From a gamma proteobacterium SCGC AB-629-P17 (GTDB taxonomy: Bacteria > Pseudomonadota > Gammaproteobacteria > PS1 > Pseudothioglobaceae), in NCBI GenBank assembly GCA_000372785.1, contig KB889813.1, forward strand, positions 1 to 63,061: a stretch of DNA of 63,061 bases, read 5' to 3'. The translations under genes were made by a program, and so were the position numbers. The notes under the pieces are model-generated. The model worked only from the letters and a program-made list of their open reading frames with translations, was not told where the DNA came from and searched no databases. Every line of letters starts with the position of its first letter. Position 1 is the first letter of the stretch. Of the stretch, positions 1 to 63,061 are shown piece after piece.

Positions 1-392
1 TAATGGAGGGAGTAGGAAATGGTGAAAAGATTGGTGATTTTGGACTTGTTGGTGGAGGAGCAGCCGGTTTAGAGTTAGATCGATATGATGTTGAATTTGG
101 AACCCCGCATGATTCCTATTTATTGGCGCATTCTGTGGGACATACTAATTTGATGCTTCAAGTGAATGAAGAAATCCACTTTTCTGTTCGTGGCTACCAT
201 GGAGGAGGTACTGAAAACCCTATGGTGCGAGCTGACATGATATTTTATAAGACTCCTAATGATGGCGGAGTGTTTGCACCTGGCTCATTGTCTTGGTGTG
301 GCAGTCTTTCTCATAATAACTACAATAATAATGTTTCCCGCATTACAGAGAATGCAATTAGAGGGTTTTTAAAAGATGGCCCCTTACCTTAG
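1..392 (+). CDS. DMFase-like large subunit, C-terminal fragment
   Basis: This is the last 129 residues of an N,N-dimethylformamidase-like large subunit whose 5' end lies outside the window. The same protein is complete at 41317-43695 on the other strand, and this fragment is identical to its C-terminus. The first two bases (TA) are the end of a CTA leucine codon of that gene, and the ATG at position 3 is an internal methionine, not a start. The fragment lacks the LamG-like part and the candidate iron ligands. Two small-subunit-like genes follow it directly, so the three genes form one unit. Confidence 0.9.
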   Translation, partial: MEGVGNGEKIGDFGLVGGGAAGLELDRYDVEFGTPHDSYLLAHSVGHTNLMLQVNEEIHFSVRGYHGGGTENPMVRADMIFYKTPNDGGVFAPGSLSWCGSLSHNNYNNNVSRITENAIRGFLKDGPLP

Positions 393-402
393 TAATTTTA
401 GA

Positions 403-411
403 AAGGAGGTA
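403..411 (+). promoter_or_regulatory. Strong ribosome binding site
   Basis: The sequence AAAGGAGGT, a near-perfect anti-16S match, lies about 10 bases upstream of the ATG at 419. It fixes the start of the first small-subunit-like gene and suggests high translation of it. The mirrored copy lies upstream of 41290 on the minus strand. Confidence 0.75.
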
Positions 412-418
412 ATTTAAA

Positions 419-787
419 ATGACAATTAATAAACACCCAGATATGATGGATCCACCTATTGGTAAATCGGTAGTTGGAACAAGCACTAAACCTCTTAATG
501 AATTAGAGAAAAATGTAATTAGTACTCTAGATGAGGATAAGGTTAGTGATTTAGCAGAATGTCTATTTACATTAAATAACCGCCACTATGGTCCAATTGC
601 AGGAGCTTATGTTGCAGTTTGTACAATTGAAGGAAAGGAATGGTGTGTAGGGCAGTTAAATGCTGATCGAGCAAAGCCGTTAATACTTTTTGAAGATAAA
701 GTCTTCAACACACCTGAAGAAGCGCAAATTGAAGCAGTGCGTTTAAAGGAAGAACGGGGTGAGTCAGTGCCATGCCGTAACCATTAA
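419..787 (+). CDS. DMFase small-subunit-like protein, paralogue 1
   Basis: A 122-residue protein between the large-subunit gene and a second small-subunit-like gene. Its second half (YGPIAGAYVAVC, then W..GQL, then NTPEEAQIEAVRLKEE) lines up with APMAGKYVTVC, YKIGIV and SSEEACEHAIFLKRI of the next gene. The two therefore look like diverged paralogues sharing a P-x-A-G-x-Y-V core and a C-terminal EEA...A..LK helix. The N-terminal half is unrelated in appearance. Known DMFases have a single small subunit beside the large one, so the role of this extra copy is unknown. It could be a second structural subunit. Start set by the strong Shine-Dalgarno at 403-411. Confidence 0.7.
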   Translation: MTINKHPDMMDPPIGKSVVGTSTKPLNELEKNVISTLDEDKVSDLAECLFTLNNRHYGPIAGAYVAVCTIEGKEWCVGQLNADRAKPLILFEDKVFNTPEEAQIEAVRLKEERGESVPCRNH

Positions 788-817
788 GAATATTAATGAA
801 TTAATGAGGATTAAATA

Positions 818-1225
818 ATGTTAGATAAAGAAAAAGGTGTAATAGCAAACGAATCTCATACCGAGACTGACGACTATATTACGAGAACTTATGTAATGCC
901 GCTTTTATTTGATGATGAATCACGTAGAAAGCTGATTGCTGAACATAGAAATAGCCCAGTTGGCAATGCTCCTTCAAATGGTAGAGCTGCTATAGAACAT
1001 AGTCAAGATCTCAGAACAATCCTTGACAAGATGCGAAGGGCGCCTATGGCTGGGAAATATGTTACCGTTTGTGTTCGAATGTTTGAGCAGTATAAGATAG
1101 GTATCGTATCAGGTATTCGTGGTGTTCCAGTAGATATACAAGAAGAAATATATTCATCAGAGGAAGCTTGTGAGCACGCAATCTTTTTAAAGAGAATTGC
1201 AGATTTGATGAATCATTATGGATAG
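818..1225 (+). CDS. DMFase-like small (alpha) subunit
   Basis: A 135-residue protein, close to the roughly 130-residue small subunit of bacterial DMFase, which packs against the large iron-containing subunit. The C-terminal half carries the recognisable GKY...Y+I...EEA..A.FLKRI.D pattern (residues about 75-130). It is encoded 30 bp after the paralogous 122-residue protein and in the same operon as the large subunit. DMFase hydrolyses N,N-dimethylformamide to dimethylamine and formate. The true substrate of this homologue cannot be read from sequence. No signal peptide, so cytoplasmic. Confidence 0.75.
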   Translation: MLDKEKGVIANESHTETDDYITRTYVMPLLFDDESRRKLIAEHRNSPVGNAPSNGRAAIEHSQDLRTILDKMRRAPMAGKYVTVCVRMFEQYKIGIVSGIRGVPVDIQEEIYSSEEACEHAIFLKRIADLMNHYG

Positions 1226-1347
1226 TTTTGGTATCTTGCAATCGGCTAATTATAAATAAGTCATTTTTAGTTACAGTGATTTTTCGCTGTTGACGGCAAT
1301 TCTCCTGCCTGTGTTATTGACGATTGCAAGAACCACCATATCAAAAC
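1225..1347. repeat. Large interrupted inverted repeat
   Basis: Arms GTTTTGGTATCTTGCAATCG and CGATTGCAAG plus ATATCAAAAC can fold into a two-part stem (10 bp and 9 of 10 bp) separated by a 7-base bulge on one side, closing a loop of about 76 bases. It starts at the stop codon of the small-subunit gene, so it may act as the operon's 3' structure. The loop has no obvious T-run terminator. Confidence 0.5.
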
Positions 1348-1823
1348 AAGACATCTTTTTTTCATAAAGGGTTTCAGAGATTTACTACTTTCTTAAATAA
1401 TGGTCTGGGGTACGCTCGGGGTACACTAGAATGAATTGAAACCCTTCACTTTTTGTATATATTTACTATCAATAAACCATCAAACTAGATAGATATGTAA
1501 TATAAATCTACTATTTATGTGGGAAATCAATGAGTTACGTGTGGTTCTGAAAAACCACCCTCCTTCGCATATTTATTCAGACTCTTAAGGGGTGGAGGAG
1601 CCTACTTTCACTCGGCTATGTATTAATACCCTCCCTCACACATCAAACGAAGTTTGGGTTTTCAAGCGTACTGTGTAGGTACTGTTAAGACTTTCATTGT
1701 TTAGATAAGCAATCACTTTACTAGGCAAAACCAAAGCCTAGAGTTTGCTTATATTCGCTCTTCCTCCATTCGTTTCCATTAATCACACATCAAACGAAAT
1801 TTGGACTTTGACTAAGTTCAAAT
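1226..1823. other. Non-coding 598-bp stretch with inverted repeats
   Basis: No credible gene on either strand. The start holds a large interrupted inverted repeat: GTTTTGGTATCTTGCAATCG (1225-1244) pairs with CGATTGCAAG (1321-1330) and ATATCAAAAC (1338-1347), leaving a 7-base bulge and one mismatch. Next comes a short direct repeat GGGGTAC at about 1407 and 1418. The end carries two copies of the local interspersed repeat (1633-1684, 1784-1824). It lies between convergent genes, so termination or a mobile-element scar are both possible. I recognise no known RNA family. Confidence 0.6.
1633..1684 (+). repeat. Interspersed repeat, type B copy 1
   Basis: The copy begins CCCTCACACATCAAACGAA and ends TTTTCAAGCGTACTGTGTAGG. 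The same 52-base unit recurs at 4163-4214 with three substitutions. The first 19 bases are shared with the type A copies. Confidence 0.85.
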
Positions 1824-1824
1824 T
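1784..1824 (+). repeat. Interspersed repeat, type A copy 1
   Basis: A 41-base unit starting CACACATCAAACGAAATTTG and ending GACTAAGTTCAAATT. It is an exact direct repeat of 2934-2974, and the two copies flank the reductase gene. AAATTTGGAC and GTTCAAATTT inside it can form a 10-bp hairpin with one G-T pair. Its last base touches the stop codon of the leftward reductase gene. Confidence 0.9.
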
Positions 1825-2831
1825 TATTCTCTTATCTTCACAATAACTTTCCCCCTGGCACGACCTTTGGACAAATAATCAAGCGCTTGGATGCTGTCAT
1901 CAAAGTTATAAGTTTTGTCTATCACTGGTTTGATTGAGCCAGACTCATATAACTTTGACAACTCTTTCAACTGAGCACCATTCGGAGACATTAATAGAAA
2001 CCTATACATAGCACCCATTTTTGAGGCCGCCTTAGTAACTTTTTTTGCTTTAAGTGATAATAATAATCGTACAACCTTGTTTAGGCCAAGTTGTTTTGTT
2101 GTAACGCTGTCGAGGTCTCCTGATATAGATACTACTCTTCCTCCATCCTTTAACACCTTAAATGAGTTAAGAGTGTGCTTACCTCCTAAAGTGTTAAATA
2201 CCACATCAAACTTAGTGCCTTCATCAAGGTAGCTGTGTTTTGTGTAATCGATAACCTTATCTGCGCCTAAATCTTTTACCAATTTAACATTTTTAGTGCT
2301 AGTAGTAGTTGTGACATTTGCCCCTAGATGCTTCGCAAGTTGAATGGCAATAGTGCCAACTCCTCCAGACCCAGCGTGTATTAAAATATTTTCTCCAGAA
2401 GATAACTTGGCTACATCAACAAGCGCCTGATAAGAAGTCAGACCTGCCAAAGGTATACTGGCTGATTCATCAAAACTAAGATTTGAAGGAATCAATGCTA
2501 CATCGTTGTCATTTGAAATCACATACTCTGCCATAGTGCCAACAAAGGCTTCGTCTATCCTTGAATATACTTTGTCTCCAGCTTTAAAGTTTTTTACATT
2601 TTTTCCTACTTTTTCAACAATACCACTGACGTCTCTTCCAATTCCCTTAGGAAACTGTATTTTTCCCACAGCCTTGAAGTCACCTCTAAGAATCTTATAA
2701 TCGATTGGATTAAAGCTTGCAGAGTGAGTTTTAATAAGTATTTGATTTGCGCCAACAGTGGGTATAGAAACTTCTTGTTCTTCCAGGCTTGTACCTATAT
2801 CTCCGTATTTTGTCATCATTAGTGATTTCAT
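1824..2831 (-). CDS. Zinc-independent MDR reductase (quinone oxidoreductase-like)
   Basis: A 335-residue medium-chain dehydrogenase/reductase. The N-terminal GroES-like fold includes the family signature NPIDYKILRG (about residues 41-50). The nucleotide-binding motif is AGSGGVGTIAIQLAK (about 153-167). No catalytic or structural zinc cysteines are visible, which places it with NAD(P)H quinone oxidoreductases and enone reductases, not zinc alcohol dehydrogenases. The substrate is probably an alpha,beta-unsaturated carbonyl or quinone. The gene stands alone between convergent and divergent neighbours and is bracketed by two exact 41-bp direct repeats, so it may be an acquired unit. The same gene recurs at 38878-39885 in the inverted arm. 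Confidence 0.8.
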   Translation of the reverse strand: MKSLMMTKYGDIGTSLEEQEVSIPTVGANQILIKTHSASFNPIDYKILRGDFKAVGKIQFPKGIGRDVSGIVEKVGKNVKNFKAGDKVYSRIDEAFVGTMAEYVISNDNDVALIPSNLSFDESASIPLAGLTSYQALVDVAKLSSGENILIHAGSGGVGTIAIQLAKHLGANVTTTTSTKNVKLVKDLGADKVIDYTKHSYLDEGTKFDVVFNTLGGKHTLNSFKVLKDGGRVVSISGDLDSVTTKQLGLNKVVRLLLSLKAKKVTKAASKMGAMYRFLLMSPNGAQLKELSKLYESGSIKPVIDKTYNFDDSIQALDYLSKGRARGKVIVKIRE

Positions 2832-2933
2832 TTTTATATACCCACATAGTTAATTTAATTTGTTAAAAACTATTTGGGGATATATTAAAAATAAACAAGT
2901 ACGCATTTTTGAGATTATTGTTATAACTTCCCT

Positions 2934-2974
2934 CACACATCAAACGAAATTTGGACTTTGACTAAGTTCAAATT
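2934..2974 (+). repeat. Interspersed repeat, type A copy 2
   Basis: An exact second copy of 1784-1824. Here it lies between divergent genes, upstream of the hydrolase gene at 3028. Confidence 0.9.
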
Positions 2975-2984
2975 GAAATATAAT
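2957..2984 (+). promoter_or_regulatory. Putative promoter of the NAPE-PLD-like gene
   Basis: TTTGAC (2957-2962) and a perfect TATAAT (2979-2984) are separated by 16 bases, and the start codon lies at 3028. The -35 lies inside the type A repeat. By inspection only. Confidence 0.5.
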
Positions 2985-3027
2985 TCTAGTATGAAAAGAG
3001 TATTAGATATTTAAGGGTAATTACCAC

Positions 3028-4143
3028 ATGGATACAATCTCTAGAATTCTCAATATAGTCAAATATTTAATTTATCTTTTATTTATTTTTGCCATTTTTA
3101 TCATTATTTTTCTCAATTTCTCACCTGTTTTTGGGGGCTCGCCAGACAAAGATAGTATCAAACTTATTCAAGGATCAAAAAACTTTATCGATGGAAAATT
3201 TGTCAATTTAAAAACAACCTATACGAATTCAAGAACTTCTGAGAAAAGTGCTTCTTTAATGGACTGGATTTCTCCACCTAGTGATAAAAATCCATTAGAG
3301 CCTCTTCCAACAATTAAATTTCAAAGAGATACTTTAATAGAAGGCAAGTTTGTTTGGCTAGGACACTCAACCCTTCTAATGAATACTGATGGAATTATTA
3401 TTATGACTGACCCGATCTTTAATAGAGCCTCTCCACTGCCTATTTTTGGAAAGCCATTTACATTTAAAAACCCAATTCTTATTGATGACCTCCCAAAAGT
3501 TGATGTAGTTGTCATATCCCATGATCATTATGACCACCTTGATTCTAAAGCAATTAAAGATCTTTCAAAACGGGTTGATCATTTTTTTGTTCCTTTAGGA
3601 GTTAAAGCGCATTTAGAAAGATGGGGAGTTGATAAAAATAAAATCAGCGAACTCGATTGGCATGACAGCGAAGACTATAAAAATATTAAGTTCACATTAA
3701 CCCCAGCACAACATTTTAGTGGTCGAGGACTAACAAATAGAAGATCAACTTTATGGGGCTCATGGATTATTTCCTCTAACACATTGAAAGCTTACTTCAG
3801 TGGAGATGGTGGATATTCAGAAACATTTAAAGACTTAGGTGATCAATATGGTCCTTTCGATATAGCCTTTCTTGAGAATGGTGCCTACAACGCTGACTGG
3901 TCCACAACTCATATGTTTCCAGATGAGGTTGTTCAAGCAAATATAGATTTAAAAGCAAAAGTACTTTTTCCAATTCATTGGTCTAAATTTGATTTGTCCA
4001 TTCACACTTGGGATGAGCCGATCATTCGGGTCACTCATGAAGCAGAAAAAAGGAATGTCAATATTGCAACTCCAATGATTGGTGAAATATTTGACTTGAT
4101 TAACTTACCAAAAACACCTTGGTGGGAGCCCCTTAGACAATAA
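3028..4143 (+). CDS. Membrane-anchored metallo-hydrolase, NAPE-PLD/RomA-like
   Basis: A 371-residue metallo-beta-lactamase-fold protein. One N-terminal hydrophobic segment (about residues 12-33) should act as an uncleaved anchor or signal. The metal site motif HDHYDHLD (about 168-175) follows VVIS. Further ligand regions are PAQHFSGRG, a GDGGY loop, and PIHWSKFDLS near the C-terminus. This arrangement is typical of the N-acyl-phosphatidylethanolamine phospholipase D / RomA / UlaG-like group. A lipid phosphodiesterase role is therefore plausible but unproven. It is monocistronic, ending before a bidirectional terminator. The identical gene lies at 37566-38681. Confidence 0.8.
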   Translation: MDTISRILNIVKYLIYLLFIFAIFIIIFLNFSPVFGGSPDKDSIKLIQGSKNFIDGKFVNLKTTYTNSRTSEKSASLMDWISPPSDKNPLEPLPTIKFQRDTLIEGKFVWLGHSTLLMNTDGIIIMTDPIFNRASPLPIFGKPFTFKNPILIDDLPKVDVVVISHDHYDHLDSKAIKDLSKRVDHFFVPLGVKAHLERWGVDKNKISELDWHDSEDYKNIKFTLTPAQHFSGRGLTNRRSTLWGSWIISSNTLKAYFSGDGGYSETFKDLGDQYGPFDIAFLENGAYNADWSTTHMFPDEVVQANIDLKAKVLFPIHWSKFDLSIHTWDEPIIRVTHEAEKRNVNIATPMIGEIFDLINLPKTPWWEPLRQ

Positions 4144-4162
4144 GTTGAATTCTTAAAATTCT

Positions 4163-4214
4163 CCCTCACACATCAAACGAAATTTGGGTTTTCAAGCGTA
4201 ATGTGTAGGTAATG
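4163..4214 (+). repeat. Interspersed repeat, type B copy 2
   Basis: Matches 1633-1684 at all but three of its 52 positions. It sits between the convergent hydrolase and permease genes. Confidence 0.85.
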
Positions 4215-4278
4215 GATAAATATATGAATAGATTTTAAATAAATAATATATTGAGAATATTTAATATTTATCAATATC

Positions 4279-4308
4279 GGGGGTAACAATAAGCTACCCC
4301 CTTTTTTT
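4279..4308. terminator. Bidirectional intrinsic terminator
   Basis: A 7-bp stem GGGGGTA / TACCCCC with a 9-base loop (4279-4301) is followed by seven T's on the plus strand. A-rich sequence precedes it less strictly on the other side. It lies between the convergent hydrolase and permease genes and can serve the hydrolase best. The mirrored copy is at 37401-37430. Confidence 0.75.
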
Positions 4309-4320
4309 ATTTAGACTATT

Positions 4321-5694
4321 TTAGTCTTCTACTTTTTCACCCATAATGGCGCTCAAAATAAGAACCGTTAGGCCGCCAGTAGTAATGGCAGAACTAAAGA
4401 TACTACCTATGAGTTTACCAAATGTGCCGCCAATATTATTTGCCAAGGCGCCTGCAAATTGAGGAACCAGTAGAACACCTATACCCATTCCAAAAGATAC
4501 TGCTAGAATCAGCATATTACGTCGATTCATATTCACCGTAGCAAGAATCTTTATACCTGCAACAGCAACCGTACCAAACATGACGATAGTTGCACCACCT
4601 AATACAGGATTGGGAAGCGCCCTCAATATCGAACCTATATGAGGGAATAATCCCATTAATATAAGAATAAGTCCAACCCAAACACCCACATGACGACTAG
4701 CAATACCAGTCAGTTGAATGACACCGTTATTTTGGCTAAAAGTGGTGTTAGGAAAAGTATTGAACACAGCAGCTATTGCTGAATTAATACCGTCACCAAG
4801 TACGCCATTTTTAATCCGTTCAATATAACCTTCACCTTTTACATCTTGTTTTGATATCATGCAATTTGCTGTAATATCGCCAGATGATTCAATGGCAGTA
4901 ATGACATAAATTAAAGCTATCGGAATGAAGGCAATAATATCAAAGTCAAAACCATATCTGAAAGGTATAGGAATACTAATCACCTCTTGCACTACAAATA
5001 ACTGACTTGTATTGACTTTGCCCATCATGAGTGCAACAACAAAGCCAATTGCTAATCCAATGACAATGGAGGATAGGCGAAGCCATTGATTACTTGAACG
5101 ATTTAAAACAATAATAGAAATCAGTACCAAGAAGCCAAGAAATAGGTTGGATAAAGAACCCCAAAATTCCGGTTTATTATCTAGCAACCACTGTCCGCCA
5201 GCTAAATCAGTCAGTCCAACTTTAATTAGACTAACACCGATAATAGTAATTACTGTGCCAGTGACTAAAGGTGTAATGAGTCTTTTGAGTTGAGGTAATA
5301 CTTGACTCAGACCAATTTCAATGAAGGCTCCCAAGAAACATACACCCATAATCATAGCGAGTATTTCCTCCGGGCCACCACCTTGTGCTTTAGCAACAAA
5401 ACCGGCTGCCAGAACGGAGCTTAAAAAAGCAAAGCTTGTGCCTTGAATACAGATCATACCAGCTCCAATGTTCATTGGCTTTTTCGCTTGGATAATCGTG
5501 CCGACTCCAGAAACCATCAATGCCATACTAATGAGATAGGGCACATGATCACCCAACCCAAGTACGCCACCAATAATTAATGTCGGTGTGATGATACCGA
5601 CAAAACTCGCCAACACATGTTGCAGTGCAGCAAAGAACTTCTCGGCAGCTGGTGGATCTGCCTCGAGTTCGTAAATTAACTCTGAATCGCTCAT
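4321..5694 (-). CDS. Uracil/xanthine permease, NCS2 family
   Basis: A 457-residue polytopic membrane protein of the nucleobase:cation symporter-2 family, importing uracil, xanthine or a related base with protons. Features seen are the substrate-site region FDFDIIAFIPIALIYVITAIESSGD (about residues 245-270, given in part as AIESSGD), the signature QNNGVIQLTGIASRHVG, and about 12-14 hydrophobic segments. The soluble N-terminus is acidic. Which base is transported cannot be settled by eye. The last 93 codons (4321-4598) lie in the inverted arm, so only this copy is complete. The gene appears to be alone, with its 3' end at the bidirectional terminator. Confidence 0.85.
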   Translation of the reverse strand: MSDSELIYELEADPPAAEKFFAALQHVLASFVGIITPTLIIGGVLGLGDHVPYLISMALMVSGVGTIIQAKKPMNIGAGMICIQGTSFAFLSSVLAAGFVAKAQGGGPEEILAMIMGVCFLGAFIEIGLSQVLPQLKRLITPLVTGTVITIIGVSLIKVGLTDLAGGQWLLDNKPEFWGSLSNLFLGFLVLISIIVLNRSSNQWLRLSSIVIGLAIGFVVALMMGKVNTSQLFVVQEVISIPIPFRYGFDFDIIAFIPIALIYVITAIESSGDITANCMISKQDVKGEGYIERIKNGVLGDGINSAIAAVFNTFPNTTFSQNNGVIQLTGIASRHVGVWVGLILILMGLFPHIGSILRALPNPVLGGATIVMFGTVAVAGIKILATVNMNRRNMLILAVSFGMGIGVLLVPQFAGALANNIGGTFGKLIGSIFSSAITTGGLTVLILSAIMGEKVED

Positions 5695-5820
5695 AATACC
5701 TCTCCTTTTTTTAAAGATAAAAAAATTTCTCTCCTAGCTTTTTTTACCAACGTTACAGCATGTCACGTAATCATTTTAACTTACAATTTTTAATCTTGCT
5801 AAAGAGTATATATCTAAAAA

Positions 5821-6795
5821 TTAAATATTATGAATTTTACGACGTGTAACACGCATACTTTTAGTTGCATCAGAAGTTCCATTATGAAAAGATTTAAACC
5901 ACACATCAAATGGCGCTTCAATTGTTCCATAATTACATTCAAAATAACGATGATGAAGTTGATGATGGAAATGTCCTAAGGCTATCTTATTTTTTTTGTT
6001 TATTAAAAATCCATCAAATCCACAATGTCCTATGACAGCTCCGATAGTTAAAATCATAAAATGAAATAAAATATGAATAGGGTGAGATGGAATAATAAAA
6101 TGTATAAAAACTGAGCTAAAAAATAATAAATGCTCAAAAGGATGCATAGATATTCCTGACCATGGACCTGGATTGTTATTCCTATGATGAATATGGTGAA
6201 AAAATTTATATAGAGATTTCAAATGAAGCAGTCGATGAACAAAATAAAAATGTACTGATTCAAATAATATTATTAATAAAAATAGAGATAAAAACCAAAA
6301 TGGATTAATACTAAAACTGATTTGAGAAATAAAACCATTAGCATAACTCCATAAAAGCAGGATTTGATAGAATGTCCAAATTGTAACGCCGCTTGCAAGG
6401 CTCCAAAACATATTATCAAAGACTTGCGAATTGAAGGTAAACCGTTTACTTTTGGTAATAACTCTAGCTTCATATTTTAGATTACTATCTTGTTTTTTTA
6501 GAGTGTAAAAAAATAAGTGCAAACCTCCAGCAACAACTAACATAATTGTTATATTAAATAAGTAGATTGTTAATATTGAATTAACGTTAAGATTTTTAAA
6601 AAGCACTATAGGCGGATGTAATGAAAAATATATAATTGAAACAATTAAACAAAAAATTGTTTCAGAAAATGTCACCCACATATTTACATACCATTTAACT
6701 ATATTATTAAATATGAAAGGGAATGAAAATAGAGGATTATTTTCAATCGGAACTTTAGGATTATAATTCCATTCTTGCTTTTTCAATTCTTCCAT
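5821..6795 (-). CDS. Sterol desaturase / fatty acid hydroxylase family protein
   Basis: A 324-residue membrane di-iron protein. Several transmembrane segments (about residues 40-60, 75-97, 135-150, 165-183) precede the histidine clusters HRLLH, HHIHH and HHQLHH, with a further H in SMHPFEH. This set is the ligand pattern of the sterol desaturase/C-4 hydroxylase superfamily, which hydroxylates or desaturates lipids, carotenoids or alkanes. No carotenoid or sterol genes are nearby, so the substrate is open. It runs leftward 126 bp behind the permease gene, and its promoter should share the divergent gap with the gene at 6998. Confidence 0.8.
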   Translation of the reverse strand: MEELKKQEWNYNPKVPIENNPLFSFPFIFNNIVKWYVNMWVTFSETIFCLIVSIIYFSLHPPIVLFKNLNVNSILTIYLFNITIMLVVAGGLHLFFYTLKKQDSNLKYEARVITKSKRFTFNSQVFDNMFWSLASGVTIWTFYQILLLWSYANGFISQISFSINPFWFLSLFLLIILFESVHFYFVHRLLHLKSLYKFFHHIHHRNNNPGPWSGISMHPFEHLLFFSSVFIHFIIPSHPIHILFHFMILTIGAVIGHCGFDGFLINKKNKIALGHFHHQLHHRYFECNYGTIEAPFDVWFKSFHNGTSDATKSMRVTRRKIHNI

Positions 6796-6908
6796 ATCTA
6801 TATTCTATATAAACCTCAAGGAAAATTAAGAATTAATCATTAAACGGCATTCCCTTTTATGGATGTTAGGGCAATTCCAGAATTATGGAGGGTGGAGGTA
6901 AAAAACTC

Positions 6909-6935
6909 CCCCCATATCAAACGAAATTTGGACTT
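6909..6935 (+). repeat. Interspersed repeat, type A-like copy
   Basis: Contains ATATCAAACGAAATTTGG followed by ACTTT. This is the conserved core of the repeat family, truncated relative to the copies at 1784 and 2934. Confidence 0.75.
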
Positions 6936-6956
6936 TAGTTTAGATTGACTTATAAT
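6928..6956 (+). promoter_or_regulatory. Putative promoter overlapping the repeat core
   Basis: TTGGAC (6928-6933), a 17-base spacer and a perfect TATAAT (6951-6956) lie about 40 bases before the ATG at 6998. The -35 box is the end of the interspersed repeat core. Confidence 0.6.
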
Positions 6957-6997
6957 CCTATATACAACGTTTAAATTATAAAAATTAGGAGAAAATT

Positions 6998-7255
6998 ATG
7001 AATATATGCGTCGTATCAACTTTTGACGGTACCACTGATGACTATATGGAAATGTTTAATGCCACCAAAGAAAAGGCAGCAGATTTTTTCACTGATTACG
7101 ATATAGGCATTATAAGAGAAGGAAAGATTGCTTTGATGATTCACATAACTGATATGGAAAAATTTCAGGAATTAATGACGTCTGAAGAAATGCAAGCATG
7201 GGATACGAAATTCAATTGTGTCGATGAAGTCTATTCTATAGAAAAAAATAATTAA
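6998..7255 (+). CDS. Small conserved-looking protein, possible ferredoxin-like fold
   Basis: An 85-residue acidic soluble protein that I do not recognise. The alternation (ICVVSTF..., a helix with MEMFNATKEKAADFF, IGIIREGKIALMIHI, then MEKFQELMTSEEMQ) suggests a small alpha+beta barrel-type domain as in dimeric ABM-like proteins. It resembles in size and layout the 86-residue protein at 13026. A ribosome site AGGAGAA precedes the ATG. The djlA gene begins 5 bp after its stop, so the two are cotranscribed. Confidence 0.6.
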   Translation: MNICVVSTFDGTTDDYMEMFNATKEKAADFFTDYDIGIIREGKIALMIHITDMEKFQELMTSEEMQAWDTKFNCVDEVYSIEKNN

Positions 7256-7260
7256 TAATT

Positions 7261-8040
7261 ATGAGTTGGTGGACAAAAGTTTTAGGTGGGGCAGTCGGTT
7301 TTATGCTTGGTGGGCCGCTAGGTGCGATGCTTGGTGTGGCGTTAGCGGGTAATTTTTCTAAACGTAATTCTAATTTTGGCGGATTCGCTAAAGATTATCG
7401 TCCGGGCGATCAGCAGCGCGTTCAAGCAGCATTTTTTAGTAGTTTATTTTCAGTTATGGGATATATTGCCAAAGTCGATGGCAAGGTATCAAAGTCTGAA
7501 ATTCTTTTAGCACAGCAAGTTATGCAACATATGCAATTATCAGACGATATGCAAAAAGTTGCAAAAGATCTGTTTAACCAAGGCAAACAAAAAGATTTCA
7601 ACCTAGACGAAGTGCTTGAACAGTTCCGTACTGAAAGTCATAGGCGTACACACTTAGTACGCATGTTTTTAGAGATTCAAATCCAAGCCACTTATGCTGA
7701 TGGCGTGTTTGACGATAAAGAACATGATGCACTTAAATATATCGCGCAAAAACTGCACTTTCCTATTCATGAGCTAGAGAGCCTGATTCAGCAATTTTCC
7801 GCCACTAGCAACAATACTAATCAACTAACAGTTAAAGATGCCTACGTGATATTGGGTGCGGATAAAAGTTTAACTGATAAGGAGCTCAAACGAGCCTATC
7901 GACGATTATTAGCTCAGCATCATCCAGATAAATTAGTTGGTAAAGGCTTGCCAGAGGAGATGAAAAAAATAGCCAATGAAAAAACCCAAGAAATCATTAG
8001 CGCTTATGAGCTCATTAAAAAGCACCGTGGCATGCGCTAA
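7261..8040 (+). CDS. djlA: Co-chaperone DjlA
   Basis: A 259-residue membrane-anchored J-domain protein. A glycine-rich hydrophobic N-terminus (about residues 5-30) matches the single-pass DjlA anchor. A TerB-like helical middle (about 60-170) follows, and a C-terminal J domain contains the HPD triad in HHPDKLVGKG (about residue 220). Length and domain order match E. coli DjlA. It stimulates DnaK ATPase at the inner membrane. Encoded 5 bp after a small protein gene, with no separate promoter seen. Confidence 0.92.
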   Translation: MSWWTKVLGGAVGFMLGGPLGAMLGVALAGNFSKRNSNFGGFAKDYRPGDQQRVQAAFFSSLFSVMGYIAKVDGKVSKSEILLAQQVMQHMQLSDDMQKVAKDLFNQGKQKDFNLDEVLEQFRTESHRRTHLVRMFLEIQIQATYADGVFDDKEHDALKYIAQKLHFPIHELESLIQQFSATSNNTNQLTVKDAYVILGADKSLTDKELKRAYRRLLAQHHPDKLVGKGLPEEMKKIANEKTQEIISAYELIKKHRGMR

Positions 8041-8054
8041 TTAAGGTGTAATAC

Positions 8055-8085
8055 TCCCTCACATATGAAACGAAATTTGGACTTT
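8055..8085 (+). repeat. Interspersed repeat, type A-like copy
   Basis: CCCTCACATATGAAACGAAA followed by TTTGGACTTTT: the shared core with two changes from the 2934 copy. Confidence 0.75.
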
Positions 8086-8106
8086 TATCTAGGATAGATT
8101 TATACT
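8077..8106 (+). promoter_or_regulatory. Putative promoter overlapping the repeat core
   Basis: TTGGAC (8077-8082), an 18-base spacer and TATACT (8101-8106) precede a GAGGGAG ribosome site and the ATG at 8136. Confidence 0.6.
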
Positions 8107-8135
8107 AGCTTCAAATAATTTAGAGGGAGAAATTC

Positions 8136-8630
8136 ATGACACCAGATGAAAGAATTCGAGAACTTAATTTGATTTTGCCTGAGCCGATTAAACTTCCACC
8201 AAATGTAGAAATGCAATTTTCTTGGGTCCGCGTGAGTGGGAATAGAGTATTTATATCTGGTCATATAGCTCTTAACGCAGACGGTTCAGTTTCTGAAGTT
8301 ACTGGTAAAGTTGGAGGAGAAGTCACTGTTGAACAAGGTTATGAAGCAGCACGTCAAACTGGTCTAGCGATATTGAGTAGCCTAAAGCGCGAACTCGGAA
8401 CACTCAATAACATAAGTGCTTGGCTTAGGGTGTTTGGTATGGTTAATGTTGCGCCGAGTTTTGTGCAAACTCCATCAGTCATTAATGGATTCTCCGATCT
8501 CATTCTAGATGTTTTCGGAAAAGAGATAGGTGATCATTCACGTTCCGCGGTTGGGATGGCAGAGCTTCCTTTTGGAGCGCCCGTAGAAATTGAAGCTGAA
8601 GTTGAAATTGACACGGGTAAGATCACCTGA
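8136..8630 (+). CDS. RidA-like (YjgF/L-PSP family) protein
   Basis: A 164-residue soluble protein with the RidA-like layout: VRVSGNRVFISGHIALNADG near the start, a central helix with QGYEAARQTGLAILSSLKRELGTLNNI, then SRSAVGMAELPFGAPVEIEAEVEI at the C-terminus. It belongs to the longer, YjgH/Rid6-type members and not the 130-residue archetype. The typical RidA arginine lies in RSAVG (about residue 137), so reactive enamine/imine hydrolysis is possible. It has its own promoter and ribosome site; the MORN gene follows after 35 bp. Confidence 0.8.
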   Translation: MTPDERIRELNLILPEPIKLPPNVEMQFSWVRVSGNRVFISGHIALNADGSVSEVTGKVGGEVTVEQGYEAARQTGLAILSSLKRELGTLNNISAWLRVFGMVNVAPSFVQTPSVINGFSDLILDVFGKEIGDHSRSAVGMAELPFGAPVEIEAEVEIDTGKIT

Positions 8631-8665
8631 GATTCTGCTAGAGTAGAATCATCAAAACTCTACAA

Positions 8666-9445
8666 GTGAAAAAACTACTAACTCTAGTATTTCTTGTTCT
8701 CACAAGTTTCACTTATGCTGATACAAGAGAGCCATTTCTTGAAGGAATTAAGGGTGTAGTAAAGCTTAATTTCTCCGATGGTAGCATCTACGAAGGGCAG
8801 GTCGAAGAATGTTTAATGAATGGTAAACAAATCACTTGTTTTAATGGTTTAGGTATCTACGCTTTTCAAACTGGCTATCGTTATGAGGGTGAGTTTAAGG
8901 ACAATAAACCCAATGGCCAGGGTGTTTTTACTTCACCAGATGGTCAGCATTATCAAGGTGGTTTTAAGGATGGAAAACTCAACGGAAAAGGTATTATGAA
9001 CTACCCTGATGGTCGGCGTTACGAAGGAGAATACAAAGATAATAAACGTGATGGCTATGGCATTATGACCCTCCAAGATGGAGGTATGTTCGAAGACGGT
9101 AGTCGCTATGAAGGTGAATTCAAGAATGATGAACCCAATGGCCAGGGTGTTTTTACTTCACCAGATGGTCAGCATTATCAAGGTGGTTTTAAGGATGGAA
9201 AACTCAACGGAAAAGGTATTATGAACTACCCTGATGGTCGGCGTTACGAAGGAGAATACAAAGATAATAAACGTGATGGCTATGGCATCATGACTTATCA
9301 AGATGGAGGCTTTTACCAAGAAGGTAGTCGCTATGAAGGTGAGTGGAAGAATGATAAACGAAATGGTCAAGGAGTTATGACCTATTTAGATGATGGTAGA
9401 CGTTTGGAGGGAGAGTTTAAAGAAGGCGCTTTTATTGGTGGCTAA
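8666..9445 (+). CDS. Secreted MORN-repeat protein
   Basis: A 259-residue protein with a signal peptide (about residues 1-18, ending SFTYA-D) and roughly nine MORN repeats of the form GxRYEGEFKDNKPNGQGV. The start is a GTG that gives a good KK-x-L signal sequence; no ATG lies in a better place. MORN arrays often mediate lipid or protein contacts. Two long stretches (8908-9065 and 9133-9290) are almost identical at DNA level with a 225-bp period, which shows recent internal duplication. Function is not predictable beyond an envelope protein. Confidence 0.8.
   Translation: MKKLLTLVFLVLTSFTYADTREPFLEGIKGVVKLNFSDGSIYEGQVEECLMNGKQITCFNGLGIYAFQTGYRYEGEFKDNKPNGQGVFTSPDGQHYQGGFKDGKLNGKGIMNYPDGRRYEGEYKDNKRDGYGIMTLQDGGMFEDGSRYEGEFKNDEPNGQGVFTSPDGQHYQGGFKDGKLNGKGIMNYPDGRRYEGEYKDNKRDGYGIMTYQDGGFYQEGSRYEGEWKNDKRNGQGVMTYLDDGRRLEGEFKEGAFIGG
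8908..9290 (+). repeat. Direct duplication inside the MORN gene
   Basis: About 158 bases starting AACCCAATGGCCAGGGTG at 8908 recur at 9133 (period 225 bp, 75 codons) with almost no change. A smaller non-identical segment lies between them. Confidence 0.85.
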
Positions 9446-9491
9446 TATGTTTGGTTAGTTGTATCTCAAAAATGAAAAGAAATTTGGATTT

Positions 9492-9785
9492 TTACTTCTT
9501 TTTCTTAATCCAATTATAAGGGCGTATCACTATCCAATATATCCAAACAGGCGTACTCAATAGATAGAATATGTACCAATAAACATTATAAAAGTCAAAC
9601 CAACTAGCAACTATTTCACCACTAAGCTTGGAATAAGTAGTGGCAATAAAGAATGAAAAAAACAACCAAAGGATGCTAGCGTAAAAACTAATTTTAGTTT
9701 TCAAAGAAAAACCTATCATACTATTTATGTAAATGGTCCAAACAAGAAACAATTGTACTAGATACAAAAAGGGTAACTCTAGCAA
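9492..9785 (-). CDS. Small membrane protein of unknown function
   Basis: A 97-residue protein that I do not recognise. It has three hydrophobic helices (about residues 5-22, 33-50, 68-88) and a lysine-rich tail (WIKKKK), which predicts a cytoplasmic C-terminus. The start codon is TTG at 9785; an internal ATG (IGFSLKT) is an alternative. It is transcribed leftward, convergent with the MORN gene. The adjoining gaps hold degenerate copies of the interspersed repeat. Confidence 0.5.
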   Translation of the reverse strand: MLELPFLYLVQLFLVWTIYINSMIGFSLKTKISFYASILWLFFSFFIATTYSKLSGEIVASWFDFYNVYWYIFYLLSTPVWIYWIVIRPYNWIKKKK

Positions 9786-9807
9786 GATTGATTATGTATA
9801 TTAGATA

Positions 9808-9853
9808 ACATCTCTTAAGATGAAATTTAGACCTTTATCATCAAGAATATAAA
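9808..9853 (+). promoter_or_regulatory. Degenerate repeat copy with possible promoter
   Basis: AACATCTCTTAAGATGAAAT followed by TTAGACC resembles the repeat core. TTAGAC (9827-9832) and TATAAA (9848-9853) are 15 bases apart, ahead of the dehydrogenase start at 9875. Weak. Confidence 0.35.
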
Positions 9854-9874
9854 ATAACGGATTCAAAAATTGGA

Positions 9875-10885
9875 GTGAAAATGTCACAAATAGAAACTGA
9901 AGAAATAAGTTTGGACGAAATTTACCAGCTAGCATTCAACGTATTTTCCAATCATGGTTGTGATGCAGAAAATGCAACCGCTCTGGCTCGAACTGTAACC
10001 AATGCAGAAAGAGACGGGTCTTTGTCACATGGACTATTCAGGATTCCAGGGTATTTGGCTTCTCTAAAGTCAGGAAAAGTAAAGGGTGATGCTCAACCAA
10101 ACATTGAACAAAATTTTGATTCTGTTATTACAGTAGATGGAAATTTAGGTTACGCTCCACTTTCTCATGAAAAAGGACTTCCTGTTCTTGCGGATGCCGC
10201 TAAACGAAGCGGTATTGCTGTTATGAGGTTGATCAATAGTTTTCATTTTGCTGCTTTATGGCCTGAAACGGAATTTCTGGCCGAAAGAGGTTTAAGTGGA
10301 ATAGCCTGTACTGTCTATAAACCAGCAGTAGCACCAGCTGGAGCTAGTAAAGCTTTTTTTGGGACTAATCCAATTTCTTTTTCTTGGCCACGTCCAAATA
10401 AAACACCATTAGTCTTCGATATGGCAACATCAACTTTGGCCATGGGAGATGTCCAAATAGCCGCAAGAGAAGGCCATTCAGTGCCTCATGGTACTGGCCT
10501 CGGGCCTGACGGCAAGCCTTCAGATGATCCAGCAGAGATACTAAAGGGAGTTTTATTGCCTTTTGGTGGTTATAAGGGATCAGCAATTTCTCTAATGGTG
10601 GAATTATTAGCAGCAGGAATGACCGGCGAGAGTTTTTCCTATGAAGCAGAAAAAACTGATAATAATGATGGTGGCCCACCAAAAGGAGGCGAACTTGTTT
10701 TAGCAATCAATCCTGAATTAGTCGCTGGGAAAGGATGGGCTGATCACAGTGAAGATTTCTTGAGCCACCTGAAAGCTATTGATGGTGTAAGGCTCCCTGG
10801 AGAACGCCGTCATAAAAACCGTCTTGACAAAGGACCAAGGAAAGTCAACAAAGAACTCTTAAGTAAAGTCAGAAGTTTTCTTTAG
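9875..10885 (+). CDS. Ldh-family NAD(P)H-dependent oxidoreductase
   Basis: A 336-residue member of the malate/L-lactate dehydrogenase type 2 family (not Rossmann). This family includes delta1-piperideine-2-carboxylate/pyrroline-2-carboxylate reductases, ureidoglycolate and sulfolactate dehydrogenases. Recognisable segments are DGSLSHGLFRIPGY (about residue 50), a catalytic-type NSFHFAALWPETE, GTNPISFSWPR, FDMATSTLAMGDV and LPFGGYKGSAISLMVE. The H in SHG and in the SFHF segment are the usual catalytic histidines. A ureohydrolase gene follows 105 bp later, so an amino-acid or guanidino-compound role is reasonable. The precise substrate is not readable. Confidence 0.8.
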   Translation: MKMSQIETEEISLDEIYQLAFNVFSNHGCDAENATALARTVTNAERDGSLSHGLFRIPGYLASLKSGKVKGDAQPNIEQNFDSVITVDGNLGYAPLSHEKGLPVLADAAKRSGIAVMRLINSFHFAALWPETEFLAERGLSGIACTVYKPAVAPAGASKAFFGTNPISFSWPRPNKTPLVFDMATSTLAMGDVQIAAREGHSVPHGTGLGPDGKPSDDPAEILKGVLLPFGGYKGSAISLMVELLAAGMTGESFSYEAEKTDNNDGGPPKGGELVLAINPELVAGKGWADHSEDFLSHLKAIDGVRLPGERRHKNRLDKGPRKVNKELLSKVRSFL

Positions 10886-10990
10886 ATCAAAGACTTAACT
10901 ATACAATATCGGACAAATTGAGGCAGGGTCATTGTTATGCCACTATGCACTATAATTAATATTAAATAGTTTTTCACCTAAGGAGGAAGA

Positions 10991-11959
10991 ATGAGTAATT
11001 CAGATGACGCACCTATTCAACCAATCAGCGGTACCGTAATTCCACGGTTTGCTGGCCCTTCCACCTTTGCCAGGTTGCCTGAACTCCGTGATGTCTCACA
11101 TTGTGATGTCGCTATTGTAGGAATTCCTTTTGATGCAGGAACAAGCTATCGCCCTGGTGCTAGATTTGGACCGCAGGCTATCCGTCAGGCTTCAAGACAT
11201 CTCCGCACCCAGTATCATCCAGCATATGACACCGAACCTTTTGCTGAGCAACAAGTGGCCGATGCTGGGGATATATCTTGCAACCCTTACAATATTGAAA
11301 AAGCAGTTTTGGAAATTCAAAAGGGTGCAACAGACCTGTTGGGAAAAGTTGATAGAATAATTAGCCTGGGTGGAGACCATACAATTGCCCTACCATTACT
11401 TCGCGCAGTCAATCATTACCATGGTCCGGTTTCACTCGTTCATTTTGATGCGCATCTAGATACTTGGGACACCTATTATGGAGCTCCCTATACTCACGGC
11501 ACACCGTTTCGACGTGCAGCTGAAGAAAAACTTTTCTTAGAGAGCGCCTCAATGCATGTTGGCATTCGAGGACCTTTGTATTCTAGAGACGATCTAAAAA
11601 ATGATAAGGAATTAGGCTTTAAAGTTATACATTGTGATGAATTTCAAAATGAAGGTATAGACCATGTTGCTAAACGCATTAGAGATCGTGTGGGAGACAA
11701 TCCAATGTATTTATCGATCGATATCGATGTTCTGGACCCTGCTCACGCACCCGGCACGGGAACTCCTGAAATAGCAGGAATGTCATCAAGAGAGCTTGTA
11801 GGTGTTTTGAGAGGATTGGCAGGGTTAAACATAATTTCTGCAGATGTTGTGGAAGTTTCTCCAGCTTATGATCATGCAGAATTAACCTCTTTGTCGGCAG
11901 CTACCACGGTTTTTGAAATTACAAACTTATTTGCCTATTCCAGAAAGCGAAAAACTTAA
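10991..11959 (+). CDS. Agmatinase/ureohydrolase family enzyme
   Basis: A 322-residue ureohydrolase with the binuclear manganese motifs GGDHT (about residue 127), DAHLDTW (about 150) and SIDIDVLDPAHAPGTGTPE (about 242). It hydrolyses the guanidino group of agmatine or a related compound (guanidinobutyrate, guanidinopropionate) to urea and an amine. The substrate cannot be fixed without structural comparison. AGGAGGA lies just before the ATG. The previous gene is an imino-acid-reductase-type dehydrogenase, which suggests shared amine or amino-acid catabolism. Confidence 0.88.
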   Translation: MSNSDDAPIQPISGTVIPRFAGPSTFARLPELRDVSHCDVAIVGIPFDAGTSYRPGARFGPQAIRQASRHLRTQYHPAYDTEPFAEQQVADAGDISCNPYNIEKAVLEIQKGATDLLGKVDRIISLGGDHTIALPLLRAVNHYHGPVSLVHFDAHLDTWDTYYGAPYTHGTPFRRAAEEKLFLESASMHVGIRGPLYSRDDLKNDKELGFKVIHCDEFQNEGIDHVAKRIRDRVGDNPMYLSIDIDVLDPAHAPGTGTPEIAGMSSRELVGVLRGLAGLNIISADVVEVSPAYDHAELTSLSAATTVFEITNLFAYSRKRKT

Positions 11960-12004
11960 ATTAACTCTAACTAAGGATTAGGAGATATTGAGTTTACATT
12001 TCTT

Positions 12005-12514
12005 ATGAATCAAATTAAGACAAAAAGATTGGTCTTAAAGAAACCAACAAAGAAAATAAATAAGAAATCGATTGTTTCTCAAATCGGAGATTGGGAGGTA
12101 GCAAAATGGTTATCAGGTGTTCCTTATCCTTACACAGAAGAAAAAGCTGAAGAGTGGTTAAATAATATTAATCATGATGATTTAAGATTTAGTATATTTC
12201 TGAACGGTTCTTTTATAGGTGGTGTTGGTGCAAGCTTGGAAGAAGATAATAAATTGGATTTAGGCTTTTGGTTAGGAAAGAAATACTGGGGCAGTGGCTA
12301 TGCTACTGAAGCAGCAATGGGCTTCATTCAATATGTCAAAGAAGAGACCAACTTTAAAGAAATTACGGCATGTTATATCAAGGGGAATACGGACTCCTCA
12401 AATGTCTTAATGAAGCTCGGATTTAAGGAAGTAGGTGAGTGTGAAGAATATTTTCTTTCACGCAGAAAAACAATGCCTTGTATTAAACTATTGTTAAAAT
12501 TTGGTCATATTTGA
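12005..12514 (+). CDS. GNAT acetyltransferase, RimJ/RimL-like
   Basis: A 169-residue N-acetyltransferase. It opens with the RimJ/L-type start (ETKRL-like TKRLVLKKPT), and the acetyl-CoA pyrophosphate loop appears as LGKKYWGSGYATEAA (about residues 90-105). NVLMKLGFKEVGE marks the fourth conserved motif. The target is likely a protein N-terminus or small amine, unknown. It begins 45 bp after the ureohydrolase gene and could share its transcript. Confidence 0.82.
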   Translation: MNQIKTKRLVLKKPTKKINKKSIVSQIGDWEVAKWLSGVPYPYTEEKAEEWLNNINHDDLRFSIFLNGSFIGGVGASLEEDNKLDLGFWLGKKYWGSGYATEAAMGFIQYVKEETNFKEITACYIKGNTDSSNVLMKLGFKEVGECEEYFLSRRKTMPCIKLLLKFGHI

Positions 12515-12586
12515 GTTATGAATTTATACTGAATTCAAATTTTTTGTAAATTTACTTATTTTTAGTGTTTTTTCCTCAAAAAAAAC

Positions 12587-12613
12587 TTGACATGCTGTTT
12601 TTGCTACTATAAA
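12587..12613 (+). promoter_or_regulatory. Putative promoter of small-protein pair
   Basis: TTGACA (12587-12592) and TATAAA (12608-12613) are separated by 15 bases, ahead of the ATG at 12649. The consensus -35 and clean spacing to a ribosome site GAGG make it likely despite the short spacer. Confidence 0.5.
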
Positions 12614-12648
12614 AAGTGCACCAATTAACAAATGACGAGGTAAAAGTC

Positions 12649-12837
12649 ATGAAAAGAAGAATGAGAAATATCATTAAGCAACTTAGTAAAGCGTATCGTT
12701 TTCCGTCTTCTCCCATCTCTAATGACAGACGAATTGCGCGGAGAGTTGCAACAGAATTTCGACATGAATATCCTCCTGGAACGCCAACAGAATTCATTGC
12801 AGATGAAATACTGAGTTGTTGGGAAAGAAATAAATAA
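12649..12837 (+). CDS. Small basic protein of unknown function
   Basis: A 62-residue, arginine-rich soluble protein (KRRMRNIIKQ..., RRIARRVATEFRHEYPPGTP). I chose the ATG at 12649 because GAGGTAAAAG precedes it at the right distance; a GTG 33 bases earlier has no ribosome site. I do not recognise the family. It is followed 8 bp later by a small cysteine-containing reading frame on the same strand, and the pair probably shares the promoter at 12587. Confidence 0.5.
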   Translation: MKRRMRNIIKQLSKAYRFPSSPISNDRRIARRVATEFRHEYPPGTPTEFIADEILSCWERNK

Positions 12838-12845
12838 TAACAATT

Positions 12846-13025
12846 TTGGAATCTATAAAGAAAGGTGGATGTAGCTGTGGCAGATCTCCAGTCGGTAGAT
12901 GCATTGGTTGGCATAAACTAACTGAAGATCGCTATCAAAAAGCACTTATTGAGTATAGTAAGATGTCAAAAAAACAAAAGACAGGTCGTTACCATGCAAA
13001 AGCAATAGATGGCTTAGGTGAATAA
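12846..13025 (+). CDS. Small cysteine-motif protein, about 59 residues
   Basis: A reading frame starting with TTG at 12846 encodes KKGGCSCGRSPVGRCIGWHK near its N-terminus, then a lysine-rich helix ending AKAIDGLGE. Three cysteines and one histidine in 18 residues (C-x-C-x7-C-x4-H) look like a metal or iron-sulfur site, and the composition is not that of random sequence. It lies 8 bp after the 62-residue gene. There is no ATG start, so the exact N-terminus is unsure. Unrecognised family. Confidence 0.45.
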   Translation: MESIKKGGCSCGRSPVGRCIGWHKLTEDRYQKALIEYSKMSKKQKTGRYHAKAIDGLGE

Positions 13026-13286
13026 TTACCCCATTGGCTGAAGCTTAAATGGAGTCCTTACCACGCCCATCTCTTCGGCCATTTTTTTAGCTGCGTCCGA
13101 GTTAAACATTGCCATCATCCCTGCTGGGTCAAAGACATCTACTACTACAATAGCGGTATGGTCATCTACTTTACCTACTTTAGCATCTCTTGAAAATTGT
13201 GCTCTCTGATCAGCTAGGTCATCAAAACCTTTCTTCCAATCATCAAACGTTCCATTATTTATTTCAATCATGACCATTGTATTCAT
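13026..13286 (-). CDS. Small soluble protein of unknown function
   Basis: An 86-residue protein (VMIEINNGTFDDWKKGFDDL..., TAIVVVDVFDPAGMMAMFNS). The alternating beta-strand and helix pattern suggests a ferredoxin-like alpha+beta fold similar to the 85-residue protein at 6998. Its stop codon abuts the stop of the convergent small cysteine-motif gene. A ribosome site (AGGAGAGA on the minus strand) precedes the ATG. I cannot assign a function. Confidence 0.6.
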   Translation of the reverse strand: MNTMVMIEINNGTFDDWKKGFDDLADQRAQFSRDAKVGKVDDHTAIVVVDVFDPAGMMAMFNSDAAKKMAEEMGVVRTPFKLQPMG

Positions 13287-13386
13287 CTTATCTCTCCTAT
13301 ATTGTTATAAAAATAAATCTAAGTTATTGGGTTGCTACATTAAATATACCTTCACTGATATATGAGATGTGAATGTTTTGCAAGTT

Positions 13387-14091
13387 TCAGTTTTTTATGA
13401 GACCGCAACTATGATTTGCAGGTACAGCCGTCTTTATTTTTTTTGGTGGTTCAAGATTCAAGTTGTCAACTTTCTTGACAAAGGTTTGTTCATCAAAGTC
13501 TAGTCTAATTAATGAGTTGAATTCCTTCTCTTCACCGATAGTACTAACTGTGAAGCCGTTATAGTCATGACCAGGATAGACTAGTGTTGAATTAGGCAGT
13601 TTAAATAGTTTGTGTATGGAGTGATAAAGCGTTGATGCAGAACCTCCTTGAAAATCACAACGGCCAGTACTTCTAATAAATAATGAGTCACCTGTAAAGA
13701 CTTTGTCATCAACAAGATATGACATGCAGCCAGGGGTGTGTCCTGGTGTTTCTATTGCAACAATTTCATGCTCACCAATAGGCAAAATATGACCCTCGCC
13801 AACCATAATATCAGCACACGCTTCTGCATCAATATTTTCTATTCCTATTACAATTTTAGCGAGAGGGAAGGTTTTTTTAAGTGGACAAGCACTGGTTATA
13901 TGATCAGCATGAATATGTGTTTCAATTATAAATTTTAAGTTAAGTTCTAATTCTTGAATTAAGGCAATATCACGGTCTATCATAGAATCTACAGCATCAA
14001 TAATTGCTGCCTCTCTTGTGACGCTGTCAGCTATAAGATAGGTAAAAGTTGAGCTATCTTGTTCAAAAAGTGGCTTGCAAATCAAGCTCAT
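13387..14091 (-). CDS. Persulfide dioxygenase-like metallo-hydrolase (ETHE1 type)
   Basis: A 234-residue metallo-beta-lactamase-fold protein. THIHADH (about residues 56-62) is the metal motif. TPGHTPG and the ETHE1-type segment SLFIRSTGRCDFQGGS (about 146-161) follow, then YPGHDY. ETHE1-like enzymes are mononuclear iron persulfide dioxygenases that oxidise glutathione persulfide to sulfite. The GR(C/T)DFQ signature favours this over glyoxalase II. The C-terminus is short and contains a single cysteine. It runs leftward and alone. Sulfide or persulfide detoxification fits a sulfur-active marine bacterium. Confidence 0.82.
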   Translation of the reverse strand: MSLICKPLFEQDSSTFTYLIADSVTREAAIIDAVDSMIDRDIALIQELELNLKFIIETHIHADHITSACPLKKTFPLAKIVIGIENIDAEACADIMVGEGHILPIGEHEIVAIETPGHTPGCMSYLVDDKVFTGDSLFIRSTGRCDFQGGSASTLYHSIHKLFKLPNSTLVYPGHDYNGFTVSTIGEEKEFNSLIRLDFDEQTFVKKVDNLNLEPPKKIKTAVPANHSCGLIKN

Positions 14092-14134
14092 TCGGAGATC
14101 CCCATAATCATATTCAGAAAGGTGTGTTTATTTA

Positions 14135-14917
14135 TCATTTACATGTATATGCTTGATGTATTTTTTCTGTATGAATGTAATAATCATACAGTTTTAAGTC
14201 TGACGCTGCATGCTTGTCTACAACGACTATTACATTTTTGTGTAGCTGAAGAATGCTTCCTGGAAAGAATGACGATACCGGACCTTCAATTATCTCAGCG
14301 ACGGCTTGGCTTTTGTGTTTACCCAGACCTAAAAGAAGAATCTGTTTTGCCTCCATTATTGTTCCAATACCCATAGTGATGGCGAGTGTTGGTTGTGTTT
14401 CATTATCTTTAAAAAAACGAGAATTGTTTTCAATTGTGTTTTGTGTCAATGTTTTAATTCTTGTTCTTGAGTTTAGGCTTGATGTAGGTTCATTAAACCC
14501 AATATGCCCATTAGTTCCTATACCCAGAACCTGAATATCAATTCCACCATGACGCTTTATTGTGGACTCATAGTTTTCACAGGTTTCGAGATAATCATCA
14601 TTGAAACATTCAGGGATAAAAACATTTTTGTAATTGATGTCAATATGGTCAAAGAATTTACTATTCATATAATGTCGATAGCTTTGTGGGTGTCCAGGCT
14701 TGAGGCCCACATACTCGTCTAGATTGAATGTTGTAACAGACTTGAGGCTGATTTCTCGTTGCTCGTATTTTTTGATTAGGGCTTTATACGTTAAAACCGT
14801 AGAGCTACCTGTTGCTAGACCAAGCACTGCTTTTTCTTTATCAGAAATATATTTACCAATAATATTGGCAGCAAAATTGCTTGCCTCTAATTCAGAAGGG
14901 AGAATAACTACTCTCAT
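14135..14917 (-). CDS. nagB: Glucosamine-6-phosphate deaminase
   Basis: A 260-residue NagB, converting glucosamine-6-phosphate to fructose-6-phosphate and ammonia in the cytoplasm. Conserved segments are LGLATGSSTVLTY (phosphate loop, about residues 35-47), TTFNLDEYVGL (catalytic D in the loop), GIGTNGHIGFNEPTSS, and SRT. The length is close to that of the E. coli enzyme. Its start overlaps the stop of nagA by 4 bp, and both follow nagR on the same strand, so it is the last gene of a nagR-nagA-nagB operon. Confidence 0.95.
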   Translation of the reverse strand: MRVVILPSELEASNFAANIIGKYISDKEKAVLGLATGSSTVLTYKALIKKYEQREISLKSVTTFNLDEYVGLKPGHPQSYRHYMNSKFFDHIDINYKNVFIPECFNDDYLETCENYESTIKRHGGIDIQVLGIGTNGHIGFNEPTSSLNSRTRIKTLTQNTIENNSRFFKDNETQPTLAITMGIGTIMEAKQILLLGLGKHKSQAVAEIIEGPVSSFFPGSILQLHKNVIVVVDKHAASDLKLYDYYIHTEKIHQAYTCK

Positions 14918-16062
14918 GACGACTCCTCTTTAATCTGTTTGCCTGAAAGCCAAACACTGTGTACTTTAAAATTCGAATCAAAGTGAGCAAGATCAGCTCT
15001 ATGACCTTGCTTTAATTGTCCAATGTAGTGAGAAACCCCTAAATATTGTGCTGGATAAAGCGTTGCCATAGCGATCGCACTCTCAAGAGGGATTTTACAT
15101 TTTTGATAAGCATTTTTAATGGCATCAATTTGAGTAATCGATGAACCGGCAAGTTTTCCATCTGAGTTAATAATGCGCCCATTAGATTCACTGACTACTT
15201 CATCATAAAGCTCAAAGGAAGGCTCCCCATGATTAATTGTTGCCATAGAGTCTGAGACAAAAAAGAGCTTTCCTTTAGGTTTTTGCTTGAAAGAGAGATT
15301 AATTAGAGATGGGTGTACGTGGTGTAAATCAACAATAATGCTTGCTGATGTCTCGTCAAAATCGAATGCAGATCCAACAACACTAGGCTCACGTGCTGAG
15401 ATCTGACCCATAGCATTAAAGAGATGGGTGAAACCATCTAATCCATATTTAATTGCCTCCTCAAGCTGATCATAACTCGCGTCAGTATGTCCAGCTAGAA
15501 TTTTAAAACCTAAAGATTTAAGATGTTTCAATTGCTTAATAGAAATACATTCGGGAGCAAGAGTGAGCATCACTGGAAACGAATCCAGTTTTTCAAATAG
15601 ACTTAAATAAGAAGCATTAATTGTATTAATGTATTGTTTTTGGTGGACACCCCGATATTTAACATTGAAAAATGGCCCTTCAATATGAACTCCAAGAAGC
15701 GAATCATTATTATTAATTTCATTTGAGATGGTGTCAGTGCATTTTTGAAGAATATTTAAGGAGTCACTAATGACCGTAGGCATGATACTTGTGCTTCCAA
15801 AATATTGATGTGATTTAATTATTATATTAAGACTCTCTTTGTCAGGAGAGTTGTTGAATAACTTGCCACCACCACCATTCACCTGAAGATCAATAAAACC
15901 TGGAGATAACATACCACCATTTAACTTTTGGATTTTGAAGTCTTTTGGAATGTGTGTTTCACCAACAATCCCAGCAATATTCTTATCTTCTATTAGCAGT
16001 GCTTTATTCTCGAGAAAATTTTCGCCAGTAAAAAGCTTTGCTCCTGTTAATGCTTTTTTCAT
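14914..16062 (-). CDS. nagA: N-acetylglucosamine-6-phosphate deacetylase
   Basis: A 382-residue amidohydrolase that removes acetate from GlcNAc-6-phosphate. Visible motifs are GGMLSPGFIDLQVNGGGG (about residues 50-67), the metal-ligand EGPFF (about 128), GHTDAS and THLFNAMG, and the catalytic D in FVSDSMA. The length is usual for NagA. Its start overlaps nagR by 4 bp and its end overlaps nagB by 4 bp, which implies translational coupling. No GlcNAc kinase or phosphotransferase is visible in this window, so how the substrate becomes phosphorylated is open. Confidence 0.95.
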   Translation of the reverse strand: MKKALTGAKLFTGENFLENKALLIEDKNIAGIVGETHIPKDFKIQKLNGGMLSPGFIDLQVNGGGGKLFNNSPDKESLNIIIKSHQYFGSTSIMPTVISDSLNILQKCTDTISNEINNNDSLLGVHIEGPFFNVKYRGVHQKQYINTINASYLSLFEKLDSFPVMLTLAPECISIKQLKHLKSLGFKILAGHTDASYDQLEEAIKYGLDGFTHLFNAMGQISAREPSVVGSAFDFDETSASIIVDLHHVHPSLINLSFKQKPKGKLFFVSDSMATINHGEPSFELYDEVVSESNGRIINSDGKLAGSSITQIDAIKNAYQKCKIPLESAIAMATLYPAQYLGVSHYIGQLKQGHRADLAHFDSNFKVHSVWLSGKQIKEESS

Positions 16063-16811
16063 CCTAATTCAACCACATAGTCATAGCGATCGCCACGGTA
16101 ATAGGATTGTGTATATTCCACAACTTTTCCATTGACATCTTTGCCACGTCTCTCCACAAACAAGACCGCACTGCCAGGATTTATCTCCAATTTATCAGCT
16201 ATATCGTCATCGGCATTTATGGCATGAATATTTTGTTTGGCAGTGACGGGGTTCATATTTTTTCTTTTAAGTGTTTCGTAAAGTGAATCATCTAGTGCGG
16301 TAGTGATTGAGAGAATGGAAGCGGGAATAATTGCTATCTCATAAAGCAATGGTTCATTCACTAAAAATCTGACTCTGTTTAGACGATGAACATAATCTTC
16401 TTCATTCAAATTTAATATAAGAGCCTCTTTAGGACTCGCCTTACCTTCCTCTCGTAAAACAATTCTGGAATGAGATTCAAGGCCACGTCTATTCATGTCA
16501 GCAGTAAAACTATTCAGAGTAGAGAGGTTTTTATGCAAAACAATATCAACATTATCAGAAACAACAGTACCAGCACCATGATGTTTTTGAAGTACGCCGA
16601 TATCAACAAGTTGATCTATCGCTTTTCTAATAGTAATTCTTGATAAACTAAGTTTGTGTGCTAATTCTCGTTCGGGTATTAATGAGTCGCCAGGATTTAA
16701 CATGCCCTGTTGGACGGCATTATGAAGGGATCGTGACAGCTGTTTATAGAGAGGTTCAGGGCTATCATTTGAGGGAAGTAAATAGTTAATTAAAGTGTCA
16801 GTTTCAATCAT
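16059..16811 (-). CDS. nagR: GntR/HutC-family regulator of aminosugar genes
   Basis: A 250-residue transcriptional regulator. The N-terminal winged helix (about residues 18-85) contains ELAHKLSLSRITIRKAIDQL, and the C-terminal UTRA ligand domain (about 95-245) ends in a tyrosine-rich YTQSYYRGDRYDYVVEL strand. NagR/DasR/YvoA proteins of this type bind GlcNAc-6-P or GlcN-6-P and repress aminosugar uptake. It leads the leftward nagA-nagB operon and faces the rightward hexosaminidase-importer operon across a 337-bp gap with candidate operators, so it probably controls both. Confidence 0.88.
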   Translation of the reverse strand: MIETDTLINYLLPSNDSPEPLYKQLSRSLHNAVQQGMLNPGDSLIPERELAHKLSLSRITIRKAIDQLVDIGVLQKHHGAGTVVSDNVDIVLHKNLSTLNSFTADMNRRGLESHSRIVLREEGKASPKEALILNLNEEDYVHRLNRVRFLVNEPLLYEIAIIPASILSITTALDDSLYETLKRKNMNPVTAKQNIHAINADDDIADKLEINPGSAVLFVERRGKDVNGKVVEYTQSYYRGDRYDYVVELG

Positions 16812-16876
16812 CAGATTATTACTTTATTGATTTTTTAACAGAATATTCGCCACACTCTTGATGTGACAATCAAATT

Positions 16877-16900
16877 ATTGGTATTATATTGGTATTATAT
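16877..16900. promoter_or_regulatory. Candidate NagR operator, nagR side
   Basis: ATTGGTATTAT occurs twice in direct orientation, 11 bases apart. TGGTAT/ATACCA half-sites are typical of GntR/HutC aminosugar regulators. It sits 66 bp upstream of nagR. Confidence 0.5.
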
Positions 16901-17036
16901 TATATATTTAACGTAAAAAACAATAATCTGTAAAAAAATATCATACAATGATTGAAGAAAAGACTCTTATCTATAAGCTATAAAAGTAGAATAGTTTTTA
17001 TAAAAAAACATATTTGCTTTTTAATTGCTACCTGTT

Positions 17037-17060
17037 ATATAATACCATTTCATTACCAAT
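17037..17060. promoter_or_regulatory. Candidate NagR operator, importer side
   Basis: ATATAATACCA followed by TTACCAAT carries the complementary half-site orientation of the 16877 element (ATAATACCA against TGGTATTAT). It lies about 90 bp before the hexosaminidase start. Confidence 0.5.
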
Positions 17061-17148
17061 TAATAGTAGTAACGTCACTTAGGAAATTAACTTCAATGTT
17101 AATGGCTAAGACTTTTTTCTTAATTTAGTGGCCTTATTTTTGAGGACT

Positions 17149-19143
17149 ATGAGTACAGTAAACTCGGAATTTGTTTTGACTTTTAATATCGATTCAGATG
17201 GACAATTCTGTTCAGTACTCAAGAATAATAGTGACAAGGCTCTAGATAATTTTTTGATATGCTTCAGCTTACTATCTTCTATCAAGTCTGTAGATAATTG
17301 TCTTGTCATGACTCAAGTTGGTGGTTATGTAGAGTTATCACAACTTAATACATCTCCTTTTCTTCCAGGCGAAGAGTGGTCTTTTAGGTATGCTTATGAA
17401 TATTCAAGACATAGACCCTTAAACCATACATGGGGTCCACAAGGTGCTTTTGTAAAGCTTCTTGATGGTTCATATATTTCAGTGCATGTTGATGATTTAG
17501 ATTTTCAAACTTTCTCCTCCCTGGAACCAATCGAAAAGAATCCATCTAAAAAATTGTTGGATCAATCTTTGCGATTGGTACCATATCCTAGCGAATGGAT
17601 GCCTAGTGCTGGAGTATGTAATTTATCTCAGCCCTTTAATCTTTCCTTTGAAGATTCAGAGATGATAACTAGAGCTGTTAGTGCAGCTTCTGAACTTGGT
17701 AATAGACTAAATTTGAATATTTTATCTAGCAATAATAACGAGTTTATTAATTCTAATACAGAGCTAATCATTAAAGCCCAAAAGCATAAAACAAGTTCTT
17801 CATATAGCCTAGTTATAACTAGTGATGTCATTGAACTTAATGCTGGTAACGAACAAGGCTTATTTTATGGCTTGGTTACTTTATTGCAACTGAACCAAAC
17901 GTATCACAAATTAATCCCATGCGGCACAATCATAGACCAACCGCGTTTTGATTGGCGTGGACAGCACCTGGATTGTGCTAGGCATTTTTATGCTGTCGAA
18001 AGTATTTTAAAACTTCTGGATTTAATGAGTTTATTTAAACTCAATAAGTTTCATTGGCACGGTACTGACGATGAAGCATTCCGTTTCAAGCTTGAAAGCA
18101 ATCCTGAACTTGCCACCGCTACTGCTAAAAGAGGGAATAACCTTTTAATCCCCCCTATTTTTGGCTCAGGCCCAAGTCCAACCGGAGGTTGTTATGACTC
18201 TAGTGATATCAAGCGAATTATTGAGCGAGCTTCATCTAATTATATTGATGTAATGCCCGAGTTTGATTTGCCTGGGCATAATTTGTCATTCATTCAACTC
18301 TTTCCTACTACTCGTGATCCAAGAGATCAAAGCAATGAAGTTTCAGTACAAGGTTATTTTCAAAATACTTTAAATCCTGCAATGCCTGATACACATTCTA
18401 TTGTTCGAGAGTTAGTTGATGATCTCTGTCACATATTTCCTGGGGAATATATCCACCTTGGAGGTGATGAGATGCCACCCGATAGCTGGATAAAATCTCC
18501 AGAAGTTAATAAATTAAAGGAGCAATACAACCTATCCAGTAATCATGATGTTTTGTCGTGGTTTATTAATGAGTTGTCATTTGATATTGAGTCTAATGGT
18601 AAAAAAACGGCTGCATGGCAAGAGGCTGAAGAAGGCATTCATCACGAAAAGAAAACCAATAAACTTCTCTTTGCTTGGAGAGATTTACAATCAGGCCATG
18701 AGTTAGCACGTAAAGGCCATAAAGTTGTCTTATGTCCAGCTCAGCATATCTATTTTGATATGGCGCAAAGTAGAGACTACACTGATCGTGGTATTAATTG
18801 GGCTGCTATAGTCCCTTTTAATACAACCCTTGATTGGGAAATCATTCCTTTAGATGAGCCGGAAATTGAAGAAAATATTGAAGGAATTCAAGGCCATCTT
18901 TGGAGCGAAACAATTCTTAAGGATAGCGACATGGAATCAATGTTATGTCCAAGAATTCTGGGATTATCAGAAAGCGCATGGACAAGTCAAAACAATAGAC
19001 GCAAAGGCGCTGAATTGAATAATTTAGTATTGAGTAGCTATAGGGATTTATTTAAAAAAATTGGTTGGCACTTTTATAAGTCGGAGAATTTTGATATGAT
19101 GTCCGACCAAGCACAGAATAAGGAGGCTTTAATTAATGAGTGA
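17149..19143 (+). CDS. Cytoplasmic beta-N-acetylhexosaminidase, GH20
   Basis: About 664 residues. A GH20b-like N-terminal domain precedes the (beta/alpha)8 catalytic domain starting near RFDWRGQHLDCARHF. The catalytic Asp-Glu pair is D440-E441 in HLGGDEMPPDSW, and KLNKFHWHGTDDEAFR is the other signature. There is no signal peptide, so it should act inside the cell on imported chitobiose or GlcNAc-containing oligosaccharides. I take the ATG at 17149 (GAGG just upstream); an in-frame GTG at 17128 lacks a ribosome site. Its 3' end overlaps the first permease gene by 8 bp, tying it to the importer. Confidence 0.9.
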   Translation: MSTVNSEFVLTFNIDSDGQFCSVLKNNSDKALDNFLICFSLLSSIKSVDNCLVMTQVGGYVELSQLNTSPFLPGEEWSFRYAYEYSRHRPLNHTWGPQGAFVKLLDGSYISVHVDDLDFQTFSSLEPIEKNPSKKLLDQSLRLVPYPSEWMPSAGVCNLSQPFNLSFEDSEMITRAVSAASELGNRLNLNILSSNNNEFINSNTELIIKAQKHKTSSSYSLVITSDVIELNAGNEQGLFYGLVTLLQLNQTYHKLIPCGTIIDQPRFDWRGQHLDCARHFYAVESILKLLDLMSLFKLNKFHWHGTDDEAFRFKLESNPELATATAKRGNNLLIPPIFGSGPSPTGGCYDSSDIKRIIERASSNYIDVMPEFDLPGHNLSFIQLFPTTRDPRDQSNEVSVQGYFQNTLNPAMPDTHSIVRELVDDLCHIFPGEYIHLGGDEMPPDSWIKSPEVNKLKEQYNLSSNHDVLSWFINELSFDIESNGKKTAAWQEAEEGIHHEKKTNKLLFAWRDLQSGHELARKGHKVVLCPAQHIYFDMAQSRDYTDRGINWAAIVPFNTTLDWEIIPLDEPEIEENIEGIQGHLWSETILKDSDMESMLCPRILGLSESAWTSQNNRRKGAELNNLVLSSYRDLFKKIGWHFYKSENFDMMSDQAQNKEALINE

Positions 19144-20077
19144 TTTGTTGCAAATGTTGAGACCAAAAACTAAAGCACAAACAACAACTCTTTTTGCATG
19201 GGCTCTAATTGCCCCGGCAGCGATATATATGTTTTTGATAGTTGTGTGGCCATTAGTTGAAACATTTCGTCTTTCTTTTACTAATTCAAACATAGGTACC
19301 TTAATTGAGGGTCATGATTATATTGGTTGGGCTAACTATGAAAAAGCACTCGGTGGACGCAAGTTTCCTTCAATTGTTACGCGGACTTTTTATTGGATGT
19401 TTCTTTCTGTTGGTTTGAAAGTAATTTTAGGTTTGATTGGGGCAACATTATTAGCAAGCAATATTAGAGCTAGGGGTATATTTCGCGCTCTTGTTATGCC
19501 ACCATGGATTGTGCCAATAGCAATTGGTTGTTTTGGGTGGTTATGGCTATACAATGGTCATTTCGGCCTGCTTTCAAATTTCGCGGAGATGGTTGGCATT
19601 ACAGATGGGCCATTTAGTTTTTTAGCCTATAAGCAGAGTGCGTTTTATTCAGCGGTTGTGACCGATGTTTGGATTGGAACCCCAATGGTTACCTTATTCT
19701 TTTTAGCAGCTATTCAAGGTGTTCCAAAGGATCTTTATGAGGCGGCATACGTAGATGGAGCATCACGATGGTACCGATTTCGTAGAATCACAATGCCACA
19801 AATTATGCCAACTGTCATTTCAATGGCTCTTCTGTCAGCAATCTGGACGTTTAATTCTTTCGAAATTATTTGGATTTTGACTGAAGGCGGTCCTCGTGGG
19901 GCAACCACCACTCTGATAATTGATACTTTCAAGACAGCTATTTTTAGCTATAAATTTGGAGCAGGCGCAACTCGAGCAGTACTTGTTGTTTTAATTTTAG
20001 GTGTATTCTCACTTATTTATTTGACTGTACTAGGAAGAGTTAGCAAAAAATTTGGCTATGCCGGGGTAACAAAATGA
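19136..20077 (+). CDS. CUT1 sugar ABC permease, MalF type
   Basis: A 313-residue membrane protein with six predicted helices. The binding-protein-dependent transport EAA loop reads EAAYVDGASRWYRFRRITMPQIMP (about residues 201-224; here split as EAAYVDGASRW and ITMPQIMP). The first helix starts after a short cytoplasmic tail. It forms the importer with the next permease, the binding protein at 21037 and the ATPase at 22428. The overlap with the hexosaminidase gene and with the next permease gene (4 bp) indicates one transcript. The substrate is probably chitobiose or another GlcNAc oligosaccharide, judged from context. Confidence 0.9.
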   Translation: MSDLLQMLRPKTKAQTTTLFAWALIAPAAIYMFLIVVWPLVETFRLSFTNSNIGTLIEGHDYIGWANYEKALGGRKFPSIVTRTFYWMFLSVGLKVILGLIGATLLASNIRARGIFRALVMPPWIVPIAIGCFGWLWLYNGHFGLLSNFAEMVGITDGPFSFLAYKQSAFYSAVVTDVWIGTPMVTLFFLAAIQGVPKDLYEAAYVDGASRWYRFRRITMPQIMPTVISMALLSAIWTFNSFEIIWILTEGGPRGATTTLIIDTFKTAIFSYKFGAGATRAVLVVLILGVFSLIYLTVLGRVSKKFGYAGVTK

Positions 20078-20958
20078 TGGATAAATATTCACTGCCTCAT
20101 AAGATAGGAATTTACGTTTCAATTGCGCTATTTTTAACTTTTATGTTGCTTCCTTTTGTTGAAATGTTTGTAGCATCATTAAGGCCTTTAACTCATTTAT
20201 TTAGCCGACCTGACGTTCCAATTGGAGAAACAATGAGCTTTATTGATTTTATGAGCAGGTTTTGGTCAGATAAAATGAGTTTTCAAGCCTATAGAGATAT
20301 GTGGGTAACCGTCCCACAGCTGCCAAGATATATATTTAACAGTGTCTTTTTATCTACTGCTGTAACGATTATTTCATTGTGTTTTATAGTTCCTGCTGCA
20401 TATGCCTACGCGCGCTTTAACTTTCGTGGAAAATCAGTCAGTCTTACGCTATTTTTAGCTGTCAACATGTTCTCTGGCGCTGTATTGCTAATACCTTTGT
20501 ATAAATTATTGAGAATGTACGGTTTATTAAATACATACTGGGCGATGATTATTCCAGGTGTTGCATTTCTTATACCACAAGGTATTTGGCTCCTTAAAAC
20601 TTTCTTAGAAAAGATACCCTATGAGTTGGAAGAGGCGGCATTTGTAGATGGTGCATCTAGACTTTATACGCTTCGCCGTGTAATATTACCATTAGCTGTT
20701 CCGGGTTTAGTCGTTGTTGGAGTTGCCGTATTTATCGGTGCTTATGCGCAACAGTTTTTATTTGCGATTACATTTAATCAAGATAGAGACTATATGCCTC
20801 TACCAGCTGGTATTTTTGAATTTATTGGTTACCAAGACGTGTTGTGGAATGAAATGATGGCCGCAAGTCTTGTTGGAATTCTGCCCGTGTTGTTTATTTT
20901 CCTGTTTATGCAGAAACATCTCATAGCAGGCTTAACATCAGGGGCGGTAAAGGAGTGA
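20074..20958 (+). CDS. CUT1 sugar ABC permease, MalG type
   Basis: A 294-residue permease with six predicted helices and the EAA loop LEEAAFVDGASRLYTLRRV (about residues 187-205), followed by ILPLAVPGL. It pairs with the MalF-type protein whose gene it overlaps by 4 bp. The periplasmic loop after helix 1 is long (about residues 35-80), as in MalG-type subunits. The binding-protein gene follows after 78 bp. Confidence 0.9.
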   Translation: MMDKYSLPHKIGIYVSIALFLTFMLLPFVEMFVASLRPLTHLFSRPDVPIGETMSFIDFMSRFWSDKMSFQAYRDMWVTVPQLPRYIFNSVFLSTAVTIISLCFIVPAAYAYARFNFRGKSVSLTLFLAVNMFSGAVLLIPLYKLLRMYGLLNTYWAMIIPGVAFLIPQGIWLLKTFLEKIPYELEEAAFVDGASRLYTLRRVILPLAVPGLVVVGVAVFIGAYAQQFLFAITFNQDRDYMPLPAGIFEFIGYQDVLWNEMMAASLVGILPVLFIFLFMQKHLIAGLTSGAVKE

Positions 20959-21036
20959 GAAGTAAAATGCTCACATAAAGTGTTACCAGGGATTATTAAT
21001 GTCTGGTGATTTGTTGTAAAAATATAGGAGAAGTAA

Positions 21037-22242
21037 ATGAAATATATAAAAAAAGCACTCTTTTTAGCTTTGATTGGCGCCGGTTTTATGGCACCAGTTC
21101 AGGCTGCAGAGGTGCATATGATCTTGTGTGGTGGTGAAATACGTCCCGCTGATCAAATAGTAATTGATGCTTTTGAGAAGAAATATCCAGGTGTTACGGT
21201 TAATGCTGAAGCAGTTCCTTGGGGAACGTGTCAGGATAAATCCATGACACTTGCAGCCGCCGGAGACCCAGTAGGTCTTGCTTATATTGGTTCTCGTACC
21301 TTGAAGCAACTAGGTCGTAGTGGCTTAATTATTCCAGTTGACATTTCTGAAGAAATGCAGGCATTGTATCAACCTGGTGTTCTTGCAACTGTTTCTGATG
21401 GAGGTCAATTCTGGGGTTACCCACATGCTTTCTCTACGAAAGCAATGTTCATCAACTGTGGTTTAGTTGAAGCAGCGGGTGAAGCTTGTGTTGCACCTAG
21501 AACTTGGTCAGGACTTTACAATATGGCTAAGGCTGTTAATGACAATACCTCAGCTGCAGGTATTGGTTTAGCTGCTAAAGACTTTGACAACACCATGCAC
21601 CAATTCCTTAACTACCTATATAGTAATGGTGGTACTGTAAGTAATGCAGATACTGGTGAGATAACTTTTAACAGTCCTGAAACTGTTGAGACACTTGCCT
21701 TTATTGGTAAATTAGCTGGTGTTGCACAGGAAGGCCCTACTGGCTATGAGCGTTCTCAACTGACTCAGTTGTACAATGATGGTCAGATTGGAATGTATAT
21801 CAATGGTCCATGGGGCGCAGGTCAGCATAATGCAAATATTGCTGAGATTGTTGTACCAGTTCCTGCTGGTCCAAGTGGTGAGAGTGGAACATTATTGATT
21901 ACTGACTCTATGGCAGTATTCAAAGGTTCTGCTGACGAAGACCTTGCAATGGAGTTGGCTCAAATGATGACATCTGGTGAGGCTCAATATGATCTTGATA
22001 TGAGCTGGGGTTTAACGCCGATTCTGCAATACGAGAAAATGAGGGACGAAGTTTACTATTCAACTGACTATTGGCAGACGTTTGTTGATCCGATTGGTAG
22101 AGGTGGTCCTGAGCCAATGTTTGAAGATTTCAAAGCACTTCAAATGGGTATCAACAGCGCCATCCAAGGCATAATCTTGGGTGAAGGTTCTGCTGCTGAT
22201 CTAGTGGCTGAGGCTGCAGAAACTCTAGCAGAGGGTCTGTAA
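21037..22242 (+). CDS. Sugar ABC substrate-binding protein, family 1
   Basis: A 401-residue periplasmic protein with a signal peptide (about residues 1-23, cleaved after VQA-A). It has the family-1 extracellular binding-protein layout: an early FEKKYPGVTVNAEAVPWG strand-helix, and a later GQIGMYINGPWGAGQ segment. It delivers the sugar to the two upstream permeases. Placement after a cytoplasmic hexosaminidase suggests chitobiose or GlcNAc oligomers. It has its own ribosome site (ATAGGAGAAG) and is followed by a stable hairpin before the ATPase gene, which commonly helps keep binding-protein levels higher than ATPase. Confidence 0.9.
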   Translation: MKYIKKALFLALIGAGFMAPVQAAEVHMILCGGEIRPADQIVIDAFEKKYPGVTVNAEAVPWGTCQDKSMTLAAAGDPVGLAYIGSRTLKQLGRSGLIIPVDISEEMQALYQPGVLATVSDGGQFWGYPHAFSTKAMFINCGLVEAAGEACVAPRTWSGLYNMAKAVNDNTSAAGIGLAAKDFDNTMHQFLNYLYSNGGTVSNADTGEITFNSPETVETLAFIGKLAGVAQEGPTGYERSQLTQLYNDGQIGMYINGPWGAGQHNANIAEIVVPVPAGPSGESGTLLITDSMAVFKGSADEDLAMELAQMMTSGEAQYDLDMSWGLTPILQYEKMRDEVYYSTDYWQTFVDPIGRGGPEPMFEDFKALQMGINSAIQGIILGEGSAADLVAEAAETLAEGL

Positions 22243-22264
22243 GTCAATTAGTTAAATAGTAGTA

Positions 22265-22286
22265 GGAGCAACGGCAACGTTGCTCC
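22265..22286 (+). promoter_or_regulatory. Stable hairpin between binding-protein and ATPase genes
   Basis: A perfect 9-bp stem GGAGCAACG / CGTTGCTCC closes a GCAA (GNRA-type) tetraloop. No T-run follows, so it is likely an mRNA-stabilising or attenuating structure and not a full terminator. Confidence 0.65.
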
Positions 22287-22427
22287 TGCACTTAAAAGGC
22301 TAACTTCAAAAACATACCTATCTATTTTTAACAAATTTTTAAGTATGTTTTTAGGCTTGCTTTGGGTGTAAGAAAATAATAATTAACTGCATATCATGAT
22401 TGATGTGCCATAATCAAGGTTATAAAT

Positions 22428-23528
22428 ATGGCGACTTTAAAGCTGGAAAATATTTTTAAAAGTTTTGGTGAAACTGAGGTTTTAAAAGATATTAGCCTGA
22501 GTATTGATGACAAGGAGTTTGTTGTTTTTGTTGGTCCTTCGGGTTGTGGAAAAACGACATTACTGAGAATTATCTGTGGTCTAGAAGAAGCAACCACTGG
22601 AAAAGTATTTATTGATGAAGAGGATGTTTCAAATGCGCAGCCAGTTGATCGAGGTATCTCTATGGTGTTTCAGTCCTACGCACTATATCCCCATTTATCC
22701 GTATTTGAAAACATCGCCTTTCCACTCAGAGTTGCAAAAATTAATGAAGTTGAATTAAAGGAGCATGTGAATCGTGCTGCAGAAATACTGCAATTAACCG
22801 ATCGTTTGGAATTTAAACCCGGACAGCTTTCTGGTGGCCAGCGCCAAAGGGTCGCCATAGGTAGATCAATTGTTCGAAATCCCAGAGTCTTTCTATTTGA
22901 CGAGCCGTTATCTAACTTAGATGCTGCCCTTCGTGGCGATATGAGAGTCGAGTTGGCTAAACTACACCAAAACTTAAAAACCACAATGATCTATGTTACC
23001 CATGATCAAATCGAAGCTATGACGATGGCTGACAAAATTGTGGTTTTGAATGACGGAGTAGTGCAGCAATTTGGAGCACCAATGGAGTTGTATCACCATC
23101 CTACAACAAAGTTTGTTGCTGGATTTATTGGCCATCCGAAAATGAATTTTCTAACCACAACCAATACTGTTGTTGACGGTAACGAGTTGAATGTCAACAT
23201 TGGTAAAGAAAACATTTCTTTACCTGTTGAAACAGGAGAGACAAAGTCAGGCGATATAATCGAGCTTGGTGTTCGCCCTGAAGATCTGATACTTAGCTCC
23301 GACAATCAAGGATTGTCGATGAATGTAGAAGTTGTTGAGCACATAGGTGCAACAGCAATCATCTATGGTACAGCTGCTGGTAATGATGACTTTTGCGCCG
23401 TATTGCCTGGAGACACTCTAATTCACCCTGGACAAACAATAAACTTATCTATAGATTCTTCAAAGTGTCATGCCTTTGATTCACAAGGAATAGCACTCCA
23501 CAGAAAAAAGGCAGCTGAGGTTAGCTAG
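22428..23528 (+). CDS. Sugar ABC importer ATPase, UgpC/MsmK type
   Basis: A 366-residue ATPase. Walker A is GPSGCGKTT (about residues 38-46), the Q-loop sits in VFQSYALYPHLSV, the signature is LSGGQRQRVAIGRS (about 136-149), Walker B is VFLFDEPLSNLD, and the switch histidine is in THDQ. The C-terminal TOBE-like domain (about 240-366) is of the MalK/UgpC group, which also serves as a regulatory domain. It powers the two upstream CUT1 permeases. The oxidoreductase gene follows after 10 bp, so the operon continues. Confidence 0.92.
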   Translation: MATLKLENIFKSFGETEVLKDISLSIDDKEFVVFVGPSGCGKTTLLRIICGLEEATTGKVFIDEEDVSNAQPVDRGISMVFQSYALYPHLSVFENIAFPLRVAKINEVELKEHVNRAAEILQLTDRLEFKPGQLSGGQRQRVAIGRSIVRNPRVFLFDEPLSNLDAALRGDMRVELAKLHQNLKTTMIYVTHDQIEAMTMADKIVVLNDGVVQQFGAPMELYHHPTTKFVAGFIGHPKMNFLTTTNTVVDGNELNVNIGKENISLPVETGETKSGDIIELGVRPEDLILSSDNQGLSMNVEVVEHIGATAIIYGTAAGNDDFCAVLPGDTLIHPGQTINLSIDSSKCHAFDSQGIALHRKKAAEVS

Positions 23529-23538
23529 GGGAATCATT

Positions 23539-24690
23539 ATGAGAACTGGTATTGTTGGTTTAGGTTTAAGGGCTGGCAATGTTCTTAAGATGATGCAAGC
23601 CGATATGCCAGAGTTGGAGTTGGTCGGTTACGTTGATCCAGATCCTTGCGGATTGCCCCTACTTGAAGGTATCTCAAATCAACTTCAACAATATGAAAGT
23701 GTAGAAACTCTGATCGCCAAGTGCAACCTTGACCTGCTTTGGGTAGCGTCACCAAACCATCTTCATTTGGGTCACATTAGAGCCGGGCTTGAATTAGGAT
23801 TAAAAGTTTTTACAGAAAAACCAATCGTTATCACAAAGTCAGAAAGTTTTAGTCTTGCTAAATTAATACATAAATACGGTGAAAACCAACTAATGGTGGG
23901 TCTTGTTTTGCGTTATTCCCAGCACATGAGAGAATTACGACGTGCAATAGATGCAGGAATGTTAGGTCGAATTACATCGATAGAAGCCAATGAACATATT
24001 GCGCCCTATCACGGGTCATTTTTTATGCGTGACTGGCGCCGTTTAGAAAAATATTCAGGTGGCTTTATGTTAGAAAAGTGTTGTCATGACTTAGATATAT
24101 ATAACAATGTTGTGGGCGACAGACCGATTAGAGTTGCAAGTTTTGGTGGACGTGGTAATTTTGTCCCTGAGGAGTCTCCAGGCAATAAGCACGATGACGT
24201 TTATCAGCAAAAATTATCATACTGGGAAAGTGTCGATGATCCATTTACCAGTGACGGTGATATTGTTGACCATCAAAATGCATTATTAGAATATCCAAAC
24301 GATGTTAGTTTTTCTTTCCATACAAGCATTAATGTTCCTGACGAACATCGACGATTTTGTATTATAGGTAGTCGTGGAATGGCAGAAGGGGACTTCATGC
24401 GAGGCAATCTTCGCATCACCGATGCACGAACAGGAAAGTGCCTAGAGGATCACAAATTTAATTATTTGAGTGCAGAAGTTGCTGGAAATTATCCCGCTCA
24501 TTACGGTGCTGATCAGCTAATGTGTACAGATATCATAGCATTTCTTCGTGGTGAATCAGATTCACTGCCTGTCGGACCTAAGGACGCTATAGAGGCGGGT
24601 TTAGTTGCGATGGCAATCGATGAAAGTCGTAGTAATGGAAAAATTATTGATATGACTGGAACATGGCAAGAACTTGATTCACTATATTAA
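23539..24690 (+). CDS. Gfo/Idh/MocA oxidoreductase 1
   Basis: A 383-residue NAD(P)-dependent oxidoreductase. The N-terminal Rossmann motif is GIVGLGLRAGN (about residues 3-13), and the conserved EKPI is at about 94-97. The C-terminal sugar-binding domain includes EKCCHDLDIYNNVVG, in which H and D replace the usual GG.L.D..CH arrangement. Such enzymes oxidise or reduce hydroxyls of sugars and inositols, or hydrolyse glycosides through 3-keto intermediates. It lies between the importer ATPase and an isomerase-like gene. Together with the second Gfo/Idh enzyme it hints at a modified-sugar route beside NagA-NagB. Confidence 0.85.
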   Translation: MRTGIVGLGLRAGNVLKMMQADMPELELVGYVDPDPCGLPLLEGISNQLQQYESVETLIAKCNLDLLWVASPNHLHLGHIRAGLELGLKVFTEKPIVITKSESFSLAKLIHKYGENQLMVGLVLRYSQHMRELRRAIDAGMLGRITSIEANEHIAPYHGSFFMRDWRRLEKYSGGFMLEKCCHDLDIYNNVVGDRPIRVASFGGRGNFVPEESPGNKHDDVYQQKLSYWESVDDPFTSDGDIVDHQNALLEYPNDVSFSFHTSINVPDEHRRFCIIGSRGMAEGDFMRGNLRITDARTGKCLEDHKFNYLSAEVAGNYPAHYGADQLMCTDIIAFLRGESDSLPVGPKDAIEAGLVAMAIDESRSNGKIIDMTGTWQELDSLY

Positions 24691-24701
24691 AGGAGAAAAT
24701 T

Positions 24702-25556
24702 TTGATTAAGGGTATAAGTTATCTTTCATTTGAGAATGGGCTATCAAATAATGAATCTATAGAGTCTGCTTTAAGTCAAACTAAATCCAATGGGTTTGAC
24801 GCCCTTGAATTGTCCGTTTCAAATGAGGGCGTAATAAATACGAGCACCTCAAAAACTGAGTGTCAAGCTATTCGTCAAAAAATTAATGAGTCTGGCATAT
24901 TTGTTGATAGTATTGCGACCGGTATGAGCTGGGGTATAAGCCCCACCAGCGATGAAGAAGAAGTAAGAAAAAACTCTATTAAGCTCCATCAAAATGCACT
25001 TAAGGTCGCAAGCAATCTAGAATGCAAGGCGTTATTGTTTGTACCAGGAGTTGTGAAAAGCCCAATCTCCCCGGAAATCGTTCGTTATGATAGAGCTTTG
25101 GAGCGATTAAGATACACGATTAACCAGCTACTTCCAATTGCAGAAGATTTAGACGTAGATTTGTGCATGGAGAATGTTTGGAATGGATTTTTCTATTCAC
25201 CAATTGAACTTAGAGATTTTATCGATTCTTTTGATTCAAAAAAGCTCGGCTTCTATTTAGATGTTGGCAACTTAATTGGTTACCAACAATATCCCCCTCA
25301 TTGGATTGAGCTTTTAAATTCTAGAATCAAAAGAGTTCAGATAAAAGACTTTCAAGAAAACTTTGACTGGACTGGTAGCTTTAGTTTTTGTGATATTGGC
25401 GTAGGAGATGTTCCTTGGAAAGAGACTATCAAAGCCCTGAAAGCCATTAACTATCAAAGTACAATTATTGCAGAAATGTTGCCTTGGGATGAGACACTTT
25501 TGGCTCGCACATCTGCTGCAATGGACCAGTTATTTGATTTCAATAGTTCAACTTAA
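24702..25556 (+). CDS. Sugar phosphate isomerase/epimerase, TIM barrel
   Basis: A 284-residue member of the xylose isomerase-like / AP endonuclease 2 superfamily. Metal-site segments are CMENVWNG (about residue 152), FYLDVGNLIG (about 185), VQIKDF (about 206) and IIAEML at the C-terminus. It uses a TTG start preceded by AAGGAG. Typical roles are epimerising or isomerising keto sugars, or dehydrating keto-inositols. It is sandwiched between two Gfo/Idh oxidoreductases, a combination often seen in pathways that first oxidise a sugar to a keto form. The substrate is unknown. Confidence 0.82.
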   Translation: MIKGISYLSFENGLSNNESIESALSQTKSNGFDALELSVSNEGVINTSTSKTECQAIRQKINESGIFVDSIATGMSWGISPTSDEEEVRKNSIKLHQNALKVASNLECKALLFVPGVVKSPISPEIVRYDRALERLRYTINQLLPIAEDLDVDLCMENVWNGFFYSPIELRDFIDSFDSKKLGFYLDVGNLIGYQQYPPHWIELLNSRIKRVQIKDFQENFDWTGSFSFCDIGVGDVPWKETIKALKAINYQSTIIAEMLPWDETLLARTSAAMDQLFDFNSST

Positions 25557-25570
25557 ACCTATTAAGCATT

Positions 25571-26611
25571 ATGGCTAAAAAACTAAAAGTTGGCGTTATT
25601 GGTTTAGGTAGCATGGGCTCAACCCATTTAGATATTTATTCACTAATCAGTGAAGTCGAGGTAGTCGCTGTTGCTGATCCAAATAAAAGTCGACTTGATG
25701 GTTCTAGTAGAGCTGAAGGTAATATTAGCGGTCAGGCAAAGGGCAGTGTTTCAGGGCTCGAAGCCAAACAATATCTTGATGGAATGGATCTGATTGATGA
25801 CCCAGACATTGAGCTAGTCGATATTTGTGTCGGCACAAATTTACATTTCGTTTTCGTAGAGGCAGCGTTAGCGAAAGGGAAACATGTCTTAGTTGAAAAA
25901 CCATTAGCGCGGACTTACGATGAGGCCAAAAAGATAGTTGAACTGGCGTTAAATTCCTCCACTAATATCATGTCAGCAATGTGTTTACGTTATTGGCCTG
26001 CTTGGGTTTGGTTGAAGAAAGTTATAGATAACAAGGATTATGGCGAGTGCCTTTCTTTGAATTGTAGGCGCCAAACCAGCCACCCATCAGGAACATTTTA
26101 TGCCAATGATGATGAATGCGGAGGCGCACTACTTGATCTTCATGTCCATGATACTGATTTTATTAATTATTGTTTTGGAATGCCAAGGGCAGTTTTTAGT
26201 CAAGGCTATATAGGACCTAGTGGAGGTATTGATCATGTTGCTACTCATTATATTTACGAACAGTCTAAGCATACTCCTTTAGTGACTGCTGAGGGAACAT
26301 GGACAATGCAAGAAGGATATGGATTCAATATGTCTTACACAGCAAATTTTGAAAAGGCGACGGCTTGTTATTTGTTAGATAATGAAGAAACACTGACATT
26401 ATTTCGATCCGGCTATGAACCTGAGCTAATAAAGTTAGATGAAGGAATGGGCTATGAATTCGAGATCCGTTCTTTTGTAGATGACATTTTAAATCACAGA
26501 AGAATGAATATAAATTTATTGAGTCAGGCAGCCGAATCGGTCGCAATTATTGAAGCTGAGATGGTAAGCATTAAATCTTGCTCAGTTGTTGCCTTAGGAG
26601 CTGGAAGTTAG
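25571..26611 (+). CDS. Gfo/Idh/MocA oxidoreductase 2
   Basis: A 346-residue NAD(P)-dependent oxidoreductase. The Rossmann motif is GVIGLGSMGSTH (about residues 8-19), EKPLA occurs at about 113, and GGALLDLHVHDTDFINYCFG (about residues 184-203) is the catalytic sugar-domain segment with the H-D pair. It differs clearly from the copy at 23539, so the two probably act at different steps. Last gene of the rightward aminosugar operon, ending 4 bp before a convergent gene. Confidence 0.85.
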   Translation: MAKKLKVGVIGLGSMGSTHLDIYSLISEVEVVAVADPNKSRLDGSSRAEGNISGQAKGSVSGLEAKQYLDGMDLIDDPDIELVDICVGTNLHFVFVEAALAKGKHVLVEKPLARTYDEAKKIVELALNSSTNIMSAMCLRYWPAWVWLKKVIDNKDYGECLSLNCRRQTSHPSGTFYANDDECGGALLDLHVHDTDFINYCFGMPRAVFSQGYIGPSGGIDHVATHYIYEQSKHTPLVTAEGTWTMQEGYGFNMSYTANFEKATACYLLDNEETLTLFRSGYEPELIKLDEGMGYEFEIRSFVDDILNHRRMNINLLSQAAESVAIIEAEMVSIKSCSVVALGAGS

Positions 26612-26615
26612 CTTT

Positions 26616-27152
26616 TTAGTAACTGTTCAGTTTAAATTTATTCCATACTTCTTCAGCGAGTATAGAGATGTTTTTATCGTTGTTTTCGTAAGCTTTTTTA
26701 ATCCAGTGCTTGGCTTCAGACATATTTTCAACTACTCCTTTACCCATAATATACATCCGGCCCAAATTGTATTGAGAAGCAGCATCTCCTTGTTCGGCGG
26801 CTTTAATAAACCAGCTAAAGGCAAGAGTGTCATCTTTCTCAACGCCATCACCTCTGAGGTACATGTTACCTAGATTAAATTGTGCATGAACAAAGCCTTG
26901 ATCGGCAGATTTTCGATACCAAACAACAGCCTCTTCATAATCTTTTAGCGTGCCAATACCATAAGCATTCATCCACCCAACATTATATTGGGCTCTAACG
27001 TCACCCTGGTCAGCTAGTGTAAGCCATTCCTGAAGTGCTGTCTTGTGATTACCCGCATTATATGCATCAAGCCCATCATTAAAATCAGCGGTAGAGTTTC
27101 CAATTAGAACGAATGATAATAATAAAAGTGATAGTATTTTTTTTAATGACAT
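26616..27152 (-). CDS. Secreted Sel1-repeat (TPR-like) protein
   Basis: A 178-residue protein with a signal peptide (about residues 1-22) followed by three to four Sel1 repeats of about 36 residues. The repeats contain phrases such as AQYNVGWMNAYGIGTLKDYEEAVVWYRKSADQG (in part: AQYNVGWMNAYGIGT). Sel1 arrays form solenoids for protein-protein contact. It lies alone on the minus strand, convergent with the aminosugar operon. No particular partner is suggested. Confidence 0.85.
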   Translation of the reverse strand: MSLKKILSLLLLSFVLIGNSTADFNDGLDAYNAGNHKTALQEWLTLADQGDVRAQYNVGWMNAYGIGTLKDYEEAVVWYRKSADQGFVHAQFNLGNMYLRGDGVEKDDTLAFSWFIKAAEQGDAASQYNLGRMYIMGKGVVENMSEAKHWIKKAYENNDKNISILAEEVWNKFKLNSY

Positions 27153-27390
27153 GGATTTACTCAGTAAAGTTTAACAACATAAATTCTAACGATTGTTAGG
27201 GCGCTATATTAACATACTTGAATGCAATTATGGAGGCTTGAAAGAGCTTGTTTTTATTAATTCAATAAACCTTTCAGTTTAAAATGGAATGTTAGTTTTC
27301 TTTTTATTATTTAGTGTTCCGTTTTTTCTGCAGCGCAATTAAATTATATTCATTTTTACTATACATCTATATGTCAAACAACTATAAACT

Positions 27391-28167
27391 ATGAGAAAAA
27401 CCAAGCTTAAGCCGCTCGCTTGTTTTGTTGTTTTTTTTGGGTCTGTAATGGGCACTTCTCAGGCAGTTGCTGACGAGCTAAAAGTTGCCGTAGCAAGTAA
27501 CTTTTATCCAACCATGAAAGTAATTGCAAAGCGCTTTGAGTTAAGAACAGCCGGCTCTACAGCACATCACAAAGTTATACTAATCCCTGGCTCTTCAGGT
27601 AAACATTATGCTCAAATCGTGAATGGCGCCCCTTTTGACGTATTTTTTTCTGCAGACACAGAACGAGCAAGATTGTTGGAACAAGAAGGAAAAGTCGTAA
27701 CTGGAACGAGGTTTACCTATGCGCTTGGTAAATTAATCCTATGGAGTTCGATAGATAACTATGTTGACTCAAAGGGTGAGGTACTGAATAAGAAAGATTT
27801 TCGATATTTGGCCATAGCCAATCCCAAACTTGCGCCATATGGAAGATCTGCCGAAGAAGCTTTAAGGTCACTAAAACTTTGGAAGAATTTGAAAGAAAGA
27901 TTAGTGCAGGGTGAAAATATTGCACAGACATTCCAGTTTATCAGCAGTGGTAATGCTAAACTAGGATTTGTTGCCTATTCACAAATTGTGAACCCCGGCC
28001 TCTCCATTGATGGCTCATTCTGGGAGGTGCCTCAGTCGATTTATAAACCAATAGAGCAACAAGCAGTTCTACTAAAGGACAGTTATATTGGGAGAGAGTT
28101 TCTGTCCTTTGTTAATAGTGACGAGTCTTTGAGTTTTATTTATGAATCAGGATATGGCTTACCATAA
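27391..28167 (+). CDS. modA: Molybdate-binding periplasmic protein
   Basis: A 258-residue ModA with a signal peptide (about residues 1-28). Typical segments are [14 protein letters not shown], a [23 protein letters not shown] stretch (about 66-88) that holds oxyanion-binding residues, and [13 protein letters not shown]. It captures molybdate or tungstate for ModBC. The stop of modA overlaps the modB start by one base. I see no ModE gene nearby. Confidence 0.92.
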
Positions 28168-28856
28168 TGTTAAACGAATTTGATATTACTGCTCTTTTCA
28201 TTACATTAAAGCTGGCAGGAGTTAGTACACTTATTCTTTTGTTATTGGGAACACCACTTGCATGGTGGCTTTCGCAAACCCGTTGGAAACTGAAAACTAT
28301 ATTGGAAGCTATCATTGCACTTCCATTAGTGTTGCCTCCCACAGTGTTAGGTTTTTATCTGTTGATAACTCTTGGACCTAACGGTCCAGTCGGTGGAATG
28401 CTAGAGGCGTTTGGAGGGGCGTCGATAGCTTTTACTTTTACAGGTCTGGTAGTTGGCTCTGTTATTTACTCGATGCCTTTTGTGGTTCAACCTCTACAGA
28501 ATGCTTTTAGTGGAATTGGTCGTCGCCCGATGGAGGTTGCTGCCACTTTACGTGCTTCACCACTAGACCGGTTTTTTAGTGTTGCAGTGCCATTGGCACG
28601 TTCTGGTTTTATAAGTGCTGCTGTATTGGGATTTGCACATACAGTAGGAGAGTTTGGCGTTGTGTTGATGATTGGTGGCAATATCCCTGGTGAAACTCAA
28701 GTCCTCTCAATTACGATCTATGACCATGTTGAGGCACTTGAGTATGGACAGGCGCACTGGCTAGCTGGAGGATTGTTGTTGCTTTCCTTTTTAATGTTGA
28801 TGGTGGTCTACATTTTTAATCGTCGATTTTCACTTATGCAGAGTAGTAACCAATGA
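28167..28856 (+). CDS. modB: Molybdate ABC permease
   Basis: A 229-residue permease with five to six helices. The ABC coupling loop reads [21 protein letters not shown] (about residues 126-146; split as [12 protein letters not shown] and FFSVAVP), and [18 protein letters not shown] is the ModB hallmark (about 160-177). It overlaps modA by one base and modC by 4 bp, so the three genes are translated together. Confidence 0.94.
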
Positions 28857-29914
28857 TTGAGTGTCAGCTAAAAATTAAGCAAGGGAGTTTTACTCTAGAT
28901 GTGGATTTTTACACTCCTGCTAATGGAGTCACTGTCGTCTTTGGATCCTCGGGTTGTGGTAAGACCACGCTATTGCGAGCTCTGGCTGGCTTGGAAAAAA
29001 GTGATGATGGATTTCTAAAAGTGGGTGACTCGATTTGGCAAGATGGTAAAAATTTTGTACCACCGCATATGCGTTCAGTCGGCTATGTTTTTCAGGAGGC
29101 TAGCCTTTTTAATCATCTCAATGTACGGGGAAATCTTGAGTATGGAGCAAGGCGAGCAACAGAAGCTGGAAAAGATTTCATGGGACGTGCACTGGATTTA
29201 TTAGATATAAGTCAATTACTTGAAAGGACAACAGAACAGTTATCTGGAGGAGAGAGGCAGCGAGTAGCTATTGCAAGAGCATTGGCTGTTAATCCAGATA
29301 TTTTATTGATGGACGAACCTCTGTCAGCTCTAGATTTAAAGCGAAAGAAGGAGATTTTGCCATACCTTGATTCTCTTCATGATGAACTAGATATTCCACT
29401 CATATACGTCACACACTCACCCGATGAGGCTTCACGATTAGCGGACCATCTAGTTCTGCTGGAAGAAGGAAGTGTTGTTGCAAGTGGTACTATTGATGAG
29501 ATGTTGACTAGGTTTGATCTCCCTATCTCTCATGGCGGTGATGCAACCTCTTTGGTTGAAGCCAAAGTTGTTGGTCATGACGACCGGTTCAATCTGATGT
29601 ATCTTGATTTTTCTGGTGGTCAGTTCACTGTAACGGATAGGGAGTTGCCGTTGGAAAGTAAAGTGCGTTTAAGAGTTTCAGCGCGTGACGTGAGTCTAAC
29701 TCAAGAGCTACAAACTGATACTAGTATTCTGAATATTTTCTCAGCAATAGTGGATGAAATAGTTCCAGAGGGACAATCAAAAGTGATGGTTCGACTAAAA
29801 ATAAAAGACGTTACAATGCTGTCTTGTATAACACGTAAGTCAGCTGAACTGCTTGAGCTTAATCCTGGAAAACAGGTATATGCACAAATAAAGAGTGTTG
29901 CATTGTTATCATAG
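28853..29914 (+). CDS. modC: Molybdate ABC ATPase
   Basis: A 353-residue ATPase. Walker A is GSSGCGKTT (about residues 31-39), the signature [15 protein letters not shown] (about 127-141), and Walker [12 protein letters not shown]. The C-terminal MOP/TOBE part (about 290-350) binds molybdate in this family. It completes the modABC importer. The supply of molybdenum would serve molybdoenzymes encoded elsewhere. The next gene starts 5 bp after its stop. Confidence 0.93.
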
Positions 29915-29919
29915 GCGCT

Positions 29920-30561
29920 ATGAATAAGGCTTTTGAGCGTTACATATTATTACTAATCGGTATTCTGGCGTTATTTGGCGTCAGTGTTCAATTCATTATT
30001 TCTATTAATAGAGCGATTGCAGCAGACAATTCTGTTAGTCAAGTTGTCATCAATATGTTGGGTTATTTCACCATTCTTACAAATACTTTTGCTGCTGCTG
30101 TTCTTACTGTTGTGGGTCTATTGCCTAATTCACGAATAGGAAAGATTTTTGCCAGACCCAAAGTTTTTGGTTGTGTTGTAACATCCATGCTTTGGGTTGG
30201 TATTGGGTTTCATGTACTTTTAAGTGATTATTGGTCGCCTGATGGTATGGAGGCAGTGACGAATTATTTGAACCATTATATTGTTCCGAGTGCGTTACTT
30301 ATAATCTGGCTAGTATTTCCGCCCAAAACCCAAATTCCTAAATGGACACCTATATTCTGGGAAGTTTATCCAGTGATTTATGGAATCTATATCATTCTGC
30401 GGGGCGAGTTAATTGACAAGTACCCCTACCCTTTTTTCGATGTAAATGTCATAGGCTATCACAAGGCACTTTTGAATGGTTTGGTGATATTGATTGTGAT
30501 TCTGGGTATTGGTTATTTCGTTAGGTTGATAGTCAACCTATCTTCAAGGATGCAGAGGTAA
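29920..30561 (+). CDS. Pr6Pr family membrane protein
   Basis: A 213-residue protein with six hydrophobic helices. The features match the Pr6Pr (FAR-17a/AIG1-like) family: YFTILTNTFAA in helix 2 to 3, FHVLLSDYWSPDG, NHYIVPSALLIIWLVFPPK, and YPYPFFDV before the last helix. The biochemical role of these bacterial proteins is not established. It follows modC by 5 bp and is likely on the same transcript, although a functional link to molybdate is not known. Confidence 0.8.
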   Translation: MNKAFERYILLLIGILALFGVSVQFIISINRAIAADNSVSQVVINMLGYFTILTNTFAAAVLTVVGLLPNSRIGKIFARPKVFGCVVTSMLWVGIGFHVLLSDYWSPDGMEAVTNYLNHYIVPSALLIIWLVFPPKTQIPKWTPIFWEVYPVIYGIYIILRGELIDKYPYPFFDVNVIGYHKALLNGLVILIVILGIGYFVRLIVNLSSRMQR

Positions 30562-30566
30562 GTGGT

Positions 30567-31787
30567 CTATATGACTTTTTCAGCAAATCTTAGTCTTTCA
30601 ACTGGACGTTCATCAATGAAGACGTGAATAATTGCGGTAATTGCTGCAATTATTGCCGCCCACCACCACACTTGATCATAAGAACCAGTAGTATCAAACA
30701 AGTAGCCGCCCAGCCATACTCCAGAAAAAGAACCTATTTGGTGGTTTAAAAATACAATACCGTAGAGGGTTCCCATGTATCTAAGTCCAAACATCTGTGC
30801 TACCAAGCCTGAAGTTGGTGGAACTGTTGCTAACCAAAGTAATCCGGTGGCAAACGAGAAGGCATAAACCGTGAAGGTTGTAATAGGAATTATCAGAAAT
30901 AACACAATAACTATTGACCTTGCTCCATAAATAAACGTTAGTATCCATTTTTTTGAGTAGAGTCCAGAAAGGTGGCCAGCAGTTAGAGAACCTATGATAT
31001 TGCATAGTCCAATAATTGATAAACTCGCTGCAGCTACAGAGCTATCAAAACCGTTGTCTGAAAGATAAGCAGGCATATGAACAGTAATAAAAGCAAGCTG
31101 AAAACCACAAACAAAAAAACCTGCAATAAGGAGCCAGTAATGAATGTGATTAGATGCCTCGCTAAGCGCTTCCCGCAGATTTTGTTTTGGTTCATCCTCT
31201 ATCTTAGAACTGCTTGCTTTTTGTTTCTTGAAAGTGGGTGCAAAAAGGATCATGGATAGCGTGCCGATTGCCATTATCACAAGTGCCATTTGCCAGCCAT
31301 ATGCCACAAGAAATTCTCTTGCTATCGGTATAAATATAAATTGTCCTGCTGAACCTGCTGCAGTTCCAATTCCTAAAGCCATAGCTCTTTTTTCGGGTCT
31401 AACCATTCTAGCCATTGCGGGAAGTACAACGCCTAATCCTGTACCTGCAATTCCCATTCCTATTAAAATTCCAGCACCTAAGTGAAGGTCAAGAAATCCA
31501 TCTGCAGTTGCTGTAATGTAGAGCCCTAGTGCATAGAGTATTGAGCCAACTATTATTACTTTTGCAGTTCCATATTTGTCAGCAATGGCTCCTGCTAAAG
31601 GCTGAAATAAGCCCCAAAAAAGATTTTGTAAAGCTAAAGAGAAGGCAAAAATTTCACGACCATAACCGAATGATTCTGATACAGGCTTTAAGAACAGACC
31701 TAGCGAAGACCTAAAACCAAAGTTAATTGTAAGAAGTATGCAGGCGGCAATAATTGAAAAACTTAATAATTTCTTGTATTGGTTCAT
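30567..31787 (-). CDS. Major facilitator superfamily transporter
   Basis: A 406-residue, 12-helix MFS protein. The loop 2-3 motif reads GAIADKYGTAKVI (about residues 66-78), and the second half has GHLSGLYSKKWIL. The overall pattern, with FGYGREIFAFSLALQNLFWGLFQPL near helix 1-2 (in part: FGYGREIFAFSLALQ), is that of the oxalate:formate antiporter/monocarboxylate-type group. Substrate not predictable by eye. It is monocistronic, convergent with the Pr6Pr gene with 5 bp between the stops. Confidence 0.82.
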   Translation of the reverse strand: MNQYKKLLSFSIIAACILLTINFGFRSSLGLFLKPVSESFGYGREIFAFSLALQNLFWGLFQPLAGAIADKYGTAKVIIVGSILYALGLYITATADGFLDLHLGAGILIGMGIAGTGLGVVLPAMARMVRPEKRAMALGIGTAAGSAGQFIFIPIAREFLVAYGWQMALVIMAIGTLSMILFAPTFKKQKASSSKIEDEPKQNLREALSEASNHIHYWLLIAGFFVCGFQLAFITVHMPAYLSDNGFDSSVAAASLSIIGLCNIIGSLTAGHLSGLYSKKWILTFIYGARSIVIVLFLIIPITTFTVYAFSFATGLLWLATVPPTSGLVAQMFGLRYMGTLYGIVFLNHQIGSFSGVWLGGYLFDTTGSYDQVWWWAAIIAAITAIIHVFIDERPVERLRFAEKVI

Positions 31788-31951
31788 TTTCTATTTTTTT
31801 GAACAGTTACAAAGCGTCAGTATAACCACAATTATTTGATGTTCTAATATATTATTATTGGTATACAATTCAGCTATTCTAGTTAATCTTGATGGTGATT
31901 AAACTGGTATAGTTTGTTGGTTATTTATAACCATAGTATAGGAGTTTATCA

Positions 31952-32665
31952 ATGCGTGTACTCGTTTTTCAGCATATCGATTGTGAGCATCCAGGTTCAC
32001 TTAGGCAGTTTTTAGCAGAAGATAAGATCGAATGGGATGCAGTTAACCTTCATCTTGGAGAGCCGATTCCTAATTTAAATGATTATGATGCACTTTGGGT
32101 GATGGGCGGTCCGATGGATGTTTGGGATATTGAAGAATGTCCTTGGCTGGTTGCGGAAAAGGCAGCCATTCGTGAATGGGTGAGTGTTTTAGGTAAGCCT
32201 TATTTGGGCTTATGTCTTGGTCATCAACTACTAGCTGATGCATTAGGAGGAACGTGTGGACCCCAAAAAATCCCTGAGATTGGTGTTCTTGAAATAGAGC
32301 TCACTGAAGAGGGAAAAGTAGACCCTCTCTTTCAAGGAACGGCGAAAAAACAGCAGTGCCTTCAGTGGCATTCAGTCAGAGTCGCACAGGCTCCTGAGGG
32401 AGCGGTCATTTTGGCAAAATCCGATGTCTGTTCAGTACAAGCAATGAGAATCGGTTTAAATGCCTGGTCTATGCAATATCATGTTGAGATTGAGCCAGAC
32501 ACTGTAGATAATTGGGGAGCGGTTCCAGCTTATGCTGAAGCTTTGAGGTCAACTCTCGGTGATGGTGCTTTGTCAACAATGAAAGCTGACACTGATGCCA
32601 ACATGAGTCAGTGCTTGAGTTGTGCGAGGCAAATTTATCAAAACTTTATGAAAACTTTGAACTAA
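31952..32665 (+). CDS. Class I glutamine amidotransferase domain protein
   Basis: A 237-residue stand-alone glutamine amidotransferase-like protein. The nucleophile elbow is GLCLGHQLLADALGG (Cys at about residue 91) and the His-Glu part is YHVEIEPDTV (about 180-189). This makes the Cys-His-Glu triad complete. Similar free-standing proteins act on glutathione-type or gamma-glutamyl conjugates or hand ammonia to partners. The ribosome site TAGGAG precedes the ATG. No partner synthase is adjacent. Next downstream is the corrinoid operon with its own promoter. Confidence 0.8.
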   Translation: MRVLVFQHIDCEHPGSLRQFLAEDKIEWDAVNLHLGEPIPNLNDYDALWVMGGPMDVWDIEECPWLVAEKAAIREWVSVLGKPYLGLCLGHQLLADALGGTCGPQKIPEIGVLEIELTEEGKVDPLFQGTAKKQQCLQWHSVRVAQAPEGAVILAKSDVCSVQAMRIGLNAWSMQYHVEIEPDTVDNWGAVPAYAEALRSTLGDGALSTMKADTDANMSQCLSCARQIYQNFMKTLN

Positions 32666-32769
32666 GTTTAAGTGCTTAATTTATTGATAAATTTCAAATA
32701 GTTATATGATAAATTACAATAGTGTGCTTTAGTAAATTAACAAATATAAAAAAATCGTGAATTTAATGA

Positions 32770-32798
32770 TTGACATCGAAAAAAATTCAAGGTATCTT
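32770..32798 (+). promoter_or_regulatory. Promoter of the corrinoid/folate operon
   Basis: A consensus TTGACA (32770-32775), a 17-base spacer and TATCTT (32793-32798) lie 40 bases before the ATG at 32838. Confidence 0.65.
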
Positions 32799-32837
32799 TC
32801 CGAGATTTTCACCACATAATTATTCTGAGACAAGATA

Positions 32838-33542
32838 ATGAGCGAAGAAGACGATTTTGATTTAAACGACCTAGACGATAAAGAGCTTGTAGAGCAAATT
32901 CAAGACGACCTCTATGATGGCCTCGACGAAGAAGTCACTGAAGGTACAGAAATACTTCTTTCCCGTGGTTGGGACGCGAATGATGTCTTGGGCGATGCCT
33001 TGGTTGCCGGCATGAAAATTGTTGGCATTGATTTTAGAGACGGCATCTTATTTGTGCCCGAGGTGCTTAAGTGTGCTGGAGCAATGAAAGGCGGTATGAA
33101 AATTTTACGTCCAATTCTTGCTCAATCTTCTGAAGACACCTCTTTAGGCAAGTTTGTAATTGGTACTGTTAAGGGTGATATTCATGATATTGGTCAAAAA
33201 TTAGTTTCCATGATGTGTGAAGGCTCAGGTTTTGAGGTAATTAATTTAGGGATTAATAATCCCGTGGAGAATTACTTAGAAGCGATCGATGAACATGAGC
33301 CTGTTATTTTAGGTATGTCTGCTCTTCTCACTACAACAATGCCTTATATGGGTGTTGTGGTTGAGGAAATGGAAAAAAGGGGCTTACGTAAAGATGTTCA
33401 TATCATGTGTGGAGGTGCACCGCTTAACCAGGAGTTTGCTGATTCTATAGGTGTGCCAGCCTATGGTCGAGATGCCGCACGGAGCGCCGAAATGGCTGAA
33501 GAGCATGTGCGCAGTTTGGGTAAACAGCGTGGTCACCGATAA
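32838..33542 (+). CDS. Methyltransferase-cognate corrinoid protein (MttC/MtgC type)
   Basis: A 234-residue corrinoid carrier. A helical cap domain (about residues 20-105) comes first, then the B12-binding Rossmann domain with the base-off motif GDIHDIGQ (about 114-121; the His ligates cobalt), GMSALLTTTMP and CGGAPLN. Such proteins accept a methyl group from a substrate-specific MttB-family methyltransferase and pass it on. An acidic N-terminal leader of about 25 residues is unusual. The next gene overlaps its 3' end by 14 bp. The matching MttB-type enzyme is not in this window. Confidence 0.92.
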   Translation: MSEEDDFDLNDLDDKELVEQIQDDLYDGLDEEVTEGTEILLSRGWDANDVLGDALVAGMKIVGIDFRDGILFVPEVLKCAGAMKGGMKILRPILAQSSEDTSLGKFVIGTVKGDIHDIGQKLVSMMCEGSGFEVINLGINNPVENYLEAIDEHEPVILGMSALLTTTMPYMGVVVEEMEKRGLRKDVHIMCGGAPLNQEFADSIGVPAYGRDAARSAEMAEEHVRSLGKQRGHR

Positions 33543-34179
33543 GAAAAATATCGATCCAGCTAAAAAACGATTGGTTTTAGGCTGTGGAGCACTTGTATAC
33601 GATCTACAAAGACTGATAAAACAAAATCCAGCATTATCTGATAAAGTCGATTTGCAGTGTCTACCAGCCAGCTGGCATAACACACCGCAATTGATTGCTC
33701 CTGGGGTTGAAGAGTACTTGGCTGGGAATTCCCATCTTTATAAGGATATATACATCGCTTATGCTGACTGCGGAACAGGCGGAGCTATAGACCGGGTATT
33801 GAAAAAATATAATGCAAAACGCATTAGTGGCGCACACTGTTATGAATTTTTTGCTGGCTCTGATGTATTCGAACAATTATCAGAACAAGAGCTAGGCACT
33901 TTTTATCTTACAGATTACCTAGTCAAAAATTTTCATCGAATAATGATTAAGGGGTTGGGTCTTGATAAACACCCGGAGTTGTTTGATATATACTTTGAGC
34001 ATTATAATAAATTGGTCTATTTGGCACAAACTGAAAATGAACAGTTACTAAAAGATGCACAGCAATATGCTAAAGATTTTGGATTCGAATATGAATACAG
34101 ATTGGTTGGCACAGGCGGTCTTGATTCTGTTTTTGAAGAAATCGATTTAGTGCCTTTGGCAACTGAAGAAGAGAAATAA
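33529..34179 (+). CDS. DUF1638 domain protein
   Basis: About 216 residues. The start is likely GTG at 33529, because the longer frame from 33451 runs back into the corrinoid gene. The core begins KRLVLGCGALVYDLQ and includes IYIAYADCGTGGAID and HCYEFFAGSDVF, which are conserved cysteine-, histidine- and aspartate-containing stretches. DUF1638 proteins recur beside MttB/MttC systems for methylamines and betaines, but their function is not established. The cysteines (GCG, DCG, HCYEF) look suited to metal binding. Next gene starts 1 bp after its stop. Confidence 0.82.
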   Translation: MVTDKKNIDPAKKRLVLGCGALVYDLQRLIKQNPALSDKVDLQCLPASWHNTPQLIAPGVEEYLAGNSHLYKDIYIAYADCGTGGAIDRVLKKYNAKRISGAHCYEFFAGSDVFEQLSEQELGTFYLTDYLVKNFHRIMIKGLGLDKHPELFDIYFEHYNKLVYLAQTENEQLLKDAQQYAKDFGFEYEYRLVGTGGLDSVFEEIDLVPLATEEEK

Positions 34180-34180
34180 C

Positions 34181-34633
34181 ATGTACAGAGCCAGACTTTT
34201 TGCCAGTAGACATGCTAGGGCGTATGAAGTGATATATAACGCAACATCACCAGTGATATTATCGACCCTAAGAGTTATCAACAAAATCACAAAGGGAAAG
34301 CTAGATAGACCAATTACTTGGTCCGAAAAGATTATCAAGGGATTTCTTTTTGATTGTCAAATGTGTGGTAATTGTGTACTCTCTACAACAGGCATGGCTT
34401 GCCCAATGAATTGCCCGAAAACACTTAGAAATGGTCCATGTGGTGGGGTACGAGAAAATGGTAATTGTGAAGTCAAGCCGGAAATGAAATGTGTTTGGGT
34501 TGAGGCTTGGAGTGGTTCGGCAAAAATGAAAAATAATCTTGAAATTCAAGAAATACAATTTGCTGTTAATCATTCACATCAAGGAAGTAGCGCCTGGATT
34601 AGGCTTGCAAAAGAAAACAAACAGATAACTTGA
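34181..34633 (+). CDS. MetV-like methylene-H4folate reductase C-terminal protein
   Basis: A 150-residue cysteine-rich protein. The core FDCQMCGNCVLSTTGMACPM (residues about 57-76) and NCPKTLRNGPCGGVRENGNCE continue with KCVWVEAW. This is the pattern of the zinc-containing MTHFR_C domain known as MetV in acetogens, which complexes with MetF. Its 3' end overlaps the reading frame of metF, so the pair is coupled, as in MetVF complexes. It may supply electrons to, or stabilise, MetF. It is probably cytoplasmic. Confidence 0.85.
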   Translation: MYRARLFASRHARAYEVIYNATSPVILSTLRVINKITKGKLDRPITWSEKIIKGFLFDCQMCGNCVLSTTGMACPMNCPKTLRNGPCGGVRENGNCEVKPEMKCVWVEAWSGSAKMKNNLEIQEIQFAVNHSHQGSSAWIRLAKENKQIT

Positions 34634-34635
34634 TA

Positions 34636-35646
34636 ATGAGTATTCCAGAAACAAATAATAAAACTTATACCTTTCGCCCGGGAGAGTTGCTGCCTGAGCT
34701 AGAGGGTCATATTTCTCGAGGTAGATTTGAGCGCGTATTACGAAATGGTGATTTTGCAGTGACAGCTGAACTTGCGCCACCAGACTCTACAGATAGGAAT
34801 GAGGTTTTTGAACAAGCCGCACTTTTTGATGGTTTTGTTGATGCCATTAATGCGACTGATGGATCTGGAGCGAATTGTCATATGTCGAGCGTTGTGGTGT
34901 GTGCGCTACTCAGTTATATCGGTTATTCTCCCATTATGCAGATTTCATGTCGTGATAAAAATCGAATAGCCATACAGGGAGATCTCCTGGGTGCAGGAGC
35001 ATTAAGTATCTGTAACGTTCTTGCATTAACAGGAGATGATGTTAGTGCGGGCGATCACCCTGAAGCAAAGCGTGTTTTTGATTTAGACAGCATCTCTCTT
35101 ATTACTCTCATTAAAAAAATTCGAGATAAAGGTTCATTTTTGAGTGGTAGAACAATAACTAATCCTCCACAGATGTTTGTTGGAACTTCAATTAATCCTT
35201 TTGTGCCGCCAGTTGAATCCAGGATATTGCAACTTGAAAAAAAGATAAATGCTGGTGCAAACTTTATTCAGACCCAGTATTGCTTTGATATGCCAATACT
35301 AAAAGATTTTATGTCGAAAACAGTTGATAAAGGTTTAACAGAAAAAGCTTTTTTCTTACCAGGTGTTGGAACCCTGGCTTCAGCGAGAACTGCAAGATGG
35401 ATAAAAAATAAAGTCCCTGGGGTTCATATCCCAGATTTAATTTTTAAACGTTTAGAGGGTGCAGAGGATCAAAAAAAAGAAGGACAGAAAATTTGTACTG
35501 AACTAATGCAACAGGTGAAGGAGATTGAAGGCGTCAGTGGTGTACACATAATGGCATATAAGCAAGAAGAATGTGTCGCACAAATGGTACAAGATTCAGG
35601 TGTATTGGGTGATAGAAGGCCCTGGTCACCGAAGGATGAAAATTAA
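34636..35646 (+). CDS. metF: Methylenetetrahydrofolate reductase-type flavoprotein
   Basis: A 336-residue TIM-barrel enzyme interconverting methyl-H4folate and methylene-H4folate. Visible are FAVTAELAPPDSTD, the flavin-site stretch NVLALTGDDVSAGDHPEAKRVFDL (in part: LALTGDDVSAGDHPEAK), FIQTQYCFD and FLPGVGTLAS. The ATG at 34636 is chosen; a TTG two codons earlier is also possible. Beside a corrinoid protein and a methyl-H4folate:corrinoid methyltransferase it most likely runs in the oxidative direction, taking methyl groups released from a methylated amine into the folate pool. Confidence 0.88.
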   Translation: MSIPETNNKTYTFRPGELLPELEGHISRGRFERVLRNGDFAVTAELAPPDSTDRNEVFEQAALFDGFVDAINATDGSGANCHMSSVVVCALLSYIGYSPIMQISCRDKNRIAIQGDLLGAGALSICNVLALTGDDVSAGDHPEAKRVFDLDSISLITLIKKIRDKGSFLSGRTITNPPQMFVGTSINPFVPPVESRILQLEKKINAGANFIQTQYCFDMPILKDFMSKTVDKGLTEKAFFLPGVGTLASARTARWIKNKVPGVHIPDLIFKRLEGAEDQKKEGQKICTELMQQVKEIEGVSGVHIMAYKQEECVAQMVQDSGVLGDRRPWSPKDEN

Positions 35647-35668
35647 TTAATTTATGGAGTAAATAAAA

Positions 35669-36568
35669 GTGTCAATAACAACAACATTATCATCAGCAAC
35701 AAAAGAGGTCAATATTGGATTCTCAAAACCTTTTGTCATGATTGGGGAGCGTATTAATCCAACGGGCAGACAAATCCTAGCCGAAGAGATGAAAGTAGCT
35801 GATTACTCACGTGTCGAAGCGGACGCCATTGCGCAGGTTGCAGCGGGTGCTCAAATGTTAGATGTTAATGCCGGCATTCCTCTTGCAGATGAACCAGCTA
35901 TTCTTGCAGAATCAATTCGTCGTATTCAGGCCGTTGTAGATGTTCCGCTTTCCATTGATTCTTCAATCATTGAAGCTTTAGAATCTGGTCTTGCTGCTTA
36001 TCAGGGTCGTCCATTAGTTAACTCCACAACAGGTGAAACAGAGGTTCTTGAACGAGTTCTACCTTTGGTTAAAAAATATGATGCTGCAGTAGTTGCAATT
36101 TCGAATGACGAGACTGGTATCAGTGAAGATCCAAACGAGAGATTCAAAATAGCAAAAAAGATAGTAGAGCATGCTGCTGACTATGGAATAAAGCCACAGG
36201 ATGTAGTTGTTGACCCTTTAGTTATGCCAATCGGGGCGATTTCGCAGGCAGGTAATCAGGTCTTTGATTTGGTTCGTCGTTTGCGTGCTGAATTGAAAGT
36301 AAATACTACTTGTGGTGCTTCAAACGTTAGTTTCGGGTTGCCACAACGTAGCGGCATTAATAACGCCTTCTTACCAATGCTTATTGCAGCAGGTATGACA
36401 TCGGCCATAGTTAACCCACTTCATCCTGAGTTAGTTCAGGCCATTAGAGCAGCAGACGTATTAACTGGGGTTGACGATGGTTGCACCAGTTGGATTGCTG
36501 CCTATAAGGATCCTTCATCTGATGGAAATAATTCTAGGAATGGACGACGTCGAAGAAGACGCGCCTGA
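35669..36568 (+). CDS. Methyl-H4folate:corrinoid methyltransferase
   Basis: A 299-residue pterin-binding TIM barrel (AcsE/MtgA-like). The signature elements are GERINPTGRQILAEEM, GAQMLDVNAGIP, SIDSS, NSTTGE, TTCGASNVSFGLPQR and NPLHPE. It moves a methyl group between corrinoid and tetrahydrofolate. The start is GTG. The C-terminal tail is arginine-rich (GRRRRRRA), which is unusual and may be a recent extension. It completes a corrinoid-to-folate relay with the genes before it. Confidence 0.87.
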   Translation: MSITTTLSSATKEVNIGFSKPFVMIGERINPTGRQILAEEMKVADYSRVEADAIAQVAAGAQMLDVNAGIPLADEPAILAESIRRIQAVVDVPLSIDSSIIEALESGLAAYQGRPLVNSTTGETEVLERVLPLVKKYDAAVVAISNDETGISEDPNERFKIAKKIVEHAADYGIKPQDVVVDPLVMPIGAISQAGNQVFDLVRRLRAELKVNTTCGASNVSFGLPQRSGINNAFLPMLIAAGMTSAIVNPLHPELVQAIRAADVLTGVDDGCTSWIAAYKDPSSDGNNSRNGRRRRRRA

Positions 36569-36579
36569 TTTTTAACACT

Positions 36580-36993
36580 ATGACTAGTATTAAATATAAC
36601 GGTACTTGCGTTTGTGGTCGGACCACCTATGAGGCTTTTGATCTGGGGGATGTATCGTATTGTCATTGTGAGCAGTGTCGCAAAATGACGGGTCATTATA
36701 TGGCGTCATGTCAGGTAAAAAGAGATAAAATAAAAATCAAAGGTAAGATCAAGTGGTTCTATACGCATAAAGGTTCAAGACATGGTTTTTGCGATAATTG
36801 TGGTGCACATATGTTTTGGCAAAACGACACTCAACCAACCATCAGCGTCACAGCGGGGAGTCTTGAAGATGCTAAGAATTTGGGCGTGTGGCACCATATA
36901 TTTACCGAAGAGAAAGGTTGTTATTATGAAATTAATTCCAATGAGCCACAATCTGAGGGTTATGGCGATAGCAAAATAGACGGAGCAGTATAG
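36580..36993 (+). CDS. GFA/CENP-V family zinc protein
   Basis: A 137-residue protein with the zinc-binding pattern of the glutathione-dependent formaldehyde-activating family: CVCGRTTYEA, YCHCEQCRKMTG (about residues 27-38), and FCDNCGAHMFW (about 68-78). Whether such proteins truly catalyse formaldehyde-glutathione addition is disputed. Within a demethylation operon a role in handling C1 intermediates is conceivable. It sits 11 bp after the methyltransferase gene and 2 bp before the next one, in the same operon. Confidence 0.82.
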   Translation: MTSIKYNGTCVCGRTTYEAFDLGDVSYCHCEQCRKMTGHYMASCQVKRDKIKIKGKIKWFYTHKGSRHGFCDNCGAHMFWQNDTQPTISVTAGSLEDAKNLGVWHHIFTEEKGCYYEINSNEPQSEGYGDSKIDGAV

Positions 36994-36995
36994 TC

Positions 36996-37110
36996 GTGGA
37001 GGATACTCAGCAAATTTGTTTCACTCCTTCAGGTCGTAAATTCCAAGGCGAATTGGGTGATACCTTGTTGCAGGTTGCACAGGATGCCGGGATAGCGGTT
37101 CGTTCCTTGT
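36996..37110 (+). CDS. RACo-like corrinoid activation protein, N-terminal fragment
   Basis: The GTG at 36996 opens a gene whose first 39 residues (ICFTPSGRKFQGELGDT, then LLQVAQDAGIAVRSLCG) match the N-terminal 2Fe-2S ferredoxin domain of RACo/RamA-like reductive activators of corrinoid proteins. The domain breaks at its first cysteine-glycine loop, exactly where the inverted arm starts. The rest of the gene, normally including an ASKHA ATP-binding domain, is missing. Its context, next to a corrinoid protein that needs Co(I) restoration, supports the call. Confidence 0.7.
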
Positions 37111-37388
37111 GTGGTGCAACTATCGTCATGTTTGGTACGGTTGCTGTTGCAGGTATAAAGATTCTTGCTACGGTGAATATGAATCGACGTAATATGCTGA
37201 TTCTAGCAGTATCTTTTGGAATGGGTATAGGTGTTCTACTGGTTCCTCAATTTGCAGGCGCCTTGGCAAATAATATTGGCGGCACATTTGGTAAACTCAT
37301 AGGTAGTATCTTTAGTTCTGCCATTACTACTGGCGGCCTAACGGTTCTTATTTTGAGCGCCATTATGGGTGAAAAAGTAGAAGACTAA
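37111..37388 (+). pseudogene. Uracil/xanthine permease tail fused at chimeric junction
   Basis: The last 92 residues of the NCS2 permease (complete at 4321-5694) continue in frame from the ferredoxin fragment. This gives a spurious 130-residue fusion frame from 36996 to 37388. It lacks the first four fifths of the transporter. Confidence 0.9.
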
Positions 37389-37400
37389 AATAGTCTAAAT

Positions 37401-37430
37401 AAAAAAAGGGGGTAGCTTATTGTTACCCCC
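37401..37430. terminator. Bidirectional terminator, right-arm copy
   Basis: Mirror of 4279-4308: GGGGGTA / TACCCCC stem, with the T-run on the minus strand after the hydrolase gene. Confidence 0.7.
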
Positions 37431-37494
37431 GATATTGATAAATATTAAATATTCTCAATATATTATTTATTTAAAATCTATTCATATATTTATC

Positions 37495-37546
37495 CATTAC
37501 CTACACATTACGCTTGAAAACCCAAATTTCGTTTGATGTGTGAGGG
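37495..37546 (-). repeat. Interspersed repeat, type B (right-arm copy)
   Basis: Mirror of 4163-4214. Confidence 0.85.
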
Positions 37547-37565
37547 AGAATTTTAAGAATTCAAC

Positions 37566-38681
37566 TTATTGTCTAAGGGGCTCCCACCAAGGTGTTTTTG
37601 GTAAGTTAATCAAGTCAAATATTTCACCAATCATTGGAGTTGCAATATTGACATTCCTTTTTTCTGCTTCATGAGTGACCCGAATGATCGGCTCATCCCA
37701 AGTGTGAATGGACAAATCAAATTTAGACCAATGAATTGGAAAAAGTACTTTTGCTTTTAAATCTATATTTGCTTGAACAACCTCATCTGGAAACATATGA
37801 GTTGTGGACCAGTCAGCGTTGTAGGCACCATTCTCAAGAAAGGCTATATCGAAAGGACCATATTGATCACCTAAGTCTTTAAATGTTTCTGAATATCCAC
37901 CATCTCCACTGAAGTAAGCTTTCAATGTGTTAGAGGAAATAATCCATGAGCCCCATAAAGTTGATCTTCTATTTGTTAGTCCTCGACCACTAAAATGTTG
38001 TGCTGGGGTTAATGTGAACTTAATATTTTTATAGTCTTCGCTGTCATGCCAATCGAGTTCGCTGATTTTATTTTTATCAACTCCCCATCTTTCTAAATGC
38101 GCTTTAACTCCTAAAGGAACAAAAAAATGATCAACCCGTTTTGAAAGATCTTTAATTGCTTTAGAATCAAGGTGGTCATAATGATCATGGGATATGACAA
38201 CTACATCAACTTTTGGGAGGTCATCAATAAGAATTGGGTTTTTAAATGTAAATGGCTTTCCAAAAATAGGCAGTGGAGAGGCTCTATTAAAGATCGGGTC
38301 AGTCATAATAATAATTCCATCAGTATTCATTAGAAGGGTTGAGTGTCCTAGCCAAACAAACTTGCCTTCTATTAAAGTATCTCTTTGAAATTTAATTGTT
38401 GGAAGAGGCTCTAATGGATTTTTATCACTAGGTGGAGAAATCCAGTCCATTAAAGAAGCACTTTTCTCAGAAGTTCTTGAATTCGTATAGGTTGTTTTTA
38501 AATTGACAAATTTTCCATCGATAAAGTTTTTTGATCCTTGAATAAGTTTGATACTATCTTTGTCTGGCGAGCCCCCAAAAACAGGTGAGAAATTGAGAAA
38601 AATAATGATAAAAATGGCAAAAATAAATAAAAGATAAATTAAATATTTGACTATATTGAGAATTCTAGAGATTGTATCCAT
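37566..38681 (-). CDS. NAPE-PLD/RomA-like metallo-hydrolase, duplicate
   Basis: Identical protein to that at 3028-4143 (371 residues, HDHYDHLD metal motif, N-terminal hydrophobic anchor). Present only because of the inverted arm, so it should not be counted as a paralogue. Confidence 0.8.
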   Translation of the reverse strand: MDTISRILNIVKYLIYLLFIFAIFIIIFLNFSPVFGGSPDKDSIKLIQGSKNFIDGKFVNLKTTYTNSRTSEKSASLMDWISPPSDKNPLEPLPTIKFQRDTLIEGKFVWLGHSTLLMNTDGIIIMTDPIFNRASPLPIFGKPFTFKNPILIDDLPKVDVVVISHDHYDHLDSKAIKDLSKRVDHFFVPLGVKAHLERWGVDKNKISELDWHDSEDYKNIKFTLTPAQHFSGRGLTNRRSTLWGSWIISSNTLKAYFSGDGGYSETFKDLGDQYGPFDIAFLENGAYNADWSTTHMFPDEVVQANIDLKAKVLFPIHWSKFDLSIHTWDEPIIRVTHEAEKRNVNIATPMIGEIFDLINLPKTPWWEPLRQ

Positions 38682-38734
38682 GTGGTAATTACCCTTAAAT
38701 ATCTAATACTCTTTTCATACTAGAATTATATTTC

Positions 38735-38775
38735 AATTTGAACTTAGTCAAAGTCCAAATTTCGTTTGATGTGTG
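38735..38775 (-). repeat. Interspersed repeat, type A (right-arm copy)
   Basis: Mirror of 2934-2974. Confidence 0.9.
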
Positions 38776-38877
38776 AGGGAAGTTATAACAATAATCTCAA
38801 AAATGCGTACTTGTTTATTTTTAATATATCCCCAAATAGTTTTTAACAAATTAAATTAACTATGTGGGTATATAAAA

Positions 38878-39885
38878 ATGAAATCACTAATGATGACAAA
38901 ATACGGAGATATAGGTACAAGCCTGGAAGAACAAGAAGTTTCTATACCCACTGTTGGCGCAAATCAAATACTTATTAAAACTCACTCTGCAAGCTTTAAT
39001 CCAATCGATTATAAGATTCTTAGAGGTGACTTCAAGGCTGTGGGAAAAATACAGTTTCCTAAGGGAATTGGAAGAGACGTCAGTGGTATTGTTGAAAAAG
39101 TAGGAAAAAATGTAAAAAACTTTAAAGCTGGAGACAAAGTATATTCAAGGATAGACGAAGCCTTTGTTGGCACTATGGCAGAGTATGTGATTTCAAATGA
39201 CAACGATGTAGCATTGATTCCTTCAAATCTTAGTTTTGATGAATCAGCCAGTATACCTTTGGCAGGTCTGACTTCTTATCAGGCGCTTGTTGATGTAGCC
39301 AAGTTATCTTCTGGAGAAAATATTTTAATACACGCTGGGTCTGGAGGAGTTGGCACTATTGCCATTCAACTTGCGAAGCATCTAGGGGCAAATGTCACAA
39401 CTACTACTAGCACTAAAAATGTTAAATTGGTAAAAGATTTAGGCGCAGATAAGGTTATCGATTACACAAAACACAGCTACCTTGATGAAGGCACTAAGTT
39501 TGATGTGGTATTTAACACTTTAGGAGGTAAGCACACTCTTAACTCATTTAAGGTGTTAAAGGATGGAGGAAGAGTAGTATCTATATCAGGAGACCTCGAC
39601 AGCGTTACAACAAAACAACTTGGCCTAAACAAGGTTGTACGATTATTATTATCACTTAAAGCAAAAAAAGTTACTAAGGCGGCCTCAAAAATGGGTGCTA
39701 TGTATAGGTTTCTATTAATGTCTCCGAATGGTGCTCAGTTGAAAGAGTTGTCAAAGTTATATGAGTCTGGCTCAATCAAACCAGTGATAGACAAAACTTA
39801 TAACTTTGATGACAGCATCCAAGCGCTTGATTATTTGTCCAAAGGTCGTGCCAGGGGGAAAGTTATTGTGAAGATAAGAGAATAA
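38878..39885 (+). CDS. MDR quinone oxidoreductase-like reductase, duplicate
   Basis: Identical protein to that at 1824-2831 (335 residues, AGSGGVGT nucleotide motif, no zinc cysteines). Part of the inverted arm. Confidence 0.8.
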   Translation: MKSLMMTKYGDIGTSLEEQEVSIPTVGANQILIKTHSASFNPIDYKILRGDFKAVGKIQFPKGIGRDVSGIVEKVGKNVKNFKAGDKVYSRIDEAFVGTMAEYVISNDNDVALIPSNLSFDESASIPLAGLTSYQALVDVAKLSSGENILIHAGSGGVGTIAIQLAKHLGANVTTTTSTKNVKLVKDLGADKVIDYTKHSYLDEGTKFDVVFNTLGGKHTLNSFKVLKDGGRVVSISGDLDSVTTKQLGLNKVVRLLLSLKAKKVTKAASKMGAMYRFLLMSPNGAQLKELSKLYESGSIKPVIDKTYNFDDSIQALDYLSKGRARGKVIVKIRE

Positions 39886-39925
39886 ATTTGAACTTAGTCA
39901 AAGTCCAAATTTCGTTTGATGTGTG
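39885..39925 (-). repeat. Interspersed repeat, type A (right-arm copy)
   Basis: Mirror of 1784-1824, touching the stop codon of the reductase gene. Confidence 0.9.
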
Positions 39926-40483
39926 ATTAATGGAAACGAATGGAGGAAGAGCGAATATAAGCAAACTCTAGGCTTTGGTTTTGCCTAGTAAAGTGATTGC
40001 TTATCTAAACAATGAAAGTCTTAACAGTACCTACACAGTACGCTTGAAAACCCAAACTTCGTTTGATGTGTGAGGGAGGGTATTAATACATAGCCGAGTG
40101 AAAGTAGGCTCCTCCACCCCTTAAGAGTCTGAATAAATATGCGAAGGAGGGTGGTTTTTCAGAACCACACGTAACTCATTGATTTCCCACATAAATAGTA
40201 GATTTATATTACATATCTATCTAGTTTGATGGTTTATTGATAGTAAATATATACAAAAAGTGAAGGGTTTCAATTCATTCTAGTGTACCCCGAGCGTACC
40301 CCAGACCATTATTTAAGAAAGTAGTAAATCTCTGAAACCCTTTATGAAAAAAAGATGTCTTGTTTTGATATGGTGGTTCTTGCAATCGTCAATAACACAG
40401 GCAGGAGAATTGCCGTCAACAGCGAAAAATCACTGTAACTAAAAATGACTTATTTATAATTAGCCGATTGCAAGATACCAAAA
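39886..40483. other. Non-coding stretch, right-arm copy
   Basis: Mirror of 1226-1823, including the type B repeat at 40025-40076 and the interrupted inverted repeat at about 40362-40484. No gene seen. Confidence 0.6.
40025..40076 (-). repeat. Interspersed repeat, type B (right-arm copy)
   Basis: Mirror of 1633-1684. Confidence 0.85.
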
Positions 40484-40891
40484 CTATCCATAATGATTCA
40501 TCAAATCTGCAATTCTCTTTAAAAAGATTGCGTGCTCACAAGCTTCCTCTGATGAATATATTTCTTCTTGTATATCTACTGGAACACCACGAATACCTGA
40601 TACGATACCTATCTTATACTGCTCAAACATTCGAACACAAACGGTAACATATTTCCCAGCCATAGGCGCCCTTCGCATCTTGTCAAGGATTGTTCTGAGA
40701 TCTTGACTATGTTCTATAGCAGCTCTACCATTTGAAGGAGCATTGCCAACTGGGCTATTTCTATGTTCAGCAATCAGCTTTCTACGTGATTCATCATCAA
40801 ATAAAAGCGGCATTACATAAGTTCTCGTAATATAGTCGTCAGTCTCGGTATGAGATTCGTTTGCTATTACACCTTTTTCTTTATCTAACAT
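40484..40891 (-). CDS. DMFase-like small subunit, right-arm copy
   Basis: Identical to the 135-residue protein at 818-1225. In this copy the whole upstream operon (rhodopsin, flotillin-like protein, large subunit, paralogous small subunit) is visible, 30 bp or so between genes. It is the last gene of that operon. Confidence 0.75.
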   Translation of the reverse strand: MLDKEKGVIANESHTETDDYITRTYVMPLLFDDESRRKLIAEHRNSPVGNAPSNGRAAIEHSQDLRTILDKMRRAPMAGKYVTVCVRMFEQYKIGIVSGIRGVPVDIQEEIYSSEEACEHAIFLKRIADLMNHYG

Positions 40892-40921
40892 TATTTAATC
40901 CTCATTAATTCATTAATATTC

Positions 40922-41290
40922 TTAATGGTTACGGCATGGCACTGACTCACCCCGTTCTTCCTTTAAACGCACTGCTTCAATTTGCGCTTCTTCAGGTGTG
41001 TTGAAGACTTTATCTTCAAAAAGTATTAACGGCTTTGCTCGATCAGCATTTAACTGCCCTACACACCATTCCTTTCCTTCAATTGTACAAACTGCAACAT
41101 AAGCTCCTGCAATTGGACCATAGTGGCGGTTATTTAATGTAAATAGACATTCTGCTAAATCACTAACCTTATCCTCATCTAGAGTACTAATTACATTTTT
41201 CTCTAATTCATTAAGAGGTTTAGTGCTTGTTCCAACTACCGATTTACCAATAGGTGGATCCATCATATCTGGGTGTTTATTAATTGTCAT
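40922..41290 (-). CDS. DMFase small-subunit-like paralogue, right-arm copy
   Basis: Identical to the 122-residue protein at 419-787. It lies 26 bp after the complete large-subunit gene and carries the same strong ribosome site. Confidence 0.7.
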   Translation of the reverse strand: MTINKHPDMMDPPIGKSVVGTSTKPLNELEKNVISTLDEDKVSDLAECLFTLNNRHYGPIAGAYVAVCTIEGKEWCVGQLNADRAKPLILFEDKVFNTPEEAQIEAVRLKEERGESVPCRNH

Positions 41291-41316
41291 TTTAAATTAC
41301 CTCCTTTCTAAAATTA

Positions 41317-43695
41317 CTAAGGTAAGGGGCCATCTTTTAAAAACCCTCTAATTGCATTCTCTGTAATGCGGGAAACATTATTATTGTAGTTATTATGAGA
41401 AAGACTGCCACACCAAGACAATGAGCCAGGTGCAAACACTCCGCCATCATTAGGAGTCTTATAAAATATCATGTCAGCTCGCACCATAGGGTTTTCAGTA
41501 CCTCCTCCATGGTAGCCACGAACAGAAAAGTGGATTTCTTCATTCACTTGAAGCATCAAATTAGTATGTCCCACAGAATGCGCCAATAAATAGGAATCAT
41601 GCGGGGTTCCAAATTCAACATCATATCGATCTAACTCTAAACCGGCTGCTCCTCCACCAACAAGTCCAAAATCACCAATCTTTTCACCATTTCCTACTCC
41701 CTCCATTAGCCAAGAAGTTTCTGGTCTTTCACTGTCTTTATCTCTAACATAGTAGGATGAAACGTCAAAGCCATATGCAGTAAATGTTAGTCCACATAAC
41801 TTACTTGGAATTCTTCCACGAGCTCTCCACATACCTCCATATTTACCATCAAAAGCATTATTATATTCTCCAGGATTCGCAGTCCAAGCCCTTGTTCCTG
41901 CTTCACCTTTTCGAACCTCAATAATGTTTGAATTATCCGGGTGGTATTCACTACACCAGTAAAAACCATTTGCACCTAAATAAATCCATCGACCGCCATC
42001 TTGTTGATATTTTTCATATGCTGCAAACATTTTCTCTGAAGTGTATTCTGGGTGACTTCCTGTCAATACAGTTTGATATTTATTTAATAAACCTACACCC
42101 TCTCTATTTAAATCCTCATCAGTATGAATATCAAAATCAAAGTTTTTTTCTTCCAGCCAATCTATAAGGTGCAGATCACCGTTGAGCTGCCATAGTGATG
42201 GTGATAGCCAATGACGATATTTAGGACGCATATTTAAAATTGGTCTCAGTCTTGATGAGTAGCAAACACCACTTCCATCTGAATGCAATGAATAAGTTGA
42301 AAGTCCATATTCTCTATGTTCATTCAAATACAAATCAGCTGCAGTCATAACAGGAACTTTTCCAGCTAATAACTCTGCCACAACACAATTCGTACAAAGA
42401 TTATCATTTGAATATGCTAAGTATGAGTTTGTAGGCAGAATAAAGGCCAATTTTGATGTAGTTTTTCCTCTTGGAGGACGAACAACGAAGGGAATATAGT
42501 CTTCTGTTTCTGGAGAGTCTTCACCTCCAATTCTTAGACGTGCAGCATAAATACCACTTTTCAAGCTGTCTGGAATTTTGAATTCAAAGTCAACGTCCCA
42601 TCTTGCATCATCTATATCATCATCATGAAAATGGATTGCACCATATTCTTCAGGTTTATGATGATAAATAATTTCATCACCAGTCCAGTTAAAGCCTGTC
42701 ATACCGCGAACAGGCATATTTATAATTGAACCATTCAATCTAGATGGTGACGTATCAATAATACAAGTCGAAGCAATGTTAGTAGTTATATTTGCATGGA
42801 AGTCCCAAGCACCAACCACATCATTTCGTAATTCAGCTTTACAGCCCTGATAACCACGAGCTAATGATTCAATTTCAGACTTAGACAAAGCTCTTCTAGA
42901 AAGCCTTGGTCGATCTATCTTGCCATTATAGGTATGAACCTGTTCTGGCAATTCAATTGGCTCTAATACCTCTTTAAAATGACCTCCAATAATATGCCTA
43001 CCAGATCTCTCATTTTTTGTACTCGCTGCCATTAAGAAAGGGGCATCATTAATTCCTGGCTTTAAACTATTGATTGATTCAACAACTGCTGTAGTCTCTT
43101 CTGCTGGATTTAATAAACCTTGGCCAAGGCCTCCATTGGTAGAAGTTACAACGGGCTCTTGATATAAAGTTACTTTACCTGTTCTTGAATCGTAACTAAC
43201 CGCAGCAAGATACCAAACTTTACGTAAAAGTTTTTTATCACTCGAAAGTTTCATAACTTGACCACTACCGTCGCCTATTTCTACAGACAAACAGTTATTC
43301 TCATCAATAAATAACCCATAGCCACTTTTTGTTTCTTCAACCCATTTAGTTAAAACACCTTGACGACCTTTTTGAGGTGTACCAAGTCCAATAACTGGTG
43401 TTGTTGGAAAGATATAGCATTGAAGAGTAAAACTTTCTACATTAAGACGCTCATCTTGCGGCACAATTACGTATGAACCGCCATGTATTCTTTGATTTTT
43501 CCCTGGATAGTTTTTATTGCATTCAGCTTGGATCTCTTCTTCTTTATATCCAGGTCCCTCTGGATTGGTGTCACCATGTATTAATCGGACGATTTGTGTT
43601 TCATAAACCTCACTATCTTCAGAGTTAACATAAAATTGTATGTTATCCCCAGGACAAACAGAGTATTTGTCGCTATAACCAGTAATTCTTAACAT
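41317..43695 (-). CDS. N,N-dimethylformamidase-like large subunit
   Basis: A 792-residue protein, near the roughly 760 residues of the Paracoccus DMFase large subunit. The N-terminal region (about 1-110) is beta-rich, a LamG-like lectin fold follows (about 110-290), and the C-terminal catalytic part (about 400-792) begins LAFILPTNSYLAYSND. DMFase uses an iron bound by two tyrosines and one glutamate. Tyr425 (NSYLAY), Tyr463 (HREYG) and Glu550 (SHPEYTS) have matching spacing and are my candidates. The enzyme hydrolyses an amide to an amine and a carboxylate in the cytoplasm; no signal peptide is seen. Two small-subunit paralogues follow. Substrate specificity is inferred only. Confidence 0.82.
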   Translation of the reverse strand: MLRITGYSDKYSVCPGDNIQFYVNSEDSEVYETQIVRLIHGDTNPEGPGYKEEEIQAECNKNYPGKNQRIHGGSYVIVPQDERLNVESFTLQCYIFPTTPVIGLGTPQKGRQGVLTKWVEETKSGYGLFIDENNCLSVEIGDGSGQVMKLSSDKKLLRKVWYLAAVSYDSRTGKVTLYQEPVVTSTNGGLGQGLLNPAEETTAVVESINSLKPGINDAPFLMAASTKNERSGRHIIGGHFKEVLEPIELPEQVHTYNGKIDRPRLSRRALSKSEIESLARGYQGCKAELRNDVVGAWDFHANITTNIASTCIIDTSPSRLNGSIINMPVRGMTGFNWTGDEIIYHHKPEEYGAIHFHDDDIDDARWDVDFEFKIPDSLKSGIYAARLRIGGEDSPETEDYIPFVVRPPRGKTTSKLAFILPTNSYLAYSNDNLCTNCVVAELLAGKVPVMTAADLYLNEHREYGLSTYSLHSDGSGVCYSSRLRPILNMRPKYRHWLSPSLWQLNGDLHLIDWLEEKNFDFDIHTDEDLNREGVGLLNKYQTVLTGSHPEYTSEKMFAAYEKYQQDGGRWIYLGANGFYWCSEYHPDNSNIIEVRKGEAGTRAWTANPGEYNNAFDGKYGGMWRARGRIPSKLCGLTFTAYGFDVSSYYVRDKDSERPETSWLMEGVGNGEKIGDFGLVGGGAAGLELDRYDVEFGTPHDSYLLAHSVGHTNLMLQVNEEIHFSVRGYHGGGTENPMVRADMIFYKTPNDGGVFAPGSLSWCGSLSHNNYNNNVSRITENAIRGFLKDGPLP

Positions 43696-43734
43696 AATAT
43701 TTCCTTAATTTTTATTAATTAAAAGTTAAATTGA

Positions 43735-45732
43735 TTAGGACTCTTCGCCCTCTATATCTTCATCCTTTTTGTCGCCTTTTCTATAATCACCAAGTAGGTT
43801 TTTAATATTGCCAATCTCATTTGGAGACATGCCAATTTCATCAAGAAGATGATCAATAAATGGAACTTGTGCTCTGTAGCGCATAGCTGCATTTACTACA
43901 TTTTCAGGCAGACCCCCTCCTCCATTAGGATTAGGTCCTACAAAATCAGGATTAGCACTATTTGAATTAAATCCTGGCATACCATTTAATTCGTAAATTT
44001 TTATGTCATCAATATTTTCCATTGGCTTGACTGCCTCCCGAATAATTGAATCAAGATTTCTCGCTAACTCCATTCTAAGATCACTTTGCCTACTTTCATC
44101 ACTACGAGCGTTTTCTGCTTCATTAAGCATCAACTTACCAGCGGCATCAATCTCATAGCGTAGTTTGTTAGCCAGAGAGGTATGTTTTTCGGCTTGTTCT
44201 TTCTCTTGGGCGGCTTCTTTTTCAGCCCTAGCAAGGGTAGTAATTTGAATCGCCTCACTTTCCCCTTCCTTTTCTGCATGTATTAATTGCAACTTCTTAT
44301 TACGTTCTGCAATCTCGACTTCTTGTGCTGAAAGAACTTGCTCTTCAGCAACAACTACTTCGGCTCTTGCTTGTTCTTTACTTTCAATTGCATTTAATAC
44401 TTCTACAGTTTTAGCTATAACTTCAAGTTCACGATTCTTCTCTTCTATTTCAAGATTTTTTCTCTTTTGAATTTCTGAAGTTTGAGCTTGCTGGTCGTTT
44501 TCTATTCGCGTTATTTCTATGATTCGTTGCTGTTCTATCTCTAATTTTTTCACCTCTTCTTGGGCCTTTATTTGGGCCTGTTCAGCTTCTACATAACGAT
44601 CTGACTCTACCTTAAGAACCTCAGCCTTTTGTTTGGCTCTTTGAGATGATATCTCTTCTTCCTGCTTGAGCCTTGCAAACTCATTTTCCTTTTTAATTTC
44701 CAAGGATCTAATTTCAGCCTCAAGATTCTTTTCTTTAATATCGATCTCCGTTTGCCTTTCAATTTCATTTCGAAGTTTTTTACGCTCCTCAATCTGGAGA
44801 GTTAACTCATGTTCACGCAATGAGCGTTCAACCTCAATAGTATCTTGTTGTTGGATGCGAGCCTTCTCAACATCTTCTGCAGATTGAATTCTTGCTTCTT
44901 CAGCTAAACGCTCCTGTCTTGCAGTCTCAACAGCCATTTCGGTAGTTTCTTTATCTCGCTGCTTAGCAATTTCACGTTCTTGTAACAATCTGGAAAATTC
45001 CCTTTCCTGATCAATTTCAAGTGATCTTTGTTCTGCTTCTAAATTCTTAGATCTAATTCTTATAGCAGTGTCTTGCTCAATATCATTACGTTTTTTCTTT
45101 CCAGCCTCAATCTGTTCTGTTAACTGTGTAAGACCTTCGGCATCAAAAGCATTCGATGGATCAAATACTTCTAGGCCGGCTTGATCCACACTGGTCAAAG
45201 AAACGGCTTCAAGTTCAAGTCCTGTTGAACCTAAAGATTCAGCAACAATTCCCTTAACTGCTTTGATATATTCACCACGTTTTTCTTGAATTTCTTCCAT
45301 AGACATCTGAGCAGCAACAATACCCAAAGCATCTACAAAACGACCCTGCACTAGATCTCTCAATCTTTCTGGCTCCATCGTTCTTTTACCTAGTGTCCCA
45401 GCTGCAATTGATACAGCCTCTTTTGATGGTGTAACACGGACATAAAATTCTGCGACTATTTCAACACGCATACGATTTTTTGTAATAAAAGATTTATCAC
45501 CACCTCGTCTAACCTCTATGCGTAAAGTTCTCATCCCAACAGCGGTTATATTGTGAATGATTGGCAATACAAAGGCACCGCCACTGATTACAACCTTTTC
45601 ACCACGAAGTCCAGTTCTTACAAAAGAAACTTCTTTAGATGATCTTCGATACAACCAATGCAGCAAATAAACAAAAATAGCTATTGCTAATGCTGTCAAA
45701 ATAATAGTTGCAATGATATCTGCGCCAGTCAT
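43735..45732 (-). CDS. Flotillin-like SPFH membrane scaffold protein (YqiK type)
   Basis: A 665-residue protein. One N-terminal transmembrane helix (about residues 5-27) is followed by an SPFH/band-7 domain (about 35-200, including VRTGLRGEKVVISGGAFVLP). A long coiled coil of Glu, Lys, Arg and Gln repeats spans about 205-540, and a short C-terminal domain ends EIGNIKNLLGDYRKG. Flotillins organise membrane microdomains and gather other membrane proteins. No NfeD partner is present. It lies between the rhodopsin gene (30 bp upstream) and the DMFase-like gene (39 bp downstream) on one strand, so it may scaffold one or both. Confidence 0.88.
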   Translation of the reverse strand: MTGADIIATIILTALAIAIFVYLLHWLYRRSSKEVSFVRTGLRGEKVVISGGAFVLPIIHNITAVGMRTLRIEVRRGGDKSFITKNRMRVEIVAEFYVRVTPSKEAVSIAAGTLGKRTMEPERLRDLVQGRFVDALGIVAAQMSMEEIQEKRGEYIKAVKGIVAESLGSTGLELEAVSLTSVDQAGLEVFDPSNAFDAEGLTQLTEQIEAGKKKRNDIEQDTAIRIRSKNLEAEQRSLEIDQEREFSRLLQEREIAKQRDKETTEMAVETARQERLAEEARIQSAEDVEKARIQQQDTIEVERSLREHELTLQIEERKKLRNEIERQTEIDIKEKNLEAEIRSLEIKKENEFARLKQEEEISSQRAKQKAEVLKVESDRYVEAEQAQIKAQEEVKKLEIEQQRIIEITRIENDQQAQTSEIQKRKNLEIEEKNRELEVIAKTVEVLNAIESKEQARAEVVVAEEQVLSAQEVEIAERNKKLQLIHAEKEGESEAIQITTLARAEKEAAQEKEQAEKHTSLANKLRYEIDAAGKLMLNEAENARSDESRQSDLRMELARNLDSIIREAVKPMENIDDIKIYELNGMPGFNSNSANPDFVGPNPNGGGGLPENVVNAAMRYRAQVPFIDHLLDEIGMSPNEIGNIKNLLGDYRKGDKKDEDIEGEES

Positions 45733-45762
45733 AATTTTCTCTCCTTAAATAAATTTATATAT

Positions 45763-46476
45763 CTATTTTTTATTGTTTTCTATTCTTGCTTGGGTGTCAT
45801 TCATAGCTGCCCTATATACAACGAACCCAAAAATTATTTTGTTTAAAAAGTCGGTTAGGTTGTAAATAATATTAAGACTATTTACATCCACTCCACCACC
45901 AAGGTTATTAATAAAATACCCAAGTGGATAAATCGCCCAACCAATAGTAAGAATCAATCTCAATCCATTAAATGCTAGATGTGATGCCTCATTGCCACTA
46001 TCTATGTTGGCGCGGCTTGCTTCACCCATATAAAGTTCACCAAGAATATAAAGCCAACCAACAACACCAATAATAAAACCTAATGTTGCACTCATATAGC
46101 CTGCAGCCCCTAAAAATTCACCTATCACCATTACCAGGGTTCCGATTAGTAATCGCCAAAATAGTGCCGATGAGACTTTTGTAACTGCAGTCAAGATGAC
46201 ATAAAAAAGTACAACTTGCATAGTATGCGTAAGTATCCAATCTAAATATCGAAGGATAATTGGGGCTGTCCCCGTATCAACCCACATTGTTTTAACATAG
46301 TGGTAGAAAACAGCTGATACCAGCATCGTAACACCTAACAGTGTCATTGTCGTGTGCCATCTATCATCAACCTTATTTCTTTCAAGTAGAAAGAAGATCG
46401 TAGCACCTATCATTGCCATGGATAAAAGCCAAAATGTGCCACCTACAATGTCAGTTGGTAATAATGTAGTGTTCAT
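45763..46476 (-). CDS. Proteorhodopsin-family retinal protein without donor carboxylate
   Basis: A 237-residue, seven-helix microbial rhodopsin. Helix 7 has the retinal lysine K213 in NLTDFLNKIIFG. Helix 3 reads RYLDWILTHTMQVVLFY: D79 is the Schiff-base counterion, T83 is conserved, and Q87 is at the blue-tuning position. L90 replaces the proton-donor Glu of proteorhodopsin, and H84-T85 replace the usual Val-Pro. H59 matches the His that pairs with the counterion. Helix 6 WAIYPLGYF is intact. It is a retinal protein, but efficient pumping is doubtful; a sensory or slow role is possible. No retinal synthesis gene is near. Confidence 0.92.
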   Translation of the reverse strand: MNTTLLPTDIVGGTFWLLSMAMIGATIFFLLERNKVDDRWHTTMTLLGVTMLVSAVFYHYVKTMWVDTGTAPIILRYLDWILTHTMQVVLFYVILTAVTKVSSALFWRLLIGTLVMVIGEFLGAAGYMSATLGFIIGVVGWLYILGELYMGEASRANIDSGNEASHLAFNGLRLILTIGWAIYPLGYFINNLGGGVDVNSLNIIYNLTDFLNKIIFGFVVYRAAMNDTQARIENNKK

Positions 46477-46691
46477 AGAAATCCCTGGTTATAAATTCTG
46501 TATTAATTAATTAATTAATTATTTATTCGCTAATTCAAAAAACTTTGCCAATAATTAGCTCTATTAAATAGTCACTATTAAAGGCGTTTATAAAGTTTGG
46601 ACAACCGAAAAAAGGTTTTAGTAAATAATTGATCTAATTACTAACAATCATTTAATTTCAGTTATCCAAACTCAATTAAAACAACTCTTAA
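46477..46691. promoter_or_regulatory. Gap upstream of rhodopsin with hairpin and TAAT tract
   Basis: The region between the binding-protein gene and the rhodopsin gene, read on the minus strand, has a 12-bp inverted repeat with one mismatch (46594-46605 AGTTTGGACAAC and 46661-46672 GTTATCCAAACT, 55-base loop). Next comes a tandem TTAA/TAAT run (46501-46523), then a ribosome site AGGGA before the rhodopsin ATG. The hairpin may separate the expression level of the binding protein from the downstream genes. Confidence 0.55.
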
Positions 46692-47867
46692 TTAATGATC
46701 CTCTGGATCATATTCCTCTGGATCAGCAGGTCTTAAGAAGAAATTATCAACGTATTCCTTACCACCCCAAACTTCAACACCTGGGTTGTACCACAAGGTA
46801 GAGTTACGATCACAATCAGTTCCCATCATTGCTTCAACATCTGCATATTCAATTGTTAATGGCGGTACTAAGATTGATTGAATCTTAGGTCCTTGACCCT
46901 GCAAAGTACGCATCATGATGTTCCAACCAAGCTCAATATCATCACCTGGAGGCCATGTCTGAATAGCTCCACTAATATAATCAGGGTTATTACGCCAGTA
47001 ACATAGAGCACCAATTTCACCACCAATTGACATTGGAGGAATGTCTCGCCCTGACTGCAAAACTGCCGCTAAAACACCAGTTTCACCAGAAGACTGAACC
47101 GCAATTCCATCAAGCTGTCCAGGGTGAGTAGCTAACCACTTCTGAGTCTCAGCTTGACCAACTTGTGATGTCCACATATGTGCAATCTGACCAGTAACTT
47201 TAATATCAGGATATTGAGATAATCCATCTAAAACACCAGCATTTTGTGAATCTGATGCCGAAAATCCAGGAATACCTTCAATTACAAGTACATTACCTTT
47301 TCCATCAATCTCTTCAGCCATCCAAGTTCCAACATCATATCCAGCCTGATGGTAGTTCACTGATGAATTTATTGAAAGTGGTGAAGTTGTATATCCAGTA
47401 AATGAAAATACTGGAACACCTCTATCAAAGGCGTACTTAATTGCTTGATTCAAAGCAGTTGGGTTTGAGCAACAAATAATTATTGCATCAACACCTTGAT
47501 CAACAAGTTGTCTGATCTGCTGAATCTGTAATGCATCCTTAAGGTTTGACTGTGTAACAATGATGTCATTAAGTAAACCGAGTTCTTGCCATTTGGGTTT
47601 GATTTCATCCATCAATCGAGCCATTGCACCTTTACGCCAGGTATTTCCAGCATAAGTACTAGCATAACCTACAGTCCATGGAGGCGAACGTTCACTTTTC
47701 CAATCTCTAAACGCACTATCATCAAGTGGCTGAATTGGATCCATCAAATCCATGTTATAAACCCTATCCCGAATATCCTGAGGAATTTCATCAAGTCCTG
47801 CAATGGCCATCGACGTAAATCCGAATGACAAAATACAAGTCATGATCAGTTTTAATAGTTTTTTCAT
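46692..47867 (-). CDS. Ribose-type ABC periplasmic binding protein
   Basis: A 391-residue protein with a signal peptide (about residues 1-23, SMAIA-G). The family-4 sugar-binding layout shows GYASTYAGNTWRKGAMARLMDE near the N-terminus (in part: GYASTYAGNTWRKG), LVDQGVDAIIICCSNPTALNQ, and GVLDGLSQYPDIKV. The C-terminal segment has a Cys pair (GALCYW and GTDCDR) that could form a disulfide. Such proteins normally feed RbsC-type permeases, and candidates lie at 53871, 57419 and 59648. It heads the rhodopsin-flotillin-DMFase cluster and is preceded by the conserved palindrome. The ligand is unknown. Confidence 0.85.
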   Translation of the reverse strand: MKKLLKLIMTCILSFGFTSMAIAGLDEIPQDIRDRVYNMDLMDPIQPLDDSAFRDWKSERSPPWTVGYASTYAGNTWRKGAMARLMDEIKPKWQELGLLNDIIVTQSNLKDALQIQQIRQLVDQGVDAIIICCSNPTALNQAIKYAFDRGVPVFSFTGYTTSPLSINSSVNYHQAGYDVGTWMAEEIDGKGNVLVIEGIPGFSASDSQNAGVLDGLSQYPDIKVTGQIAHMWTSQVGQAETQKWLATHPGQLDGIAVQSSGETGVLAAVLQSGRDIPPMSIGGEIGALCYWRNNPDYISGAIQTWPPGDDIELGWNIMMRTLQGQGPKIQSILVPPLTIEYADVEAMMGTDCDRNSTLWYNPGVEVWGGKEYVDNFFLRPADPEEYDPEDH

Positions 47868-48153
47868 TTTAATGTGTCTCCTATTTATTGATAGTCAAGC
47901 GTTATTGCTTGTTCTATTTACCTTAGAAAATGACTTGTTTTATTACGATTCCGCACATTTTAAACATAATTACATAGCCTAAAGTATGCCTAAGTATATC
48001 ACAATACATACATTAGTCAACTAAAGTATGTATTTATTTTATAATAATATTATAAGTATGTATTTATTGTAAAGTATGCAGCCCTATTACTATATTTGCT
48101 TAAAAAATACTGTACAATCAAGTGTTATCTTTAACAAAAATTCAACTATTTGA
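47868..48153. promoter_or_regulatory. Divergent control region with repeated AAGTATG sites
   Basis: A 286-bp AT-rich gap between the binding-protein gene and the response regulator gene. At least five AGTATG(T/C) half-sites occur between 47983 and 48079: about 47983, 47993, 48024, 48055 and 48073. One pair makes a long palindrome (48003-48034). The clustering is what a multi-site response-regulator promoter would look like. Confidence 0.6.
48003..48034. promoter_or_regulatory. Palindromic operator, copy 1
   Basis: A 15-base left arm AATACATACATTAGT and right arm ACTAAAGTATGTATT are separated by CA, with 14 of 15 positions complementary. The core TACATAC...GTATGTA recurs at 55022-55046. Likely the binding site of the LuxR-type regulator encoded next to it. 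Confidence 0.65.
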
Positions 48154-48846
48154 GTGATAAAAGTTATGGAAAACAAAAAGGATAGTAGACCTATAAAATA
48201 TAAAATTGTTATAGCAGATGACCACGCCTTGGTTAGAGGTGGTTTAGAATTAGTCGTTAAAATGGCTGTACCAAATGCCGAAATATTTCAAGCAAATAGT
48301 TTTGATGAGACGATAAATGTTCTTAATTCTAATTTCTCAATTGATTTAGTTTTACTTGATTTAATGATGCCTGGCATGTGGCATGACAGCATACAAAGTA
48401 TTACTACACAATTTCCTGACGTTCCTATAGTCATTGTTTCTGTAAAAGAGGACTTTGATTCAATTCACAACTCAATTTCTTTAGGTGCTTCTGGTTTTAT
48501 ACCTAAAACTTCTGCACCAGAAGTTACTATAAGCGCTATTCAGCTTGTTTTAGCTGGTGGTGTCTACATACCGCCTCATGTGCTGAAATCCCAAACCAAT
48601 CCTATTCAAGATGATGAAAAGTTAGATGGCTATGATAGTGTTAAACGCTTGTCTAAAAGACAAAAAGAAGTTCTTGGTCATATCAGTCTTGGTAGATCAA
48701 ACCAGGAGATTGCTGATGAATTAGGCTTAACTATTCCAACAATTAAAATGCATGTTTCAGCAATTTTTAAAAAACTTAATGTTAAAAATCGTACTGAAGC
48801 TGTATCCATTTATTCTAATTTAGATAAATTTTCAGATTTACTTTAA
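48154..48846 (+). CDS. LuxR/NarL-type response regulator
   Basis: A 230-residue two-component regulator (226 if the ATG at 48166 is used). The receiver domain starts YKIVIADDHALVRGG, the phospho-acceptor Asp is in LVLLDLMMPGM (residue 69, or 65 from the ATG), and there is the usual K in FIPKTSA. The C-terminal helix-turn-helix is LSKRQKEVLGHISLGRSNQEIADELGLTIPTIKMHV (in part: LSKRQKEVLGHISLGRSNQ). It should be phosphorylated by the hybrid kinase at 51709 and bind the palindromes at 48003 and 55022. The TorT-like gene follows by 28 bp. Confidence 0.9.
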   Translation: MIKVMENKKDSRPIKYKIVIADDHALVRGGLELVVKMAVPNAEIFQANSFDETINVLNSNFSIDLVLLDLMMPGMWHDSIQSITTQFPDVPIVIVSVKEDFDSIHNSISLGASGFIPKTSAPEVTISAIQLVLAGGVYIPPHVLKSQTNPIQDDEKLDGYDSVKRLSKRQKEVLGHISLGRSNQEIADELGLTIPTIKMHVSAIFKKLNVKNRTEAVSIYSNLDKFSDLL

Positions 48847-48874
48847 TAAATTATGTAATTTTCTACTGATTATT

Positions 48875-50137
48875 ATGGCAACTAAACTTTTACGACTACT
48901 GTGTTTCATGTTTAATATTTGTATTTTTATTAACTATAAAAAGTGCCATAAAAATTTAAAAAAAATACTAACTCCATTTTTTTTAGTCACATTCCTTAAT
49001 ATTCCCATCCTTAGCCTGAATATTGCTCATGCAGATGAAGAAAATTACTGGAAGCAAAATGTTAACGTTTTTAACTTATCTTGTACAGACGGTGATGTAG
49101 ATTGCTGGATTGATGAAAGAAATGCACTAGAAAAATTACCACTTGTAGAGTATGCACCTTTGAAAGTCTCTGAAGTTAATAAAAAACATCATATATGTGT
49201 CTCATTTCCACATTTAAAAGACTCTTATTGGGTTGGAGTGGCTTATGGAATTATTTCTGAAGGAAGGCGCCTAGGTCAAAAAATAACTTTATTTGAAGCT
49301 GGAGGATATACAAATCTGGCAACACAATTAAGACAAGTTGACGACTGTTTAACTAATAATGGTGAAGCTTTAATTATTGGACCGATCTCAAGTAACGGCA
49401 ATGCAAAACAAATTGACATGATAAGGGCTAGAGGAATCCCAGTAGTTGTCCTTGTCACTGGAATTAATACAGAGGTTGATGCAAATTCACTTCAAAGCTT
49501 TGTCAACATGGGCTATACCTCTTGTAAATGGGTTTCAGATCAAGAAAAACTTAATGATGGAAAGACCAACATTGTATGGTTTCCAGGACCTCCTGGAGCT
49601 GGCTGGTCCATAGCCTCTCACCAAGGATGTCTTAGCGCTCTAGAGGGAACTAATATTAGGATATTAGAAACTAATTGGGGTGATACTGGAAAAGCTATAC
49701 AGTTGAAATTAGTTGAAGAAACACTACAGAACTTAGCCTCAGGCCCTGAACCAGAATTTAAATATATTGTAGGCACTGGGACTACAATTGAAGCAGCTGT
49801 TGGAGCCCTTAGGGCAAGAAAGCTTGCAAATAAAATCAAACTGGTAGCCACATATTACACACCTGGAATAGATATGTTTATAAAACGCGATCTAATTTCA
49901 ATGGCACCTTCAGACCAAATGATTTCCCAAGCAACAATTGCTGTCGACCAAGCAGTAAGACTTCTTGAAGGAAAAAATATGGCAACCTTAGGAAGACCAG
50001 AATTTAATAATACTGGTCGTGTTACAGAGCATGTTCAACAACAAATATTGATTGTAACTCCTGATATATCAGATCAATTCAACTCATCTACAACACTGGC
50101 ACCAAAAGGCTGGACTCCAATATTTTCAGTAGACTAA
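48875..50137 (+). CDS. TorT-like periplasmic sensor protein
   Basis: A 420-residue periplasmic binding-protein-fold protein. It has a long N-terminal extension before the secretion signal (hydrophobic about residues 28-48, LNIAHA-D), which makes the annotated start doubtful. The segments HHICVSFPHLKDSYWVGVAYG and LFEAGGYTNLATQLRQVDDC strongly resemble TorT (here split as FPHLKDSYWVGVAYG), the TMAO-binding partner of the TorS sensor kinase. It should present a small methylated-amine-like ligand to the kinase at 51709 or deliver it to an importer. Cysteines at TSCKW and HQGC lie in the mature part. Confidence 0.8.
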   Translation: MATKLLRLLCFMFNICIFINYKKCHKNLKKILTPFFLVTFLNIPILSLNIAHADEENYWKQNVNVFNLSCTDGDVDCWIDERNALEKLPLVEYAPLKVSEVNKKHHICVSFPHLKDSYWVGVAYGIISEGRRLGQKITLFEAGGYTNLATQLRQVDDCLTNNGEALIIGPISSNGNAKQIDMIRARGIPVVVLVTGINTEVDANSLQSFVNMGYTSCKWVSDQEKLNDGKTNIVWFPGPPGAGWSIASHQGCLSALEGTNIRILETNWGDTGKAIQLKLVEETLQNLASGPEPEFKYIVGTGTTIEAAVGALRARKLANKIKLVATYYTPGIDMFIKRDLISMAPSDQMISQATIAVDQAVRLLEGKNMATLGRPEFNNTGRVTEHVQQQILIVTPDISDQFNSSTTLAPKGWTPIFSVD

Positions 50138-50164
50138 TGTCAATAATAATATAAAGAAAAAAAC

Positions 50165-51712
50165 ATGTCACAACCCAATACCCCTTTGTTGAAGCTTGAG
50201 ACTATTTCTAAAAAGTTTTTTGGTTCCACTGTTCTTGAAAATATTAATTTCGACCTTTATCCTGGAGAAGTTCACGCTATCTTTGGACAAAATGGTGCTG
50301 GCAAATCTACCTTAATTCAAATTGTTACTGGAGACATTCAACCCTCAAGCGGTAAAATTATTCTCAATAAGGAGGAATTAAAAATTCATTCTGTACATAA
50401 AGCTAGAGAGTTAGGTATTAGTGCGGTTTTTCAAGAATTCTCCTTAGTTCCACAACTCACAGTTGAAGAAAATTTATTCCTAGGATCAAACACCTCAAAA
50501 GGTTTTTTTCTTAACAAAAAAAAGTTACACCAAATGGCGTGCCAGACCTTGGAACAACTTGAATTTTCTATCAAAGCTGAAGAGATGATTATCAATTTAT
50601 CACATGCAGAAAAAAGAATGGTTGAGATTGCTAAAGCTTTTCATACTAAACCATCCATTATGTTACTAGACGAACCAACAGCTTCATTAGCTGAAAATGA
50701 AACAAATCAGCTTTTTTCAATGATAGAAATTCTAAGAAAAGAAGGTATTGGGATTATCTATATTACACATCGAATGAATGAAATTTATAAAATTGCTGAT
50801 CGTATTACAATTCTTCAAGATGGTCATGTAGTGAATACAGATTCAGTAGCTAATATTAATGAACAAAAATTAGTAGAATTAGCAACCGGTCGAAATATTA
50901 CCAGTTTTTTTCCAGAAATAAAAAAACAACGTGGCAAAAAACTACTTGAAATAAAAAACTTAAATATAAGCAATAGTTTTGTTAAAGATGTTTCAATGAA
51001 TGTTAAAGCAGGAGAAGTTATTGGCATTACAGGATTAGCTGGCTCAGGTAAATCTGCAATTGGACGTGCCTGCTTTGGTATTAATAAAATTGCAGCAGGC
51101 GCAATTAGCTACTTGGATGATGTTATATTTGATAGCTCCAAACAAATTAATGATATTTCTCCACGATCAATGATAGACAGAGGAATGCTATATTTACCCT
51201 CTGATAGAAGGGCAGAAGGTCTGGTCATGGAACAGAATATTAGAGAAAACATTTCTTTGCCTTCACTAGGACTACCTAAATTTTCTAGTGGCTTTATTGT
51301 AAATAGAAAAATTGAAAAAGATATTGTAGAAAAAATCGGAGAACGCCTTAACTTTAATGCTCAAGGTATTGAAAACAAAATGGAACAACTCTCTGGTGGA
51401 ACTCAGCAAAAGGTAATGCTTGCGAAAAGTTTTGCTCGTGATGTCCAACTTTTTATTCTGGATGAACCAACTGTCGGTGTTGATATTGGAACTCGTGTCG
51501 CAATTTACGAAATAATAAAAGAATTTTGCGAGTCTGGAGGAGCCGTAATGCTGATCTCTTCAGACCTCTCAGAATTAGTAAATTTATCACATAGAATTTA
51601 CATTATTAGTGAAAAAAATGCGTGTGTTGAATTCAATGCTGAAGATTGTAATGAACATCTCATACAATATTACTTTCATAACTCTAGAGTTGAAACAGCT
51701 CAAGCCTCCTAA
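50165..51712 (+). CDS. Ribose-type ABC ATPase 1 (two NBDs)
   Basis: A 515-residue tandem ATPase of the RbsA/MglA group. NBD1 has Walker A GQNGAGKST (about residues 39-47), an altered signature LSHAEKRMVEIAKA, and Walker B IMLLDEPTASL. NBD2 has GLAGSGKSAIG, the canonical LSGGTQQKVMLAKSF and LFILDEPTVGVD. The signature of the first NBD is altered, as is usual in this family. It would drive one of the RbsC-type permeases. Its stop overlaps the convergent kinase gene by 4 bp. Cotranscribed with the TorT-like gene (27 bp gap). Confidence 0.9.
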   Translation: MSQPNTPLLKLETISKKFFGSTVLENINFDLYPGEVHAIFGQNGAGKSTLIQIVTGDIQPSSGKIILNKEELKIHSVHKARELGISAVFQEFSLVPQLTVEENLFLGSNTSKGFFLNKKKLHQMACQTLEQLEFSIKAEEMIINLSHAEKRMVEIAKAFHTKPSIMLLDEPTASLAENETNQLFSMIEILRKEGIGIIYITHRMNEIYKIADRITILQDGHVVNTDSVANINEQKLVELATGRNITSFFPEIKKQRGKKLLEIKNLNISNSFVKDVSMNVKAGEVIGITGLAGSGKSAIGRACFGINKIAAGAISYLDDVIFDSSKQINDISPRSMIDRGMLYLPSDRRAEGLVMEQNIRENISLPSLGLPKFSSGFIVNRKIEKDIVEKIGERLNFNAQGIENKMEQLSGGTQQKVMLAKSFARDVQLFILDEPTVGVDIGTRVAIYEIIKEFCESGGAVMLISSDLSELVNLSHRIYIISEKNACVEFNAEDCNEHLIQYYFHNSRVETAQAS

Positions 51713-53769
51713 GCTTGAATTAAGTGAGAAAGCATAGCTCGAAACTTTGCCGGCTGAATTGGTTTTAGTAACACTGGAAAACCCTGATCAATAATACTTT
51801 GTACATGGTTCCGCTCTACATCACCCGTCATAATGACACATGGAATTGAAGCCTGTAATTTTTCTTGAATTAAATAAGTAATATCAATACCAGATGCATC
51901 ACCAGGTAAACGATTATCTGCCAAAATAATATCTGGATTATCGTATGGATTTTCTTTAATTAAATTCATAACTTCATCTTTATTTCTTGCAGTTTTAACC
52001 TTGCAGCCCCATGATTCTAAGAGCTGCTTAGTTGCCTTTAAAACATCCATATCATCTTCAACTAAAAGAATGTTTGCACCTGATAAATTCATAATGTTCA
52101 TAAAACTTTCAGCTTGATTGTCATCAATTTTGTTTTCAGCAATATCGACGGCAACAGAAAAACAAGAACCATTCCCAAGCGTTGACTTGCTATCAATAGT
52201 ATGTTCTAAACTCTCAGCTAGACGTTTTGCGAGAGCAAGACCAAGACCTAGACCTTTACCTCTATCACGTTCCTTATTTTCAATTTGATAAAAGTCCTCA
52301 TAAATCAGTGACATCTGGTCATCAGAAATTCCACAACCAGTATCCCAAACTTCAATTACAACCTTATCGCCTCTCTTTCTACAACCTATCAATACCGAAC
52401 CCTTGTCTGTATAACGAATGGCGTTAGACATAAAATTTCCCAATATACGTTCCAGCAAGGCTGGATCACTTCTAACATAAAAACTTGATGGAACAACTCT
52501 AAAATCTAATTCTTTATCTTTGGCAAGAGGAAGGAATGATTGAAAGATACTAATCAAAATATTATTCACTGAAAAAATTTCAAATCTTGGCTTTATTGCA
52601 CCTACCTCCAATTCCGACACATCAAGTAGAGCATTCAATAATCTTGCTGTTGAGATTGAGACAGAGTTTATATCTTCAATAATACGAAGTATTTCTTTAT
52701 CCTTAACTTTCGATTGTAATGCAGCAATATACATTTGCATTGCATTTAATGGTTGACGCAAGTCATGGCTTGCTGAAGCTAAGAAAACTGACTTTGCTTT
52801 ATTTGCTCTTTCAGCATCAATTTTAGCGTTTTGGAGACCTTCTCCTTGCTCCCATAAATCCTCTTTAAGTCTATTAAAGCTTCGCCCCATTCTTCCCAGT
52901 TCATCTTCTCTAGATAAGATATTTTTTTCATCCTCAAATTCTTCTACCTTATGCAAAGGGGTGTATCTATTGATCGAGTCTGTTAGCAATTGCAGGGGTT
53001 TTGAAATATTCATTCTAACAATGACTAACACCATCGTGACAACAAATAGCAAAGCTATAAGGGAAGTTATAACGATATAGCTAAGAGCAATACGCTCTAC
53101 ATAGGTTATTTTTGATTTGGAAGCAAAAATTATTTCTTCTAATTCAGCATTTACTTTTCCAGCTTGCAATAGTAGAATATTTTCAGTATAGGAGATCTCC
53201 TTAAGATCATTCGCATCAATAGTGAGTATTTCAATATTTTTTTCAGCAAATAAATTATTCACTACCAGCCGATAATATATTTGATTTATTTTTCTTAGTT
53301 CATAAAGCTCAGAAAGTAATTTCTCCTGATGCGATGAAATTATAGCTATATCAGCTTTTGCTTCAGAATTTACTACCTTTATAAAAGACTCTGTATCAGC
53401 TATAGATTTCTTCAGTTTTTGATTAGCTATTAAAAATTCTGTTCGAATACTATCGTTTGCTAATAATTGATTATATTTTTCATAAAAACTCGTTTTTTCA
53501 GAGTCTTGGTTGACTATTTGACTAACAGTAATGAATAGTTCTTTTACGCTTAAACTTTGCTTATAAACATTTTCATCGATTGCGTTGACTGATTCAATTA
53601 AAGGGATAGTAATTGATGACATTTGCTTCGTCTCATCACCTACCGTATATACTTGAGTAAAGGCAACAAGCGCAACTGCAACAAAACCAAGAACCTCAAT
53701 GACTAATAGAGATAATATTTTCTGATTAAGGGATAGTCGATTAAAGAAATTTTGATTGGCTATTTCCAT
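51709..53769 (-). CDS. Hybrid histidine kinase, TorS-like architecture
   Basis: A 686-residue membrane sensor. Two transmembrane helices (about residues 18-40 and 236-262) flank a mostly helical periplasmic domain of about 195 residues. HAMP-like linker, HisKA with His335 in SASHDLRQPLNAM, HATPase with NAIRYTDKGSV and GKGLGLGLALAKRLAE, and a C-terminal receiver domain with Asp618 in LADNRLPGD follow. Unlike TorS it has no HPt domain. The periplasmic domain length fits contact with a TorT-like partner. It faces the ABC ATPase gene on the other strand and probably partners with the response regulator at 48154. Confidence 0.87.
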   Translation of the reverse strand: MEIANQNFFNRLSLNQKILSLLVIEVLGFVAVALVAFTQVYTVGDETKQMSSITIPLIESVNAIDENVYKQSLSVKELFITVSQIVNQDSEKTSFYEKYNQLLANDSIRTEFLIANQKLKKSIADTESFIKVVNSEAKADIAIISSHQEKLLSELYELRKINQIYYRLVVNNLFAEKNIEILTIDANDLKEISYTENILLLQAGKVNAELEEIIFASKSKITYVERIALSYIVITSLIALLFVVTMVLVIVRMNISKPLQLLTDSINRYTPLHKVEEFEDEKNILSREDELGRMGRSFNRLKEDLWEQGEGLQNAKIDAERANKAKSVFLASASHDLRQPLNAMQMYIAALQSKVKDKEILRIIEDINSVSISTARLLNALLDVSELEVGAIKPRFEIFSVNNILISIFQSFLPLAKDKELDFRVVPSSFYVRSDPALLERILGNFMSNAIRYTDKGSVLIGCRKRGDKVVIEVWDTGCGISDDQMSLIYEDFYQIENKERDRGKGLGLGLALAKRLAESLEHTIDSKSTLGNGSCFSVAVDIAENKIDDNQAESFMNIMNLSGANILLVEDDMDVLKATKQLLESWGCKVKTARNKDEVMNLIKENPYDNPDIILADNRLPGDASGIDITYLIQEKLQASIPCVIMTGDVERNHVQSIIDQGFPVLLKPIQPAKFRAMLSHLIQA

Positions 53770-53870
53770 CTTTTTATAGTACTTCTTTAATGTTATAAAT
53801 TGCTATTAAAGGGCAATGTCAAATAATTAACAAAGATTTGTTGTATAACGTTCTTTAAGATATAAAGACA

Positions 53871-54887
53871 TTAAATTTTTGCCTGTGAAAGGATCTGTTG
53901 ACGGAAATATTCAGCGCCAATAGCAACAATTAACAATACTCCGATGACAACCATTTGTAGATATGAGCCGACCCTCATAAGATTCATGCCATTTTGTATT
54001 AATATAATAAAAAAGGCACCCAATACAACATTCTGTACACGCCCAACACCACCAAGCAAACTGACTCCGCCAATTGCGCAAGCCGCTATTGATAGTAAAG
54101 GATAATTAGCGCCTATATTTGGTTCACCAGTTTCAAGTCGGGCTGTAATTAGTAATGCCGCAATACTGGTAACTAGTGCAGATAAAACATAAGCACTAAC
54201 AATATAGACTCTTGTGTTTATACCTGAAAGCTCAGCCGCTCTTAAATTTCCTCCTATGGCATAAAAATACCTACCCATCTTCGTCAAGTTGATAAAAATA
54301 TAAATCAAAAGAATAAAAAATAGAGTTACCCAAATAGTTATTGATAAACCAAATAATGTTCCATATCCAAAAATATTAGTAAAAGACTCAGGCGCACCAT
54401 AAACAGGTATTCCACCTGTAATAGTCAGCGCTAAACCAAAAATAATTGAAGACATTCCCAGTGTCATTATGAATGGTGGTACTCGGAAAAAAGCGACACC
54501 TATACCATTCACTAAACCAATAGAACCACCAACAAAAAGGCCTGCTAAACAGCCTATAGTAATCGCCTCCCAACCAGAGCCGTAACCTGACCACAAGGCA
54601 ACCATTGTCATTGAAGCGACAACAGAAGTCATTGCAAGGATTACACCAACAGAAAAGTCCAAACCTGCGGTTAACATCACAATCATTTGAGCCATGGCAA
54701 CCAAAATAAGATCAGTTGAATGCCTTGCAACACCCAAAATATTGTTTGTTGTCAAAAAATTATCACTGGCAAATGAAAAAGTTATTAAGGCTATACCTAG
54801 AAACCAGGGAAGCACACCAGCTCTTACAAATAAGGCTGAAATGTATTGCTTTAGATCAAAATTAATTCTATCTATTTGTTTTTCCAC
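53871..54887 (-). CDS. Ribose-type ABC permease (RbsC)
   Basis: A 338-residue permease of normal length for the family, with about eight to ten helices. LTAGLDFSVGVILAMTSVV (about residues 73-91) is the RbsC hallmark, with GVARHSTDLILVAMAQMIV before it, GVAFFRVPPFIMTLGM, and GGVSLLGGVGRVQNVVLGA near the end. Its gene precedes the kinase gene by about 100 bp on the same strand. It could form an importer with ATPase 1 at 50165, since the second ATPase has its own permease pair. Confidence 0.9.
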   Translation of the reverse strand: MEKQIDRINFDLKQYISALFVRAGVLPWFLGIALITFSFASDNFLTTNNILGVARHSTDLILVAMAQMIVMLTAGLDFSVGVILAMTSVVASMTMVALWSGYGSGWEAITIGCLAGLFVGGSIGLVNGIGVAFFRVPPFIMTLGMSSIIFGLALTITGGIPVYGAPESFTNIFGYGTLFGLSITIWVTLFFILLIYIFINLTKMGRYFYAIGGNLRAAELSGINTRVYIVSAYVLSALVTSIAALLITARLETGEPNIGANYPLLSIAACAIGGVSLLGGVGRVQNVVLGAFFIILIQNGMNLMRVGSYLQMVVIGVLLIVAIGAEYFRQQILSQAKI

Positions 54888-55169
54888 TTAAATTACTCCA
54901 ATTAAAAACGCACATAAAACTTTTTTTAATAAAAGTTGCTTATTAGATCAAGCTATAGCCTTATTTCTTCAAACATTGTACCTCAAGAAAGATTGTTTTT
55001 AAATGCAATTATGGATATTTATACATACTATTGACTATAGTATGTAATAGTAGTAAACTGTACCTATACTTTTGGATGTTTTTTGCAGTGGATTAATTTA
55101 GATCGATTACAATCAAAAAAAATTGTAAATATTATTTTTGTTTTTGTACAAACTCAAGGATTTGTTTAG
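54888..55169. promoter_or_regulatory. Divergent control region of permease and ATPase 2
   Basis: A 282-bp gap with the palindrome at 55022-55046 near its middle, so it can serve both divergent promoters. No other gene or strong consensus promoter is evident. Confidence 0.55.
55022..55046. promoter_or_regulatory. Palindromic operator, copy 2
   Basis: TACATACTATTG and CTATAGTATGTA flank a central A, with 10 of 12 positions complementary. The outer TACATACTA / TAGTATGTA halves match the 48003-48034 operator closely. Confidence 0.65.
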
Positions 55170-57371
55170 GTGGAAATTATAGAACAAGACTTATCAAATG
55201 AAAATGTTTCAAATAATTCAGAAACATCAAAGGAATTCTCTGGTGAACTTTATGTCAAGAATGTTCATAAATCATTTGGAGTTACTAAAGCTTTAGCCGA
55301 TGTCAGTTTTACCGGCTATTTTGGTGAAATACATGCAATTATTGGAGGAAATGGTTGTGGGAAAAGCACCCTTGCTAAAGTTCTGGCAGGTGTTTTACCA
55401 ATTGATTCTGGAAAAGTATCCATTAATGGCGCTCACCCTTCTACTCCTAAAGAATCACATGATCTTGGCGTAGCCATGGTATTCCAAGAAGTCCTTGTAT
55501 CAGATGAAGCATCTATAGTTGATAATTTATTTATCGGTGTTGATGGTTTCTTTTCTAAAAACTTGTCTGATAAAGAAAAGCAAAATAAAACCAGAGAATT
55601 GATGAGTGAGCTTGCTGATGAAGATATTGATCCATTAATGCCGGCTGGGAATTTACCCCTTAGTACCAAAGCTTGGATAACAATTGCTCGAAGTTTGTTA
55701 AGAGATCCTGACGTTTTAATTCTAGACGAATCAACTGCGGCTTTGGATTTTGATTCAACAGAAAGACTTTTTGACAAAATGCGAGAGTTACGTGATAAGG
55801 GCGCAGCAGTGATCATTGTATCTCACCGCATAGCCGAACTAGTCAGAATAAGCGATCGCTGTACCGTTATGCGTGACGGTATTGATGTTGGAGTGCTAGA
55901 AAAAGAGGATGTAACGGAAAAGAACCTATTACGTTTAATGACTGGAAAAGAGCAAAAGACTGACAAAACTAAAGATGAAGCACATCAAACAAAATATTCA
56001 CAAGTTTCTCTTAAAGCTATGGATATACAAGTTTGGCCTGACAGTGAAAGATCCGATTTTAAATTACGTAAAGGAGAAATCGTAGGCGTCACTGGATTAG
56101 ATGGCCATGGGCAAGATGATTTTGTTCGAATACTGGCTGGTGTCGCTAATGCCTACGATGGTTTCACTGAAGTGAATATTAATCATGGTCATAAGTACTA
56201 CACAATCAAAAATCTTGAAGACGCAATCAAACATGATATTGAATTTGTTTCAGGTGACCGTAAACGAGAAGGCATTCTTCCAAACTTAAGCATTGTGGAA
56301 AATTTAGGTATTTCCATGTACCACAAATTCAGCAAAATCCCTGGTGTACGGTTCATAGACTGGGGAGCTATAAATGATATTGTTGATTGGGAGGTTGAAC
56401 GACTAGCAATCAAAACAGGTCCTAAAGAAAACTTAATAACTTCCTTAAGTGGAGGAAACCAACAAAAAGTTATGTTAGGAAGAGCTTTTGCAACCCAACC
56501 CAAGACATTAGTCTTACTTGATCCTGCAAGAGGAATTGACCTGCAAACTAAGTTGGACCTATACAAGCAATTAAGAGAATTTGCTGATGAAGGTAATTCA
56601 GTTATCTATATGTCAAGTGAACTTGAAGAGTTTATTGGTTTCTGTTCTCGGGTAGTTGTTTTTCGTAATGGAAGCATTTTTGAAACGTTTACTGATGAAC
56701 AAATTAATGCCGATGGAATCCTTGAGTCTATGTTTGGTCATCGTCAAAACGCCAGTCCTGAAAAAAAATCAACTAATCAATACAGTGATAAAAAGCAAGA
56801 TACAACTAAGTTAAATAATGAAGCTAAAAAGAAGCAGCCTGACAATAAATTGGAGCATGAAGTGAAAAAACATAACGTAAGTAAATACTTTGAAAAAAAG
56901 ACAGAAAAGATAAATCCAGCAATCGTAACTAAAAAAGATTTCTCTGCTAAAGACGAAGAACAATTTAATAATATTTTGAGTTCAACCGAGAAAAACAACA
57001 AGAGAAAAAATTATGAGGAAAAGGAACAAATTGATCCAGCTCCAGAACTCAACGAGTATTCAGAAAATGATTCAAAAAAGTTTGCAGATCTCATAGCATC
57101 AGGTGAAAAGTTAATAAAAAACAAGGGAAACAGGAGTTATCGAAATAAAAATAATAACGAAGGCTATTCAGATACTGATGAAAAATTATTCAATAAATAC
57201 ATATCCCTATCTCAGGATCAAACAAATGATCGAAACGCCGATGAAATGAATACCAAGAAGAAGGAAGAAAAACATTCATTAAATCAAAAAAATAATACAT
57301 CTGACTCAAAAACTTTTGAATATAACGAAAAAGATGTTGCACAATTCGAAAAACTCATGTCAAAAAAATGA
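55170..57371 (+). CDS. Ribose-type ABC ATPase 2 with repeat-bearing C-terminal tail
   Basis: A 733-residue protein from a GTG start. Residues about 25-525 are a tandem RbsA-type ATPase: Walker A GGNGCGKST (from about 59), and Walker B VLILDESTAALD in NBD1. NBD2 has a degenerate GLDGHGQDD loop, and its Walker B reads LLDPARGID (D451), lacking the catalytic Glu. Beyond residue 525 is a charged, low-complexity tail of about 205 residues. In it a short motif F/Y-S/N-x-x-D-x-x-x-F-x-x-h-h recurs at about 591, 630, 666 and 718. I know of no such tail in this family. Permease genes follow at 57419 and 59648. Confidence 0.85.
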   Translation: MEIIEQDLSNENVSNNSETSKEFSGELYVKNVHKSFGVTKALADVSFTGYFGEIHAIIGGNGCGKSTLAKVLAGVLPIDSGKVSINGAHPSTPKESHDLGVAMVFQEVLVSDEASIVDNLFIGVDGFFSKNLSDKEKQNKTRELMSELADEDIDPLMPAGNLPLSTKAWITIARSLLRDPDVLILDESTAALDFDSTERLFDKMRELRDKGAAVIIVSHRIAELVRISDRCTVMRDGIDVGVLEKEDVTEKNLLRLMTGKEQKTDKTKDEAHQTKYSQVSLKAMDIQVWPDSERSDFKLRKGEIVGVTGLDGHGQDDFVRILAGVANAYDGFTEVNINHGHKYYTIKNLEDAIKHDIEFVSGDRKREGILPNLSIVENLGISMYHKFSKIPGVRFIDWGAINDIVDWEVERLAIKTGPKENLITSLSGGNQQKVMLGRAFATQPKTLVLLDPARGIDLQTKLDLYKQLREFADEGNSVIYMSSELEEFIGFCSRVVVFRNGSIFETFTDEQINADGILESMFGHRQNASPEKKSTNQYSDKKQDTTKLNNEAKKKQPDNKLEHEVKKHNVSKYFEKKTEKINPAIVTKKDFSAKDEEQFNNILSSTEKNNKRKNYEEKEQIDPAPELNEYSENDSKKFADLIASGEKLIKNKGNRSYRNKNNNEGYSDTDEKLFNKYISLSQDQTNDRNADEMNTKKKEEKHSLNQKNNTSDSKTFEYNEKDVAQFEKLMSKK

Positions 57372-57418
57372 ATCATAAGAATATAGGGGAAATTTAACTA
57401 ACAGTTCTAATAAAGACG

Positions 57419-59614
57419 ATGGAATTAATTGAAACACAAAAACCAAAATCAAGCCCAAGTACCTATCTTATAGTTCCGATAGTTATTTTCTTTTTGCTGT
57501 TTATATTTGCTACTCTTAGAGGGCCTTACTTAATCTCCAGTACTGGCTTTGGAGCATTAATAATTGTTGTAGCTCCTCTAATTTTAGCTACCTATGCATT
57601 AACTATAATTGTAATGGCTGGACGTGCAAGTGTTGATTTATCAATTGGCCCACTAATTAGTTTTATTAATGTAGGAATGATTCAGTTAATTGGTTTAGGC
57701 TTTATGGAATCACCAATTGCTCTTTTTGCATATGCGATAGGTGTTGGTGTTGCATATCAAGTATTTATGGCTCTAATTATTGTTTTTGTTAGAGTGCAAC
57801 CCATTATTGTTGCATTAAGTGGATATCTTTCATTAGTCGGCTTAAATCTTATAATAATGCCGCGTGCTGGTGGTTTAGCTCCAGACTGGATGTATGATTG
57901 GGGTGCAGGAATTCATATTGTTTCACCCGTGCTAATTATATTAATAATCGCAACAGCAGCATGGTATTTACTTGCCCAAACAGCTTTTTGGGGTAATCTA
58001 AAAATGATGGGATCTGATGAACGAGCAACATATACAAGCGGTGTAAATGTTAATTTAGTTCGTATTGGAGCACACGCAATTGGCGGTGTTTATGCCGGAC
58101 TTGCTGCTATAACTTTCACTTCATTAATTAGTTCTGGCGATCCCACACAAGGAACAACCTACACTCTAATGGCTGTTACGGCTCTTGTACTAGGTGGAGC
58201 AAATTTAGCGGGCGGTCGTGGAAGCGCCTTTGGGGCTTTACTGGGATCTCTAAATATATTTTTGATTACATATTCACTTTCAACATTTAACTTTGGCAAG
58301 ATGCAAGCTTTTGTAACAGATATGTCGTATGGCGTGATGTTGGTTGCATCGTTATTAATTAGTCTCGCGATACCATTTCTCCAAAAACGTGCTCGAGGCC
58401 TATCACCAGGATTGGTATTTTTAGTACTTGGAATAATTACACTTGGGGTTGCGGTCCATGCTGCAATGGATCAATCAATGGGAGTTAAAAGATTTGCAGC
58501 GTTTGTACCCTCAACAGTCACTGAAGATCCTTTATCAGCAGGTACAATTATATTGTTTGGGGTTGTTGGTATAGCTGTTATCTCTTATATAATCAGAACA
58601 CTATTCAAGCACATTAGTGCTCCAATGATTGGTTTTATTATCGTATTAATCATCACTGCTTTAGGCTTGATATTTAACCCCGACTCATCAACTGAATCCT
58701 TTATAACCTCAACCAATCTAAAAACTATTGGACTCGATTATTACTCGATGAGTATTTTTGGATTAGAATCAATTTCACAGTCGGCATCAACGTACTTTTC
58801 ATTTAACGCACTTGCAAACTCTACATATACCTTAATTGGAATAATTGGTGTAGTTTTATTAACATCATTGATTATCCTTATTATGCTTCCTGAAACAAAG
58901 ATCCAGACTAAAAGAACAGCAACAATATTATTTATTTGCACTATACCGATTATTGCTATAGGTGCATTGTTCTTTGAAAACGCAAATCAAGGCTATTTAG
59001 CTAGCAATTTTTCCGGTGAAACTTACGCCATTCTTTTGGTTACTGCGCTATTATTTACTATTACTATTCCTTTGGTAAAAACAAAAATAAACAACGTTAA
59101 CAACCTATTTATAGGTGCTATATCGATAGTAGCTTTAATTGTTGTGTATTTCTTTGCAACTGATAGCACTCCTTATTATGAGGTTGCAAACGGTAGCATT
59201 GTAGTTGCAGGCAAGGTGCTAAATGCTCAGCTTCCTGTTATCCAAACAGGAATAGGGCCTATAGCAGCACAAATTATCGAATATGCTGGACCTATGAGAG
59301 TCAATACAAATGCTCAAAGCATGACCATTGTTTCAGAGATTGCTTATTGTATTTTTATGGTTGTTTTACTGCACATATTTTTGCGACTTGCTATGGGAGA
59401 AACTAGCTTTAGAAGTTTTTGGAAATATTGGCATATAGCAACCTTTGCTGTGATTGCTTGGAGTGGTTTGTTTTATGCAATAGGTGTTCCATTGTGGCAA
59501 ATAATTGTAGTCATTGCAATTGCAATAATTTCAGCACCGAATGTTATGCACATAATTAGCACCTACATAATAGGTGAACATAAAGATGATGCAATTAAGA
59601 AATGGGAAGGATAA
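57419..59614 (+). CDS. ABC permease fused to an extra membrane domain
   Basis: A 731-residue protein, over twice the usual length. The first half (about residues 15-330) is an RbsC-type permease: VMAGRASVDLSIGPLISF, VQPIIVALSGYLSLVG, ATYTSGVN and ALVLGGANLAGGRGSAFGALLGSL (in part: LGGANLAGGRGSAFGALL). The second half (about 335-731) has roughly ten more hydrophobic helices and a periplasmic-type stretch (about 570-650, SDSTPYYEVANGSIVV-like), and I recognise no family. It could be a sensing or coupling domain. It starts 48 bp after the ATPase 2 gene and ends 33 bp before the next permease. Confidence 0.8.
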   Translation: MELIETQKPKSSPSTYLIVPIVIFFLLFIFATLRGPYLISSTGFGALIIVVAPLILATYALTIIVMAGRASVDLSIGPLISFINVGMIQLIGLGFMESPIALFAYAIGVGVAYQVFMALIIVFVRVQPIIVALSGYLSLVGLNLIIMPRAGGLAPDWMYDWGAGIHIVSPVLIILIIATAAWYLLAQTAFWGNLKMMGSDERATYTSGVNVNLVRIGAHAIGGVYAGLAAITFTSLISSGDPTQGTTYTLMAVTALVLGGANLAGGRGSAFGALLGSLNIFLITYSLSTFNFGKMQAFVTDMSYGVMLVASLLISLAIPFLQKRARGLSPGLVFLVLGIITLGVAVHAAMDQSMGVKRFAAFVPSTVTEDPLSAGTIILFGVVGIAVISYIIRTLFKHISAPMIGFIIVLIITALGLIFNPDSSTESFITSTNLKTIGLDYYSMSIFGLESISQSASTYFSFNALANSTYTLIGIIGVVLLTSLIILIMLPETKIQTKRTATILFICTIPIIAIGALFFENANQGYLASNFSGETYAILLVTALLFTITIPLVKTKINNVNNLFIGAISIVALIVVYFFATDSTPYYEVANGSIVVAGKVLNAQLPVIQTGIGPIAAQIIEYAGPMRVNTNAQSMTIVSEIAYCIFMVVLLHIFLRLAMGETSFRSFWKYWHIATFAVIAWSGLFYAIGVPLWQIIVVIAIAIISAPNVMHIISTYIIGEHKDDAIKKWEG

Positions 59615-59647
59615 AAGTGGATATTTTAACTACCAAGTGGAGTAAAA

Positions 59648-61072
59648 ATGAAAACTAGCAGAATGGGAAAAGCTGCGTTCTCTTTTTATAAATGGCTTGG
59701 CTTTGTTATTGCTGTAATTATCTCAGCAATTAGTGCTGTACTCGGTTACCTTGAAGGCACGCCTTCACAGCTAATAATACTTTATACAGTAGCAATTTTT
59801 GGTTCTATTCTATGGGGTTGGTACCACCTATCAGTACGCTGGAAATACAATGAAGATGAAGATGAAAAAACTGGCTTAGTAGCAGAACAGTTAGATGAAG
59901 AAATAGCTGAAGATAGCGAATACCATGAAAGCTATATTAGCTATCTCATAAAAAGCAATAAATTTGCTATTATAGGAATTCTGGCAATGATTATTGCTTT
60001 TGTTGCCCTGGCCTTTGCTATGGATAATTTTTTCGAGTGGCGAAATGTTCTGTCATTAGTAGTATTTTTCTTAACACTCTTAATACTCATCATCACAAAC
60101 TCCTTTGCTAAAAATAACAAAAGCGCTCTGATGGGTTTGGCGGTTCTTATTGGATTGTTTATTATGGGTTCACTGATTGTTGATGGTTTTATTTCAACTT
60201 TAAATCTTAAATCAATGCTGCTTTTTGCTTCATTCCTTGGACTTGCTTGTATTGGACAAACCCTTGTGGTCTTGCTAGGAGGTTTGGATTTGTCAGTAAG
60301 CTTTGTAATAGGTGCCGCAAATATTGGTTTGATGTACTTAATCAACCTTGGTATACCTCCATGGATCTGCATCATAGCAGTATTAATGGTTGGTATAGGT
60401 GTTGGACTCATTAACGGCTTGTTAAGTTTTCGACTGCAAGGGCAAGCATTAATACTAACTCTAGGCGTCGGTTTCATTATAACTGGGCTAGTTCAAGCTT
60501 TGACCACTATTGGTTCAGATTTTGGTGGAAGTGTTTTTGGAGTAGTGCCTAAATGGTTGTCTAATATCGCTGCAACAAATGGTACTATTTTTGGCATTAG
60601 CATCCCTCCAATCGTAGTGATTTGGGTAATACTAGCAATAGTATTAATAGTTGCACTAAAAAATACAACTTGGGGCAGAAATTTATATGCCGTAGGAGGA
60701 AATCGTACTACGGCAGCTCGTTTATCAATTTCAGAACGTACTTACTGGGTAGGTGTTTTTACTATCGGCGGCTTTGTCTCTGCATTGACAGGAATCTTAC
60801 TTCTTGGATGGAGTGGTGGTGGATTTGTTGGTGTAGGTGGTCCATATCTATTCCAAACAATAGCAGCTGTTGTAGTTGGAGGCACTTCATTACTTGGAGG
60901 TAAAGGCGGATATGGCTTTACGGTAATAGGTGTTCTGGTTTTACAAGTACTTTCATCATTTCTTGTCGGTATTGGTTTGAGTTATGAAGGACAACAATTT
61001 GTATTTGGATTACTGATTCTTCCAATGGTGGCTTTGTATGCGAGATCACCGCATATACGGACCCAAATTTAG
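59648..61072 (+). CDS. ABC permease with N-terminal membrane extension
   Basis: A 474-residue protein, about 140 longer than usual RbsC permeases. The extension (about residues 1-150) has two helices near the start, an acidic cytoplasmic segment (NEDEDEKTGLVAEQLDEEIAE), and further helices. The RbsC core then includes VVLLGGLDLSVSFVIGAAN, LSFRLQGQALILTLGVG, GRNLYAVGGNRTTAARLSI and VVVGGTSLLGGKGGYGF. It should form a heterodimer with the fused permease upstream. The start ATG has GGAG about 10 bases upstream. Confidence 0.85.
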   Translation: MKTSRMGKAAFSFYKWLGFVIAVIISAISAVLGYLEGTPSQLIILYTVAIFGSILWGWYHLSVRWKYNEDEDEKTGLVAEQLDEEIAEDSEYHESYISYLIKSNKFAIIGILAMIIAFVALAFAMDNFFEWRNVLSLVVFFLTLLILIITNSFAKNNKSALMGLAVLIGLFIMGSLIVDGFISTLNLKSMLLFASFLGLACIGQTLVVLLGGLDLSVSFVIGAANIGLMYLINLGIPPWICIIAVLMVGIGVGLINGLLSFRLQGQALILTLGVGFIITGLVQALTTIGSDFGGSVFGVVPKWLSNIAATNGTIFGISIPPIVVIWVILAIVLIVALKNTTWGRNLYAVGGNRTTAARLSISERTYWVGVFTIGGFVSALTGILLLGWSGGGFVGVGGPYLFQTIAAVVVGGTSLLGGKGGYGFTVIGVLVLQVLSSFLVGIGLSYEGQQFVFGLLILPMVALYARSPHIRTQI

Positions 61073-61141
61073 ATAAAGACAAACACCTAAAGGAGAATAC
61101 CATTTTGATAACAAAAATAAATTTAAAGGATACCAAAAGCA

Positions 61142-63061
61142 ATGACTGAAGTTATCAACTGGATATTTATATTTCTAGGACTATACTGGGCTTTTTGTTT
61201 ATTTTGGGGTGTTCGGGCTTCACGACAAATAACTTCAACTGACGATTATTTTTTATCTAGCAGAAATACCTCTCCTTGGGTTTTTGCACTTGCTGCGACT
61301 GCAATTTCTTTGGCTGGCTGGATATTTATTGCTCACCCAGGATTGGTATTTAGAGATGGTTTTCAATTTGCCAATACATCATTTATTACAATCGTAGTGG
61401 CTATTTCTGGAGTTGTGTTACTTAAAAGACAATGGATGCTAGGAAAACGTTTTGGATACACTACATCTGGAGAAATGTTAACGGCTTACTATAAAGGAGA
61501 TGGCTTACGTATTATTTCAGTTGGAATCGCACTTCTATTTGGAATACCTTTTGTGGCAATGCTATATGGAGCCTCTGGATTCCTAATTAGCGAATTAACA
61601 GACGGTATGATGTCACGAAATTTTGCTATGTGGACTCTATCTGGCTTTGTACTTTTATATTCAATTATGGGAGGCATGCAAGCAATTTTAAAAATTGCAG
61701 TAGTGCAGTTTGTTTTATTTGTTCTAGGAATGATATTGCTTGGTCTATTCGCTCTAGACCTAGTTGGTGGTTTTGATTCATTAAACAAGGGACTCGCAAA
61801 TATTGCAAAAGATGTCACAAGCCACCTAGGAAAAACCAAAGGCATGGGAGGGGGTAATTTCCCAGGATACTTTGCAATACCGGGTGTCATCCAATTTACA
61901 GATGGGATAGGTATCGAAATACCAAAAGGCGGGCCATGGACATCGATAATGATATTAACTTTTATGCTTTCCGTTATGGGAATTCAGTCTTCACCATCAT
62001 TTACAATGTTGGGGTTTACAAGTCGCTCTCCGAAAGGTTTTGCAATCAATCAAATATGGGGATCAGCAGCTGTTGTAGGAATTATCTTGTTCGTATTCTC
62101 AATCATGATAGGCGTCAGTGCAAACCTTCTAGGTGCAAATGCTGAGGTTAATAATGCTGGTCTCGCAATTGCTAACTATTTACCTGAAATTTCAAAACTA
62201 CAACATACAGAATTAGTTGCTCACTTCATAAAACTTGTAGGAAATAGCTCACCATGGTTGGTTGGTTTTCTAGCTGTTTGCGCTGTAGCCTCTTTACAAG
62301 CAACAGCTACGTCATTCATGTCGACTACAGGTAATATTTTGTCACGTGATATTTATGTTCAATACTTTCAAAAAGATTCTGATGATAAAAAACAGATAGG
62401 AGTTGCTAGGTTGTTTACAGGCTTAGTTTTTTTAAGTGGTATGTTATTAGCTTCATTCTCTATGGAAGCAACCCTTCTCCTTGGTAGTTTAGCTATAGCA
62501 TGTTCTTTTCAACTTTGGCCATCATTACTAGGTGCAACATGGTTACCATGGATTAATCGAAGTGGTGCAATAGCAGGATTGAGTATTGGTCTTATAGCAG
62601 TTATTTTGACCGAGCCACTTGGGCAAAAACTTACTGGGGGTGCATTACCTTGGGGAGTTTGGCCTTGGAATATCCACTCTGCAGTATGGGGGATGTTTTT
62701 TAATATTGTAATTTGTATGATTATTTCACTAATGGCTATAAATGATCCTGAAAAAGAACATAGGCAAACTTTCCATAACTTTTTTCAAAAACATAGCGAT
62801 ATTAAATTAAGTGATCGTTGGTCAAAGCCTGTTGGCGCACTTCTGCTCATGGTTTGGATGTTTTTTGCAATTGGTCCAGGCTCTATATTTGGAAATATGG
62901 CATTCGGTGAGCCCAATATTGGCTATGATGAGTGGCTCTTAGGAATGCCGTCTATTTGGGCTTGGCAAATAATATGGTGGGCTCTTGGTGTCGGTGTAGT
63001 CTGGTTTCTGGCAAACAAATTAAGAATGTCCGTAGAACCCAAAATAGAAATTAAAGCTATC
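61142..63061 (+). CDS. Sodium:solute symporter, truncated by window end
   Basis: At least 640 residues, open at the right edge and still in frame. The sodium:solute symporter (SSS) fold is evident: an N-terminal helix pair, TSTDDYFLSSRNTSPWVFALAATAISLAGW (in part: TDDYFLSSRNTSPWVFALA), the LGKRFGYTTSGEMLTAYY loop, QATATSFMSTTGNILSRDIY typical of helix 8-9, and more than 12 helices. An N-terminal FWGVRASRQI and a membrane C-terminal part are seen. It may import a small amine, amide, amino acid or carboxylate with sodium. It follows the permease gene by 69 bp, so it probably belongs to the same regulon. Confidence 0.85.
   Translation, partial: MTEVINWIFIFLGLYWAFCLFWGVRASRQITSTDDYFLSSRNTSPWVFALAATAISLAGWIFIAHPGLVFRDGFQFANTSFITIVVAISGVVLLKRQWMLGKRFGYTTSGEMLTAYYKGDGLRIISVGIALLFGIPFVAMLYGASGFLISELTDGMMSRNFAMWTLSGFVLLYSIMGGMQAILKIAVVQFVLFVLGMILLGLFALDLVGGFDSLNKGLANIAKDVTSHLGKTKGMGGGNFPGYFAIPGVIQFTDGIGIEIPKGGPWTSIMILTFMLSVMGIQSSPSFTMLGFTSRSPKGFAINQIWGSAAVVGIILFVFSIMIGVSANLLGANAEVNNAGLAIANYLPEISKLQHTELVAHFIKLVGNSSPWLVGFLAVCAVASLQATATSFMSTTGNILSRDIYVQYFQKDSDDKKQIGVARLFTGLVFLSGMLLASFSMEATLLLGSLAIACSFQLWPSLLGATWLPWINRSGAIAGLSIGLIAVILTEPLGQKLTGGALPWGVWPWNIHSAVWGMFFNIVICMIISLMAINDPEKEHRQTFHNFFQKHSDIKLSDRWSKPVGALLLMVWMFFAIGPGSIFGNMAFGEPNIGYDEWLLGMPSIWAWQIIWWALGVGVVWFLANKLRMSVEPKIEIKAI

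Follow-up and report, generated by a model that had tools for sequence, protein, structure and literature searches.

We are nearly certain that the window, i.e. the whole stretch of 63,061 nucleotides that was analysed, carries the cluster of flotillin-associated rhodopsin (FArhodopsin, FAR) of a marine gammaproteobacterium of the Pseudothioglobus type, because its rhodopsin matches PsFAR and its genes fit the published description of that cluster. Haro-Moreno et al. (2023, PMC10308929) described this cluster in marine bacteria, naming flotillin, N,N-dimethylformamidase and the host group Pseudothioglobus, and list its genes in their Table S2. As in the window, rhodopsin and flotillin adjoin on one strand, a tandem that is cotranscribed in a SAR11 genome, and the cluster includes an N,N-dimethylformamidase (DMFase), is placed on a genomic island and, in Pseudothioglobus, has LuxR and hybrid kinase genes and a conserved set of flotillin plus the last three same-strand genes. 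The type is defined by a non-DTE motif, given as DTL for Pseudothioglobus. The arrangement itself is thus not new, contrary to the original prediction, which knew of no described system with this combination. In the parts of that article drawn on here, however, the two small genes are not named as DMFase subunits, the linkage to DMFase is not counted and DMFase trios outside FAR clusters are not reported.

Five open reading frames on the minus strand (40484-46476) encode the rhodopsin, the flotillin, a DMFase-type large subunit and two small proteins, separated by 30, 26, 39 and 30 nt, which agrees with the five genes and 26-39 nt gaps first noted. By eye, purine stretches resembling ribosome-binding sites precede their start codons. 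The predicted extent was too short, since the conserved unit comprises 15 genes and runs from 40484 to 63061, adding ABC importers, an SSS symporter and TorT-like sensing genes:

40484..40891, minus strand: smA, DMFase small-subunit homologue, 135 aa (6lvb_B, phmmer E 2e-5, profile E 1.3e-7)
40922..41290, minus strand: smB, second small protein, 122 aa, probable divergent smA paralogue (profile-profile match with smA)
41317..43695, minus strand: dmfA2, DMFase-type large subunit, 792 aa (6lvb_A, E 5e-190)
43735..45732, minus strand: flotillin (SPFH and Flot domains), 665 aa (PF15975 and PF01145 over cut-off)
45763..46476, minus strand: FArhodopsin, 237 aa (PsFAR, PDB 9r21 and 9r23, 89 and 88% identity)
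46692..47867, minus strand: Peripla_BP_4 solute-binding protein, 215 nt upstream of the rhodopsin (PF13407, 127 bits)
48154..48846, plus strand: NarL/LuxR-type response regulator (PF00072, PF00196)
48875..50137, plus strand: TorT-like periplasmic binding protein (NF008185, 283.5 bits, cut-off 200; under the TIGR02955 cut-off)
50165..51712, plus strand: RbsA/AraG-type ABC ATPase 1 (PF00005; best NCBIfam matches AraG/RbsA, under cut-offs)
51709..53769, minus strand: hybrid sensor histidine kinase (HisKA, HATPase and REC; HAMP slightly under cut-off)
53871..54887, minus strand: BPD_transp_2 permease 1 (PF02653, 105 bits)
55170..57371, plus strand: sugar-type ABC ATPase 2 with a long C-terminal extension (PF00005, 123 bits; NCBIfam match up to residue 527 of 733)
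57419..59614, plus strand: BPD_transp_2 permease 2 (PF02653, 53 bits)
59648..61072, plus strand: BPD_transp_2 permease 3 (PF02653, 99 bits)
61142..63061, plus strand: SSS sodium:solute symporter, running off the window end (PF00474, 78 bits)
37111..41708, no strand: arm of a 4598-nt inverted repeat, not part of the system (other arm 1-4598)

The two arms of the repeat are 100% identical over 4598 nt, and this perfect inverted repeat marks the contig as a chimera from assembly or amplification. The junction falls inside a chimeric open reading frame (36996-37388), and the continuation past it is visible in a relative, G027. The genes at 32838-36568 were rejected as candidate downstream partners of the operon, their nearness to it being a product of the junction. 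Promoter and terminator scans stayed at or below the shuffle background and gave no information on the operon start; Rfam gave no match in the whole window at gathering thresholds, and viral contigs yielded 29 pattern stretches with no relative among them.

The rhodopsin (PF01036, 108 bits, cut-off 24.6) scores 470 bits with PDB 9r21, 'flotillin-associated rhodopsin', and is 89% identical to this PsFAR over its full length, versus only 47% to PsPR; a second PsFAR entry, 9r23, shows 88% identity, also full length. Both entries, released on 2025-07-23, were compared by titles and sequences. On these identities the protein is assigned to the FAR type that stands beside flotillin, whose gene lies 30 nt downstream. 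Its aligned residues are D79, T83 and L90 (motif DTL), Q87, H84, E120 and the retinal lysine K213. L90 occupies the position of E108 of proteorhodopsin (PR), whose proton-donor residue is thus lacking, so the motif is not the DTE of proton-pumping PR; L048, which belongs to the genus as well, has S in place of the motif's T. The neighbouring flotillin has an SPFH domain (PF01145, 50 bits) followed by a flotillin domain (PF15975, 105 bits). Its assignment as a FloT equivalog was rejected (NF058507, 29.5 bits against a cut-off of 700).

The large subunit dmfA2 (PF20254, 318 bits) matches the Paracoccus DMFase (PDB 6lvb, PMC7686228) over its full length. The iron ligands Y428, Y468 and E550 and the catalytic H548, residues whose roles are taken from PMC7686228, do not vary in any of the best 80 loci (out of 128), and dmfA2 thus retains what is predicted to be the intact 2-Tyr-1-Glu iron site plus His of an N,N-dimethylformamidase. 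At the N547 position of the Paracoccus enzyme the window protein has N, and 69 of these best 80 relatives have D. The Paracoccus enzyme has one small subunit, whereas the window has two small genes. The original prediction that these are small-subunit paralogues holds for smA, which is assigned as a DMFase small subunit by its match to 6lvb_B, and is likely but not proven for smB. The smB profile aligns with that of smA over 53 columns (probability 94.6%); its best match among PDB sequences was unrelated (E 0.84), and a Foldseek search of PDB with its model (mean pLDDT 79.5) gave no match reaching E 0.001, although 6lvb_B had the highest probability (0.54, E 0.27) among the weak matches listed. 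Of the best 80 loci out of 128, 64 have 1 kb of flanking DNA in both directions, and every one of these contains both small genes, smB included.

Gene order across the 15-gene module is conserved between the window and all of the other four genus genomes with FAR; the module's flanks in those four differ from the window's. The Peripla_BP_4 gene adjoins the rhodopsin in all five, and the four others hold complete relatives of the truncated symporter. The FAR-type genes lie together and in the same order in 5 of 5 genus genomes with a FAR-type rhodopsin, an order that speaks for more than chance; in a sixth genome, G027, the contig end cuts inside dmfA2. A proposed neighbourhood search for the trio found rhodopsin and flotillin in 48 of 52 DMFase loci with at least 7.1 kb upstream, within the best 80 of 128 relatives, a choice that under-counts loci unlike the window's and likelier to be without rhodopsin; the 80 come mostly from SAR11- and HIMB59-like genomes that are related to one another and not independent cases. 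The same content is kept in several gene orders, which argues for selection on linkage, and in both Gamma- and Alphaproteobacteria. In a sample of 197 Pelagibacteraceae, FAR-type rhodopsin and dmfA2 were each found in five genomes, four of them common to both; in the two singles the contigs stop before the expected position of the missing genes. Genomes G027, G096 and G117, whose contigs stop in this way, count neither as counterexamples nor as support. A genome-wide rhodopsin search covered L049, L050, L056 and eleven other loci; the first three, whose DMFase contigs are short upstream, gave matches of only 34, 46 and 52%, not FAR-type.

The original prediction had named separate occurrence of these genes in close relatives as the sign of a chance arrangement. 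Half of this was seen: six MAG loci of other bacteria (L096, L097, L100, L101, L102 and L107) have the DMFase trio with neither rhodopsin nor flotillin nearby, but within the genus the genes are together. In L097 TorT, ATPase and permease genes immediately precede smA-dmfA2-smB, so the importer link exists without rhodopsin. A tree of DMFases, which kept 42 of 82 rows once near-copies were dropped and has a very long outgroup branch, did not separate gain from loss of the rhodopsin linkage.

Linkage of rhodopsin, flotillin and DMFase in several distant lineages, together with importer genes (ABC and SSS) in the module, makes a functional unit likely; this part of the original prediction stands, in a combination that is not undescribed. 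We give about even chances to a role in small-amide import and iron-dependent hydrolysis, in which rhodopsin and flotillin would be accessories at the membrane. A candidate small polar amide would enter through the sugar-type ABC importers, the SSS symporter or both, under the control of the TorT-like sensor, and the DMFase, with one large and two different small subunits, would split it at the 2-Tyr-1-Glu iron site into acid and amine. Rather than powering the importers, FArhodopsin and flotillin may be the membrane component that brings them together or regulates them. Several observations count against this reading: the importers most resemble sugar importers; the trio exists elsewhere without rhodopsin and flotillin; dmfA2 also matches 8huy, an N-acetyl-beta-phenylalanine acylase, indicating that enzymes of this family accept other amides too; and, of the two FAR loci outside the three known groups, one, L057, has a rhodopsin with an in-frame stop. 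The module further resembles TorTS sensing of TMAO in its TorT-like protein and a hybrid kinase that is NahK/TorS-like by NCBIfam, under cut-offs; the kinase, however, lies far under the TorS cut-offs, and no TMAO reductase was noticed among the 15 genes.

More tentatively, FArhodopsin may not primarily be a light-energy device and may serve with flotillin as a scaffold or regulator of the amide pathway, its host making no retinal and the protein being empty or filled with scavenged retinal. The Blh, RPE65 and phytoene/squalene synthase families had no match in any of 29 genus genomes, a gap that would affect the PR-like proteins of the genus too. The Blh search, uninformative alone, was given a control by positives in 3 of 9 SAR11/HIMB59-like genomes; the other six, including the FAR-bearing G065, G066, G067 and G091 from outside the genus, had none. 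Should the scaffold or regulator reading be true, the FAR cluster would be a catabolic island with a three-component DMFase holding two different small subunits, and it would be new to biology for a lineage of retinal proteins to have been recruited for nutrient uptake. Provided that the DMFase set is a regular partner, the role of the cluster becomes testable through the amide and its uptake, and the frequency with which the cluster travels with putative amide-import and amide-splitting genes makes this worth following.

A role of FArhodopsin as a slow photoreceptor or chemoreceptor, gating the pathway or signalling to the hybrid kinase and LuxR regulator within the module, is rather unlikely but consistent with the non-pump motif. 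H84 occurs in 5 of 51 rhodopsin rows, each time with E120, and the pair is also present in L048, omitted from these rows for length; both residues are mutated together in PDB 9r23, whose numbering fits the window protein. Against a receptor, the TorT-like protein is a more natural partner for the kinase and no transducer gene adjoins the rhodopsin, a lack also raised in PMC10308929.

Support of a normal proteorhodopsin in dim light, the hypothesis of PMC10308929, appears improbable. PR was found in every single-cell genome of that work, and both types occur together in three genomes of the genus (G003, G009 and G014, the PR-like match having a stop in G014 and being split in two in G009). In G019, whose listed completeness is 94%, only a rhodopsin of the FAR type was seen and nothing PR-like, and the most regular companion of the cluster here is the DMFase set. 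In G000, 77% complete, no accompanying proteorhodopsin was found, a result that counts neither for nor against.

Very improbable is a light-driven proton pump energising the importer, which weakens the earlier idea that the rhodopsin energises the system. The protein is of the proteorhodopsin family and retains K213 and D79, but has L at the PR E108 position; ABC importers run on ATP and SSS symporters on sodium, and the retinal-pathway families had no match in the genus genomes, as above. According to PMC10308929, E. coli in which others had expressed a DTT-type rhodopsin showed neither pigment nor pH change. Hitchhiking of rhodopsin-flotillin and DMFase as unrelated passengers on one island, suggested by the differing flanks and the solitary DMFase trios, is the most doubtful given the same content through several gene orders in two proteobacterial classes and the operon-like spacing in the window.

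The five open reading frames (ORFs) were confirmed as originally described, all on the minus strand and with gaps of 26-39 nt:

40484-46476, minus strand, operon of five ORFs separated by gaps of 30, 26, 39 and 30 nt

The rhodopsin is a Bac_rhodopsin (Pfam) and retrieves the flotillin-associated rhodopsin (FAR) 9r21 in a PDB sequence search. The flotillin includes Band_7 and Flot domains, and the large subunit, encoded by dmfA2, includes DMFA2_C and one Laminin_G_3 domain (Pfam) and retrieves the DMFase chain 6lvb_A. The products of smA (135 aa) and smB (122 aa) have no Pfam or NCBIfam match at E 0.01. Their description as small-subunit paralogues stands for smA, which matches 6lvb_B in the PDB search, but smB is tied to smA only by comparing their profiles, which match along 53 columns, and by a weak fold match.

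The original prediction knew of no described system that joins a rhodopsin, a flotillin and a DMFase. Such a system is already known. The available portions of Haro-Moreno et al. 2023 (PMC10308929) define FArhodopsins adjoining a flotillin in Pelagibacterales, HIMB59 and Pseudothioglobus, and place an N,N-dimethylformamidase in the genomic island of FAR genes. The Pseudothioglobus motif given there, DTL, is matched by D79, T83 and L90 of the window. In those portions the DMFase and importer partners are mentioned merely within a list of cluster genes, and it is their regular partnership with the FAR cluster that is of interest here. Our search of a literature library for flotillin-associated rhodopsins listed PMC10308929 and PMC10308909 only, and no paper on PsFAR. 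Foldseek against the PDB gave, by title, 9r21 (PsFAR), 9r23 (the PsFAR double mutant H84V/E120G) and 9r22 (the proton pump PsPR). We infer that the system imports and hydrolyses a small amide, with rhodopsin and flotillin as membrane accessories.

The window's genome and 57 relatives were searched (58 genomes, 29 of them in the genus). A FAR-type rhodopsin (84-100% identity) was found in five of the 29 genus genomes (G000, the window's own, G003, G009, G014 and G019), and flotillin in exactly these five; outside the genus, among the 58, only G055 gave partial flotillin matches. FAR-type dmfA2 is present in the same five and in G027, where the contig stops within the gene; G011 has a 50% dmfA2 fragment at the start of a contig. 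Proteorhodopsin (PR)-like matches (46-51%) occur in 11 of 29 genus genomes, in two pieces in G009 and with one stop in G007, G014 and G025, and together with the FAR type in three of 29. G019 (loci L006 and L048), listed as 94% complete, has a FArhodopsin with motif D-S-L and no PR-like match, against the rule in the available portions of PMC10308929 that PR is always present. A second DMFase large subunit (L026, G003:C10:10801-13065) is 40% identical, lies away from the FAR cluster and keeps the Fe-site residues.

The conserved module comprises 15 genes (40484-63061), whose order is identical in four of four relatives in the gene map. When each relative's flanks (40 kb per relative) were compared with the window's, no ORF beyond these genes matched a window ORF, bar one weak 33% ABC match in G009. 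Within the module, the ABC ATPase at 55170-57371 carries a C-terminal extension of ~200 residues past the family match, hydrophilic and, by eye, probably disordered.

In order to examine other lineages, five dmfA2 proteins were compared with genome_contigs; 153 stretches matched, 128 of which are relatives, and the best 80 of 128 were used. Four of these are genus contigs already counted (L047, L048, L052, L055). L047 and L052 are Candidatus Thioglobus by title, and L047, L052 and L055 are placed in Pseudothioglobaceae; dmfA2 of isolate AH-558-A21 (L052) is identical to that of the window over 645 columns. Many loci are Pelagibacteraceae by title, and those termed HIMB59-like are Alphaproteobacteria by title, named from their DNI motif. 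In 52 of the best 80 of 128 loci the contig extends 7.1 kb or more upstream of dmfA2; rhodopsin and flotillin are present in 48 of the 52 and both missing from four (L097, L100, L102, L107), a linkage that is over-estimated for the DMFase family at large because the 48 relatives left out are the less similar ones. Of the best 80 of 128 loci, 64 offer 1 kb to either side, and both small genes occur in all 64; the overall figure is 78/80, L054 and L059 being cut short by contig ends 7 and 125 nt past dmfA2. Among the 51 rhodopsin loci of the best 80 of 128, the order is FAR-flot-smA-dmfA2-smB-SSS in 25, FAR-flot-SSS-smA-dmfA2-smB in 20, FAR-flot-dmfA2-smB-smA in three and FAR-flot-SSS-dmfA2-smB-smA in two (L053, L057), and one ends early. 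In Pelagibacteraceae, FAR-type rhodopsin and dmfA2 are each found in 5/197 genomes, four of them common to both; the singles (G096, G117) are cut by contig ends. This DMFase type is also found in L049, L079 and L096, whose records bear the titles Flavobacteriales, Euryarchaeota and Klebsiella; these contigs are probably mis-binned or mislabelled.

Dmf genes standing without rhodopsin or flotillin in close relatives had been proposed as the sign of a chance arrangement. Outside the genus, six of the best 80 of 128 loci have smA-dmfA2-smB with neither gene at the locus (L096, L097, L100, L101, L102, L107; all MAG contigs, L096 and L101 with <7.1 kb upstream), but within the genus flotillin and dmfA2 are present in all five rhodopsin genomes. 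A genome-wide rhodopsin search in the six (flotillin was sought at the locus only) gave none in five; in the L102 genome it found, away from the locus, a PR-like match of 48% that contains a stop. In L097 a TorT-ATPase-permease trio lies directly upstream of the DMFase trio, which links this importer type to DMFase independently of rhodopsin.

Neighbourhoods on the other side of the operon are affected by a repeat:

1-4598 and 37111-41708, perfect inverted repeat of 4598 nt; the contig is a chimera

One repeat end lies within dmfA2 and the other within what we take, from reading of the ORF, to be a uracil-permease gene, fused to an unrelated ORF (36996-37388). In G027, smA is followed by a metallo-hydrolase and then by window 9868-16152, as in the left copy. 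The five operon genes are untouched by the chimera. Distances over 37111 are false and neighbourhood claims across it unsafe, and genes at ~4.6-37.1 kb are to be measured from the left copy. The genes at 32838-36568, presumably corrinoid-protein and methyltransferase-like from reading of the ORFs, truly lie ~30 kb from the operon.

Of the 85 sources compared, 61 carry an alpha/beta hydrolase cluster and 60 carry a 129-aa protein; both are missing from the window's module. Pfam matches of the 129-aa protein are all sub-threshold (PoNi_C, E 0.018; SCP2, E 0.043). Lineage-specific neighbours include Fe-ADH, metallo-beta-lactamase fold proteins, a LamB_YcsF protein with biotin-carboxylase/carboxyltransferase genes, and an AHL-lactonase-like protein (below cut-off). 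Flavin monooxygenase, glutamine-synthetase-like, PhyH and luciferase-like proteins lie beside the rhodopsin-less trios. Together these neighbours suggest a ring-opening and amide-catabolic theme.

Three retinal-pathway families seem absent from the genus: Blh (positive in 3/9 other genomes), RPE65 (2/14 controls) and phytoene/squalene synthase (7/14 controls) were each found in 0/29 genus genomes, 11 of which reach 90% completeness or more with contamination no higher than 5%. This rhodopsin-bearing genus may lack the known routes to retinal, which leaves retinal uptake, an unknown route or an empty protein.

The active-site residues named for Paracoccus DMFase in PMC7686228 align with S424, Y428, Y468, H548, E550, N576 and F723 of the window protein. 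All are invariant in 80/80 of the best 80 of 128 except position 576, which holds D in 69 loci and N in the other 11. The rhodopsin comparison covered 51 rows, one for the window and one for each of 50 rhodopsin loci (of 51; L048 was dropped by the length filter), all with the retinal lysine. Their motifs are DTT (25), DNI (19), DTL with H84 (5), ETT (1) and DNV (1). H84 occurs in 5/51 rows, each with E120, which is also found without H84 in L099; in L048, S replaces T and both H84 and E120 are present. The L057 rhodopsin has an in-frame stop. H84 and E120 are paired in the Pseudothioglobus-like subgroup L047, L053, L055, L057 and L048.
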